From positions 46,470,628-46,534,627 of the forward strand of contig OW028576.1 of the NCBI GenBank assembly GCA_932294295.1: a stretch of DNA of 64,000 nt, read 5' to 3'. Below the pieces are notes generated by a model. It did no database searches and was not told where the DNA came from. It was given only the letters and a program-made list of their open reading frames with translations. Positions 1 through 64,000 of this stretch are shown here, piece by piece; position 1 is the first letter of the stretch; every line of letters begins with the position of its first letter. A program made the position numbers and the translations under genes. The stretch comes from Alitta virens (Eukaryota > Annelida > Polychaeta > Phyllodocida > Nereididae).

Positions 1-16
1 AAGTGTAAGAATAAAT

Positions 17-31
17 ATATATATATATATT
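17..31. repeat. (AT)n microsatellite
   Basis: A short run of alternating A and T near the left edge of the window. No other feature is visible in the first 240 bases. Confidence 0.8.
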
Positions 32-245
32 GATTGAAATTTGGTATATCTGTCATGGTGATGTGAGAAACAATTTAAGCACTTTTTCTGGAAAATAATT
101 CGAAGACTAAAACACTTAACCTTGCAAACTTTTTCCGAAAATACTTATAATAAAAAAATAATAATGTCTATGTATTTGCATAGTGACTGTTTCAGAATTG
201 AATTCTCCTCACCGGCGTTTGGCTTTGAGTATGGAATCAGAGGTC

Positions 246-346
246 ATTCTGATTTGGTATCTTGGTATCAGAGTTTGATATCAGTTTTGGTATCAGAGTT
301 TGGCATCAGAGTTTGGTTTGTCAGCAGAGTTTGGTATCACAGTTGA
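246..346. repeat. Degenerate short tandem repeat
   Basis: Several imperfect copies of a unit close to ggtatcagagtttg, about 15-18 bp apart, ending directly against the tRNA-like sequence that follows. It may be the tail or a neighbour of that SINE-like element. Confidence 0.6.
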
Positions 347-430
347 GAGCCGGAGTGGGATTCAAACCCACGTCCTGAATGCCAGTGGTTTAGCAGGCCA
401 GTGCTCTAACCATTAGGCCACAGTGCTCCC
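347..430 (-). repeat. tRNA-Ser-like sequence (SINE head or tRNA pseudogene)
   Basis: Read on the minus strand, this has a good pol III A box (TGGCCTAATGG) and B box (GGTTTGAATCC), with a loop CTGCTAA that would place a GCT anticodon, as in tRNA-Ser. The two ends do not form a convincing acceptor stem and the anticodon stem has a mismatch. It is therefore more likely a tRNA-derived SINE or decayed tRNA than a working gene. Confidence 0.6.
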
Positions 431-1020
431 ATGGCCTAGTTGTGCTTTTTGATAATGAAGTTGCCATATCTTTGCTATGTTTATTATAAAAACTGTATTC
501 TTCATTTCCAGATCAGAACATGTGAATAACCATTGTACTTATTTTCAAGTTATTATGAAGAAAATATTATGAATCTTGAATTTTTATATGTCGATGTTAA
601 GATTTTTTTCTTGTTACATTTGATATGACAAACATCATCACTCTATACCTACTATTATTTTTTTAAACCAATATTCCCTGTCACCACCATGTCGCCAGGC
701 TGCTTTATCGACTGCAGATAATGCACTAGAAAAATGTTATTATACGTTAGAAAGTTAAGGTGTAATTGACTAGTATCGATTATATTTTAGCCATTTTGCT
801 TGATTCATTGTTTGAAAACAGTACAAAAAACTCAAAATAAAAATATAATATTCTTTTGTGTGAAATTGCTGCATGGTATTGATATCTTTTTGATTAACTT
901 TTGACACCTAGTTGTGCTTTTTTATATTTAATGATATGATAATATTTGTTTTGGTAGTCATACCAATATATCTCTGCTATGTTTTACAAAATAAGAAATA
1001 ATTACAGTTTCTGTTGCTTT
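431..1020. other. Non-coding; scattered copies of an old repeat
   Basis: No gene is visible. The phrase ctagttgtgc followed by ttgccatatctttgctatgtt, and a catttccagaKcagaac-like end, recur here and near 904-1005, 7300, 8490, 11690-11800, 16085 and 45200. This suggests an old interspersed repeat of unknown class. Confidence 0.4.
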
Positions 1021-2105
1021 GTTTAAAGCCAGTTCTGACATAGCAGGTAAAATTATGGATTACCGGGATGAAATCAAAGGTATAAGGCTCATATCGTGAC
1101 CATTATGACATAATCCCTTGGAGTATGGAAGCCTTGACTGTGATGATTGCATTTTGGCTATTTGAGGGCAGCAGTGGACATAGCCAAGGTACATACAACC
1201 GCCAACATAGCCAAGGTACATAGCCAGCAAAAAGCCGGGGATGGATACACTCAAGTTTATCCTACAGCTACAATGGTCGACGTACGGTATACCTGCAATA
1301 GAGTGCCAGTGCAACTACGGCAACAGCGGTAATCATTCTAGATCTCTAAGGAGCATTCTCTTATGGGCAATAGGCACTCCCGATACAGCTACAGTAGAGA
1401 TTTTGAGGTCTAGGAGGAGTATCCGTTGGCTTCACGTCTTTTCGATAGAGTTGGTCCCGGCAAGATTCTATAGCTCTACCATTGGTGCCCTAGAGGCATC
1501 CGGGAGTCATATGTCATTGCCATAGGGGCTACCGGGACCATCTGTAGCAACCAAAGTGCAGTTGCTAAATATGAACTCCCAGTTATGATGGCTTTGTTCA
1601 CCGTTGCAATGGATCTATCCTTGACTAGGTAAAACGAGCCGGCAGATAGTTTGCGGAAATAAAACAATGATAGTAGCCTCTATAGGTACTCCTCCTAGAC
1701 TCCTGGTAACCTCAAAATCTCTATCGTAACTGTATTGGGAGTGTTTATCTCTCCTGTGAGAATGCTCCTTGAAGATATGCCACCAATTACTGCCGTTGCA
1801 ACCAAGCGCTGCTGCAGGTACACTGTACGTTGCTCATTGTAGCCATAGGTCAACCTTAAGGGCATTCATCTTGGCCGGCAGTTGCTAGCTCTCTACCTTA
1901 GCTATGTGGGTGGGTAGGCCTGGGTAGCCCCTAGTTGTCCCTGATTAGCTGTAATGCAATCATCAAAGCCGTCAAGGCTTCCATACTTCAGGGATTATAT
2001 CTTATTTAAGTCACGATACGAGTTTCATACCTTTGATTTCACCCCAGTAATCCATATCTACAGTTGCCACAGTTTTACCTGCTATGTGAGAACTAGGATT
2101 TAAAC
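1021..2105. mobile_element. Foldback element 1 (long inverted repeat)
   Basis: The left end (tttaaagccagttctgaca, then tagcaggtaaaa) returns as its reverse complement at about 2074-2105. Internal blocks also match in inverted orientation: the 'gaagccttgac' block at 1130 against 1970, and the 'gatacagctacagtagaga' block at 1382 against about 1720. The whole unit is one imperfect palindrome with arms of roughly 500 bp centred near 1565. It codes for nothing recognisable. This is the structure of a foldback or MITE-type non-autonomous element. Confidence 0.75.
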
Positions 2106-2473
2106 ATAACAATTTATATTTTATTTTTCTTATTTTGAAAAATATAGCATGAGATTTGTAAATGTGACAACCAAAATTCATAACTGGGTGATATAGAGTA
2201 ATACTGCTGTATAGAAAGTTATTTTCAGTGCATTAGTGCTACATTTCTGTTCTGATAATACAATTTAACACAATATTTAGCGTACTTCCATTGGTATAGA
2301 AAAAAAGCATTATTATTATGTGAAGTTTATACAGCAGTGCTATAAATTTGATATGATAGGTGCAATATCATATTTTCACCAGACTACACAAGTAGCAGAT
2401 TACAATTCATAGTTAACATCATATAAATGTCTTTCTGTATATAATTGTTGTACCATTTCCATCAAAATAAAGT

Positions 2474-2511
2474 AACTATCTATCTATCGATCTATCTGTC
2501 TATCTATCTAG
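2474..2511. repeat. (CTAT)n microsatellite
   Basis: About nine tetranucleotide units of ctat, with single-base variants gat and gtc. Nothing else is seen between 2106 and 2640. Confidence 0.9.
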
Positions 2512-2639
2512 TATATTTAGGAATAGTAGTGAAGAAGTTCTATTCCAGAAACGGGAAAACAATTTTTATTTATTTTTTTGTGCCTGGACATTTAACAAAA
2601 AAATGGCACAACTAGAAATTTAAAAAAAGGCATTGTGTT

Positions 2640-3340
2640 TATTAGATAGCGTAAGATATTGGCTATTTAATGGTACCAAATATTGTTGCTTACTGGATAG
2701 CTAACTTTCCAGCTACCAGAAATTTGTTGAGCAAAATTATAGTTTTGTGGAAAATGACACATAAATATCTTTGAGCTGGGTATTTACAATGGTAGCATAA
2801 ATTTGCTAGTTTTATTACTAGATAGCCTAATTTATTGGCTATTAAATATTTGGATAGCTAACTATCCAGTTACCAGACATTTGTGGAGGCAAGCTAAATA
2901 TTTTGTAGAAAATTACACATACAAATCTGGGAGCTAGGTATTTAGAATGGTAGCAGAAATTTTGTAGTGTATTTACTAGATAGCCTAGTCTAATGGCCAT
3001 GTAATGGTACCAAATATTGGGGTTTACTAGGTATCTAACTACTCAGCTACCAGAAATTTGTTGAGCAAATTTAAATTTGTTTGTAGAAAATGAAACATAA
3101 AAGTCTGGGAGCTGGGTATTTAGAATTATAGCAGAAATGTATGGTGTATAGATAGCCTAATCTATTGGCTATTTAATGGTACCAAATATTGGTGCTTACT
3201 GGATAGGTAACTATGCAGTTAAGAAAAATATGTTGAGCAAATTGAAATATTTTGAGTAGGCTTTTCAGTCTATTGTTTAGATGGCCTAGTGCCTCGGCTA
3301 TTTAATGGTACCAAATAGTGGTGCCTACTATTCCATCAGC
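2640..3340. repeat. Degenerate tandem repeat, about 130-177 bp unit
   Basis: The phrase ggctatttaatggtaccaaa, or a close variant, starts at about 2661, 2838, 2994, 3168 and 3296. Between copies lie the recurring phrases ggatagctaac, ccagctaccagaaatttgtt and gagctgggtattta. The variable spacing (177, 156, 174, 128) points to an old, indel-rich array. No coding potential is seen. Confidence 0.8.
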
Positions 3341-3404
3341 TATTCATTGCTGCAAACAATGGTGCATGCTTATTTTATAGCTAACTTTCCACATTTGCCC
3401 AGAT

Positions 3405-3555
3405 ATTTTACTGGTATCTGACTGGGAACTAGAACTGGGAGCTGAGTCAACTTTACTGGTAGCTGGCTCGTAGCTGACTGGGAACTAGAACTAGGAACAG
3501 AGTTCATTTTACTGGTAGTTAACTGGTAGCTGACTGGGAACTGGAATATGGGAAC
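3405..3555. repeat. 56-bp tandem repeat, about 2.5 copies
   Basis: The phrase ctgactgggaact occurs at 3418, 3474 and 3530, an exact 56-bp spacing, with actggtagc between copies. It looks like a minisatellite grown from the end of the preceding array. Confidence 0.85.
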
Positions 3556-3904
3556 CTTTTAAATAGGAAAAAAAAAAACGAAGAAAAATGTCAATGTTTC
3601 ATCTTGTTAATGTGACAAAATGCAATTAAAATATACAAATAGTCAATTATCGATACAATTTTAACAACTTTATCCTGCAATTAAACAGAGTCTTGGCATT
3701 GGGTCAAAAAGTACCCACTTTGTCCATTCAATATTCAATAGATTTTATTGATGTGTTATGTGAGATCTGTGGCCAGGAAGTGCCCCAATCACAATAACAA
3801 AGAAACTGCAATAAAAAAAATCTAAGATAATTATTTGGTTTCAATAGGTTTACTAGGAAATTGCTTCATTACTAATAGGCCTACATTGTCTTATACTGTT
3901 TTGT

Positions 3905-4130
3905 CTTTATGCTACGGGTCTGAAGGCTTAGTCAGCTTCTATGACTAGCCGCAGACAGATGTAATGACAACATGATAAGGCTGATTGGAGTCCACACCAG
4001 TTAACACCCATTTACCAATTGGTAGTGTCTTTCACTCGCCTCAGCATATACACCTAGTACAAGGCACCTCCAAATTTTAAGGAGTGCCTGGACCAGCATA
4101 CAACAGTATCTTTGAGGAGCTGGCCTTAGT
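3905..4130 (-). repeat. SINE-like interspersed repeat (copy 1)
   Basis: The minus strand of this block matches the block at 13.6-13.9 kb: reading backwards, an aggtgccttg-like phrase, a caccta/tagtac phrase, then gtaaatg and ggactcc. Copies recur at about 6386, 13620, 14840, 37900, 48005, 50098 and 55370. It is the commonest dispersed repeat in the window. Confidence 0.65.
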
Positions 4131-4493
4131 GATAACAGCTTTTCAAACCTCATATTTAAACAAATGTTCATAACCCATTGGTGTAGGTGTACAATTATTT
4201 GTAAAACAAATCTACAAAGAAAAAGGAGACATTTGGCAACAATAAATTAAATCAATGATATTTTCAGTGAATGAAAACATTTGGCAAGTGTTCGATGCTG
4301 CCATTTTTATGGCATTTGTTTTTTCACAAATTTCTGTTTTCTTCTTATTTGTGGACATATTTAGTCACAGGTAAAAATTGTTACATGCATACAGCTTTCG
4401 CATGTTACCATTTTAAGACTTAAACTCGAAAGGTGACAGTGACTTTTCCAAAAAAAATAGTATTAACACTCTGACATTAGGAAAGAGTTTTTT

Positions 4494-4511
4494 CTTTCTT
4501 TCTTTCTTTCT
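4494..4511. repeat. (TTTC)n microsatellite
   Basis: Four to five units of tttc. The DNA from 4130 to 4760 otherwise holds nothing recognisable. Confidence 0.85.
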
Positions 4512-4763
4512 GATTTAAAAATATATATTAATATTTGATTAATCCACCTATGCCCATATCCTACAACACACAAAAACTCCTTGTTATATTTTAATCATGC
4601 TTTTCCACTGTGAACTGTGTAGTGTAGCTAATCTCAATTGTAATCGTAATAGATGAATAATCAAAATTGAAAAAGTACAAAAAATGTTAAATTAAATGTG
4701 GAGAAGTTTAATTCAAATTTGTGTGCTTAATCACACCAGATTGAATATTTCGGGTTTAATAAG

Positions 4764-4929
4764 AGACATATTTAATATTTTAAACACAACACACTGAATA
4801 TTAAACACTTGTATTGTTTGCAGCAAAGTTACGGACGTAGAATTGAAGACATATTTAATATTTTAAACACAACACACTGAATATTAAACACTTGTATTGT
4901 TTGCAGCAAAGTTACGGACATAGAATTGA
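4764..4929. repeat. 83-bp tandem duplication
   Basis: Two adjacent copies, 4764-4846 and 4847-4929, differ at only one or two positions (acggacgtag against acggacatag). The high identity indicates a recent slip or unequal exchange. Confidence 0.95.
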
Positions 4930-6176
4930 ATGTTGTAAACTATTTTTGATAGAACAATTAAATCAGTTAAAGATTAGTTGATAACAATTTCATATATAAC
5001 AATAGACAGAGCATTGCATAGCAGAGAAATTATAATGGTTCTGCCAATGACAAAATGGAAACAAAAAATAAATTTGAACTGCTACCAAAGACACAACAAT
5101 TAAGATGCCACAAGTCTCACTTAAAGTGCCCATGGTAGGGTCACCATGAGCCACTTGACCACATTTTTTAGAAACAGCATTACTATCTTACAAGCAAAAT
5201 ATACAATCTGTACAATTCCTCATTTTACATAATTCTAAAATATAGTAAGATGTTAACAGTAAGACTGTGTGATTGTCACTTCATACTCAAAGATGGGAAC
5301 AGCTCATGTTTCCACCTTGGAGTATGAAGCTCACATACAGTTAACAAAATCTAATATATAAACTAGATCAACCACTACAAAAGTATATACTAAGAATTGC
5401 TGTTAGCAGAAAACTGGGGACCTCTAGTATCAATCAATCAATCAGTCAATTTTCACGAATAAGTATTAATATGTTAGGAAATCAGTCAATCATTTAATCA
5501 ATCAATAAATCACAAAATTGGTCAATAAATTTTCACAATTAGATATGCATGTATAATCTGATTGACCATGTTCTGTTATTGAAGATGTACACATGATACC
5601 AAAAATACATACTTCCTGAAACAAGAAGGAAAACACTCTCATTTAACCGAAAGCACTATTTTCAGAAAACATACCATGGATTTTCTATGGATGTGTTTTG
5701 ACTATATCTTTTCATTTTTCTTGTTCATTCAGTGTTTTATAAACAGAAAATACTCATAATGTTGCTATAATGGAATTAACTGCATAATAAGCTGAAGGTG
5801 ATGCTTTTTTCATTTTGTTCAGTGCTCAAGAAGTGGCAGGTCGAACCATATAATGTATGATTTTCAAAAAATTGGCATTCTCGGATATGTGCAGTGTATG
5901 TGCCCATTGGTATTATCTTTAATTTTGGTACAAAAATGCTCAAGCGCTCATCAAGGCCAATGCTCAATTGACAACTATTGAAGTAATCATGCGTATTAGA
6001 GAGGCAACAAACATTAAAGCTAAACACTGCATAGTCTAGGACAGTTCATAGGCTCTCTGTACATGTTTCCATATCTAAAATAGACCAGATATGCGACTAT
6101 AATTCAAGCAAAAGTTTTTGGATTCCATGTATTTTTTATCACTAATTTAGATAACATTATGACTGTTATTCATTAC

Positions 6177-6183
6177 TGAGTCA
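6177..6183 (+). promoter_or_regulatory. AP-1-type site upstream of leader exon 1a
   Basis: TGAGTCA lies 118 bases upstream of the leader ATG, inside cattactgagtcattcatat, which is preserved in all three duplicated blocks. Regulatory function is inference only. Confidence 0.25.
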
Positions 6184-6294
6184 TTCATATCTTTGCTTAC
6201 AAGGAAACCTCATCAGTGTGTACATTTTTGTGCAGGATTACACTACATACAATATTTCATTTGAGGGAGGTCAACTTTGATTCTGAAAACAAAA

Positions 6295-6340
6295 ATGTTG
6301 AATATCATCCTGTTTGTCATGATGGGGTTCTCCTTTGCGG
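6295..6340 (+). CDS. Receptor exon 1a: signal peptide
   Basis: ATG with A at -3, encoding MLNIILFVMMGFSFA, followed by one base of the next codon and a strong donor GTAAGT. Short N-terminus, hydrophobic core and small residues at the end form a signal peptide. The phase (one base left over) fits exon 2 at 16348 exactly, giving ...SFA-ELRSSP. It is one of three interchangeable leader exons; its intron would be about 10 kb. Confidence 0.7.
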
Positions 6341-6385
6341 GTAAGTGGATTTTATCAAAAATAGCACAAGTTGACCTACATCTCC

Positions 6386-6620
6386 GCTAGATGTTTATCG
6401 AATGAGACATTAAATTGGGGGTGCCTTGTACTTTGTGTCTTTGCTGATGAAGTAAAGGGCCCTGTCCATGGGGTAAATGTGTGACATGATGTGGACTCCA
6501 AGCCTTGTTATCTGATCATTATGTCTGCCTCTGACAGCTGGTCATATAAGCTGTCTAAACTTCAGACCTAGTAGCATTGAGATATTGACATTGACTACAG
6601 CATGATAGTGTCAATTCATG
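6386..6620 (+). repeat. SINE-like interspersed repeat (copy 2)
   Basis: The phrases gagacattaaattggg, ggtgccttgtactttgtg, cctgtccatggggtaaatg, gtggactccaagcc and cagctggtcatataagctg are shared with the copies at 13.6 and 14.85 kb. Here the copy lies directly downstream of leader exon 1a and was probably duplicated with it. Confidence 0.7.
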
Positions 6621-7592
6621 ATCATAAATAACTTTACATCTTTTACCCAAAGTAGGCTTTTCCCTACTAGAGTGTACTAACTGTACCCACGCTAGTGGGT
6701 AACCCAAAGATAATCTGTAGCTCTAAAAGATATAGCCACACCTCTCAACACACAATATTTGGTAAACCACCTGGAGACAACTGCGTAGAGCTTAGATCTA
6801 TTTCATAAAATATGAATATCGCTAATTTCCGTGACCAATACACAATCTGTGATGTATTCAGCTTGTTTCCAGTAGATTTCCTGAATGATAATTGGTTTAT
6901 CTCTCAATATATGCATCAAATGATGGGACGTGAAAACGCATGTACATATTATTGTACTGCTATAGAAACATGAAGCAGAAACATTCCAAACTATCAAGGA
7001 AAACAAATTGATTAGTGCCCAGTTACCAGGAAAAGCTCTGTTAATACTGAATATGCGTCTTAAGGTCAAAGCCCTCCTGGACCCCAAAATACCTTACACA
7101 GTATTCTTGTATTTATGCAATATAGGTCAAAATATAAAGATAGAAAAAGAACTGTGCCTGCTACCATAAGTTCGATTTTATGCTATTACACTAGCTTTGA
7201 TTAGAAATTAAAGTTTGCGTGATATTTCATTTCCAGCAGAATTCTAACACTACTGAATAATATAATAACCAATCTTAGTTCCTCATTTAGTGGCTACGAG
7301 CTAGTTGTGCCTTCTGATAATCGCATTTTTATTTTATTCTTAGTGGTTTGTGACAATTTTTGTGGAACAGTTGATATTTAAACTACTGCAACAAATCAAA
7401 TTTTAACTTATCAAGTGACTTTTTTTATCAATCAAAGTAAGCAAAAAACATAGGCTACACTGCAGCTAAACCCTCAGCAAATCCCATATAAATTCAGATT
7501 CAGATACATTAATTTTATTTCTCATTCATAAAATATATATTATAAATTTAATTTTCAAAAAATTTTTACATAATGTGAGGAGACCCCACTAA

Positions 7593-7870
7593 GAAGGTAT
7601 CCCTTTGGCTGGGGCCTGCCTAAGCATGAACGCAATAGGCCGGTCGCCTCTACCTATCCCGGATGGCTGATTGGCCAAGAACTGAATTTTCTGATTGGCT
7701 GTGCTATTTTTAGACTGGGGATCATGTTCCGGTCTAGGCTTTTCCAATGTTAAAGCCTAGGATGCGCACGCACGCACGCTACCGGGAGGAATCCCTCCCG
7801 GCTAATGGCAGCTCCTACCTGCGTACTGAGTCAGCTAGTCGCAGCGGGCCAGCGAAGGTATCCCTTGGCT
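7593..7870. mobile_element. GC-rich insertion flanked by a 17-bp target duplication
   Basis: The sequence gaaggtatccctttggct (7593-7610) is repeated as gaaggtatcccttggct (7854-7870), enclosing 243 bp that are much more GC-rich than the surroundings. Inside are two CCAAT boxes in inverted form (ctgattggccaag and ctgattggctg), an alternating cgcacgcacgcacg run and a perfect 8-bp stem, ccgggagg/cctcccgg. A related copy without the insertion is present in reverse at about 45885-45960. The class is unknown; the long target duplication suggests retroposition. Confidence 0.65.
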
Positions 7871-8099
7871 ATCATGGGGCCACCTACAGGGATTAAAGAT
7901 TCATAAAATATTTTTTTATACTATTTCAAATTAACAGAACAAAAATATAAAAAGTGCTCTTCATAAATGATGACATATACGACAGGTATGTTATGAATAT
8001 AATGCCACTAATGAGGGTTTAACCTTGAAAAAACGTTCATTATATGTTGCAATCATACAACATTTAATATACCTCTTAAAATCGTCTTGACTATGCGTA

Positions 8100-8460
8100 T
8101 GTAGTTTTTCCTCATAGTTGACAGACATATTATTTAAATTATTCATGTACCTATACTAATACTTTGCTTGGAAAATTCATGATTAACAAATGGCAATCTA
8201 AATCTATGTTCTTGTCTTTTTTCATATTTATGATGCTCAGTTGGTGGTAATGACAGAAGATCAATAAAATATTTTGGGGGAATGTAATTTTTATGTTTAT
8301 AACAGAATTTAAGGTCATGCAGTGCACAAATGTCATGGAGTTTAAGTAATTTCAGAGACTTAAAAAGTCCATTTGTGTCAATATAGTAATTACTATTTGT
8401 AAGAATCCTCACAGCTTTCTTTTGTATAGCACACAGACATCATTAAAATTGTTAAGTGTT
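8100..8460 (-). pseudogene. LINE 3' end fragment
   Basis: The minus strand encodes a decayed C-terminal tail of a non-LTR retrotransposon polyprotein (FKSLKLLKLHDICALHDLKF, then PPKYFIDLL and HHKYEKR...HRFRLP). The same kind of segment ends the LINEs at 28.7-29.0 kb and 62.6-63.1 kb (for example SMKSLKLTDIFAVCTLTFVF). Only the last roughly 100 residues remain, typical of 5'-truncated LINE copies. Confidence 0.7.
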
Positions 8461-8624
8461 TGTCCGACATAAGGGGGCGGGCGTTACACTTTCATTTCCA
8501 GAGCAGAACTCTAAAGCCCCTGTCACACGGGCCGGTTTTGCCGTAGTGAACCCGTAGTATTACGTAATAGTTATGTAACAGCTCTTTCCGCCGGTTTGGC
8601 GACAGGTTCTGTCGGCAAAAAGGG

Positions 8625-8852
8625 GCGGGGCAGCACCCGCCGGGTTACCCGCCGGGTGCTACGGGTTACCCGCCGGGTTACCCGCCGACTGCCACGGGTT
8701 ACCCGCCGGCTTTCACGGGTGCCTCGGCGGGTTCTACGGGTACCTCGGCGGGTTCTACGGGTGACTCGGCGGGTTCTACGGGTGACTCGGCGGGTTCTAC
8801 GGGTGACTCGGCGGGTTCTACGGGTAACTCGGCGGGTTCTACGGGTTATCGT
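8625..8852. repeat. GC-rich 21-bp tandem array, left foldback arm
   Basis: Repeats of a unit close to cggcgggttctacgggtgact. The spurious open frame here reads as repeats of RRVLRVT, a product of the repeat and not a protein. Its GC content is far above the rest of the window. Confidence 0.9.
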
Positions 8853-11229
8853 TAAATAGAACTAAATTGTAGTAATGTTTATACTGATTCCATACCTGTT
8901 TTCGGATCGAAAATATACCAAATATTAAGCGAGTTATTCGTCTGAGAAGGTAGCTAGGTTGGCGGAGGCAATTAGTGGTGCTCTCGCAGACGTCCGCGCC
9001 GGAACTGTATCAATGCTGAGCGCTTCTTTAAAAGGCTGCTACCCTAATATTAGTCCGATTTTCGTCAAATAAAGACTGGATTGTAGTATAATTCATACTG
9101 ACTCCATAGGTGTTTTCGGATTGAAAATAGACCAAATATTAAGCGAGATATTCGTCTGAGAAGGCGGTTGTCTGGTGGCGGCTGCTGCTCCATTAATATT
9201 AATCTGATTTGCGTCAAATAAATATTGAATTATAGAAGAGTTCATACTTATTTCACACAGAATTTCAGATTGAACATAGACCAAATATTAAGCGTGATAT
9301 TCGTCAGAGAAGGCAGCAAGGTGCTCTGTGTATGTTCATGACTTGCATGGTGTGGTCAATATTTTTTACCATTATATATACATTGTTTGGATGAGCTTTA
9401 TTGCAATTAATTTCTACTCATTCTGCCAACTGGCCAATGGGAAGGACTTTTCCTTTGGTTTTGTAAAGTCAATTAACCTATATATGTAATAGCAATCTGC
9501 CTTGACCGTTATGTCAATTGCTATTAGCATTTTGAATAATACAAAGAATGGGGTAAGTCATGCTTTTTCATCATCGATCACAAGCATTAATTGAAGTTCT
9601 GAATTTCAACTGATTCCTGTTTATTATGCATATTAAAGAGGGAGATTGTTTTGATCATGGATGGAACATGCAATTTAAAATATTAATTCCAGTTGGATTA
9701 TTTTCAGAAACAACAACGAAATATTGATAATTTATATAAACTAGAGTATATCTATCTATAGATAGTTATTATAGCTCCATAGACATCTTTATCAAGTCGG
9801 AATTTTATTGGCAACAGGCAAACATTGTTTTATTTTCGTTTTTTATTGATTAGGAATCAATGAATTATTGATAGTAACATATTTTTAGGTGAAGATCTTA
9901 TAACTATCTGTCTACTACATATCTATACTCTATGAGATATTACTAACTTTATTAACAAGAATATTCTTGTTTGTGCCTAGTATACTCCATTAATTTTCCC
10001 CACCTTAACTATCATATAAATTCTACACATTTCCCTGAATAATTCAGTCTTTATTTGACGAAAATCGAATATATAGATAGACAGATAGTTTAGAGAGACA
10101 GATAGATTTATATGCTTATTAAATAATATAGAATATCTAGCTTAATATTTGGTCCATAAAAGATAGAAAATAAAATCACAGATCAAATCACAAATACTAA
10201 TTACAATATCAATATTAGATTTAAATTTTACAAAAATATACACAAAAAGATAAGAATGTTCACATGTATAAAAAAAATATCATTGCCTGGTAATTACAAT
10301 ACAATACATTGTTTTTAATTAATGAAAGCAATGACATCTTTTTGTAATTGTGAATGACAATCAAGACAATGTCATATTACTGTGTCATCTTTGAACAAAC
10401 TATGAAATGACAGGTCAAAGAACCCCAATTTAGGCAATTAGGCAATTGACACATGTATTGAGCATTTGCTGTATTCTCTACACCCATTCTTTATATCATT
10501 CAAAATGCTAATAGCAATTGACATAACGGTCATGGCAGTTGGCAGAATGAGTAGAAATGAATTGCAATAAAGCTCATCCAAACAATGTATATATATCATG
10601 GTCAAAAATATTGACCACACCATTCAAGTCATGACCATACACAGATCACCTGGCCGCCGCCAGAGAACTGCATTTCAGATGAATATCTCGCTTAATATTT
10701 GGTCTATTTTCAATCCGAAAACATGATGGAATCAGTATGAACTATGCTACAATACAGTTTTAATTTGACGAAAATCGGACTAATATTAGGGGAGCAGCAG
10801 CATTTTAAAGAAGCGCTCAGCCCTTCCTGCATTGATACACTCAGGGCGCGGACGTCTGCGAGAGCACCACTGTTTGCCTCCGCCAACTTAGCTACCTTCT
10901 CAGACGAATATCTCACTTAATATTTGGTCTTTTTTCAATCCGAAAACACGTATGGAATCAGTATGATTTATACTACAATTCAGTCCTGATTTGACGAAAA
11001 TCGGATTAATATAAATGGAGCAGCAGCCGCCGCAAGACAACTGCCTTCTCAGACAAATATCTCGCTTAATATTCGGTTTTTTTAAAATCCGAAAATACGT
11101 ATGGAATCAGTATGAGCTATACTGCTATTCAGTCTTTATTTGAGGAAAATCGGACTAATATTAGAGGAGCAGCAACATTTTAAAATATATACAACCCCCC
11201 CCCCCCTCCCTGCCTACGCTGACGCTGGT

Positions 11230-11430
11230 AGCATAAAGCCGGCGGGTTACCCGTGAAAGCCGCCGGGTTACCCGTGAAAGCCGCCGGGTTACCCGTAGAA
11301 CCCCTCAACAAGCCGCCGGGGTGAAATTAGGGCCGGTTAATTCGCCGGCTTTCACGGGTCACCCTCCGGCTTTCACGGGTCACCCGCCGGCTTTCACGGG
11401 TCACCCGCCGGCTTTCACGGGTATTTTTAT
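11230..11430. repeat. GC-rich 21-bp tandem array, right foldback arm
   Basis: Repeats of gccggctttcacgggtcaccc and its variant gccgccgggttacccgtgaaa, the inverted counterpart of the left array. The overlapping open frames on both strands arise from the repeat. Confidence 0.9.
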
Positions 11431-13212
11431 TTTTTTTTACACCCGTGAGATTGCTACGGTTGTGCCATGCAAGCATGGCACAACCGGCTACCGGGGCCGG
11501 GTTTCGCGGCTTGGCCAAGGGTCCCACGGGTGCTTGCCGGGTATCCCGGGTATCCACGGGTGGCCGTATTGGGACCGCCGGCTTGGAGCCGGGTAGCGAT
11601 TTTCGCAACTATTACGTAATACTACGGGTTCACTACGGCACAACCGGCCCTTGTGACAGGGGCTTAACACACTCTTTCGTTCCTAGAGCTGAAGTCTAAC
11701 ACTAATGCACTTACCCTAATGACATTGTATGATGGTGCCGTGTGATAGCCACACTGACATATCTTGGCTATGTTTTACAAAATTTGGAAATTTTTTTTTC
11801 TTGTGTTATTTGTTAATTATATTTTCTTAGATGTGAAATAATATAGCGTTCCTGTGGGTTATTACAAAGTCTGATGAAGTCTTACTTTATTTTTGTAAAA
11901 AGCAAGGCCCTTAAACATCCACACTGTAATATTAAGACGATATGGTAAATATGAATGAATAGAAATAATTAACTTTCTTTAAATACAGAAGAACTGTGTT
12001 TATTTTATTGCCTAACAGCCAATACCCTGATTGTTTTTTGGATAACGAAATTAAAAATCTTGGTTTATATTATTATTTAGTGGTATTATTTTTCATGTGT
12101 GCATGATATTATCATGTCTTACACATATTTTATACCTACACTTGCCCTGGACAGTCAAACAATATTGTTTTTTTTTTGTATGTACTTTATCAGTATTTCT
12201 TTATATAACTGCCACTAATGAAGCAAACTGAGCTCTTCTAAATAATTTCATGCATTTGTTAGGTTAGCTCAAGGTGCCCCAAGTCTGACTCAAGGTGCGC
12301 CATGGGCGGGTCACCATGAGCCACCTGGCCAAATTTTTTGAAAACAGCATAACCCCATCTTCCATAAAATATACAAGCTATACAATTCCACATTTTACAT
12401 AAGATACTAAGGATGCTAAAATATAGTAAGATGTTTACGGTGAGAATGTGTGATTGTCACTTGATACTTCAAGGAGGAAACAGCTCATGGTGCCCAACTC
12501 TCACATACAGTCAACAAAATCGAATAGAAACCAGATCAACCCCTACAAAAGTATGCTAAAAATTATCATAAGTAGAAAAGTATCAATTAATCAGTAACTT
12601 TTTACAAAATTAAGTATTAATATGTTAGGAAATCAGTTAATCATTAATCAATCAATGCATCAACAAATCGGTCAATACGTTTTCACAAGTAGACATGTAT
12701 GTATAATCTCATTAACCATGTTCGGTTCTTGAACATGTGCACATGATACAAATTATCAGACTATCAGGAAAATGACTTATTACCTGGAACAATAAGGAAA
12801 ACACTCTCATTTAACCATAAGCACTGTTTTCAGAAAACTTCATCACCATGGATTTTCTGTGTGCGTGTTTTGACTTTATCTTCTTTTCCTTTTTCTTGTT
12901 CATTCAGTGTTTCATAAAAAAAAAATACTGATAATGTTCTCTAATGTTATTAAGACTGAATAATAAGCTGAAGGTGAAGCTTTTGTCTTTTTGGTCAGTT
13001 CTCACCAGGTGGCAGGTCAAACAGTAGAATTATTGAAGTACATTAATGCTCAACAGTTCATAGTCTAGGACAATTCACAAGCTCTCTGTACATGTTATAT
13101 CTAAAATAGACCAGATATTGAGTGAGCTATCATTCAAGAAGGAATTGTTGGATTCCATGTTTCTGTATCGCTTAATTTAGATTACATCTTCATTATGACT
13201 GTTATTCATTAC

Positions 13213-13219
13213 TGAGTCA
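13213..13219 (+). promoter_or_regulatory. AP-1-type site upstream of leader exon 1b
   Basis: TGAGTCA, 122 bases upstream of the leader ATG, at the same place as in blocks A and C. Function is inferred. Confidence 0.25.
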
Positions 13220-13334
13220 TTCATATCTTTGTTAACAAGGAAAATTCATCAGTCCGTACATTATTGTCCAGGAGTACACTGCATATGATATATATAGTAT
13301 TTGAGGGAGGTCAACTTTGATTCCGAAAACAACA

Positions 13335-13380
13335 ATGTTGAATATCATCATGTTTGTCCTAATGGGGTTCTCCTTTGAGG
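13335..13380 (+). CDS. Receptor exon 1b: alternative signal peptide with weak donor
   Basis: ATG opening MLNIIMFVLMGFSFE, then one base and GTACAT. Length and phase equal those of exons 1a and 1c. Two things argue that it is less used or dead: the donor lacks the usual GTAAGT, and the last residue before the junction is Glu instead of Ala or Gly, which weakens the signal-peptidase site. Confidence 0.45.
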
Positions 13381-13599
13381 GTACATGAATTGTATCACAA
13401 ATAGCACAATTTCAATTTCTATTGAAATATCCTATGTTGAACAAACCAAAATGCTAAGGCATCCACCAATTCCACAGACATAATGATGAGATAACTACCT
13501 GGTGGCAGACATGCTAGTGCTGTATGCCAAAATGTCTGTCTCCAACACCATATTTAAACATATTGTATACAAATATTCTTATTGTAAAAATGATTATGA

Positions 13600-13935
13600 T
13601 TATGGTTGGAATAAATGCATCTCTCTCTCTCACATTGGCCTGGTCTTGGGTTTGATCCGTGGCCCAGGCACATCTCAGTTAGATCTTTATTGAATGAGAC
13701 GTTAAATTGGAGGTGCCTTGTATTTTGTGTATATGCTGAGACAAGTAAAGGGCCCTGTCCATGGGGTAAATGTGTGACATGATGTGGACTCCAAGCCTTG
13801 TTATCTCATCATTATGTCTGCCTCTGACAGCTGGTCATATAAGCTGTGTGGCCCAGGCTGTCTTAGTATGTCTCAGCTAGATGTTAGCATGAGACACTAT
13901 GCTAGTGCAAGGAACAGACCCCTGGCTAAACTTCA
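13600..13935 (+). repeat. SINE-like interspersed repeat (copy 3, with B box)
   Basis: This is the fullest copy. It starts after ctctctctctctc with a tRNA-like B box (gggtttgatcc), then the shared body agatctttattgaatgagac, ggtgccttg, gggccctgtccatggggtaaa, gtggactccaagcc and cagctggtcatataagctgt. The B box supports a tRNA-derived SINE; no clear A box was found. Confidence 0.6.
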
Positions 13936-14626
13936 GACCAACTACAACATAATCAATCACCAAATCGGTCAATACATTTTCACAATAAGATATGTATGTA
14001 TAATCTCATCAACTATGTTCTGTTCTTGAAAATTTGCACATGATACCAAATATCAGACTATCAGGAAAAAGACTTATTTCCTGGAACGATAAGGAAAACA
14101 CTCCCATTTAACCAAAGCACTGTTTTCAGAAAACTTCATCACCATGGATTTTCTGTGTGCGTATTTTGACAATATCTTTGTTTCCTTTTACTTGTTCATT
14201 CAGTGTTTCATAAACAGGAAATATTGATAATGATCTCTAATGGAATTAAGACTGAATAAGAAGCTGAAGGTGATGCTTTTTTCTTTTTGGTCAGTGAACA
14301 ATATAATGGATGACTTTCAAAAACTTTGCAATCTCGGATATGTGCAATGCATGTGCCCATTGGTATTATCTTCAATCTTGGTACAAAAATGCTCAAGCTT
14401 CATAGCCAATGCTCAACTATTAAAGTAATTATATGTAATAGAGAGGCAACAAACATTAATCCTAAATATTTCCTAGTCTAGAACAGTTCATAAGCTCTCT
14501 GTACATGTTTCCATATCTAAAATAGACCAGATATTGAGCGAGCTATAATTCAAGCAGGAATGTTTTGGTTCATGTTTTTTTATCAATAATTTAGATTACA
14601 TGTTCATTATCACTGTTGTTCATTAC

Positions 14627-14633
14627 TGAGTCA
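14627..14633 (+). promoter_or_regulatory. AP-1-type site upstream of leader exon 1c
   Basis: TGAGTCA, 119 bases upstream of the leader ATG, conserved with blocks A and B. Function is inferred. Confidence 0.25.
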
Positions 14634-14745
14634 TTCATATCTTTCATAACAAGGAAAACTCTTCAGTCTGTACATTATTGTGCAGGAGTACACTACATGT
14701 GATATTATATTTGAGGGAGGTCAACTTCGATTCCGTAAAACAAAA

Positions 14746-14791
14746 ATGTTGATCATCATCCTGTTTGTCCTGATAGGGTTCTCTTTTGGGG
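14746..14791 (+). CDS. Receptor exon 1c: signal peptide, nearest to exon 2
   Basis: ATG opening MLIIILFVLIGFSFG, then one base and a strong GTAAGT donor. It is in phase with exon 2, 1.56 kb downstream, giving ...SFG-ELRSSP. The short intron and good donor make this the most likely default first exon. Confidence 0.75.
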
Positions 14792-17700
14792 GTAAGTGGA
14801 ATTTATCACAAAATATCACAAAAAGTCCTATGAGCTACATATGTATCAGCTGGATGTTTATCGAATGAGACATTAAATTGGAGGTGACTTGTACTTTGTA
14901 TCTTTGATGAAGCAAGTAAAGGACCCTGTCCATGGGATAAGTATGTGACATGGTGTGGACTCCAAACATTATCTCATCAGTATGTCTGCCTCCGACAGGT
15001 GGCCATATAAGCTGTGTAGCCCAGGCAGTCATCATATATCTCAGCTCATGAGACACTATACTGGGGCAAGGAACAGACATCTGGCTAAACTTCAGACCTA
15101 GTGGCATTGAGATATTGACATTGACTACAGCATGATAGCGCCAATTCATGATCATAATTCACTTCACATCTTTTACTCAAAGTATGCTATTCCCTACTAG
15201 AGTGTACTAAATGTACCCATGCTAGTGGGCAACCCAAAGATAATCTGTAGCTCTATAAAGATATAGCCACACCTCTTAACACACAATATTTGGTAAACCA
15301 CCGGGAGACAACTGCATCAGAGCCTCGATCTATTTCATAAAATATGAATATTGCTAATTTCCTTGACCAATACACAATCTGTGATGTATTCAGCTTGTTT
15401 CCAGTAGATTTCCTGAGTGATAATTAGTTTATCTTTCAATATATGCATACAATGATGGGAGATGAAAATGCATGTACATATTATTGTACTGCTTCAGAAA
15501 CATGAAGCAGAAACATTCCAAAATAACAAGGAAAACAAATTAATTAGTGCCCAGTTACCAGGAAAAGCTCTGTTAATACTGATTATGCGTCATAAGGTCA
15601 AAGCCCTCCTGGACCCTGAAAAACCTTTCAGAGTATAGTTGTAAAAAGAAAGAAAAAAAACCATGATTGCTACCATAAGTTAGATTTTATGCCATTACAC
15701 TAGCTATGCTTAGCAATTAAAGTTTACGTGATATTTCATTTCCAGCAGAATTCTGACACTACTGAATAATATAATGACCAAACTTTGCTTTGTCAACTGC
15801 AGAAAACGCACTAGAAAAGATGAAGGAAATGTTTGTTATTATTAAGGTTAAAGCCCTCCTGGACCCTGAAAAACCTTACAGAGTATAGTTGTATATATGC
15901 AACATAGGACAAAATAAAAAGAAAGAAAAAGAACCATGATTGCTACCATAAGTTAGATTTTATGCCATTACACTAGCTATGCTTAGCAATTAAAGTTTGC
16001 TTGATATTTCATTTCCAGCAGAATTCTAACACTTCCGAAATAAATATAATGACCAAACTTTGCTCCTTATTTAGTGACTACGAGCTAGTTGTGCCTTTTG
16101 ATAATCACCTTATTATTTTATTCCTAGTGGATTGTGACAATTTTTGTGGAACATTTGAAAATATCTAAACTGCTGTAACAAATCAAATTTTAGCTTAACA
16201 AGATACTTTATTTATAAATCAAATGTAAGCAAAAAAAGTCAGTTGTTGGGTCGGTCTACCAGTCATTGACTTCATTCTTGAAAATCTGTATCACCTAAAG
16301 TAACTTTTTGACAATTATTGTTATTTTATTTTCCGGTTGTGTTTCAGAACTCAGAAGCTCCCCAATGTTATATTTTATGGATAATAACGATCTATATAAG
16401 ATGTCTGTTAATGGTGGCAGGTGCATACTTGTTAGACGTGATATTAACAGACGTTTCTATGAATTCGTCACATACGATCCTGTCAAAGATTATCTCTACT
16501 GGACTGGCACAGAAAATAAAATTAACGGTATATGGAGATTGTCCCTCTCATCAAATGCCACAATGTTTAGGCAATTGCCAGGTAAGTAACATAAATTGGC
16601 CATATGATCAAGCTGGCAGAATGTCACATGACCCACGATTATTGAAGGTTTTTTCAATCTCGCGCATGTGCAATGGCTACTCTTCAAGTTTTAGTATGAG
16701 ATTCTCATGACCAACATTGCCTACTGTCATATTGGCCATTTACCCAAAATACAAAAGATACAATAAAATACAAACCATTATAACATTAATTTACAAAATA
16801 GCCAGTTTTAATAAATGAAACACATAAAAAAATAAATAGGACTGCAAAAATATATAAAAAGGACGAAAATTGGATTATGAAATATTAATAAAAGCAAGAA
16901 ATAAAAAACAAAGAAAAATCAATTTATGCACACAAAGAAGGAAGTAACAATAATATTATTTTTCAAAAAAAAGAATAGATACCTGGTGTTGTGTATAGAA
17001 GGCCAGCAGCACTAGGCCTACAATGTAAACACTTAAAAACAGTATGATGGCTACTGCCTCATTAAGACCAGTTTTTGGGCATTGTTAATAATTACTAATT
17101 TGTTCTGTTTTCACAAACCATTTTAAAGATGAAAAAGTACCGTCATCTAGCGTTTGAACTAAGATATAAATTTTACACATTTCCGTAAACAATGCAGTCT
17201 TTATTTGACGAAAATCGGACAAATATTAGGGGAGCAGCAGCCTTTTAAAGTATATATAATAGCATAGGCAACCCCTTCCTTGATTACGCTGGCTACGCTG
17301 CTGCTGAGCTTGACGATTTTTACGACGTCAAAAAATCACGGATTTTGACAGGCTTGAATTTGTACTATAATCAAACTTTTCTTGGTTTCTACTGGTCGGA
17401 TCTTCATCAAATTTGGTTTGTAAGTTGCGCGTTCATATTACCATTCTAATGGTGTGCAATTTACAGCTGTATGCCCACAGTTTTGGCAGAATTTCCTATT
17501 ATGTGAAACCATGCTATCCCCCTCCCTGCCAACACTGCCTACGCTGCTGCTGCATTGACCCATATATTTTCAAGCCTCAGACTGTTTTTTCGTAAATATA
17601 ACTGGTCTGTCATAGAACATAGTATGACAGATCTATACTGATAAAGGCCTAGACCCAGGTATAAAAAAACAATAGATTCGATTTATATACAGATAGAAGA

Positions 17701-20700
17701 AGGTGAGAAACAAAAATTATGGTAACGATAGTGGAACTCCTGATACAATAAGTTATTTTACACATGTCTGTAAATCATTGTAAGCTCACAATGAAGTAAA
17801 TTAGATGATATGACCAATATTAAGGGAGATACAAAAGGAGAAGGCAGATCATGGCCAACGCCACGAAGAGCCCTGCTCCCTTCAAACCTGTTACAACTTT
17901 AGAGTAGCAACAATCCAAAGTTTATATAGTTCATACTGATTCCATGGGTGTTTTCGGATCAATAATATACCAAATATTAAGCAAAATAGAGGCCAGAAAA
18001 GGCAGACAAAGCAATGATTATGGATACCGTAGATTGCACTTTGCTACCAATGACGTCCGTGCCTGTGCTACAAAAATACGCCATGCTGTGGTCCTATACA
18101 CATCACAGGCCTGTGGCTTGGATGCTTCTGGCATTTTCATATTAAACTATGCAAATATTTATAAAACATCCAACACAAACATCTTGCAAATGATCATCAC
18201 TTGATACAGAGATAAAAACAAAAGAAACACACAATCCGATCGAACCACAAACGTTGCTTCCTGGCATTGGTCTGTCAAACACTCAATATTTGTTGCATCG
18301 TTTAGTTGAAAATAAATAAGATAGCTTAAAAATACTCTGCACAATAATTCCAATGTATCTTGCCTCTATCTTACATAAAATTGCTTCAAAGTTGTCGATC
18401 AACACTCTTCATGACATTGGCCATGATGCTTGAGAACATGCTTTTCTATCTAATGAAAAAATGTAATTTACAATTTAATTGGTCTTGGATTAAGAATGTG
18501 GATCACATAAGGTTCAGTCTATTTGTTTGAAAAACCATCACTATCTATTCTACATATATATATATATATACATAAAAAGTGAATATAGTAAAGGATTACA
18601 CTTTAATTCAGTTGAATTCAAGCCATGGACATCCAGAAAAACCGAATATTTTCAAAAAATGTTTTACAAATAAATTTCGATGAATGGATCATATCAAGAC
18701 ATTTAATGATTCATAGATTCATTGATTTATTGATTCATCTATCCATTCAATCTTTAAAAAATTAACAAAGCAGAAGTAAAGTTGATGAATGTATCACATC
18801 AAGAAAATAATTAATTAGTTAATTAATTATTCATTCATTCATCCATCTATCCATTGATTTATTCATTAAAAAAGCAACAAAGCAGAAGTAAACACAATAC
18901 ATTTCATGAGAGTTGTTGTGACAGTTCACAGAACTAATAACTATTAATTCAAATAACATATAGATGCAAGGAAAATTCTGAAACATAAGAAAAAAGTGAT
19001 TATAAATAATCAGGAAAAAATAATTGAAGCAAGATAAAAACAAATATAACACAACAACTTGAATAGTATGCTTGATGAATCCATGAAACAGTAATAAAAT
19101 ATAGTGCACACAAGATGATGATACATCATGTATGTATGATTTGTATTACAGGAAATATTAGGGGAATTGGTGTAGATTACATTTCTGGTCTTCTGTATGT
19201 TACTGATAGCCGAGCTGGTGAAATTAGACTCTTTAATTTTATGAAACAAACTGTGCAAACTTTGCTAAGAGGCCTGAATTCACCATCATCAATAGTTGTG
19301 GACCCAGAGAATGGGTGAGTTTTACAATGAAATATACAATGAAACTGTTATTCTTGTTTCTATTTCTATCTTGTATATTATTATTATTTTTTTTTAATTC
19401 GAAGTCTACAACCAGATGTCTGATATCTTGATTTTCAGGTTGCTCATTTGGCATGATTTCGACGATAGGACAATCACAAGAGCAACAATGGCTGGTGGGC
19501 AGAGGGAGGTCTTAGTGTCTGGCCTCTCACAGAACAGTATTTATTCAGCTTACCTAGATCTTGTTCAGCCAGGTAAGTTGCAATATTACAACAATAGTGA
19601 TTGGCAAAGAGCATAACATTGATTTTGACGGATCACAAAACTTCATGTTGGACGACGCACCATCTAACAATTGCTTATATTTTTGTACAAAAGAGAATTC
19701 CACCATATATTTTACAATATACACCTCTGCAACAGTGAGCACCAGCATACTTTTACATTGTACAACATACACTGTATCCATCCCAAATACTTAGCAACTG
19801 ACTGAAATACTCCTGCTGTACATCATAGACACATGTGGGATAAAAATGGGTCACAGTATGAGAATGGGAACAATTATAGCAATAGTGGACGACGAGGAGT
19901 CGAACATAGAGTTCTGCAGGATTTATCTCGGCCAATATAAGTTTTCTGAAATCTGCAGAACTCTATGTTTGACAACATACCATCCACCGTTGCTAATGTA
20001 TTCTCCACTCAGTCTATGAAATTCACAGCAGATGTCCAACATACACTAGAACCATCCTACATTATCTGCAGTCATCCGAAAAACACTGTAGCCATCCAAT
20101 TTATACCGCAGCATCCAACAAACATTTATTTGTTATTATGGTGTTTCCTTTTTTCAACCCTTAGGTGGACGTCTCTACTTCTGTGATAATTTGCTATGCA
20201 TAATTGACTCCATAGCTCTTAATGGGACCAACCATCAGAACCATGTGCATGGCAAATATGAGTGCTATGGCATTGCAGTGGATGAACAATACATCTATAC
20301 CGTAGGAAGCAGGTAAAGATACTACCAATGGGAACGCCGAACCATAATTTTGATACTTCACAGTATTTTGCCATAATGTCCAGCAAATAATTGTCTCTAA
20401 CAAATTGCTTATGACAGCATCACAGTTCATTATATAATCTAAAACAGGCATCCATGGTAGGTTTTAAGTACAGTAGTATGTCACACTAACAAAGGGAAAA
20501 AAGCAGGCTTGGGGTCAAGTACTGTACTTGGACTCAATACTTGGACTTGGACTCGAAGCTGTTCAAAATTAAGTAATTATACTTGGACTTGTACTTGAAG
20601 CCATAGTACTTGCAAGTACCTTTCAAGTCCTTCAAGTACTTATTATTTTAAGATACAGATTAAGGCAGTTTATTAATATTATTGCAACATAGATGATCTA

Positions 20701-23700
20701 TCATGAATATAAGTGTGTATTTTATTTTGACTAAAATAGCAATTAGGTTTTAACAGACTAAGTAGTAACTCGACAGCAGCTAATTATTGAGTGTTTCACT
20801 GATTGCAATACATTTTACACTCTTGGATGGAGGCAGGCTTTGGTACAAAAGCAAATATCATATAGATTATAGATCTATTACATATAGAAGTATTAATTTA
20901 CACAAATAATTTCTGCAAAAAGGCAAGTATGCTTTTAAATCATACCATTTTAATAATTATTTCAATTGTGTGAATGCTTGGAAATAATTTATGAATCTCA
21001 ACGTTTTGTTTAAGTAACATATGGGTTTATATCATGTATAGTGTATCAAGTTGACCCCAATTTGTCCAGTTGCTTTTGTGTGGAACAATAGAAACATTAG
21101 AGGGGTAGCTGCTATTTACCCCCATTAGACAAAAAATCAGTGGGGGTCATTCCAATTGTCTTAATCCCCATTCATCACCTGTTAGAAATAATGGGGATTC
21201 CCCAGTTTAATTCATCTGCATATTAGTTACACACTTGACTTGCAAATATTGATAGCAATTATATAATAATGTAAAGCCAAGAGTCTGCATAAAAATCAAT
21301 GCCATCAAGTGTATCCAGATTGCTATCTGACTCTCATGAAAGACTTTCTGAAATTAGCCCTCCTGTGTTCCTACTTGTCTTACTATCCCTCAGCAAAAAT
21401 ATCATAAATATTTTAATTACTTTTGATATGAATGAATTCCACAGAGAGAATGATTATAACAATGCACATAAATACTGATACGTCTAGTATTTGGTCAGCC
21501 TCACTTGTAAAACCAACTTGCCAAATAACAAATTTGACTTGGACAAAAATAGCGAAGTTCAATAAAATACTGATTTACAATATAATGCATTTATTCTTTT
21601 TAACCATTCTTTTTTTAGATCTGCCCTCTGTCATTCTTCTTTTTATAAAGATAGCTTTGGATAAACTTATCCAATGGACGTTAATTTTGAGTATACATGA
21701 TAGAGTTAAACAATACTTCTGTACTTAGTATCAGAAGGAAACATACATTCAAAGAAAAATTGAATTTCATTTTCAAATAATACTATTTTATGATAACTCT
21801 TATAAAGACGCAAGAAAGAGCTAGATAGTGCAATCTATGCAGGGTGTCAATAATTCCCTCTATGAAAATGTTTTTGGATTTTGAGGACTGCAATTGAACT
21901 CACAATGACTGAACAACTATACCTAGCGAAGAATATAGACAATGATTCGTTCTATCTTATAATACTAGTTGGCTGCAAATTGACTTAACTTCGAAAGACG
22001 TGCTTCTATTGTTTACTAAGGTGTTGATCATGCACTCCATTGTGGTAATACAAAGCATATAATAGTGTTATAATAGTCCCATGCACAATTTTTGAAATTG
22101 AAAGAGCTGTACATGTAATCAAACACTGCGCACTCATTTAATGAGACGAAAAATACAATGAAATATATCTCAGCTGTTTTTGACAAAACAGAGATAATAT
22201 GACAACGTTTTCTTTGTGGAAACCAGCTGTATTTAAACCATTGTAATTGCATAATATAACAAAAGCAGATTGTACAGAACAGGGATGAGGAAACATTATA
22301 CAAGAGAGGGGGTTGAACTGGTACAATGCTTCCTTATGATGAATGATTGGATTGCATTGGATTTTCATATTAAATTCATATGAAATGATAATATGTTGTG
22401 CACAACAGTCTTTGTGAAAACTGTTAATATATAACTTTGCAGCAGGTCTGCAAAACATAGCTGAATCGTAAATTAATGTTGACTCGTTCAGAACTGGTGG
22501 GTGGGTGATTAGGGCTTTACTTCCTGAATTTCTGCACCAATTGGGCTAATAAGGACAGGCAGAGACCATGGCAATGAAACGAAGGATGAAACAGCCATCC
22601 AAGTAAGGCTCGACCGGGAATCGAACCCGGGATCCAGCGGTTGGAAGCCCAGAGCGCTACCTCTGATCTAAGCCTCCACCCAGTTCAGAACTGGTAAACT
22701 TTATTTCACATTAGATGTGCCTTCTTTAATAGAGTAGCCTAATTCGGACCATTTAATGGTGCAGAAATAACTATGTCTCATCATACAATTCTTAACTTTC
22801 AAACTGGGCGCATATTAAGTTAATTATAATTTTCATCGGTACCACCAGAAATGTTGCACCAGCCTGTCCCAGGACCTGTAACCCACTGGAAGCTAGCATG
22901 AGGAGCTTTTGTTTGAGTATCTGAGCTAAGAATATCCCCCCATAACAGCCTTAAAGCTGTTGGGCTTCAATGACTCAAAGAGAATATTTTGTATTACAGG
23001 CTTTCTTGCCAATTGCCTATATATTGTCTGCACATGCATTAGCTTTAGCAGTCTTACTATAGCCGTGACACTGAAATTACAATAATTCAGTATAAGGACA
23101 CATATATAACTGACCACATAATAATACTATGATATGTAATAGTGAATTGAATACAATGAATATAATTTACCTTTGTGGGTGTTTTGCTGATCAATGCAAA
23201 TTAGAGCTCTTAAAGCTTCTGCAATGATGTTCTTATGATGAATGATGAATAAGAGACACAAGGACATAAGAAGTGAATGTGTGAAAGGAAACTGGAAAAG
23301 CATACATGTTCACATGGGCCCTGTTTGAGCATTCAAAATGCACATGCATGATTAATAAACAAACCATGATTATTGGAATTGTTAAATAAATTCAGCTTGA
23401 CCTTGTACTGCATAACTATGCAATATATATATCTATTCATCCATTTCACTTTTTAATGGATTTCAGACACATTCGGAGAATTCGCAAAACTGCAATTGGT
23501 GCATCAACCATGGAGAAATTTGGAGAAATTGCTTCTGGGTTTATTGCTGGCTTAGTGTTAACAGGTTCATCATACCATCAACCAGGTAGGCCTATGCATT
23601 AGCTTATTCAGATATATGTTGTTTCAGTGTTATCCAAATAAGTTTATAAAAAAGACGATTTTGCAAAAAAGAATTAATCTACATTAGTCTCACATTTCAA

Positions 23701-26700
23701 CATCAGGTGACATGGAAATTTGACATTTTGACAATATTGTCCAATTTGAATTAATTTGATATATACTTATAAGATCTGGAATCTACTCAACGTGAGATTT
23801 AGTAGCTTGATATATCATCATCTATATTGCTTGATGATGTCATACCTTTCTGTGTTATAATTAGCAGTAGTTTGTAATGTCATGACTACAAGAAAGAACA
23901 TGGTGGGGCAGACGTAACCCAGTGCAGTATTTTTAGTGATGATTAAACTAAGTCTTAGGGAGATATGAAAGCCTGGTATCAATTTTGTTTAAGCTGCAAT
24001 GAGCACTGATCAGGCTTGGGCACATTCTTATTGATTTAATAAAAATAATTTACACGTTAGTCTAGTTCTAAATATCCACAGTGTGGAGAGTGACGTCCAT
24101 CGTCGTATATAATGCTGGCATAATTTGATATAATTTTAAAACAAAATATAATTTTGTAAAAGCAATTTTCTTATTCAGGCAGGGCAACTTGAAATGAAAA
24201 TTACATACAGTTAGGACATGGATAGATATATGATATTATATTTTGGTTAAGCCAATGCTAATCATCAATCAACTTGTTTGGCATAAGTGGTGGCATATAC
24301 CTAATAGGTGTATACGCCAAGATTGAAACTGGGACAATGCTCTAAAGAATAATTTGTCATGAAATATAAATAATTTAATACATCATCCTCAGTAATTACA
24401 GTGTGTTGATACTATCCAGCTACATTGTACATTCACGGAATGTTAAGGAAACTCCTATGCATTTAATCATAAAATAATGACATGATCCTCTTGTAATAGC
24501 AATTATTTACTGTTCTTTCACTGATGAATTAAAATGATAGCTTTTAACACTAATTTCATTAGTTCATGTTTAAGGGTACACAAATCTAATTATTAAAATG
24601 AACTATGACTCAGTAGCCTCAGTTTGATTATTATCTCAAATTACTTTCAGGGACTGATGCATGTTCGTCTAAAAATAGTGGTTGTAAGTATAATTGTATA
24701 CCTGTTTCTAGGGGACGTCAGTGTGGCTGTCCCCACAAAAATGGTATGTTTATTTCAACCAACACCCCTTTTTGTAAATGCCATATCAAGTTACAAAATA
24801 CAGATGAAAATTAAAATTCCTCGTAATGTCTTGAAATTGAGTAGTTACTTTTGTCAATATCCAGATAACTTGTATTTTCTCAGATAGGCTTTACACCTGT
24901 GACAGTCCACAAAATCCAGCTCATGGAGAGGTAAAACCAAGAGGCAAAACAATGAAAGTCGGCACAATCATCAATTTCTCATGTGCAATCGGATATACCT
25001 TGGTGGTGAGTTGGCTTAATGAAAAAACTTTTTTGTATTTTAAAACATACACCTTAAAAAAAATATATTGTGGTCGCTTCACATGTAACAATTGATGAAG
25101 TGCTTTTGAATAGGTTATACCATTGTAGTATTTGTTCCATATAATATATAACTTGGTATGATAAGGAGACAGGTTCATTACTTTTCACTTGAGTAGTAAA
25201 ATGATAAACTAGAACTTGTTTCAATTACACCCAAATTTCATATTGATTATAGTTCATTTATTTAAATTATAAGCCTAAAGTTATGTAATCTCAGTGTCCA
25301 TATATAAATTGGCAAACAGTCATATGGTTTAAACAGTCACACTTGCGATGGACTGTTCACAATGAAACCATGTAGCCAATCGACTGTGAAGTACTCGCAA
25401 CTGGATCATGCATTTTGCCAAGGAGATGTCACATTTCATGATGTCAAACTTGTGTTACAAATACTCCTTAGTGTTGGGTGAGAAACAGCTTATGAAGGAT
25501 TATGATCCTAGTGTTAGGACTGGATGTGACTTATGAAGGAGCTTTCGCATGGAGATTGTGGACACTACTTATGAAGATCAGCATTTAGCTGGTTCCTGAG
25601 GGACACGATGATCTTCAGCATTGGTGAGGTAGGCTTTGCTCGATGTTGGCTGGACTAATTATGTTACTTGTTGTTACTGGATACATAACTAGGCACTTCT
25701 TACATCATCTCCACCCAGATTCTCCACTCTATGATACGGAAGACAAACTCATGATTGCAGTGTAGACTGTTCATATCAATCCACTTATCAGAGCATCATT
25801 GAAGAGTCTCCACACTTAGCTGTGAAAGCTGTCTCGATGTCACTTTCCTTGACTTCATTGACTCACCCTTTTCCAAGCCTTTAATTCATGGAAATAAAGA
25901 GCACAGTACCAGATCAGGTCCACAGTTTCTCTTCCATTTTCCTATGAGTGTACACATCTTAATGGCATCTATCAGTACTTCCAACCAATAATATGGATTG
26001 CTTACTCACAAATTTCACTGATGGCATGCCTCTCTTCTTGATAAATTACCTAATTACTATTTTAGACAAGCTGGAAAATAAGAAAAAAAATCTGATTATT
26101 CTTGGTGATATAAACATTTACCTACTTAAAACTTATACTCATAGAGAGAGTAACGAATACCTGTCTACAATAATTTCTAATGGCTTTATCCCAACAATAA
26201 CAATCCCTACTCGTGTGACTCATAATTCCTGTACCTTAATATACCATATATTTGCGAGAGTGAAATCTTCCAAATTTAGTTCAAGAACAATCACTACTGA
26301 ATCAGATGTAACAGATAATTTTAATACTTATGTCCCACAAAGGAGTGTTAAGTTATATCTCATATCACAATTTCAGTGATGCAAACATAACAAATTTGCA
26401 TTGTCATGACTGGTCCACTGTAACCAGTAGTCAATACACCAATATTAGCTATAATGAATTTTTGAGACTTTTCCATGACAGATTTGAACAGCATGTGACA
26501 CTGATTACCCAAAGATTTAATAGATACAGACTTAGAAATGAACCGGTAATAACCAAAGGTATTCTAACTTCTTTGAAAACACGCGATAAAAATTGTATGT
26601 ATAGCAAAAGTATTATATTACAGAACCCAATAGTTATTTATCAAATCGCTGCAAGATCACACTGAAAAAAAATTTAAAATCAGATACGATGATCATTTCG

Positions 26701-29700
26701 AGTGGCGTCCCTCAGGGGTCAATTATAAGCCCACTCTTATTTCTGATATACATAAACGATATCAAAAATGTTATCAAAGTCGGTCACCCAATCTTAGTCG
26801 CTGATGATACCAATGTTCTTTATACCCACACGTATCTTTTTATTTTAAACCAGATTACTAATTGTGAATTATAACGGATAAGCCAGTGGTTTATTTCTAA
26901 TTTCGTTAATATGTCCAAGACAAAAATCATAGTATTCCATGGTCCACAATAAGCCTAAAATGTCCAAGTAATTCTTAAAGGAATCACACAAAATGTACAA
27001 TATCTCCGTTTTTTTTGGTGTCATCATTCAGGAAAATTTGTCTTGGAAGAATCACTTTGGTTCCATTTGCAAAAAAATTGCAAAAATCTAGAATTACTTT
27101 ACCTCCTTAAAACGCCAGCTGCCGGAATGCATTCTTCTTCAGTATATAATTCTCTAATTATATCTTACACTATTTATTAAAAGACAAAGCCGCGATATTC
27201 ATAGCCATTTGGCAAGACTTAAAGTAGGGAAACTGTCTAATGATGAAGTAGGTGAAATATGGAACTCCTTGCCTCTTTCATTCAAGACATAAGACAAAAC
27301 CCTGTTCTCCTTTAGTAAAATTTCACCGGATATCTTCATGTTGGTAAAAAAATTTCACCTGATATCTTCATGTTAGTAAAAGTCCACCTGATATCTTCAT
27401 ATAAAGCACCATGCAGTCAAACTAATTGCTTTCATGCATGCATGCTTTAGATAAAATAAAGTTTCTTCAGTGATTCTCACCTTGATCTTAGTCTAAGCTT
27501 CAGGTGGATGGTAGGTCTGCCCGTCCTCTCCAAGGGATCCATCCTAGAGCTCAATGGTACTTATATGTACAATATGAATCACCTTATATTATCACCAGGG
27601 GTGGTCTCAACTTCAGCTACTGGGATCTCCCCCACATTGCCACACCATAACTAATATTAATTATCATATTATTAATTGAATGGATTCATATATTTTGAAT
27701 TTTCCAGTTTTTTGGGGTATCTGCTTGTCAGAGCAAGAATTGTATTAGCTCAGCACAAGGACATTTAATAATTGTTATTCTGTAATTTATTGTCAGATCT
27801 TTAATACCACAAGCCAGCATATAAACTATAAGAGAAATTGATACATTTAGTTTAGATAAGTAAATGTGCGAAATATGTACACAATCAAGTTGTTTTGCTT
27901 TGAGTTCATGACACACAGTGTATTATTATGAGTGTATGTATTTTTGTTCCAAAGGGATCACAAACTAGCAACTGCACTGAATGTGGTGAATGGGAGCCAA
28001 TTGAACCGACGTGCAATAGTAAGTTGACAAGCTGTTCATTTAGAACTAAGAACATATTTATTTCATATTACACACATCAATCATATTGATACAATTTAAC
28101 ATATAAGAAACATAAGAATGAAATAAAAGATGATACATGTAATATGAGGGGATATCTCTAAGATATTTGATATATCGCTACTGAGATGCCCCCCATGGTT
28201 TCCTGAGGACCACCACAATTCCATCACACCTTGATGCTACTATTTAATATCTTTTGTCAATGTGCTTGTGTTCAACACACAGATGATTAAGATGTCTTCA
28301 TGAAAACGACATTCAGTTAAATGAAATTCACATACTTGGCGGTATTTTCAGATTTGTAAAATGAAATTCACATATTATATTGCAAAATATTTTCAGTTGA
28401 TATAGTGGAATAGATGGTATGAATCCCTTGTGTAAATGTACATGGACTTCATAAATACATTCAATTTATATTATGATTTTGGATGTGGTTATACCAAGAG
28501 GTAAAGAAAAAATGAAGAATCCCGTACAGGGAAATGAAAGACACAAAAAGGAGGGATTTAGGAGGCGAAAAACGAATCCCAAGAGGAAACGCGATAGAAC
28601 AGTACTAGGAAAATACAAAAAAGGATAAAAAAAGACAAGAGGGGATCAGCAAATCATGTAGCATTTTGTCAGATATAGCAATTTGTTATTGTGCAATTTT
28701 CCAAGTTAAATATATAAAATAATTTTTTATATACCGTGAAAAACCAGAAATACTATGAGTATGTATCTTTTCTTTGATACAGGTTGAACAGCTGTTTAGG
28801 ATATTAAAAAACAAATGTCTCCTAGACAGGGATTCCAAATTTTCTGCATTTCTTGCTTCATATTTGTGCCTATCTGAGTGTCTGTTATATTGTAGGGATA
28901 CAAAATAGTGTGGGAGGGTTCTATTTTCCAATTTGTAGGCAAATTTAAGCTCTTGCAGTGCACATAGGTCAGAGATTTTAAGTAATTGAAGTCCTTAGAA
29001 AATTGGATTGGTATGAGCATTTTATTTATCCTTTATGATTTATTTTTTCAATTTAAATAACCTATTGTTTTGGGTGCCCCATTCTAAAATGCCATAATTC
29101 ATATAAGGTAAAATCAGAGAGTCGTACAGAGTAAGAAGAGTGTAACTAGGTATGAAATGTTTCAATCTACTCATTATGCCTATGGTTTTTAATATTTTAT
29201 GTTTATTCAACATGAACCAGTTATTTATATATTGATTTTATCCTCTAAATTTTGATTGACATTGCCAAATGTATTAGGAGTTTTAGAAAGTACTGTATCA
29301 TCAGGATAGATAATCTGCTTAAAAAGTGTGGTTATCATGTTGATATCATTTATATAAATAATAAATAACAGCGTCCAGAATTGATCCCTGTGGCACTCAA
29401 GTACTAAGTATTTGAAAATCGGATCGTTTGCTATTAAATTCCACATACTGGTTTCTCTCTGACAGAAAATTACTAAGTAAGAGTAGAGAATTACCTGACA
29501 CTCCATATTTGCTATTAGATCTAGATAGATATTGATTGGTATTTCATTATTATACATTTTTTAAACTATTCTGTTTATAATTTCCAAAGTTGCCAACTCA
29601 GTTGATTGGTTAGTTCTAAAACCGTAATGGTTATCATATAAAAAATCGAATCTATTAAAATAATCATATAACTGAAAACGCATTACTTTTTCAATTACTT

Positions 29701-32700
29701 TGGATATGCTGGGTAAAACTGAGACTGGCCTATAATTATCAAAAACATAATTTAAATTTTTCTTGAATAGTGGTGGCACTTTAGCTATTTTCAGCTGGTG
29801 TGGAAAAATGTCTGTATCCAAAATCTGATTTCTAATTAAAGTCAAAGATTCAGAAATTCCAATTTATTAATTCAATTATTATATGTCTGTAAATTTGTCT
29901 TATACTTCTTGTAATCTGGACTATTGCTAGGAGTAGCTCTGAGTTTAGCATATAATTTGTCCTTAAATTTGATGGATCTCTTAATGCCTTTAGTTATCCA
30001 TTTACTTTTTTTATGTTTATACTTATTGTAGCGGACTAATTTTACAGGAAGATGTTTGTTCAGAGCATTTTGCATTATATCATTGAGCATGTTATAGTTC
30101 ACATTGGGCTCAGTACTTATATCCGTGCAAAATTTATCGGTAGTGCAATTTAATCCAATTTCAGTTTTGAAGTTATCTTTGGCTGTTGAAGTGTTTGTAA
30201 ACATTTTAACAAATTTTAGATTTTCAATTGCTATAGAAACATAATCTAAAGTTACAAAATATGGTTGGTGGTCAGAAATATTATAATTGAGAATTCCAGC
30301 TGTTGTCTTAGAGAAATTGGAGGAAAATTTAACATAGCAGTTATCTTTCAAAGTACTGCTATGTGATGTTAATCTTGTAGGCACTGTTATTTTTGGCAGA
30401 TAGCCATTCGAAATTATATATTCATATTTTTTTTAAATATGGAGTGAATCTTTAAGTTTCAATAATTCGATATTAAAATCTCCTTTAATTATTACATTTC
30501 TATATGAGTGCAACTTTGAACACAAAGTTTCATCAATTTCATGAGAAAACATTTCATAATTTTCTACAGTCTCTCCTGGAGGCCTATAGATGTTACCTAT
30601 AACAAGCTTTGACTTATTAATTTGCATGTGAGAACAACTCAAGCTTACCTCAATAAAAAGTTTGACTGTTGCCATATATCTGTAACATGTTGAATTCATA
30701 TTTCTCCCGAATGTATATTGCTACTCCCCCATGTGCACCAAATCCAAGGCATGTGAATCAATGTATATCCTTGGAGGTAAAAGAGAGATATATCTTCAGT
30801 TTCAGAAAACCATGTTTCTTGTAAACATACTATGCTAAAAGGGCACTGTGTTAATTGGAAATGTTCTATATAAATTTTCAACTGGTCAAACTTTGCGGAT
30901 AGTGACTGACAATTTAAACTAATTATTGAAAATGTATTTTTCTTTTCAATTAATAGCTTAGAAGCTTCGTCGTATTATAATAGGTTGAATGATCAAGCAA
31001 TACTGGCATCTTATCTTCGTCATACTGTGTGTCCATGACATCTAATGACAATTTTTTTAGTGTTAACCATAAATAATAATCTTTGAAAAAGCAAACGATG
31101 GATTGGCGCGAGTCCCCCTGAAACCATACAATATAAGGTTAATATTATGAAGTTCTGAATAAAAACTGCAGTGATTATGAACATGGTGGTTTGTGACAAC
31201 AATTAGAAACAATGGTACATACTCAAAAGAATATGAGTTAATTGTCTTATTTAGTCAAACATTGCATTTAAAGACACATTTATATCTACTCGAAATATGC
31301 AGTGGCTACACTATGCAAACATTAAACATGACACACAGGATTATCATGTAGTCAACACCGTACCTCCCCAGTATATCAATATCCATACGATTTTATAACT
31401 TAGACAACTGTCTACAAGACAAAACTTAATTGATCCAGATAAGATACAAGCTCAACATCAAATATCACGGACTCTGGCATTAAAAGAGTCAACAATCAAG
31501 CAGCTAACAACATGTCATCTTTATAAAACAAACAAACCACAGACAGTTTCGTTTCAAACAGCACAACAGTAAATTAATACAGTTGAATTGATAAGAGTTG
31601 TTCACAGTTTGTTCAAGCAGCCAAATGCAAAATATAAATTCAAACAAAATATGGCTATGAGTCTGGTGAATTAAGTTATTTAAGCACTTATCAAGGCATC
31701 TCGAATTTCTGGACATCAGTGACAGAAGGGGAAGTTATATGGAGCCCAATTTTAGATGCAGAAGCAGGTTTGAGAAATTAAGGTAGCCTGATTTGAAGCA
31801 TTGCATTACCAATTGGTTGTAAGACAAGATGGTGATGACATGTGAAATGGAGAAGTATTCAGGATTTGCAGTTGACTGTCAGTTTTATCATGTTTATTGT
31901 TTATTATAATATAAATATTATTACATATTGTTTATTGATAAAGATTTCTTCTACCAAACTGTAGAGAACAAAAAATACGTAAATCTAATACACTGTGCAC
32001 AGTAAAGATAATAATGATAATAAGAAACAAGTGAAAAGAGTAAGATGTCATGTACTTATTTGAAAAAACGAAAATAATTATAATTTTTGTAAGTATATTG
32101 CCTGTCACTAATAATTCAATTGAACAATTGTCAAATAATTCACAGAGATTTTGTGTGGACACCCAAGCCCTCTCCTACATGGTCAGCTACATTTAGAGTC
32201 TGGATCTGCATATGTTCACAACAGCAGAATCAGAGCAACCTGTGATGAAGGTTACATTCTCCATGGTGACAACTTTCAAGTGTGTGATGCAAATGCAAAA
32301 TGGTCAGGGATCACTCCCTTATGTCAGCGTAAGCATATTTATTTAATATATTCATCCGCGAGATGTAGGCCACATACACATCCATTGTTATTTCTCAATA
32401 TAATGAAGCTATTCCATTTGATGATTTGCTATTCATGTCATGACAGTGATTTTATTGTATTTTTCATGCAAGTTGTGGGACTCGATTAAGTCTGTGGAAG
32501 TGGGGTACATTTTGGAAGAACACTTTTTTACTTCTCAATCTGTCACTGATCTCACACAAATCATTCTGTAAAGGATGCCTTAAGGAACATCTCAACTTGA
32601 CAGTTTATCTTTCTTATGTGAATGACAAATTTGAACTGCAGTTAACTGGGTCACTTACTCTAGAGCAATAACTGGGTCCATTACAACTTTCATTAGCAAT

Positions 32701-35700
32701 AGAGGTCTCTCAAGGCATGATGAACCCAAGTAGCATGAATTATAGACAGAGCTAGTTGCACCAGGAATGGACTCGGCTACACAACTCATGTTGTGACCTG
32801 ATATTGTTCACACTAACTTATATTAAAAAATGAATATTAAAATAAATTAAGTATACTGTGACATTATAATCAAAGAAAAACACCTCATTCAGAATTGCCT
32901 GTCACTAGTAATTCAGTTGATCAATTGTCAAATAATTCACAGAGATTGTGTGTGGACACCCAAGCCCTCTCCTACATGGCCAGCTACATTTAGAGTCTGG
33001 ATCTGCATATGTTTACAACAGCAGAATCAGAGCAACCTGTGATGAAGGTTACATTCTCCATGGTGACAACTTTCAAGTGTGTGATGCAAATGCAAAATGG
33101 TCAGGGACTCCCTCCTGTCAGGGTAAGCATATTTATATGATTAAAATATCAGCGAAGAGTTGAGATGTGAACCACATACACATCCATTGTTATTTCTCAA
33201 TATAATGAAGCTATTCCATTTGATGATTTGCTATTCATGTCATGACAGTGATTTTATTGTATTTTTCATGCAAGTTGTGGGACTCGATTAAGTCTGTGGA
33301 AGTGGGGTACATTTTGGAAGAACACTTTTTTACTTCTCAATCTGTCACTGATCTCACACAAATCATTCTGTAAAGGATGCCTTAAGGAACATCTCAACTT
33401 GACAGTTTATCTTTCTTATGTGAATGACAAATTTGAACTGCAGTTAACTGGGTCACTTACTCTAGAGCAATAACTGGGTCCATTACAACTTTCATTAGCA
33501 ATAGAGGTCTCTCAAGGCATGATGAACCCAAGTAGCATGAATTATAGACAGAGCTAGTTGCACCAGGAATGGACTCGGCTACACAACTCATGTTGTGACC
33601 TGATATTGTTCACACTAACTTATATTAAAAAATGAATATTAAAATAAATTAAGTATACTGTGACATTATAATCAAAGAAAAACACCTCATTCAGAATTGC
33701 CTGTCACTAGTAATTCAGTTGATCAATTGTCAAATAATTCACAGAGATTGTGTGTGGACACCCAAGCCCTCTCCTACATGGCCAGCTACATTTAGAGTCT
33801 GGATCTGCATATGTTTACAACAGCAGAATCAGAGCAACCTGTGATGAAGGTTACATTCTCCATGGTGACAACTTTCAAGTGTGTGATGCAAATGCAAAAT
33901 GGTCAGGGACTCCCTCCTGTCAGGGTAAGCATATTTATATGATTAAAATATCAGCGAAGAGTTGAGATGTGAACCACATACACATCCATTGTTATTTCTC
34001 AATGTAATGTAGCTATTGCACTTGATGATTTGCTATTCATGTCATGACAGTGATTTTATTTTATTTTTCATGCACGTTTTGGGACTCGATTAAGTCAGTG
34101 GAAGTGGGGTAAATTTTGGGAGAACGCTGTTTTATTTCTCAACCTGTCAATGATCATTCTACATAGGGTTGCTTGACGGAATGTCTAACCTTCATAGTTT
34201 ATCTTTGTGTTTCAGTCTCAAATCAAATTATATTTGTAGCTTCATCTAGACATACATTTGGTATGGATCATGAACAAATATTATAGCATGTTTTCAAATA
34301 GTGGAAAACGTTTTTTCACTGAAATCTTGTTATTTCCTTGATCTTTGCAGCTATCATATTTGTCCAAGTCTTGTAGCACATAACATGAGAAATTATAATT
34401 TTAAATGTTTTTACTATTTACGCCACCTTTGTTTTTTTTAATATATTTTTAAATTACAATAAGAGATCTTTTTGTAACCAAACCAAAGTGAGGCTGAAAT
34501 CATATCTCCATAGCCTTGAAGAGCTTAAAGTTGGTGGCGATCTAAGCTGTCGCAATCTGCATAAACTGTATGAATAGTTGGGACAATCAGCCATCTTATT
34601 CACTGGCATTAATAGATGATTAACACATTCATTTATGTTTCAGAATCAGCAAATATAGGTTTGTTTAAATTACTGTTTTAGCTTAACTCACTATTATGGC
34701 AGAAGAATAAGGCATGTTATTATTGTTTGAGTATGTGATAGGAACCAACCAACACTTAGACAAACATGTGCACCTGCTGCAAACTAATATGGAGTTTGTA
34801 GCCTGTAATTAGCATAATTATATTTGCTTAAACAAACTTCCCATTTTACACTCAGTCAGCTGGTTGTATAGCCATTGATATCTCAGCCTTCCCATATACA
34901 CCTTGTCAGAGTTGAACAGTGATTTCAGGAGGATATATTCACTTCTATGTCATGGTCCTATAACATTGAACAGAGGTTAAAACAGGGCATGGGAGTCACC
35001 CTCTATCATTTCAATTTACATCATTAAGATTATTACATGCTGAAACAAAAATAAACTTTCCCCTTCTGTATTTCACACAATTCAAATTCACTGTTAATTA
35101 AAACTTTTTCCACACTCTCAAGGATGTTAATATTTGAAAACAGACTTCCAGGTGATTGCATTTAGTGAGCCCTGTAACCCTGGTCTCACTATTTTCAATT
35201 GATTTAGTCTTAGGACAAGCAAGTTGTCAGTTGTACCAAAGAGAGTTTTACGTATCTGCGTAAGCATTTACAATGCTTGTATGTTTTCATCATCTAGAAT
35301 TATTTTGAAAGTAAATATGACAATTACAATAGGTATATAATTACTAATTATGACACTATGACTGAAATTCTATTTTATTTTGTTGAACCATTTTAAGGAT
35401 CATTTTCTTTGTTTAGGAGTCATAATTGCAACGTCACTTGGAATACCAGTATCAGTGTTACTTATTGTATTGGCTTGTATCTATTGCCGGTGAGTGACTC
35501 CTCACTATACAGGTTGCACCACAAAAAACTGCACAGGTGGTTAATTGCTTGCATATCTCTTAATTTAAGTCGCCTTGTGTAGGTTCAAAGCAGTTAAGGT
35601 TCTAAATTGTCCCTTAAACACATTTCAATAGTTACAGTTGCACAATCTACTTGTGTCTGGCTAGAAATGAAGAATACACCAGCAGTGGCAGCTATTTTGC

Positions 35701-38700
35701 ATGCCAGAATGAGTCCTACAGAAATTGCTAAGCAGCTAGGAATACGAAGAAAAATAAGTTGGAGATGCCAGGAACAGTTAAGAGAACACCTGGCTCTGGT
35801 CAAAAAAGATCTGTGAGAACACAAGGCATGATCACCAAAGTCAAACGCCAGATAAATTCAAATCATGTCAGGTCCATGAGAAAAAAGGCTTCAGAGCTTA
35901 AAATTAACCTTACATCTATGTGCAGAAGTACAAAAGCAGTACAAACACCCAGCATCAGTCATGGTGTTTGGCCTTGTGGCATCTGACAGTGAGAAGATGC
36001 GCCTCATGTTCATACCCGCAGGTGTCAGGATCATTACAGATATCTATTCGGAGATTCTTTTGAATAAAGTCAAGCCATCGGTGCAGTCCCATTATCCTGA
36101 AGGGAATTATATAATATTATTCCAACAAGATGGGGCTCCCACACACACATCTGAAAGGTGGCAAGAATGGCTGAAGTCTAACTTGGTAGCGGTCTGGACA
36201 GAAGAAATGTGGCCCCCACAGAGTCAATCTAAATACATTGGACTATAGCATATGGGATAACGTGGAGAAAGATGCCTCCATACATCTGTGGAGGCCCTCA
36301 AAGTTTCAGTAACCAATACATGGCAAGAGATGAACCCTGGCTATATTCGGTGTACATGCTCTGCATTTATTGATCGTCTAGAAACCGTTATTGCAGCAAA
36401 AGGTGGATGCATCGAAAAATAATCACTCTATCTCTCCCTTTTGTAATTGATATATCCATCCTTAATGAATATGTATACCTGTTTGAGATATGTGTCTTGA
36501 ATTTTTTTTATCGAAGTGTGCAGTCTTTTTTGGTGCACCCTGTATAACTGTTTAAGAAACATTAAAGTTACAAAGCATCTATAAGAGGCAGTGAAATGAT
36601 TGGATGGACCACTACATATAATAATAATAATGGTTAAAAACATGGGTGAATGGATGTTTATGTGCCTTGGAACTCCAGTCATACTTTGAAATGTGTCCGG
36701 CTAATTTGCGTCAAATTTTATTGTTACAGAAACTTTCAGTATTGGTAAAATACTGTTTTGTTTAGCACAGTTGGACATAGTACATACAGTGTCATACACC
36801 TATAACCATGAATTTATTCATCATTGGCATGCAATAATACAACATTTTTACACCCCTCCCCCCACCCTGACATCTGGTTTTTGACGGACCCCCACCCCCG
36901 CTTATTCTACATTCAGGTATTTAGAAAATACTGGTCAACCAACCCCCTCCCTCAATATCAGTCTTTCCCAGATCTGTATCTGAAAAAACTTCAGGTTGGC
37001 CTTTTCCCCCTCCCCCCTCTTTTTTAAATGGAATAGCTCTAATAGCAGGTAACATCATTGTGGCTTGAACAAAATATGATTAAGGTGTGAAAAATGTCTC
37101 TGTGTTCTTGTCAATATACATCATATCATGACCTGATATATTCTATTTTTGTCAACCATTCAGAATTTAAAAACCTTTAAGCAATGTTGGACTTGATGAA
37201 ATTTGCCTGTTAGGAAAATGTACAAGCGTTCTAGCATTTTTCTCACTTGTGTAAAACAATTTATTCCTGGTGAAATGTGCCTGTAAAAAAAATAATTCCC
37301 AGCCAAATGTGCCTGCCAGATGATGAAATATGCCTTTGTGGAAAATATTTTGTGCATTCTAGCACTTATTCCACTCATGTAAAAACATTAATTCCTGCCC
37401 AAATGTGCCTGCCAGATAATGAAATGTGCCTGGGAGCAAAATTGCTGGGTTCCTGCAGTTTATCCACCCTTGCTTAAAAACAAACTAGTTATTGGGTGGA
37501 AAATGGTTTTCTAATTGATCACTTCTGTTCCATATTAGAACATATAACATTGATATTAAAAATCCTACACCTTATTATATTTCAACAATGTATTTGCATT
37601 GCAGAAAGCGCAAGATCTGTTGCATTTGGAAAATATCAAATGAAGTATACAATGACATTGCTGATGAAAATCTTTATGACTACATTGAACTTGAAGGAGT
37701 CTTACAGGCTGTAGATGCTGCTCAGTAAGTACTAATTAAAAAATGTGACATTTAATTGAGAATTCAATATTGTGCAATATGTAAATATGTAATTGACACT
37801 CAGTGTCATATCACAATCTGTACTCTACCGGTGACAATGTTGCAAGCCCCTTGCAGCCTGGGAAACATAATATGTACTGAGTTTGAGAAACTGTAGCACC
37901 ATGACTTACCTGCCCCTTTAAATAAGTGTCTATGCTGAGGCAAGTGAAAGATCCCACTCATTGGGTAAATGTGTAACTTCCTTCTCTCTCTCTCAACTCA
38001 TCAATGAACCCTCGTTAGTGGCAAGAATTTGCCTTGTAGGGCTGCACTTCCCATACAAACAATCAAAATGAATATAGTTCAAATATAAAATTGTCTTTCT
38101 TGATTAAAAAATTGGAGCTAGGAGGTAATGTATACACTGGAAAATTTCTGAATATTTTAATGTGTCTGACATTGTGAAAATCGCATTGACTGTCATGATG
38201 ATGATGCATGCATCTTATTACTTGTCACGTTAACAATGATGCACACTTAAGGGGCATCATATACATGTCTTTTTTTCCTGCTGAGTCTCATGTTGGTTTA
38301 TTTTGTACAACAATTGAGATTTCACATATGGATCACATGATGCTTTGGTTATTATCATCACATGTATCTGATGCTTTTTCTCCATTTTATTTTTAGAGTT
38401 CCAGATTTGCCAGACAGGCCATGCATTGCACAGGAAATGGATGCATCAGGATTTGCAATACACTGCAATTTAGAACCACAGCTGCCAGAAGGGGTCAATG
38501 ATGCCCAAGGAAATATTGATGACAGGGAGTCACTCCTTGGGTATGTATCATTATCAACTGCATTTAGCAGTTTAGGAGTATCTTGATAAACGTAAAGGAT
38601 AAATGATCCAAAGTAATTTTTATGAACTATTCTTGCTCGACATTGATTTAATGTGATAGACAATCTTAATGTTAGTTCAATTCAGTTTAAATCACATGTG

Positions 38701-40464
38701 TCGGGAATCATGTGTTAACAATTAAACACATTGCATTCAAACTGAATGCATTCAGTGAAGTGCGTAAATTTTAGTATTTGAAGATGTAGAGATATACTCC
38801 TTGTTGTTACTATATTAATGGTATATTACAAATGTTTGAAAAGAAAGTCTTTACTATGGTTAAACACTATATTATAATATGGTTTTGTTATGTTGTCTTG
38901 ATTTAAGAATTGACTCCAACAATAAGGTTTAGGAACTCTATTACAGCCATTTCGGCTTGCCAAAATTATTTGGGGTTTACAATATAAATGTGTGCAGGGC
39001 ATTAAACTGAGAGAGTCAACAGATCAGAACGGGAAGCTAGGCTAGTTTAATCTTAGAGACTGCTGTTGAAAATTGACTCTATAAATTTATACTTCAGCTA
39101 GTTGTACGTGTGGCCCATCAGGTGCAGAAATTAATCCACCACATGTGACCTCTGTTTAGTGCAAATGACCCATAAGTGTTGATTGTTTATGTGTCTTAAT
39201 CACAAATGTTTGCACTGAAACAAAGGTCAAATGAGGACTGAGTTGTGACGACACAAAGTTAACACCAGTATTTTACACTTTATCTCCTCATATTATTAAA
39301 GGGAAGTTGATGAGAGTCTGGACAATAAACTCACTACTGAAGAAACAAATCCAGGTAAAAATCTGGAAATCAATTGCGATGTGCCTGCTGATGGAAATCA
39401 TTCAGTAGAGGACAGTGAAGATCCAGTGGCAAGGTGAGAACATTTATAATTTAATATTTTTTCAATCATTTTAATTTTGTTGCAAAAATATTTGAAAACG
39501 ACATAATATAACATTGTAATGCATACAATATTTTCTATTCATATGTAGTATTTAAAGAACCACCATAATGACTACAATTTGCCTGACATCAATTAAATGA
39601 TAATCAAATTATTGCAGCAATGATATACCACAGAATGACGTGGTTGGCGCAACTGCAGAAAGTCCTGAGATAAACACCGACCACAACTGCTTAGTGCTAA
39701 TTCAAGGAGATGAAAAGTCTAGATGGGAAAGAATAGATTCCCCTGAACCACCAGAAGATCTGCAAAATGAAAACAATGGGCAAATTGAGTACTCTTACGC
39801 TGACATGAGGTATCTGCAAAATATGACACCTGCTGCAACAGACGTGTCAAGGCCAGAAATAGATGATCCAGAGGCTGCCGAATATTCCTATGCCTACATG
39901 CAACAATGGAGATTGCAGCTCATTGCAAAAGATAAACAAAGAAATGTTGCTGAGAAAAAGGATAGAGAGGTTAGGGGCAACTCATACCTAGAACTTATTG
40001 GTGATGATGACAATCATGGATCCAGTGAGCAAGGAGCAGAATTAACTAATATAGAGCTGCCTGGAGATGATCAGATTGAATATTCCTATGCTTACATGGG
40101 GCCAAAGAGAAAGATAAATGCAACAATGAAAGGTGGACAAAATGTCACTGAAGAAATAGACAATGACTCTCTTACCACAAAATTACTTGGTGTGGGTGCT
40201 GAGACGAGTGATTTCATTAAAGACGATGAAGACACTGCATATATAAAAAAGGCATTGCAAGGTATAGATGGAGACAACCATGAAAACAAAGATATCAAAA
40301 ATGATGTGGCCTCCAGTTTTAGGGATGAAGCTTGTGGTCAAATGCTGCATGATGTTATTCAAGATGATACAGGCAATGTCTATGTTAAATGGGTATCAAA
40401 TACAGATGAACCATGTCCCACAGTGGGAGATATCATTCGAGATTTATCCAATGAAACTTTGTAG
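14746..40464 (+). CDS. Multi-exon type I receptor: YWTD propeller, EGF, 4 sushi, TM, ITAM-like tail (gene span from exon 1c)
   Basis: Joining 17 exons gives 2982 nt, 993 residues, with no frame break. Order: signal peptide 1-15; YWTD propeller about 17-281 (degenerate motifs YWTG, YVTD, IWHD, YFCD, IYTV); EGF-like about 282-313; sushi 1 about 316-374; sushi 2-4 about 375-554; TM about 556-578; RKRK stop-transfer at 580-583; cytoplasmic tail of about 410 residues. The tail has YNDI...YIEL (595-609, ITAM spacing of 7), YxxM at about 772, 803 and 869, YLEL, and an acidic dileucine (DRESLL). The propeller-EGF half is built as in LDL-receptor proteins and suggests ligand binding; sushi domains are common in adhesion and complement-type proteins; the tail suggests kinase/SH2 signalling. 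The ligand is unknown. Joined exons: 14746-14791, 16348-16581, 19152-19314, 19439-19572, 20165-20312, 23467-23585, 24651-24743, 24884-25005, 27955-28018, 32146-32328, 32943-33122, 33745-33924, 35417-35489, 37605-37724, 38397-38540, 39302-39433, 39618-40464. Confidence 0.85.
14840..15140 (+). repeat. SINE-like interspersed repeat (copy 4)
   Basis: Same body as the copies at 6.4 and 13.6 kb (gagacattaaattggaggtg, cctgtccatgggataag, ggtgtggactccaaac). It sits just behind leader exon 1c in the same relative place as copy 2 behind exon 1a, so it predates the block duplication. Confidence 0.7.
16348..16581 (+). CDS. Receptor exon 2: YWTD propeller, blades 1-2
   Basis: Acceptor gtttcag, donor GTAAGT, phase 1 on both sides. 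It encodes ELRSSPMLYFMDNNDLYKMS... and YDPVKDYLYWTGTENK, the opening strand and first clear YWTD-type motif (YWTG) of an LDL-receptor propeller. An N-glycosylation site (NAT) lies near the end. Confidence 0.9.
17160..18110. mobile_element. Degraded relative of the TU-like foldback, in intron 2
   Basis: The phrases cagtctttatttgacgaaaatcgg and ggggagcagcagccttttaaa (17190-17250), and cattctgattccatgggtgttttcgga-like with ccaaatattaagc (about 17930-17980), match the inner modules of the 8.5-11.7 kb element in opposite orientations. gacgtccgtgcc at 18051 also matches. The GC-rich outer arrays are missing. Confidence 0.6.
18551..18571. repeat. (AT)n microsatellite in intron 2
   Basis: About nine TA/AT dinucleotides. 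The rest of intron 2 outside the foldback remnant is AT-rich, with attcattcatt-type simple runs at 18715-18865 and no coding signal. Confidence 0.85.
19152..19314 (+). CDS. Receptor exon 3: YWTD propeller, blade 3
   Basis: Acceptor attacag, donor GTGAGT; enters in phase 1 and leaves in phase 2. It encodes GNIRGIGVDYISGLLYVTDS and LNSPSSIVVDPENG, the standard 'G(I/L)AVD...LYWTD' propeller pattern with YVTD in place of YWTD. Confidence 0.92.
19439..19572 (+). CDS. Receptor exon 4: YWTD propeller, blade 4
   Basis: Acceptor ttttcag, donor GTAAGT; phase 2 in, phase 1 out. It encodes LLIWHDFDDRTITRATMAGG and REVLVSGLSQNS, closely following the LDL-receptor 'LYWTDW...I.RA.LDG...VLV..L' pattern, with IWHD at the YWTD position. 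Confidence 0.92.
19899..19973. repeat. 21-bp inverted repeat in intron 4
   Basis: gtcgaacatagagttctgcag (19899-19919) returns inverted at 19953-19973 with one mismatch, separated by 33 bases; 17 of the pairs are contiguous. It would form a hairpin in the pre-mRNA. The surrounding intron has repeated 'catccaac/atacactg' phrases similar to 48470-48660. Confidence 0.8.
20165..20312 (+). CDS. Receptor exon 5: YWTD propeller, blade 5
   Basis: Acceptor cccttag, donor GTAAAG; phase 1 in, phase 2 out. It encodes GGRLYFCDNLLCIIDSIALN and YGIAVDEQYIYTVGSR. YFCD replaces YWTD and a glycosylation site (NGT) follows. Two extra cysteines (CD and LLC) within the blade are unusual for the family. Confidence 0.9.
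20480..20645. repeat. Degenerate 'acttgg' simple repeat in intron 5
   Basis: Repeated variants of acttggact and caagtact over 160 bases. The rest of intron 5 up to 22485 shows no coding or structured element that I can name. Confidence 0.7.
22486..22695 (-). mobile_element. tRNA-Gly-derived SINE with 13-bp target duplication
   Basis: Flanked by gttcagaactggt at 22486-22498 and again at 22683-22695. Read on the minus strand it starts with a tRNA-like head: A-box-like tagatcagaggtagcgc, a loop cttccaa (anticodon TCC, as in tRNA-Gly) and a perfect B box ggttcgattcc. An unrelated body of about 110 bp follows. The intact target duplication and good B box mean a fairly young insertion, in intron 5 of the receptor. 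Confidence 0.8.
23467..23585 (+). CDS. Receptor exon 6: YWTD propeller, blade 6
   Basis: Acceptor atttcag, donor GTAGGC; phase 2 in, phase 1 out. It encodes RHIRRIRKTAIGASTMEKFG then IASGFIAGLVLTGSSYHQPG, equal to the last blade ('I.RA.K..G......L..GL..P..I.V.H...QP') that closes the propeller before the EGF unit. Confidence 0.88.
24651..24743 (+). CDS. Receptor exon 7: EGF-like unit
   Basis: Acceptor actttcag, donor GTATGT, phase 1 on both sides. It encodes TDACSSKNSGCKYNCIPVSR then GRQCGCPHKN, the EGF-like unit that always follows the propeller in LDL-receptor proteins ('T.PC...NGGC.H.C......C.CP.G'). Only five cysteines lie in the exon; the sixth may be the first cysteine of exon 8. Confidence 0.9.
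24884..25005 (+). CDS. Receptor exon 8: sushi domain 1, first part
   Basis: Acceptor ttctcag, donor GTGAGT; phase 1 in, phase 0 out. It encodes DRLYTCDSPQNPAHGEVKPR...GTIINFSCAIGYTLV, the first two cysteines and the 'F.C..GY.L.G' core of a CCP/sushi domain. Splitting a sushi domain over two exons after this point is a known arrangement. Confidence 0.9.
25006..25990. other. Intron 8, left part: no gene
   Basis: AT-rich up to about 25300. From 25320 to 25980 it is more mixed in composition, with no readable open frame. It may be the decayed 5' part of the LINE that follows. Confidence 0.4.
25993..27430 (+). pseudogene. Internally deleted LINE in intron 8
   Basis: The plus strand first encodes an endonuclease C-terminus (LIILGDINIYLL, then ITIPTRVTHNSCTLIYHIF), then a middle segment (HDWSTVTSSQ...). 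It jumps at about 26690 to reverse transcriptase (SGVPQGSIISPLLFLIYIND and VADDTNVLY, the catalytic DD box). A frame change and the missing first half of the transcriptase show an internal deletion. Decayed coding remains continue to about 27200. Confidence 0.8.
27320..27410. repeat. ~36-bp tandem repeat, three copies
   Basis: aaaatttcaccggatatcttcatgttggt is followed by two variants (cacctgatatcttcat). It lies at the 3' end of the LINE remnant, where tail repeats are common. Confidence 0.75.
27955..28018 (+). CDS. Receptor exon 9: sushi domain 1, second part
   Basis: Acceptor ccaaag, donor GTAAGT; phase 0 in, phase 1 out. It encodes GSQTSNCTECGEWEPIEPTC, completing sushi 1 (third and fourth cysteines with the conserved W). 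There is one extra cysteine (NCTEC) and a glycosylation site at NCT. Confidence 0.88.
28686..30960 (-). pseudogene. Decayed LINE in intron 9
   Basis: From right to left on the minus strand: endonuclease (CLQETWFSETED; IGNIYRPPGETVENYEMFS; GDFNIELLKL; and NISDHQPYFV), a linker rich in lysine, reverse transcriptase (PPLFKKNLNYVFDNYRPVSV, YGFRTNQSTE), then YINDI with a mutated catalytic box YPDDT in place of YADDT, and a C-terminal tail. Frames change several times and stops intervene, so it is dead. Same broad family as the 62.6-64 kb LINE. Confidence 0.85.
30961..32100. other. Intron 9, right part: no gene
   Basis: AT-rich with no significant open frame and no repeat that I can name. Confidence 0.5.
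32146..32328 (+). CDS. Receptor exon 10: sushi domain 2
   Basis: Acceptor ttcacag, donor GTAAGC, phase 1 on both sides. It encodes ILCGHPSPLLHGQLHLESGS...ATCDEGYILHGDNFQVCDAN...WSGITPLCQ: four cysteines, 'CDEGY' and the conserved W of a CCP domain. It differs from the next two copies mainly at the end (SGITPLC against SGTPSC). Confidence 0.93.
32943..33122 (+). CDS. Receptor exon 11: sushi domain 3
   Basis: Acceptor ttcacag, donor GTAAGC, phase 1 on both sides. Starts IVCGHPSP and ends WSGTPSCQ; complete CCP domain with four cysteines. Identical to exon 12 as far as I can read. Confidence 0.93.
33745..33924 (+). CDS. Receptor exon 12: sushi domain 4
   Basis: Copy of exon 11 with the same splice sites and phase. 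It is the last extracellular domain; the next confident exon begins the membrane helix almost immediately after its final cysteine, so the stalk is very short. Confidence 0.93.
34644..34658 (+). CDS. Possible 15-nt microexon before the TM exon
   Basis: tttatgtttcag then aatcagcaaatatag then gtttgt. It enters and leaves in phase 1 and would insert ESANI plus one junction residue between sushi 4 and the membrane helix. The donor is weak. It is included only because phase and position fit; the gene reads through equally well without it. Confidence 0.25.
   Translation, partial: NQQI
35417..35489 (+). CDS. Receptor exon 13: transmembrane helix
   Basis: Acceptor tgtttag, donor GTGAGT. It encodes GVIIATSLGIPVSVLLIVLA then CIYCR, an uninterrupted hydrophobic stretch of about 22 residues ending in C and R. 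A mariner-like transposon starts only 20 bases beyond this exon. Confidence 0.92.
35510..36542 (+). pseudogene. Mariner/Tc1-type DDE transposon, dead, in intron 13
   Basis: Terminal inverted repeats: caggttgcaccacaaaaaac at the left against the reverse of gtcttttttggtgcaccctg at the right, flanked by TA on both sides. Inside are broken pieces of an IS630/mariner-class transposase: a helix-turn-helix segment (MSPTEIAKQLGI), the catalytic DGAPTHTS box, WPPQS at the place of the usual WPPxSPDLNP, and a C-terminus (FIDRLETVIAAKGGCIEK). Frames shift several times and the part before the first catalytic Asp is shortened. It cannot make active enzyme. Confidence 0.9.
36836..37022. repeat. C-rich polypyrimidine stretch in intron 13
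   Basis: Runs such as cccctccccccaccc and ccccctcccccctctttttt. No coding function is seen. Confidence 0.6.
37190..37450. repeat. Degenerate repeat, two ~130-bp units, in intron 13
   Basis: Repeated phrases aaatgtgcctgccagat, gatgaaatatgcct, cattctagcactta and aattcctgcccaaatgtgc. The short open frames here arise from the repeat. Confidence 0.65.
37605..37724 (+). CDS. Receptor exon 14: juxtamembrane basic stretch and ITAM-like motif
   Basis: Acceptor tgcag, donor GTAAGT; phase 1 in, phase 0 plus two bases out. It encodes (R)KRKICCIWKISNEVYNDIAD and ENLYDYIELEGVLQAVDAA. RKRK is a stop-transfer signal; CC next to it could be palmitoylated. YNDI (Y595) and YIEL (Y606) are 7 residues apart between motifs, meeting the ITAM rule YxxI/L-x6-8-YxxI/L; Y604 lies between. 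Confidence 0.92.
37895..38060 (+). repeat. SINE-like interspersed repeat fragment (copy 5)
   Basis: gtgtctatgctgaggcaagtgaaagatcccactcattgggtaaatgtg matches the middle of the 13.6-kb copy; the ends are lost. Confidence 0.5.
38397..38540 (+). CDS. Receptor exon 15: cytoplasmic tail with acidic dileucine
   Basis: Acceptor tttttag, donor GTATGT, phase 2 on both sides (144 nt). Encodes VPDLPDRPCIAQEMDASGFA... and ends DDRESLLG. DRESLL fits the [DE]xxxL[LI] adaptor-binding signal for endocytosis or lysosomal sorting. Confidence 0.88.
39302..39433 (+). CDS. Receptor exon 16: cytoplasmic tail, acidic
   Basis: Acceptor attaaag, donor GTGAGA, phase 2 on both sides. Encodes EVDESLDNKLTTEETNPGKN... 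and ends SVEDSEDPVA; acidic, low complexity, probably disordered. Supported mainly by phase and by the open frame on both sides. Confidence 0.82.
39618..40464 (+). CDS. Receptor last exon: tail with three YSYAxM repeats
   Basis: Acceptor attgcag; 847 nt to the TAG stop. Tyrosine motifs in order: IEYSYADM (39784-39807), AEYSYAYMQQ (39880-39906), NSYLEL, IEYSYAYM (40075-40098), TAYIKKAL and NVYVKWV. YADM and YAYM fit YxxM, the p85/PI3-kinase SH2 ligand; YMQQ fits YxxQ; YLEL fits YxxL. The rest is acidic and Asn/Asp-rich, probably unstructured. The three repeats sit in similar contexts, which suggests internal duplication. Confidence 0.95.
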
Positions 40465-41935
40465 ACATGGCTGCATCAGACACATGAAACCTAACTTAGA
40501 AATATATATCTCAACTGCAATTAAACTGGTGGGGATAACCCATGAAAGCAGCCCCTGTAAATTACCCATATATAACTTATTAATCAAAAGTGAATTTGAA
40601 ATATGTATAGAAAACAGTTACTCGTGTAGGTTAATTTCACTGCCGGTAATCTGCCTGTTTTATGACTTCACCGGCATGAAACCGAGAACAGTAAAATCTA
40701 TTCCAACTGGAATTAAGTAGGTAAGGACGTCACTAGGAATGTTTAGAAATATTTTTGCAAAATATACATTACTATAGCACTTGCAGCACAGTGACATGAT
40801 TTTATTGGGATGAAATAAATTATATAAAGCAAAGTTAGTTTGTATATGTTTCATTATGTTATGATATTATTGTAATGTATGCGAAATCTGCAGATAAATG
40901 CCTACATTATGTTGCTCATAATAATTATATTAAGTGGTAAACTGGAACTGGAATTACTGTACATAATGCTTTATATGAAGTGTGAGTATATAATATAAGC
41001 ATTCAGTCATTTAAGTGTGCTTAATAATATTTACAGCATATACAGCATTTTTGTAATTGTGAATAATGAGCAGAATGTTTGTAAGCTATCACTTGATCTG
41101 GGTCCTGGTTTGGTGGAAACCACCAAGCACAGGTACAAAGCTTTGTCATTTCCATTACGAAATCTATTAATTATTTTTATTATTATAAGTTTGGACAAAC
41201 TTGATGAATAATTTGCATTGTAATTTTACTGTAGTATATATTCTATTTTGTACTATTTATGGTCAAATCTTCTTATTCTAAATATTTTGTTGTTAAATTA
41301 TTATTACTCCAATGCCATCTTTGATATGTTAACATGTTTTACGTCAACTTTTACTCCAATGCCATTTTTGATATGTTGTCATGTTTTACATCAACTGTTT
41401 TTTTCATTTTCATGCAATATTATTTTCAATCTTGTATATAGAGAATTGTGAATTAATTAATTTGATATCAGCCTTCCTATTTTTAAATATTTACTTGTAT
41501 CTTTATTTCCATGTAGTCAATGTAAAAAGACGATAAGGTGACATTACTAAATCATTGTTGCATGGATGATGTAACAATATGGATGATATCATCTAACAAT
41601 CTGCTATTTATGATTTACACTATTGATTAAGGCAAACGAGTGATGCACATTATCATACTATTTATAAGTTGTAAATATGTCTAATAAATGTTACACTATT
41701 GATTAAATGCAAAGCAGTGGTGTACATTATCATATTATTTATAAGTTGTAAATATGTCTAATAAATTTTACACTATTGATTAAATGCAAAGCAGTGGTGT
41801 ACATTATCATATTATTTATAAGTTGTAAATATGTCTAATAAATTTTACACTATTGATTAAATGCAAAGCAGTGATGTACATTATCATACTATTTATAAAT
41901 TGTAGATATGTCTAATAAAATTTAGAATGAGTACC
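40465..41935 (+). other. 3' UTR and downstream region of the receptor
   Basis: A first AATAAA lies at 40814-40819, 350 bases after the stop, giving a short 3' UTR. Four more AATAAA signals lie in the tandem repeat at 41625-41935, which would give a UTR of about 1.4 kb. No further coding exon is visible. Confidence 0.6.
41618..41932 (+). repeat. 77-bp tandem repeat with Pumilio-type sites and poly(A) signals, four copies
   Basis: Each unit runs acactattgattaaatgcaa...tatttataagttgtaaatatgtctaataaatttt. TGTAAATA occurs at 41670, 41747 and 41824, and TGTAGATA at 41901; all four fit the Pumilio consensus TGTANATA. Each is followed 5-6 bases later by AATAAA (41683, 41760, 41837, 41914). The middle copies are nearly identical. 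Confidence 0.9.
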
Positions 41936-43830
41936 TGCTTTGTATTACCAATTTTGATATAAAGCTGGGTTTCAACCTTTGCTTTTTCTTCATATAATAC
42001 ATGTTCTGTCATATTTGGCAGAAGTGCTATTTCAGACTTTAGTATCTGCTGTAATAGTTGATTATTATGAAGTCATGAAGTTTGGTTGGTGGCTGTTTAT
42101 GAAGTAGCTCTCCTGAACAGCAAACTTTGATATATCAACCTAGATAAATCAAGACCATAATGCCACCTGTGGGATATTCTATTACTGTAATCTAGTGTTG
42201 GAACCTTTTTTACACCTGTTGAATGTCTAATTACCAGCTGCCTCTTTGCCAAGTGCTAATGAAAAGGCTGCTGTGTACACTGTACAGGGATGATTACTAA
42301 ATCCTCAATGACCACCTCAAGTTTAACCGATCCTAGTTAAAACATCATACACGAGCAGGACTCAAACCACTTTGCGGTTTCAGACTACCAAAACAATGTA
42401 TACAACTGAATGTAGCAGTTTAATCAATTTAAAAAATTGTACAGAATGAGAATCTGAAATAATCCTGCATTTCATGTGGGTTTAAACAACTTAAGACAAT
42501 TTAGCCATTTGAAGTAGAGTCAAGAAGTTTTTTTTTAACCCTTCATCTTGATGGGTAGTGGTTCTGCAGTGATATTGTTCACCACAGTCAATTTCGCATG
42601 ACGTCAGATAGAAACCATCACTGAAATAAACAATGCTCTTTTTTACCTATAGTTTTGACAATTAGTTACTAATTTACTTCTAGATTTCCCACCATATCAT
42701 ATTGCTATTCAAAAACCAAGTAAATATATCTGAAATATGAAATGCTAATTCACAACCAGATTCTCCTTTAATTATTTTGGCAGCAGCTTCGAGTAGTCTC
42801 AGCTTTTGGCGAATTTTCATGCTGCCAATTTATCTTTATTGCTGTTTACTCATATTACTTATTAGCTTAAAACATGTTACTATAGATAATTTGTTCATGT
42901 GGTTAGCTTAATACTATGATTTCAGCCCACAGCTGTCATTCATTTCCTTTTGTACGGTTACTTAACAAACCTAAATTATTTTTACCAAATATTATCGTGC
43001 TTGTCCTTGCTGTCTCCCAAAGAAATATACTTATTTTTTCTAGGACACTACATTATTAATTCACAACCAGATTTTTCATCATATTGGATAGCTATTACTG
43101 TATGTAGATTTAAGTGTTCCTGGTGGAATTGGTCAGAATTAAATATCTGCTACATTTAGACCTTGAAAAGTGCAACAGAATTTATATTCATCGCCAACAA
43201 AAAGAGAAGCCAAAACAAGAGTATCGATATAATTACTTTGATTGATAGGAAGGTCCTGATTGAAACCGGCCTCAGCAAATTGCCTTCAGGGCATGACCAC
43301 ACTTTTTTTTTCGGCATCTATGCTGATGCTGTTTATGTCCATATTCATATTTTGGTTACAGGAGTAAAATTTAATAATGTGCAGAAGATCTATCTGTTTT
43401 TTTGTTCGCAGGAATTATCTTGAACCACCGCGACCGCCATGGTTGTTTACCTGGCATGTCCAATGTAATTTACTCCAGAGGGAAGCACAACCGCTGCATC
43501 AGCGCAACCTATCAAATAAAACTGGTGGTCTTTTTTTTAGTTAATCAGACTTAAAATAGCACACATTACTTGCATGAAAGGAGCAGCTAACTATGTCAAT
43601 TACCGATGAAATGCAATTAACCACTGAGATAAGGGGTAAGGAAGAATAGATAGTCATAGACAACTGATTATTGAACACCTGTTTGTATTTTGTGAAATAA
43701 AGGAATTCAGTGCTATTGACAAATAACACTACAAAAACCATGGAGCAACTGGTGGCTTGATCTATGCATAATTACATAATAATATTGTAATGGTATTTGC
43801 TCATAAGCATGGCAAGTTGACCATGGATGA
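41936..43830. other. Intergenic, nothing recognised
   Basis: AT-rich with short random open frames only (such as 43163-43423, which matches no family that I know). Confidence 0.5.
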
Positions 43831-43834
43831 AGGT

Positions 43835-44395
43835 TCAATGACCACTAGTCTTGTCCAACAAAAGACCAACAACAAGGTACAATGTAAAGGTTTATTCAAA
43901 GCTGAAATAGACCCATAAATGTACAAACAGGTGCAACCTACAACCCAGACAGAGTCAGGTGGAGATACAGAGACTGTTTCAATAGTGTGCTAGTCTCATA
44001 ACTAGAAAGGACAAAGCTGTCACAATCTAACATGCACAATGCTGTGCTAGTTTCATAGATACAAGGGACAGATAGCTGTCACAGTGTGAACAGGGGTTGT
44101 GAGATGGCTCACAAGCCTCCAAGTCCAGTATCAAGCCTAAGTGTAGGCTGACAGCAATATTCCCTCAGAGCAGAGACCACCTTGGAGGTCAAAGCCCTGA
44201 CCAGTGTCCACTAGAGCCCAAGAGAGCTCATGTAGAGGCACTGACCAAGAGTAAGCTTGGTGTTTGAAGGCACTGCATCCCATCTTAAAGGCAGGGTGCT
44301 GCCCTCTATGGGGAAACTAGGCCTTCAGGTTAAAGTGCTGCCACCTGTAGGATATGGTGCTGTCCTCTGTAGGCAGTGCACAACACCAACAGTCC
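43835..44395 (-). mobile_element. Solo-LTR-like block
   Basis: More GC-rich than its surroundings. On the minus strand it begins tgttgtgcactgcc and ends near ...gtggtca, with an AATAAA late in the block (TTTATT at about 43892 on the plus strand) followed by a short U5-like end. Inside are two ~55-bp direct repeats (gtgctagt...ggacaaagctgtcac) and repeated 'gctgccctctat'. I could not find a clear target duplication. Confidence 0.3.
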
Positions 44396-44565
44396 TGGAA
44401 TCTCATGAGATACACCCCAAGATCTCCACAATATAAATATCATGATATATTATTATGAATTTTATGAATGATTAATTATAATTTAACCAAATATTTATAC
44501 CATAAATAAAATATGATTTCATCCAATGTAACCATTATATCCCTAGAGATCGCTTGTGGTCAGGT

Positions 44566-44632
44566 CCTCTTACGAGACCGACCCCCTTATGAGACCGTCG
44601 TCAGCCTACAGAAGAGTAGGTCTCTTAAGAGG
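44566..44632. repeat. 14-bp inverted repeat
   Basis: cctcttacgagacc (44566-44579) and ggtctcttaagagg (44619-44632) pair at 13 of 14 positions around a 39-base loop; a partial third copy (cttatgagacc) lies between. Confidence 0.7.
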
Positions 44633-45110
44633 AGCAGTGCTGAATACCAACAATATTTCTGCATGAATATCCATTCATAATATTCAATCAAGAACTATAA
44701 ATGATTTTGAAATGTAGCGTATTTTCAGTGGGTTCATTTACTTATGCACAGCATTGCAGGCAAACTAAGAAATCTAACTTCATAGACATTTTTGACTAAA
44801 GTTTTCAGTGATACTTTTGTCTATGACTAGAATGACTTACTATCCAAATTATGCTGCCTTTTAACTGACAACTTAGTCAGCTTTAGTAAAGGTGATGTAC
44901 AACATTATTCATAATGAGTACCTTTTAGTCAACTAAAAATACAGTTCAAAACATTAACTGAATACATAGCCTTTTGCTATAGGGAATGTGCCTGACTAAA
45001 TTAACTGTGATGTCTTGATGAAAACAAATCAATAGTCGGCCAGTCAATATCCTGCTGAGTCAAATTCTGATAATACAGTATTCCTAACCAAATAATATAA
45101 TTCTGACATT

Positions 45111-46037
45111 ACTATAATTATATATTTATCATGGTCATGAAACCCCAAAAAGGCACAACTGCACATTTTAGACAGATTATGACGAGCATGTAGATACAGT
45201 AGTTTCGCGTTCAGCTCTGGAAACAAAGAACATATTTTTTAAATTTTTACCTAATTTTGTAAAAGTAGCTGAAACATGTCAATGATAAAAAACACAACTA
45301 GGCCATAAGGACTAATTTAATAACCGACTGTATCAATGTACATAAAAAAGTGTTTGAGTTCGGCTCTAGAAACAAAGTGTGCTGCCCACCTGCCCCCGCC
45401 AGCCTGGCTTATTGACAACTTTTAACTACAATTCCTTCGACAAATGTTTCTTGGCAGGTTATTTAGCTTACTTGGCAAAAACTAATCACGCTGACCAGAA
45501 CAGTTACTGGTATTTGTCAACAAACCTTGCGTTATATATGTTTGGTAAGCAAATTGGTCGCACCAGCAAATTACCTTACTGACATTACAACGTTATAATT
45601 AGTGTCGCTGACTCGCGATTTCGGATTCTTTTATGAAAACTTGAGGTCGGAGTGGTTTCAATACTTGCTACAAGCGAAACACTGACACATTAATGTACAG
45701 AATGAATTTGGAATTTTGAAAATCGGACGAAGACTAAAGGAGCTGTGTTTTGATTATTGATAAAATGGTAATGATAGTTTATTTGCCGTAAGCACCATTG
45801 AATCCAGCTCCCTCCATATATGTCATCATTGATAAATTACTGTTTATATATTTGTTTTGTTTATTTGAAACAGTATATAAAATATTATGTTCATCTTGAA
45901 TCCCTGTAGGTGGCTCCACAATAGCAAATGTATACCTACTTGGTGGGGTCTCCTCATATTAGATATAATCTGTCTAAAATGTGCAGTTGTGCCTTTTTGG
46001 GGTTTCATGACCATGAATAATATATAATTATAGTTAT
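45111..46037. mobile_element. Pair of ~70-bp inverted repeats bounding 0.93 kb
   Basis: catggtcatgaaaccccaaa...gcacattttagacagattat at 45111-45180 returns inverted at 45964-46037 with few differences. Between them lie decayed repeats (gcgttcagctctggaaacaaag and gagttcggctctagaaacaaag) but no transposase. It could be a non-autonomous element or two copies of one repeat in opposite orientation. Confidence 0.5.
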
Positions 46038-46179
46038 GAAAGAAAAATGTAAAAAATTCATTTTTACAAAATAATGGAAAATCGGAAAAAAATCCTGAAA
46101 ATTGTAATGTCTGCTCCATTCCTGGCACCCTCCCTGCAAACACGAACAGGTTGTAACGTTCATGCCGCAACATTTGACT

Positions 46180-46440
46180 AATGTTGTCACAATATTAAAG
46201 TGTGAACCCTAAAAAACTTGCCAGGCATGTTTTCAATCAATGTTCCCAAAAATGATTGCAAGAACATCTTGACAACATTCAATATTGCAGAACACTTTGT
46301 CACAAGGTGATAACGAGGACTCCCAAAACATTTCAGCAACATTTGAGGTAGTATTCCATTTAAATTATCAATATATGGAGAAAACATTGTCACATCATAA
46401 AAGTGTGGACCCATGGAAAACCCTGCAGAAATATTATTAA
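46180..46440. repeat. ~215-bp degenerate repeat
   Basis: The phrase ttgtcacaatattaaagtgtgaaccc at about 46184 recurs as ttgtcacatcataaaagtgtggaccc at about 46388, with repeated 'gcaacatt/gacaacatt' between. Confidence 0.5.
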
Positions 46441-47316
46441 TGATATTATCAAATATGTATACTTGTCAAAATAGTTTCACCATGTGAAATTAATTATAAA
46501 ATATTGCAGCATGATTCTTCAATCACTTTAGGTTTGTTATTTAATAAATATTAGGTATTTCATTTAATAAATATTTTCCCAACACTCCCTGATAATATGA
46601 TGAAAACGTTTTATGCTTGTAGGGCTGGTATTGCATGCAATGAAATTCGTAACATTTTGAGAATTAAAAGTCATTTATACGTATTTTTCAAAATTTGGTA
46701 ACTTTTTTGCCATATTCTTTGCATATAAGATTTACAATGAGAACAATTAAAAACCCATATGTTCCCAAACCTCCACGTCTCAACTGCTGTTAAACGTATG
46801 TAATGTTATTAAGCTGTAAAAATGTCACAATCATACCACTTTCACTTTCAAAACTTCAGCTTGACTTTCATTTTATACATTTTTTATATGTTTTATCATT
46901 TCCATATTTGTGAGTTTATGTCACAGTGAAAAAAGAAGTACAATTCACACCCAAACCCATCAAGGATTTGTAAGTCACTGAACATATATCATATTTATCA
47001 GAAAATATTATTTTTTGAGGACTGATAAGCTATGATAATTATGATCTATAATAAAAAAAATCACACAAAGCAGAAATTTATGAGGATATGGGTCTTCTGA
47101 AAGATATAGCACAATATTATACTAAAATTTTCCAATTATATTATATGATTTTTTCATGCACGGTATATATATGGGAATATCTAAATATAGATCTATAGAT
47201 ATAATATAACAATTATATGTGCAGTAGTAATATATGATTAAAATTTAAGAATTTAATGTTAAATAGGCATACAAATATCAGATACAAATATAAGCCTTAA
47301 AATATATTTACATTTG

Positions 47317-47471
47317 TACATGGCCAATTGTGCCATGGGCGTTTTTCATGTGTTTGGATAAACACATGGAAAACGCATGGTTTTTGCCTCATTATAATTT
47401 GCCAGAAACCATGCGTCTTCCATGCATTCATACTTCTCATGGAAAACACACGTGGCACAGTTGGCCATGTA
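47317..47471. mobile_element. 155-bp palindromic MITE-like element
   Basis: tacatggccaattgtgccat at the left and its inverted form ...gtggcacagttggccatgta at the right. Nested inside are gtgtttggataaacac and catggttt...aaaccatg. Almost the whole unit pairs with itself. TA at both ends fits mariner-type target duplications. The two open frames on opposite strands mirror each other for this reason and are not genes. Confidence 0.8.
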
Positions 47472-48004
47472 TGCCAATATATCATTTGCTGGTATATGAA
47501 TATTCAGAAAATATTTGTGTTACTTGGCGAAAATTTGTGTAACTATAATTTGCTGACCTTTCGCTATTTTTAGTTCACCCTATGAATTTAAAAAAGGAAT
47601 ATTGATGTATGTTGGAAATAGAAATGTGATTTTATTATTCAATGTTGTCTATACTTTTGTCTTCTTGCACTAATGTCCACTTGGCAAAATACCAAATGTT
47701 TACTATTTCAAGAAAAAGAGCGTCATATTTTCTTGAATCTGGCAGACATTTTGATCAGTTTGAGTCCAGCTTTAGAAGTGGTGTGTAATGTGAAATTTGA
47801 TACTTGGTGGTCTTAAAGCAAACCTTTATTGTGACGTGCCACTGTACACCATTTTATTGACGTCTTTGTAGTTGTAACATACCTGCTGTCAGCTGAGGCT
47901 GCAATTTTTAGGAACTTTATTGATACAAACTTCACAAGGTGACCTCTAAAAGGCCAAAATATGTAAATGCTGTCCTTGTGGCATAATACATATAGTCTAT
48001 ATAG

Positions 48005-48180
48005 GTTTTATGTTTCAATGGTACTTGGTCTGAAGCTTAGTCAGCTTATATGACCAGCTGCCAGAGGCAGATGTCATGATGAGATGATAGGGCGTGGATA
48101 CCACACTATATCACACATTTACCCCATTAGTGGGGTATTTTACTTGCTTCAGCATAGACACCAAGTACAAGGAAAACATA
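48005..48180 (-). repeat. SINE-like interspersed repeat (copy 6)
   Basis: Reads on the minus strand as ccttgtacttggtgtctatgctgaagc...gtaaatgtgtgatatagtg...cagctggtcatataagctga. The match to copy 3 is good. Confidence 0.7.
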
Positions 48181-48469
48181 ATCATTTGATCATAATGTCA
48201 CATCAAAATTATTCTTCCATGTTTTGGCTTTTAAAATCATGTACAGATATCTACGTTTCTGTTGCACAAAGAGGGAATATATATTTTTAAATGACATGGC
48301 AGTTACTGATAGCCGTGAACATACATTACTGAATGATGCTATAATATGGCAAAGGAGAGTTCCTACAGATAAATTATTTCCATTTTAAAAAGTATCTTCT
48401 TAATTTTTTCCTGTCACTGCTGCAGCTGTGAGCTACTCTGAATGCTTAATTTTCATCCAGTATGGGTAT

Positions 48470-48690
48470 GTTGTACTGCAAAAGAGTATATTGGGCAGCT
48501 TCAAAATATGTTGGATGACGGCTGTGTATGTTGGATGGCTGCACATTGTATTTTGTAAAATGTGGAGAATTTAAGCAATGGTAGTGTGTATAATGGTTTT
48601 CGTGGGTTTGCCTCAGCCAATATATTTTTTCTTCATCCCACAAAACTCAATGTTGGACTTCTCATCATCCACAATGGTATATATGGTATC
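48470..48690. repeat. Decayed repeat related to intron 4
   Basis: Phrases such as atgttggatgacggctg, atgttggatggctgca and aatgttggacttct mirror those at 19640-20130. No class can be given. Confidence 0.35.
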
Positions 48691-49331
48691 ATATCAAAAC
48701 ATTACTTAGCAAAAGGGTCCTATCCAGTTGCTACTAGTTGCGGTTAAAACCAAAAAAAATCACATCTTATTTCCTGACAAACGGCACTTAGAAAAACAAT
48801 GTCAATACTCTACCATGTTTGTGCATGTTTTTAAAAAGAAATTGATACAAAGATGCATGCCTTATCAATGCACCTTTTTATGACACAAATGTCAAAAATT
48901 CATATTAAAATATTCTAATTTTTACATATGTAAAGGTCATTGCTGAAAAACAGTTTGCACTGAGCAATTTAACCCTTTAAAAATAACTTAATAGATAAAT
49001 AAAATATGGGAAATGTATCCCACCTTGGTATGACATTATCTGATGTCAAGTTGATGTGAAAAAAAGGTTCTTAAATGTTCAATATGGAACCTAGGGCTTC
49101 CATATGGAACCTGAATTGTTGATAGTTCATGTAAAGGTTCCGAATGGTTCTTAAAGGTTCAATGTGCATTTAGTTGCCTAAAAGTGCAACAACAACCAAA
49201 ACAACAAAAACAACAACAATATGGCATCCAACACCTGCCATGCTAAGTATTCATTAAAGAAAATTAGAAAATGCTATATTTCGCTATCATAAATCTGTAT
49301 ATGTCATGTTGAATGCTACTTTTACAAAGTA

Positions 49332-49362
49332 TACAGTGGATTGCAAAAGTATTCATGCCTCT
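49332..49362. mobile_element. Single Tc1/mariner-type terminal repeat
   Basis: tacagtggattgcaaaagta then ttcatgcctc is very like the terminal inverted repeat of many Tc1-like elements (cagtggcttgcaaaagtatt...). I found no matching opposite end within the next kilobase, so the element is truncated or heavily decayed. Confidence 0.45.
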
Positions 49363-49767
49363 AGATTTTGTAGGCAGTTATGACAGCTATAAATTAATAT
49401 AGGACAAAAGTGGGACATGAAAGTAACACTAATGTTTTGAAGGTGGTGATTTACCACATGTTGTAAATTTGCAAGCCACTTTGCAACTGTTATGTAATGT
49501 TTCACATGAAATAGCAAATTGTTTCATTGTTCCACTGCATTTTCCATCAAATTTTATATGAAGTTTCTGAAATTCATTTTTGAAAAACTTTTTACATGAA
49601 AAATAATGGACTATCGGCTGACTGGCTGAAAATATGAGGGACTCTGGTAAAACGATAAATTGATACTAAAAGCATCAAAATTACATCTTATTTTTAATAG
49701 CCAATCTTTGGTTCTTGTTAACTATTGCAAAATATTCTTAGAATTTTCATTAAAACTTGGGGCCTTA

Positions 49768-49789
49768 GGGGGGGGGGGGGGGGGGGGGG
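49768..49789 (+). repeat. Run of 22 G
   Basis: Uninterrupted poly(G). A run of 11 C lies at 50296-50306. Both could form quadruplex-type structure and are also places where assemblies slip. Confidence 0.9.
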
Positions 49790-50097
49790 CATGTGCAAAA
49801 TGTATATACCCCCTGCCCAATGCTGTTACAATGAGAGATATGGTCAGTAAATCGAACTGCAGTTGGACAAATCGGCTGACCCTAACAGCAGAGATATTAC
49901 ATATCGTAAAATATGCCCTGAAAGCCTGTTTTAATCGATATCACATATTTTGATGCAAATGGCCTGATGGTCAAGACAACCCCGAATTCCACATTGGCCA
50001 GCTTAGATGCAGGTCTCGGGTTTAATTCCTTTATTAAATTAGCTGTGCCTTGCTCTGACTTGACAATGTAAAATCGCCCCCTCTGGATCCGCGCCTG

Positions 50098-50245
50098 TAC
50101 AGGTCTATGCTGAAGCAAGTAAAATACCCCATTTCTACGGTAAATGTGTGGCATGGTGTGAACTCCAAGCCTTATCATCTCATCATTATATCTGCCACTG
50201 ACAGCTCATCATATAAGCTTCAAACCAAGTAGCATTGGGGTTTAA
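50098..50245 (+). repeat. SINE-like interspersed repeat (copy 7)
   Basis: gtctatgctgaagcaagtaaaa, gtaaatgtgtggcatggtgtgaactccaagcc and cagctcatcatataagctt match copies 2-4. Confidence 0.7.
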
Positions 50246-50249
50246 CCCC

Positions 50250-52430
50250 TTCCACTTGGCCTTGTTAATTCAGTGGTCCCCGTAATATATTTTAACCCCC
50301 CCCCCCGGTTAATGTTTGGCTAGATCCGCCACTGCCTGTGGACTATGCTTTAGTCAAAATTCGCTGGGTTAGTAACAGCAAATATGTTGTTCGCACTTTC
50401 TGGTGCTTTCACAGTTTCCAGCTAGGGGCCCTCGAGACTGGAGGGTAGGCCTAATTAACACAGACTGCAGACAGATTCCTAGGTATGTTGTTGTTTTGTA
50501 ATTTAACAATTCATTACATGCTAAATTTTAGTAAAAATTTACACAAGATGATTATTATTATAGGCCTACCTAATTTACAAAGCACCCTATTCAAAGTACA
50601 TCCGAATCTGCTGTTGTGCACTTTACAATTATGAAATGGTGTATTTACTAAAATTATGAAACACAGATGCTTGGGTTCAGTGAATTTTTAATGATTTCTA
50701 TGATATTTGGTCTTCACTCAGCTTTGATTACGACCTATTTTAAATCTGTATAGGCCTACCTATATATTCTATGGTGTAGCACGTTTTGAACTTTTTCTTT
50801 TTCTTAACCAAGTGAGTATCATATCATTGATCGAAACACTAGATGCTCCAAGTAAATTGTAATGATTTCTTTGGATATCTTTTGGGGTGAAAACTTGTGA
50901 AGGCCCATCATGTAAAATGCCTAGCAACTCAGCAAAAGCTTAATATTTACTTACATTATTTCATTCCTTTGAAAACTGGTGTGATTTAACTGGTAACTAT
51001 GGTGCTTTGGCCTTTAACAAAAATCCATTATGAATTTTCTGCTTGTGATGCTGCTGTGGGCATCTGGCTATGGCCAGTTGAGTGACACACCCCCACTCTG
51101 ACCTATAAAATCACTGTTCTCACCCTTTCTTAAGTGAAACAGTGTAATTACTTAAATTGGATTTGCCAATTGCTCTTTATGTTTCTGATGGCTGATTGCA
51201 TTTGAAACTGTACACTGTAATTAATTACAAATAATTACAAATAGGCCGATGTTAAAATGAAATTATTGATCGAGCTGTTTTAAACTCCAGATATGCAGTT
51301 CAAAAATGCTACAATCACTGAACCTGTCAATTATGTATGTTAATGAAACATGATTATACATGTTTTTTGGATCTGAATTATTTTATTAGATTTGCAAATT
51401 ATGTCACATTTTTCTCAAAGCCTCTGCTTTTTTTTTTTTTTTTGCTGCAAATTACAGAATACTACTAAAAGTATTTAGGGTATATCAAAAAAGAACACAA
51501 AATAATTCTATGCAACTTATAGCAGAAAAGTTATATGAAATATATATATGTTTTCATAGTATGACTAACAAACAAAGGTCTCTTTTTATGATTACTAATA
51601 CTCAAGATGGTGCAAGTGGTCGATTTGCAGACAGTCGTGGGTAGCTAGGCAAGCGTAGCGAGGATCTATGGAAAAGTACATTTTATAGCACGTTCGGCAA
51701 TAAATACAAAGACATACACTTATATGAACTATACTAATTAATTTGACATGATACCTTGTCAGCCTCTTTCACCTGCAACTAATACCCTTTAGTCTGTAAA
51801 AATAGATCAATTCATTTTCTTTTTTTTTTTTGCATGCTGGTCTTTTTTTTTAAAGAGAGCTTTTCTTGTTATATTTAGTAACTTGGCAGTTGTTGCATTT
51901 TTCTGTGTTTCCAGTGCTTTTGTGAAATGTTCTTGCAGCAAAGTAATATGACTCAGCATATTAAATAATTAGTACAAAACATAACTGGGTAAAGCTAATG
52001 ATTACTTGTTATTATTAAAGTAAAGCGCACGACTTGCAGTGTTGTCATCAAAGGTTTTGATTTTGATTTCTAGAAATTAAGAAATTTTCGTTTATATTTT
52101 CGGTTTGGTTTTGTTTCCTACCTGAACATCTATGTAGCTTTAAAATTAAGTTTAAAGAAATGTGAAGACAAAAACGACCCTGAACAATCTAAAGCAAGGA
52201 ACATGGTCATATGATTTTTTTCTCATCATAGCCTGGAAATTGAGAAGTTCCTAAGTTATCTGTTTCACACATAATGGTTTTATTTCATAACTTGAAATTA
52301 AGACATTTTTCACAATTTGTACTAAGTTCTTCAATTTTAAGCTCATCTGTTTGTCTAACAGACAAGTTAAGAGTTCTTCAATTGGAAGAAATAGTTACTC
52401 TGGGGGTATGATGGAAACATGGTAACTTCT
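50250..52430. other. Intergenic, no gene recognised
   Basis: AT-rich with T runs (51429-51443 and 51823-51832). A possible 5' non-coding exon with donor GTATGT could end at 50480 (cagattcctag then gtatgttg), but nothing confirms it. Confidence 0.4.
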
Positions 52431-52529
52431 ATGAGTGAAGCACATAGCACGAGCTGGTGTTGTTATTCGGTTGGGGGTCTGAAAGTTGTATATGGTTGTC
52501 TTGGGGTAATTCATGTTATAACATTTATC

Positions 52530-52740
52530 GGTTTGCTGTGGGGCAATTACCCCATCATTGGGTAAAATTCTATAACTTCTGGTTGAGTGATCAGATTTGC
52601 TTCAGATTTGGTTTTCACACTCTATGCAGTGTGTTAGCATCATGTTCTAACACTATCGTGTTGCCATGGGGTAATTACCCCATGATAAGGTGAAATGCTA
52701 CAACTGCTGTTTAGGTGATCAGATTTTTGCATACTCTACA
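52530..52740. repeat. ~140-bp duplicated segment with a 20-bp perfect palindrome
   Basis: ggggcaattaccccatcattgggtaaa...gtgatcagattt is repeated as ggggtaattaccccatgataaggtgaaa...gtgatcagattt. In the second copy catggggtaattaccccatg (52665-52684) is its own reverse complement. Confidence 0.75.
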
Positions 52741-52870
52741 GAATGTTAGCATCATCTATCTACATGAATAGATAAACCCAACTTGTGCGTCTATGCATGT
52801 GGTCGTTTTGTCTGTACAAAGTTATAATCTCAAATTAATTAAAATTCAATTTGTTTGCACTTATTTTCAG

Positions 52871-53030
52871 GTCACAGTTGGTGGGCATGAAATAGACAGA
52901 CCCCTCCATCAGCAGTCGACTCCCATGAACTGACCTAATCAGAAGTTACCGAATCATCCATCCCAAAACCACAAAGTCCCCTGGTCAAGTATACTACAAT
53001 TACATAAGTGCAATAAAAGTCTCTATGGCT
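52871..53030 (+). CDS. Candidate orphan terminal exon
   Basis: A good acceptor (gcacttattttcag) is followed by an open frame of 20 residues (TVGGHEIDRPLHQQSTPMN, then TGA) and an AATAAA at about 53011 with GT-rich sequence after it. This is the grammar of a last exon, but I cannot link it to an upstream coding exon, and the protein fragment resembles nothing known to me. Confidence 0.25.
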
Positions 53031-53631
53031 GGGTGTCGAGTTTGACCATTTTACCCTTTTCAGTTAAATATAATGTCCCATTAAATCTAAAGTCCCCCAA
53101 ATATGTAAGACAACCTCTTACACTGAGGTCACCTTGAAATTTGACACAAGGTTATCCATGTTAGTTCTTCTATTCAAGAACTATATTACTCATTTTGAAT
53201 AAACCCAAGTTAGACAATGTTTATAATGAGTCTGGAGTAAATGGCACAATTTCAAACACTCATGGCAATATCAGACATCAAATCCTTGGTGGAATTTTTG
53301 TTTGAGAAATAATGATTGCAGAGACAATTATACCAAAGAATAAGTAACAGCTCCAGTTTGGTAAATGCCTGTAAATGACAGCAATTCTATATTTTGTTTT
53401 TGGTTTTCTGTATGGAAGACCCTCAGTGCAGCAGCCAATTAATCTACCAATTAAAATGCAAGATGGAAAGGAAAAAGGTATCAGAAATTAAACTTAATCT
53501 AACAGATATCTCTACACTAGAGAAGGGTGTTTAGCTTGTAATGCTGGGAGAGTGCTAATTGCTGTTGAGGTATGTGATATGAAAAATAGGGAAATATTGT
53601 CTTCTTCAGTGTAGGAAGCCATAATTTGTTT

Positions 53632-55330
53632 AACTACTGGGTTGAGCTGACCAACAATTTGTCCATTTATGTGCTGCACCAAAGTAATAAGAATTATTCA
53701 TAAAATATTCTATAGTTTTTGCAGTCTTCAGTCACTCTAATTGAATTCCTGTGATAAATTTTGTCATTGTGAAGCTGTATTTAATGATAATATTTAAGGC
53801 AAATTGAGCATATAGCTTGAGGCACCTGACCCACATGGAGCATACACCATTCAAGCCAAATCCCGTGAGTGACACTCGCTACGAGCAATCATATCAAAGG
53901 TTGAGCAAGTGGGTAACCTCTGTGTTGGTGTCAAGGTATCTCAACCTTAAGTGCTCGTTTTACAGTTTTTCAGGCTATGAATTGTGAGATTTTTTCACAG
54001 AGGTGATCTGTTGTAATGATTGTTTTTAATATTCACAAAGAATTCAATTGGTTGTGCTTTTTTTTCCCTGAAGTTTACAGAAATATTTACATTTGAATAT
54101 GACGTGTGCCACCCAGTGTCCGCAAAATCGCATGGACACTGGATTTTACAGATGTATGAATTAAGTATTACAGATTTACTTTTGATGTGATTTATGTAAA
54201 AAGATCTACAAAGTAACCAAAACATGGCAACAATACACAATGTAACAAAAAATAATGGACCAGACATAAACAATACTCATTATATTGCAGAAGACTAGAG
54301 ATTTTACCTTTTTTTTGGAATATTTATTTTTAATAATCATATATTTACCTTAAAGATATCAGTTCAATCCAAAAGTTGGCAATAGCAGAACTCCACTTCT
54401 AGAAATGATAAAAATATGCAGTTTATACTAACCCTATGAAATTCTTTCTTGCATAACTGCTTGGTTTTTTTTTATTCATTATTTTTGTAACTACGTGGTT
54501 GAGCTGACCATTAATTTGTCCATTTATGTGCTGCACCGAAGTAATAAGAATTATTCATAAAATTTTCTATAGTTTTCGCAGTCTTCAGTCACTCTAATTG
54601 AATTCCTGTGATAAATTTTGTCATTGTGAAGCTGTATTTAATGATAATATTATAAGGCAAATTGAGCATATAGCTTGAGGCACCTAACCCACATGGAGCA
54701 TACACCATACAAGCCAAATCCCGTGAGTGACACTCGCTACGAGCAATCATATCAAAGGTTGAGCAAGTGGGTAACCTCTGTGTTGGTGTCAAGGTATCTC
54801 AACCTTAAGTGCTCGTTTTACAGTTTTTCAGGCTATGAATTGTGAGATTTTTTCACAGCGGTGATCTGTTGTAATGTTTGTTTTTAATATTCACAAAGAA
54901 TTCAATTGGTTGTGCTTTTTTTTCCCTGAAGTTTACAGAAATATTTACATTTGAATATGATATGTGCCACCCAGTGTCCGCAAAATCGCATGGACACTGG
55001 ATTTTACAGATGTATGAATTAAGTATTACAGATTTACTTTTGATGTGATTAATCTAAAAGGATCTACAAAGTAACCAAAACATGGAAACAATACACAATG
55101 TAACAAAAAATAATGGACCAGACATAAACAATACTCATTATATTGCAGAAGATTAGAGATTTTACCTTTTTTTGGTTATATTTATATTTAATAATCATAT
55201 ATTTACTTAAAGATATCAGTTTAATACAAAAGTTGGCAATAGCAGAAACCACTTCTAGAAATGATGAAATATGCAGTTTTATACTAACCCTTTGAAATTA
55301 TTTTGTGCATAACTATTCAATTTTCTTTTA
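53632..55330. repeat. 857-bp tandem duplication, two copies
   Basis: gttgagctgacca starts at 53641 and 54498. The copies agree closely through the shared phrases ccgtgagtgacactcgctacgagc, gtgggtaacctctgtgttgg and ccacccagtgtccgcaaaat, with only scattered substitutions and small indels. No gene is recognised in the unit. Confidence 0.9.
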
Positions 55331-55369
55331 CTTATTCTTTGCATCCTCTTTATGTTTTAATGTCTCAAT

Positions 55370-55510
55370 GCTGCTGAACTTGTACCTTAGTCATTTTATA
55401 TGACCAGCTGCCAGAGGCCAATGTAATGATGAGATGATAGGCTTTAAGTTCATACCATGTTACACATCAGCCCTTCGGGTTTTACTTGCTTCAGCCTAAA
55501 CAGGACACAC
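55370..55510 (-). repeat. SINE-like interspersed repeat (copy 8)
   Basis: tatgaccagctgccagaggc, aatgatgagatgataggctt, then gttacacatcag and gggttttacttgcttcagcctaaaca read in reverse as the common repeat body. Confidence 0.65.
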
Positions 55511-55883
55511 CAGCCTTAATTTCTTATACTTTTGTTTAACAATGTTGTATGTTGATGTTTAAGCATATTAACCTGCGTGCGAAAACTAATTGTGAAAATT
55601 CAGTCAGAGAAAGCACTCAAATGTCAGAAATGAAATTATTTTGTGTCTAACTATTAAAAAAATATTTTGATTTAAAGAATTTCTAGAAATCTTTTCTGAA
55701 ACAGGCGCTATACAAATTTATATATTTATTATTATTTTGATTAACCTTGTATGATCACTAGAGTGGCGCCAAAGTTAAAACAAGAACTGAAAATAAACAA
55801 TTAATTGATATTACTAATTATTAGGGAATACCACATGATTAAAATGACAACTCTTACTATGCTTTAATCCATGTCTGTTTCAG

Positions 55884-56007
55884 GCAAAGGGGTTATGTAA
55901 TGGAACAATATCACACTGTTTATGATGATGAACCAATGGATGTGAACTAATTTAACAGTGTTTGCAACGCCTGGACTTACCACCGAAGGAAACCCAACCT
56001 AGTTTAG
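55884..56007 (+). CDS. Candidate orphan exon
   Basis: Acceptor tctgtttcag and donor GTGAGT. One frame reads QRGYVMEQYHTVYDDEPMDV then N and TAA at 55948, so only the first 67 bases could code. The frame is acidic with two tyrosines. If real, it would be a penultimate exon with the stop 57 bases before the donor. No upstream partner was found. Confidence 0.25.
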
Positions 56008-56349
56008 GTGAGTGTCGTTTGGACAAATACTTAACTTATGATGTCATCATAGGTTAAAATTATCTGAGTGGGTATTGATCCTTATAGGGTGTTAGCACAT
56101 CAGGGTGTTTCCTAATGCAGACAATTACTGGTCACATGAAGAAAATTTTCATTCCTTGGACCTCGGGATCGTTCATCGCTGGGACTACTGTAACTTTTTA
56201 ATCCATAAACTTAATTAACTGTATCTTATTTTCTATGTAGCTTGTCTGTGTAGCAGTAAATATGTATTTGACAAGCCTCATATTTTGATTGTATCATGTA
56301 TAATTGTAATTTGAAACAATAATAAACATTCTGCTTTGTACTTAGGCAG

Positions 56350-56447
56350 TCGAGGAAGATAAGGAAGATGGAGATGAGACTGGAAATGAGGAAGATGAAG
56401 AAATATTTCTTGATGGACATTCTGACTGGTTAAGAAGAATATATTGA
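56350..56447 (+). CDS. Candidate orphan terminal exon, acidic
   Basis: Preceded by gtacttaggcag. The open frame reads EEDKEDGDETGNEEDEEIFL then DGHSDWLRRIY and TGA. The purine-rich DNA makes such frames easy to get by chance; the non-repetitive end (FLDGHSDWLRR) is the only hint of a real exon. It could follow the candidate exon at 55884-56007 as part of an unrecognised gene. Confidence 0.2.
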
Positions 56448-57439
56448 TAGATAGATAAATATGGAAAGCGCAGTCCTCTAAGGCAAGTTTTTGTGAGAGT
56501 TGATTGATGAGGTGTGTGAGAGAGAGAGAACTTCTTCATGGTCTGAATATTGGAATTGGTCTTGTGGGTTTGTTGTAAGTCTGTTATTTGTTCTTAAACA
56601 CATCATTGTCACAGATGAGGTATTGCATGTATTTTACATATAATATTAGCAATTATTATATCCCCAATATTTCGGAACTCATCGTAATGATCAGAATCTT
56701 GGGAGGGGCAGGGAGGCACAGTGCACCCTGTAATCCTAGGCACTAATTGGTCTAAAGCAGTGTCATCTTTGATACTGAAGTTAGTTATCAGCACCCATAC
56801 CACAGAGAAATTGCTAGCTCCTTTAAAGTGATGGAATTTTGTATTAGGCCTTTTTGTAAAAACACTAGCCTAACTACTTCCAGTTGTAACAGCTGCAGTG
56901 GAAGCTATGCTATACAGTCAACTCAAATATTATTCATACAATTTTTTAACTCATCTGTTTTTCTAACATACGAGTTATTGTTGTCACTTTGTCAGCGTTG
57001 TTGGCTTTTGTGTCGTTGGCGGCGTTAGCGCCTTCTGATTATGGCTTTTCATTGAGTTTTTCAATAAAAGAAAGATTCATGATTATATTTATGAATGAAG
57101 AATGGAACATAGAATTTTATTCGGGGTTGGGGTTGCCATGGGGAAAAATGCTATAACTTTGCTTTGAATTTGAAGTCAGTGTAACTATTTAAAATTCATA
57201 GCTATTCAATCTTCCTCTTCTTCTTCTTCTTTAATGGTAAATATCTTCATCTGGGGTGAAGTAGCACGAAATTCCTAAAATTTGCAAACTATCTACTATT
57301 CCATTGAAAATTATACTCAAGTCTACAAGCCATTCTCAGACTGGATACTTCTCATTCTTAAGTTGAAGAGATACATTCAGCCATCAGGTGTAGTTCAACA
57401 ATACAGTGGTTATTTTCTAATAAAACTATAATAAATTGG

Positions 57440-60400
57440 GGTCTAGTTATTATTATTATTATGATTCACCATCACTGTAGTGAATCATATTGTTTTTGTT
57501 TAGATTATTATTATTAGGATGATTTGCCATCACTATGGTTAATCATATTGTTTATGTAATTATTGTTATTGTTAAACTTCGTCACCAAATTTTGATCCTA
57601 CCGGGAAAAACGAAATACATCAGTACGAATGACCTCTGGTTAAAGGTCAAGGTCACAGGTGACCTCAAATTTACCTATTGAAAACGACTGTTTCTCCTTT
57701 AATTTTGATTCCAGCATGAAGTTGTCAGAATTGTCAGACACTATTTCAGATGACTTCTGGTGAAAGGACTATACTTTGGTATGGTGAATCATTTCTATCT
57801 GTTCCCTTGGAACAGAATGGAGCCTAGTTATTATTACTATGATGATGCACAATCACTAAGGCCAAGGTCACAGGTGTCCTCAAATTTATGAATTTATAAT
57901 GGCGGTTTCTTCCTTAATTTTGATCAAAGAGTTTCCAGCATGAAGTTGTACGAATTGTCAGGGGCCATTTCAGACGACTTCTGGGGAAAGGACTACACTT
58001 TGGTAAAGTGAATCATTTATATCTGTTCCCTTGGAACAGAATGGAGTCTAGTTATTATTAGTATGATGATGCACCATCACTAAAGCTAAGGTCACAGGTC
58101 ACCTTAAATTTACGAATTTAAAATGGCTTTTTCTCCCTTAATTTTCATCAAAGAATTTCCAGCATGAAGTTGTACGTATTGTCAGGGGCCATTATAGATG
58201 ACTTCTGGTTAAAGGACTACACAACGGTATGGTGAATCATTTCTATCTGTTCCCTTGGAACAGAATGGAGTCTAGTTGTTATTATTATGATGATGCACCA
58301 TCACTAAAGTCATAGTCACAGGTCACCTCAAATTTACGAATTTAAAACGGCTTTTTCTCCTTTAGCTGTGATCAATGAGTTTCCAGCATGAAGTTGTATA
58401 AATTGCCAGGGGACAGTTTAGATGACCTCTGGTTAAAGGACTACACTATGGTATGGTGAATCATTTTTATCTGTTCCTCTGGAACAGAATGGAGTCCAAT
58501 TATTATTATCATTATGATTCACGGTCACTAAGGCTGAGGTCACAGGTGACCTCAAATTTACGGATTTAAAACGGCTGTTTCTCCCTTAATTTTGATCAAA
58601 GAGTTTCCAGCATGAAGTTGTACGTATTGTCAGGGGCCATTATAGATGACTTCTGGTTAAAGGACTACACAACGGTATGGTGAATCATTTCTATATGTTC
58701 CCTTGGAACAGAATGGAGTCTGGTTATTATTATTATTATGATTCACGGTCACTAAGGCCAAGGTCACAGGTGACCTCAAATTTACCTATTGAAACCGGCT
58801 GTTCCTCCTTTAATTTTGATTCCAGCATGAAGTTGTCAGAATTGTCAGACGCCATTTCAGATGACTTCTGGTCAAAGGACTACAGTATGGTATGGTGAAT
58901 TATTTTTATCTGTTCCTCTGGAACAGAATGGAGTCTAATTATTATTATTATTATGATTCACTGTCACTAAGGCCGAGGTCACAGGTGACCTCAAATTTAC
59001 GGATTTAAAACGGCTGTTTCTCCCTTAATTTTGATCAAAGAGTTTCCAGCATGAAGTTGTACGTATTGTCAGGGGCCATTATAGATGACTTCTGGTTAAA
59101 GGACTACACAACGGTATGGTGAATCATTTCTATCTGTTCCCTTGGAACAGAATGGAGTCTGGATATTATTTATTATTATGATTTACCTTCACTAAGGTCA
59201 AGGTCACAGGTGTCCTCAAATTTATGAATTTAAAATGGTGGTTGCTTCCTTAATTTTGATCAAAGAGTTTCCAGAATGAAGTTGTACGAATTGTCAGGTG
59301 CCATTTAATATGACTTCTGGTGAAGGAACAACATTACGGTATGGTGAATCATTTCTATCTGTTCCCTTGGAACAGAATGGAGTCTAGTTATTATTATTAT
59401 GATGATGCACCATCACTAAAGCCAAGGTCACATGTCACCTCAAATTTATGAATTTGAAACGGCTTTTTCTCCTTTAGTTGTGATCAATGAGTTTCCAGCA
59501 TGAAGTTGTACAAATTGCCAGGGGACATTTTAGATGACCTCTGGTTAAAGGAATACACTATGGTATGGTGAATCATTTTTATCTGTTCCTCTGGAACAGA
59601 ATGGAGTCTAATTATTCTTATTATTATGATTCACCGTCACTAAGGCCAAAGTCACAGGTGACCTCAAATTGACGAATTTAAAACATCTGTTTCTCCTTTA
59701 ATTTTGATAAAAGAGTTGCCAGCATGAAGTTGGACGAATTGTCAGGGGCCATTTCTGACGACTTCTGGGGAAAGGACTACACTTTGGTAAGGTGAATTAT
59801 TTTTATCTGTTCCTCTGGAACAGAATGGAGTCTAATTATTATTATTATTATGATTCACTGTCACTAAGGCCAAGGTTACAGGTGACCTCAAATTTACGAA
59901 TTTAAAACAGCTGTTCTCCTTTAATTTTGATTAATGAGTTTCAAGCATGAAGTTGTACGAATTGCCAGGGGCCATTTTAGATGACTTCCGGTTAAACGAC
60001 TACACAACGGTATGGTGAATCATTTCTATCTGATCCCTTGGAACAGAATGAAATCTAGTTATTATTATTATTAAGATTCACGGTCACTAAGGCCAAGGTC
60101 ACAGGTGTCCTCAAATTTACAAATTTAAAATGGTGGTTTCTCCCTTAATTTTGATCAAAGAGTTTCCAGCATGAAGTTGTACGAATTGTCAGGTGCCATT
60201 TAATATGACTTCTAGTGAAGGGACAACATTACGGTATGGTGAATCATTTCTATCTGTTCCCTTGGAACAGAATGGAGTCTAGTTATTATTATTATGATGA
60301 TGCACCACCACTAAAGCCAAGGTCACAGGTCACCTCAAATTTATGAATTTAAAACGGCTTTTTCTCCTATTTAGATGACCTCTGGTTAAAGGACTACACT

Positions 60401-60810
60401 ATGGTACGGTGAATCATTTCTATCTGTTCCTCTGGAACAGAATGGAGTCTAATTATTATTATTATTATGATTCACTGTCACTAAGGCCGAGGTCACAGGT
60501 GACCTCAAATTTACGGATTTAAAACGGCTGTTTCTCCCTTAATTTTGATCAAAGAGTTTCAAGCATGAAGTTCTATGAATTGTCAGGTGCCATTTCAGAT
60601 GACTTCTGGTGAAAGGACTACACAACGGTATGGTGAATCATTTCTATCTGTTCCCTTGGAACAGAATGGAGTCTAGTTGTTATTATTATGATGATGCACC
60701 ATCACTAAAGCCAAGGTCACAGGTGACCTCAAATTTACGAATTTAAAATGGCTTTTTCTCCCTTAATTTTGATCAAAGAGTTTCCAGCATGAAGTTGTAC
60801 GAATTGTCAG
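57440..60810 (+). repeat. ~222-bp tandem satellite, about 15 copies
   Basis: The phrase ggaacagaatggagtct occurs about every 220-226 bases (about 57812, 58032, 58256, 58478, 58704, 58920 and on to 60661). Each unit holds attattattatgattcac, a ccaaggtcacaggtgacctc block, aatttacgaatttaaaacgg, gagtttccagcatgaagttg, gatgacttctggttaaagga and ctgttcccttggaacag. Stops in every frame exclude coding. The array ends abruptly against the P-element remnant. Confidence 0.93.
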
Positions 60811-62262
60811 ACTGTCCCACCAAAGGGAAGATGCACAGTCACTTCGCAGAGGGCCATGGAAGAACTGGAAATGTCAGTTTTGAGTAGCGAAGAGGAAGTT
60901 AATCCTATGCCTTCATCATTTGTAAGCAATTTATGCCAAATGTGCTTGAAACGCATCATAATTTTGAGTAGTACTCACTGCTCATAAGCTGAATGATGCA
61001 GTTTGGAAATAAACCATAATTTCAAGATATTTTTATAATTTCAGTATCATACTTACTATGCATCTCCGCAAAAAGGGAAGAGATAGCAGTATGAAACTGA
61101 AGATAAACTGCAAGAAATTGAGAAAAAGCTAAAGAATGCCAGGAAGCGAGAGAAGAGGGCTAAAGTGAAATGCCAGAGGCAGGTGTAGGAGTTGTATGAA
61201 ATGAACATGATCAACATGGAACTGAAAGCAAAGTTGGACTCTTTCGGAGGTAAGATGATGCAAATGTTGTCAACTTTAAGATACTCTACCGCGCAATTTT
61301 TAGCTATCTGCAGCCTGGGATGATAAATACCAATGGACTTTTGCATGTACATTTATAATGTCAACTATCCATTCGCTGTAATTATGGTATTTGTAACATA
61401 TGTTATTGCAATTTAAATCCTCAGACTTTATTTCGTCAAACTGAACAATGTTAGTGTTTTCATTTTTTAATGCAGACATACCATGGGATTTATTCATTGC
61501 AGAAATTATTTCCAATTTTTTTGTAAGTAATCATTATGTTTATAAAAGTTATGTGGTACATGCTGTATATTGAAGTCATTTGTTTTACAGTAATTTGCTG
61601 ATATAAAATGTTGCAATAGCGTATCATTTTCTGTTGTTTTCAGATGTTGTCTTATGCTTGATGCCATGTCTATCAGGAAGCAAATAGTGTCTAACCAACA
61701 CACTCAACAATTCAACGGTCATGTCAACCTAGGTAATGGAGCAGAAGAAGGGAAAGATGCGTCAGAGGCCTTAGTCTTCATGCTGGTTGGTCTCAATGGC
61801 AACTGGAAGGCTCCAGTGGCCTTTTTCTTCACTAATGTTCTTATAGCTGAGACACAAAAAGAACTTCTTCGTCATTGCTTTGAACGACTGCATGAACTTG
61901 GCCTGGAGGTGCATGCGATTACCATGGATGGTCATGCAACAAATATGGTGATGTGTGCCCTGCTTGGGGATGATCTTGACCCCAGATGCACTAGCTACAC
62001 GGTGTCTATCAGACCAGTGGAAGGCCAGCAGCATGTCACTTACATTATCCCAGACGTGTGCCACATGATAAAATTGGTGCGTAACATTTGGTATGCGTTC
62101 AGAGGCCTCAAGAGTGATGAAGGCATTGTGTCATGGGATCTTGTAAGCAGTTTGCACAAAGCCCAGGAGGATTTCTATTTTTTCAATTTCTTTATTGACC
62201 ATGTATCATATGAAAAAAATAAAATAAAAATAAATAATTGCATTCTTCGAAATTATCATTAA
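60811..62262 (+). pseudogene. P-element-like (THAP9-type) transposase, broken
   Basis: Exon-like pieces: 60811-60921 (TVPPKGRCTVTSQRAMEELE...); 61045-61249, a coiled coil (KLQEIEKKLKNARKREKRAK) with two in-frame TAG stops; 61476-61522 (DIPWDLFIAEIISNFF); and 61644-62180, the RNase-H-like core (MLDAMSIRKQ; EALVFMLVGLNGNWKAPVAF; TMDGHATNMVMCALLGDD; IPDVCHMIKLVRN; WDLVSSLHKAQED). These match the order in P/THAP9 transposases, with Asp in LDAM and PDVCHM at catalytic places. The THAP DNA-binding domain, the segment before LDAM and the C-terminal third are missing. The junction before 61644 is out of phase, consistent with deletion. Confidence 0.88.
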
Positions 62263-62600
62263 CATGGTTGGCAGACACTATGCAGTGTATATGCCATTAC
62301 CAAACAATAATAAATATACATATATATGACAAATAAAACAATCAAAATTACAATTTTTATTGTAGATGTTAATTGATAACAATTAAAAAAAGAAATATAT
62401 ATAATATGTATGGTGGCAGAAGGATACATGGTTAAATATAATCATATTCAATATAAGAAAAAAGAAAGTAAAATGAACATTAAATATAATGTGCTTGTGA
62501 AAAATTTAAAGTTCCCTCAAATATTCAGACATATATATATACCAAGTGACCATAGGCTAAAACAATTCCTCTACAACCCATTTCAAACATGTGGCAGTTA
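62263..62600. other. AT-rich spacer between P remnant and LINE
   Basis: Short AT repeats only; no gene is seen. Confidence 0.5.
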
Positions 62601-64000
62601 GTAAAATTGTTATGAGGACAATTTACTGATAAAATGATTTTTTAGTCTCTTCTTGAAAGTATGCAGACTGCAGTTATAATCAATTATATCATCAATGTTA
62701 TTCCAATATTTTGCTCCATTAATTCGTATAGTTTTTTCATACAATGCTGATTTAGCGATAGGAATATATAACTTATTTGACTGTCTAGTTTGGCGACCTA
62801 TCACTCTATTATTCCTCTTGTAAAATTCATAGAATACTTCTGGTAACATACCCTTTACAAATTTAAAAACAAAGGTTAACGTACATACGGCAAAAATATC
62901 AGTTAGTTTTAAACTTTTCATACTTTTGAATATTGGATCAGTAGAAGCCATGAAACTTGCATTTTTAATTAATCTTACTGCCTTCTTTTGAAGCTTAAAT
63001 AAAGAGTTGATGTGAATATTTGCAGCATTTCCCCACACTTCTACACAGTAGTTCAAATGAGAGTAGATAATGCTATTGTATAATAGTTTTAAAGACATAG
63101 TATCAACATATTTTCTTGCTTTAGCTAAGACTCCTATACCCTTAGCAACTTTACTTTTAAATGATTTTATGTGATTAACCCATGTTAACTTAGCATCTAC
63201 TGTAACTCCGATAAATTTAATGTGCTCGACACGTTCAATTATGCAGTTATCAATTTTTTAAATATTGTCATTTAAAACTCTTCTGCTCCTGGCAGACCTG
63301 AACACAATATAGTGAGTTTTTTCTAAATTCAATGATAATTTCTTTGCGCCAAGCCAATCTTTAATCTTAATCAATTCTTGGTTTAGTGAAGAAAATGTAT
63401 CTTCTACAGAACCACCCCTCATGAATAAACTAGTATCATCAGCAAAGACAATAGGGGTGACAACATTAGAAACATCTTTAATATCGTTAATATATAAGAA
63501 AAAAAAGAAGAGGCCCGAGTATGGAACCTTGGGGCACTCCACATTTAATAGTAAGTCTAGAAGACTCAGCATCATTAAATGAAACAAATTGTTTTCTGCC
63601 CCTTAAATAATCCTGAAACCAGTTAAATGCGATCCCTCTTATCCCATATTTGAATAACTTGTGTAATAAAATGTTATGATTCACAGTGTCAAACGCTTTT
63701 TTTAAATCAAGAAATACACCTAAAAATATATCACCATTGTCTATTGCTGATGCTATTTTATCTATTAGAGTGATTAGTGCTAGGTTAGTGGAATGTTTTT
63801 CTCGAAAGCCAAATTGATACTTGTACAAAATGTTATTAATATTAATAAAAGAGAAAACTCTATTGTACATCAGCCTTTCTAATAATTTGGAGAAGATAGG
63901 TAACACTGATACCGGCCGATAATTTCCTTAATGTATGGTATCACCCGATTTATACAATGGTATAATTTTAGCTAACTTCATTTCATTGGGAAAAAATCCT
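62600..64000 (-). mobile_element. LINE (non-LTR retrotransposon), 3' part, runs off the window
   Basis: Minus strand, from the right edge leftwards: reverse transcriptase (LPIFSKLLERLMYNRVFSFI; YQFGFREKHSTNLALITLID; FLDLKKAFDTVNHNILLHKL; GVPQGSILGPLLF; YINDIKDV; FADDTSLFM, the catalytic DD), then the thumb and a C-terminal segment (SLKLLYNSIIYSHLNYCVEV; LQKKAVRLI; FKKRLKNHF). Two frame changes occur, at about 63500 (a run of T/A within FLFFLYINDI) and about 63240. It is the best preserved LINE here and probably young. The endonuclease half lies beyond the edge. Confidence 0.92.

Follow-up and report, generated by a model that had tools for sequence, protein, structure and literature searches.

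A tandem family of predicted receptors in Alitta virens combining a divergent LDLR-type propeller, sushi domains and a plausibly Syk-coupled tyrosine-rich tail

Most vertebrate ITAM chains are small signalling partners, and those used here for comparison (CD79, CD3, FcR gamma and DAP12) carry YxxI/L-x(6-8)-YxxI/L in their tails. The outside of Drosophila Draper is EGF-type, not propeller plus sushi. Draper, which belongs to the CED-1 family, uses ITAM signalling to the Syk homologue Shark, together with Src42A (PMC4503800). The original prediction had named Ig-type and adaptor immune receptors as the known bearers of ITAMs; Draper, a non-Ig receptor with an ITAM, shows that this list is incomplete. 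In Botryllus schlosseri, the Fester co-receptors (FcoR) place Ig and sushi domains on ITIM/hemITAM tails (PMC12065747), and in the Pacific oyster CgIgIT2 has been described as an invertebrate receptor with a classic ITAM (PMC11999971). In LRP1, delivery to clathrin-coated vesicles is reported to depend mainly on the YXXL motif and not on the NPXY motifs (PMC11325810).

Here, we describe a locus in a 64,000-nucleotide stretch of Alitta virens DNA (the window) in which, as originally predicted, a single gene model links a propeller of LDLR class to sushi domains, a membrane helix and a tyrosine pair with ITAM spacing. Like Draper-I in the text cited above, the predicted product is an invertebrate non-Ig receptor with the motif in its own tail. 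Unlike Draper, for which that text gives an NPXY motif and an ITAM function proven by experiment, none of the four tails read here (the window gene and its relatives B, C and D) contains NPxY, and the pair is known from sequence alone. The likeness to Botryllus FcoR lies in a cluster of multigene single-pass receptors with sushi domains and a long tail bearing immune tyrosine motifs; in contrast, the FcoR outside comprises Ig domains and one sushi, with no propeller mentioned, and the tails there carry ITIMs, hemITAMs or single core motifs instead of the full YxxI-x7-YxxL pair. CgIgIT2 differs in the five Ig domains of its outside. With the LDLR/LRP family (LRP1, LRP2 and LRP6) the locus shares a YWTD propeller followed by EGF, and the LRP1 tail also has YXXL, but here there are no class A repeats and no NPxY, their place being taken by sushi domains and a long tail rich in tyrosines. 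The vertebrate ITAM chains differ in their ectodomains and in the residues flanking the motif, and the Pfam ITAM model matches them but not the tail found here. A whole-word search of open-licence PMC papers suggested that the combination of YWTD, sushi and ITAM is absent from them (29 have two or more of these words, and the top-ranked one has two), and no ITAM coupled to a propeller-type ectodomain was found in the same papers. The combination of propeller, sushi and ITAM seems undescribed in that literature, but the plan of a tail joined to an outside is already known.

On our preferred reading, the window gene belongs to a young family of receptors in tandem, whose phosphotyrosine docking tail is plausibly coupled to Syk. 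The tail, which is long and probably unstructured, is most likely a phosphotyrosine docking platform; Syk coupling through its membrane-proximal pair is a tentative proposal, to which we give a little less than an even chance.

The gene model comprises 17 exons on the + strand (14746..40464), the 2982 bases of which encode 993 residues and a stop codon with no internal stops, and all its junctions are GT-AG and in phase. The predicted product starts with a signal peptide, followed by a propeller (exons 2-6), an EGF module (exon 7), sushi 1 (exons 8-9), sushi 2-4 (exons 10-12), a membrane helix (exon 13) and a 414-residue tail (exons 14-17). Exon 1 (14746..14791), with an ATG and a GT donor whose phase fits exon 2, encodes the predicted signal peptide, MLIIILFVLIGFSFG, with a mean hydropathy of 1.96 over 19 residues. 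Exon 2 (16348..16581) is in phase and would form blades 1-2, and the matches to the LDLR chains 1n7d and 3p5b start at query residue 23. Blades 3 to 6 are assigned by PDB sequence matches to exons 3 (19152..19314), 4 (19439..19572), 5 (20165..20312) and 6 (23467..23585), which are 76%, 63%, 75% and 70% identical, respectively, to the exons of relative B, exon 6 being also 75% identical to that of relative C.

Chains of LRP2, LRP4, LRP6, LRP8, LDLR and VLDLR matched within residues 20-311 in the PDB sequence search, LRP2 reaching 61 bits for its best single propeller; its whole-protein E value of about 1e-83 sums several propellers. The Pfam LDLR propeller model gave no match at its cut-offs in the joined protein, and the propeller is therefore divergent. 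Exon 7 (24651..24743) showed a weak match, below cut-off, to FXa_inhibition (EGF-type) and aligned with the LRP2 EGF modules that follow a propeller; it is taken as the EGF module of a YWTD-EGF pair. The Pfam scan of the joined protein yielded four stretches of sushi (PF00084; 5e-40), including the first half of sushi 1 in exon 8 (24884..25005; residues 318-373), its second half in the in-phase exon 9 (27955..28018) and sushi 2 in exon 10 (32146..32328), and found neither LDL-receptor class A repeats nor Ig domains. As judged from these comparisons, the outside is a divergent six-blade LDLR/LRP-class YWTD-EGF unit plus sushi domains. An Rfam search gave 0 matches.

Exons 13 to 17 are labelled E12 to E16, in that order, in the family comparison. 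Exon 13 (E12; 35417..35489) was assigned by hydropathy to the membrane helix, VIIATSLGIPVSVLLIVLACIYC, whose mean of 2.59 over 19 residues is the highest of the protein. Exon 14 (E13; 37605..37724) encodes RKRK and the ITAM-spaced pair; it is in phase, is flanked by an acceptor AG and a donor GT, has split codons that agree with both neighbouring exons and occurs as the same exon in the relatives. The splice junctions 35489/37605 and 37724/38397 of the original prediction would both keep the frame, with AG/GT flanks. Exons 15 (E14; 38397..38540) and 16 (E15; 39302..39433) continue the tail in phase, the latter also in B, C and D, and exon 17 (E16; 39618..40464), likewise found in relatives, encodes the remaining tail and the stop codon. 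The 282 open codons of this last exon (P of about 1e-8 given the stop frequency of the window) support its coding sense.

The tail starts with RKRKICCIWKISNEVYNDIADENLYDYIELEG, in which YNDI is followed by seven residues (ADENLYD) and YIEL. The pair, YNDIADENLYDYIEL (37648..37692; residues 595-609), has the bare ITAM spacing of YxxI/L, 6-8 residues and YxxI/L, as had been predicted, and would be cytoplasmic by the predicted topology of signal peptide, helix, RKRK and then motif. It had been placed straight after the helix and RKRK; it does follow them, but ICCIWKISN intervenes between RKRK and EVYNDI, so that the first tyrosine (residue 595) lies 15 residues past the first residue of RKRK. An acidic residue precedes this tyrosine (E at -2). 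ITAMs with an acidic residue are described by the pattern [DE].{0,2}Y..[IL].{6,12}Y..[IL], which matches here.

Taken alone, the letters of the pair are weak evidence, only modestly above chance. With 20000 shuffles per sequence, the frequency of Y..[IL].{6,8}Y..[IL] was 2.4% for the 414-residue tail, 1.2% for the 40-residue exon and 12% for the whole protein, and accidental occurrences are thus expected in many receptors of one genome. None of the 27 proteins (30062 residues) returned by the whole-protein and propeller database searches had the ITAM-spacing pattern. The identification as an ITAM, which agrees with the bare consensus, was not borne out by the Pfam model PF02189, a curated model and not strictly defining: 0 of 2 sequences from this locus scored above cut-off, compared with 3 of 3 vertebrate controls. 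The ITAM exon region by itself matched nothing in Pfam or in a sequence search of the PDB. The position score of the window pair (12.7) fell at the low end of the leave-one-out range of 11 vertebrate ITAMs (11.9-25.1), and those of B (10.4), E (8.1) and F (7.6) fell below it; 16% of random pattern-fitting sequences reached the score of the window pair, and 36% that of B. Beyond the bare rule, the predicted pair resembles ITAMs only weakly, the reference set being of vertebrate ITAMs only.

The genome (671,116,069 bases in 23 contigs) was searched for relatives. The last exon gave 16 matches, the window's own included, all on contig C4 at 46.51-47.27 Mb, and the ITAM exon gave 7 matches among the best candidates scored, all on C4 at 46.508-47.275 Mb. 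Local search brought the copies of the ITAM exon to nine, two of them partial (H and a second piece at F). Six of the nine, namely, the window gene (A), B, C, D, E and F, carry the pair, which is absent from the second piece at F, from G, where Y is changed to F and L to H, and from H, where the first motif is deleted. Copy F has a stop just ahead of the pair, in the ITAM exon. For a last-exon fragment at 46.608 Mb, no ITAM exon was found within the 9 kb examined.

Membrane helix and tail could be spliced open in B, C and D (569, 584 and 500 residues, compared with 438 in the window gene), with the same splice signals as the window gene in exons 13-16; the tail of B stops five residues before the end of the window gene. 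Copies E, F, G and H contain stops in the last exon and, from their sequences, are probably broken. The pair and its x7 spacing are kept in all three open-tail relatives, B having one inner A to D change. Relative B (46.556-46.586 Mb), which was followed from exon 3 on, has exons 3-6 of the propeller and then EGF, sushi, membrane helix and tail in this order; the window is thus not alone in showing the unusual joining. The indels that separate the tail exons of B, C and D from those of the window gene have lengths divisible by three (3 bases in exon 14; 33 bases in exon 15, the latter in B only), whereas 11 or 12 of the 12 or 13 gaps in the single alignable intron that has any do not. The open last exon, the shared splice signals and the frame-keeping indels of the relatives indicate that the predicted receptor gene itself is not a product of chance.

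Orthologues in which the conservation of both tyrosines and their spacing might be followed, as the original prediction proposed, were not found in other species in the tail, propeller and whole-protein database searches, in which candidates were of 0.55 to 1.75 times the query length; the within-genome copies take their place, three of three open tails keeping the tyrosines and spacing and three of nine exon copies lacking the pair. The tail had no relative among 7429 candidates, and the propeller had only two weak matches (E values of 0.016 and 0.61) among 2928. The whole protein returned 25 proteins from 7999 candidates scored, of which 22 were listed with PF00084 and none with both PF00084 and PF00058. 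For B, C and D, identity was 86-91% in two aligned tail introns and 90-97% in tail exons 13-16; these are young copies, and their agreement is limited evidence.

Several comparisons point to constraint on the tail. In the alignment of A to D, 48 of 48 alignable tyrosine cells were kept, compared with 1059 of 1241 other cells (P = 0.0006, the cells not being independent); by columns, 16 of 16 tyrosine columns were kept (one of them in the membrane exon), compared with 322 of 398 others (P = 0.04). The tyrosine counts of copies F, G and H (41/45) were excluded, since one H cell was a spurious match and some G cells were out of frame. The 15 codons of the motif differ between A and C by one silent change and by no amino-acid change (P of about 0.003 if neutral at a pS of 0.142), and at most one amino-acid change, as in B, has a P of 0.02 under the same neutral rate. 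Over the whole tail, change between A and B is biased to silent sites (P = 0.0006); in the ITAM exon alone the bias is not significant (P = 0.085). The dN/dS ratio of the ITAM exon was 0.21-0.31 against B, C and D versus 0.53-0.75 against E to H, and that of exons 15 and 16 together was 0.30-0.32 against B, C and D; last-exon change counts for E to H were excluded because of their broken frames. The propeller showed no silent bias between A and B (ratio, 1.34; P = 0.33; excess over 1 not demonstrated). The make-up of changes differed between the outside (propeller, EGF and sushi 1) and the tail (P = 0.02), a comparison from which the later sushi domains (ratio of 0.53 against B) were excluded. 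The motif was also considered as an island of conservation, and this was rejected, since 138 of 397 tail windows of 17 residues were equally conserved among B to E.

Forty-eight SH2 places were found in the genome. For the exon at C1:36218569, SYK was the best PDB match (4.7e-14), with ZAP-70 at 1.7e-11 and SHP-2 at 5e-8, among the best 60 of 149 matches. The first 5.7 kb of C1:36218401-36228400 contains, in order, an N-SH2 domain in two pieces, an inter-SH2 piece, C-SH2 pieces and a kinase domain carrying HRDLAARN and DFG, the pieces having been matched against human SYK. This order of SH2 and kinase pieces indicates that a Syk-type kinase is encoded in the genome, which makes a Syk mechanism possible without demonstrating it. 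Syk is also listed in a sea star egg transcriptome (PMC11593052). Src-like and SHP-2-type SH2 exons are present as well. Further SH2 exons were assigned by eye to PLC gamma and CSK.

In the mechanism that we propose, propeller, EGF and sushi domains would form the ligand-binding end and the tail tyrosines would be docking sites. Ligand would cluster the receptor, a Src-type kinase would phosphorylate Y595 and Y606, and the Syk encoded in this genome would bind the pair with both of its SH2 domains and become activated; the YxxM sites would recruit PI3-kinase.

The rest of the tail is rich in other tyrosine motifs. YxxM occurs three times versus 0.26 expected (P = 0.001), as YADM within EYSYADM (39796..39807) and twice as YAYM within EYSYAYM (39889..39900 and 40087..40098), all on the + strand, and Yxx[ILMV] occurs seven times versus 3.1 expected (P = 0.02). 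For Yxx[IL], which includes YLEL, the tail shows no significant enrichment (4 versus 2.0 expected; P = 0.13), and [ILVS]xYxx[ILV] had no match in the window tail. The three YxxM and other YxxI/L motifs make PI3-kinase docking and AP-2 uptake live rivals of the Syk reading.

According to the first of these, the tail would dock proteins other than Syk: separate tyrosines would be bound by single SH2 proteins, chiefly PI3-kinase at YxxM, and the x7 spacing would be coincidental or serve another tandem-SH2 protein, such as SHP-2, for which SH2 exons of the right type are encoded. We regard this as rather unlikely, yet the YxxM excess argues for it, all three YxxM are retained in each of B, C and D, whose tails have YLDM and YMKM or YVKM in addition, and the tail pieces scanned matched no Pfam family, ITAM included. 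Its weakness is the pair itself, both motifs of which lie near the membrane in a single exon and are kept in every open-tail relative.

An endocytic or scavenger receptor, in which YNDI, YIEL, YLEL and YxxM would be YxxPhi sorting signals read by AP-2, is improbable. The propeller is of LDLR/LRP type, as such a receptor would have it, but a tail of at least 414 residues with at least 15 tyrosines goes far beyond the needs of uptake, and NPxY is missing from all four tails. Moreover, YNDI, YIEL, YLEL and YADM all have an acidic residue at +2, which would suit SH2 binding better than AP-2 sorting. The role of YXXL in LRP1 uptake, as reported in PMC11325810, favors this alternative.

Least probable, and very unlikely, is a chance motif or a decaying family without signalling in an array that is turning over: shuffled tails produce the pattern at the 2.4% given above, the last exon is interrupted by stops in E to H, as is the ITAM exon in F, and G and H have lost the pair, but the window gene and the tails of B, C and D run through five exons without a stop (B ending five residues short of the window gene), their change is silent-biased and their exon gaps are multiples of three.

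A broader form of the Syk reading, which we consider speculative and on the whole doubtful, is that of a lineage-specific, tandem-duplicating immune-type family in which a fast-changing LDLR-type propeller plus sushi replaces the Ig or lectin recognition end and is wired to Syk by its own ITAM, so that the plan of an ITAM receptor would have arisen here independently. Should the pair recruit Syk, activation signalling of the immune type would extend to a class of ectodomain for which the open-licence papers searched gave no ITAM coupling, and the cluster, whose tails are constrained while its outsides change faster, would be a candidate system of recognition with testable ligands. If the YxxM sites dominate, the cluster would be an invertebrate family of PI3-kinase-coupled receptors. 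Either reading suggests that tyrosine docking tails have been joined to more outsides than Ig and lectin domains.

Within the ectodomain of the window gene, sushi 3 (exon 11; 32943..33122) lies in a tandem duplication of about 802 bp, and sushi 4 (exon 12; 33745..33924), which like sushi 3 matches PF00084, is encoded by an exon identical in sequence to that of sushi 3.

The last exons of copies B and C, two relatives of the window gene on the same contig (their last exons lie in stretches L009 and L010, respectively), exceed that of the window gene in length. Both contain extra GNSHLEL-like repeats besides GNSYLEL, together with a YLDM motif that is added relative to the window gene.

Within the window gene, a tandem duplication at 32097-34155, with a unit of approximately 802 bp, carries sushi exons. 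The last two sushi exon copies in this duplication are identical in sequence, so the duplication either arose very recently or reflects how the assembly was built. The first-exon region, with its signal-peptide-like start, is present in three copies, at about 6295, 13335 and 14746, and these sit in blocks approximately 78 to 93% identical (5102-7448 versus 12271-16236). The three copies may represent alternative first exons; by eye, the donor at the 13335 copy is poorer.

Inspection by eye also revealed a Tc1/mariner-like remnant (35600-36540) in the intron preceding the ITAM exon, as well as reverse transcriptase remnants and a THAP9-like transposase frame (26000-27300, 29000-31000, 61594-62262 and 62610-63927), the reverse transcriptase remnants lying in other introns and also downstream. 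A tandem array with a 224-base unit occupies 57643-60810, with about 12 copies, 85% alike, within 57643-60367 and two further units beyond.

Elsewhere in the genome, on contig C5, stretch L027 from the SH2 exon search holds two exons spaced 400 bases apart, at 1100-1318 and 1501-1719 of the stretch (20666000-20666619 of the contig), whose SH2 type was read by eye as CSK; the pair would be a duplicated or alternative exon.
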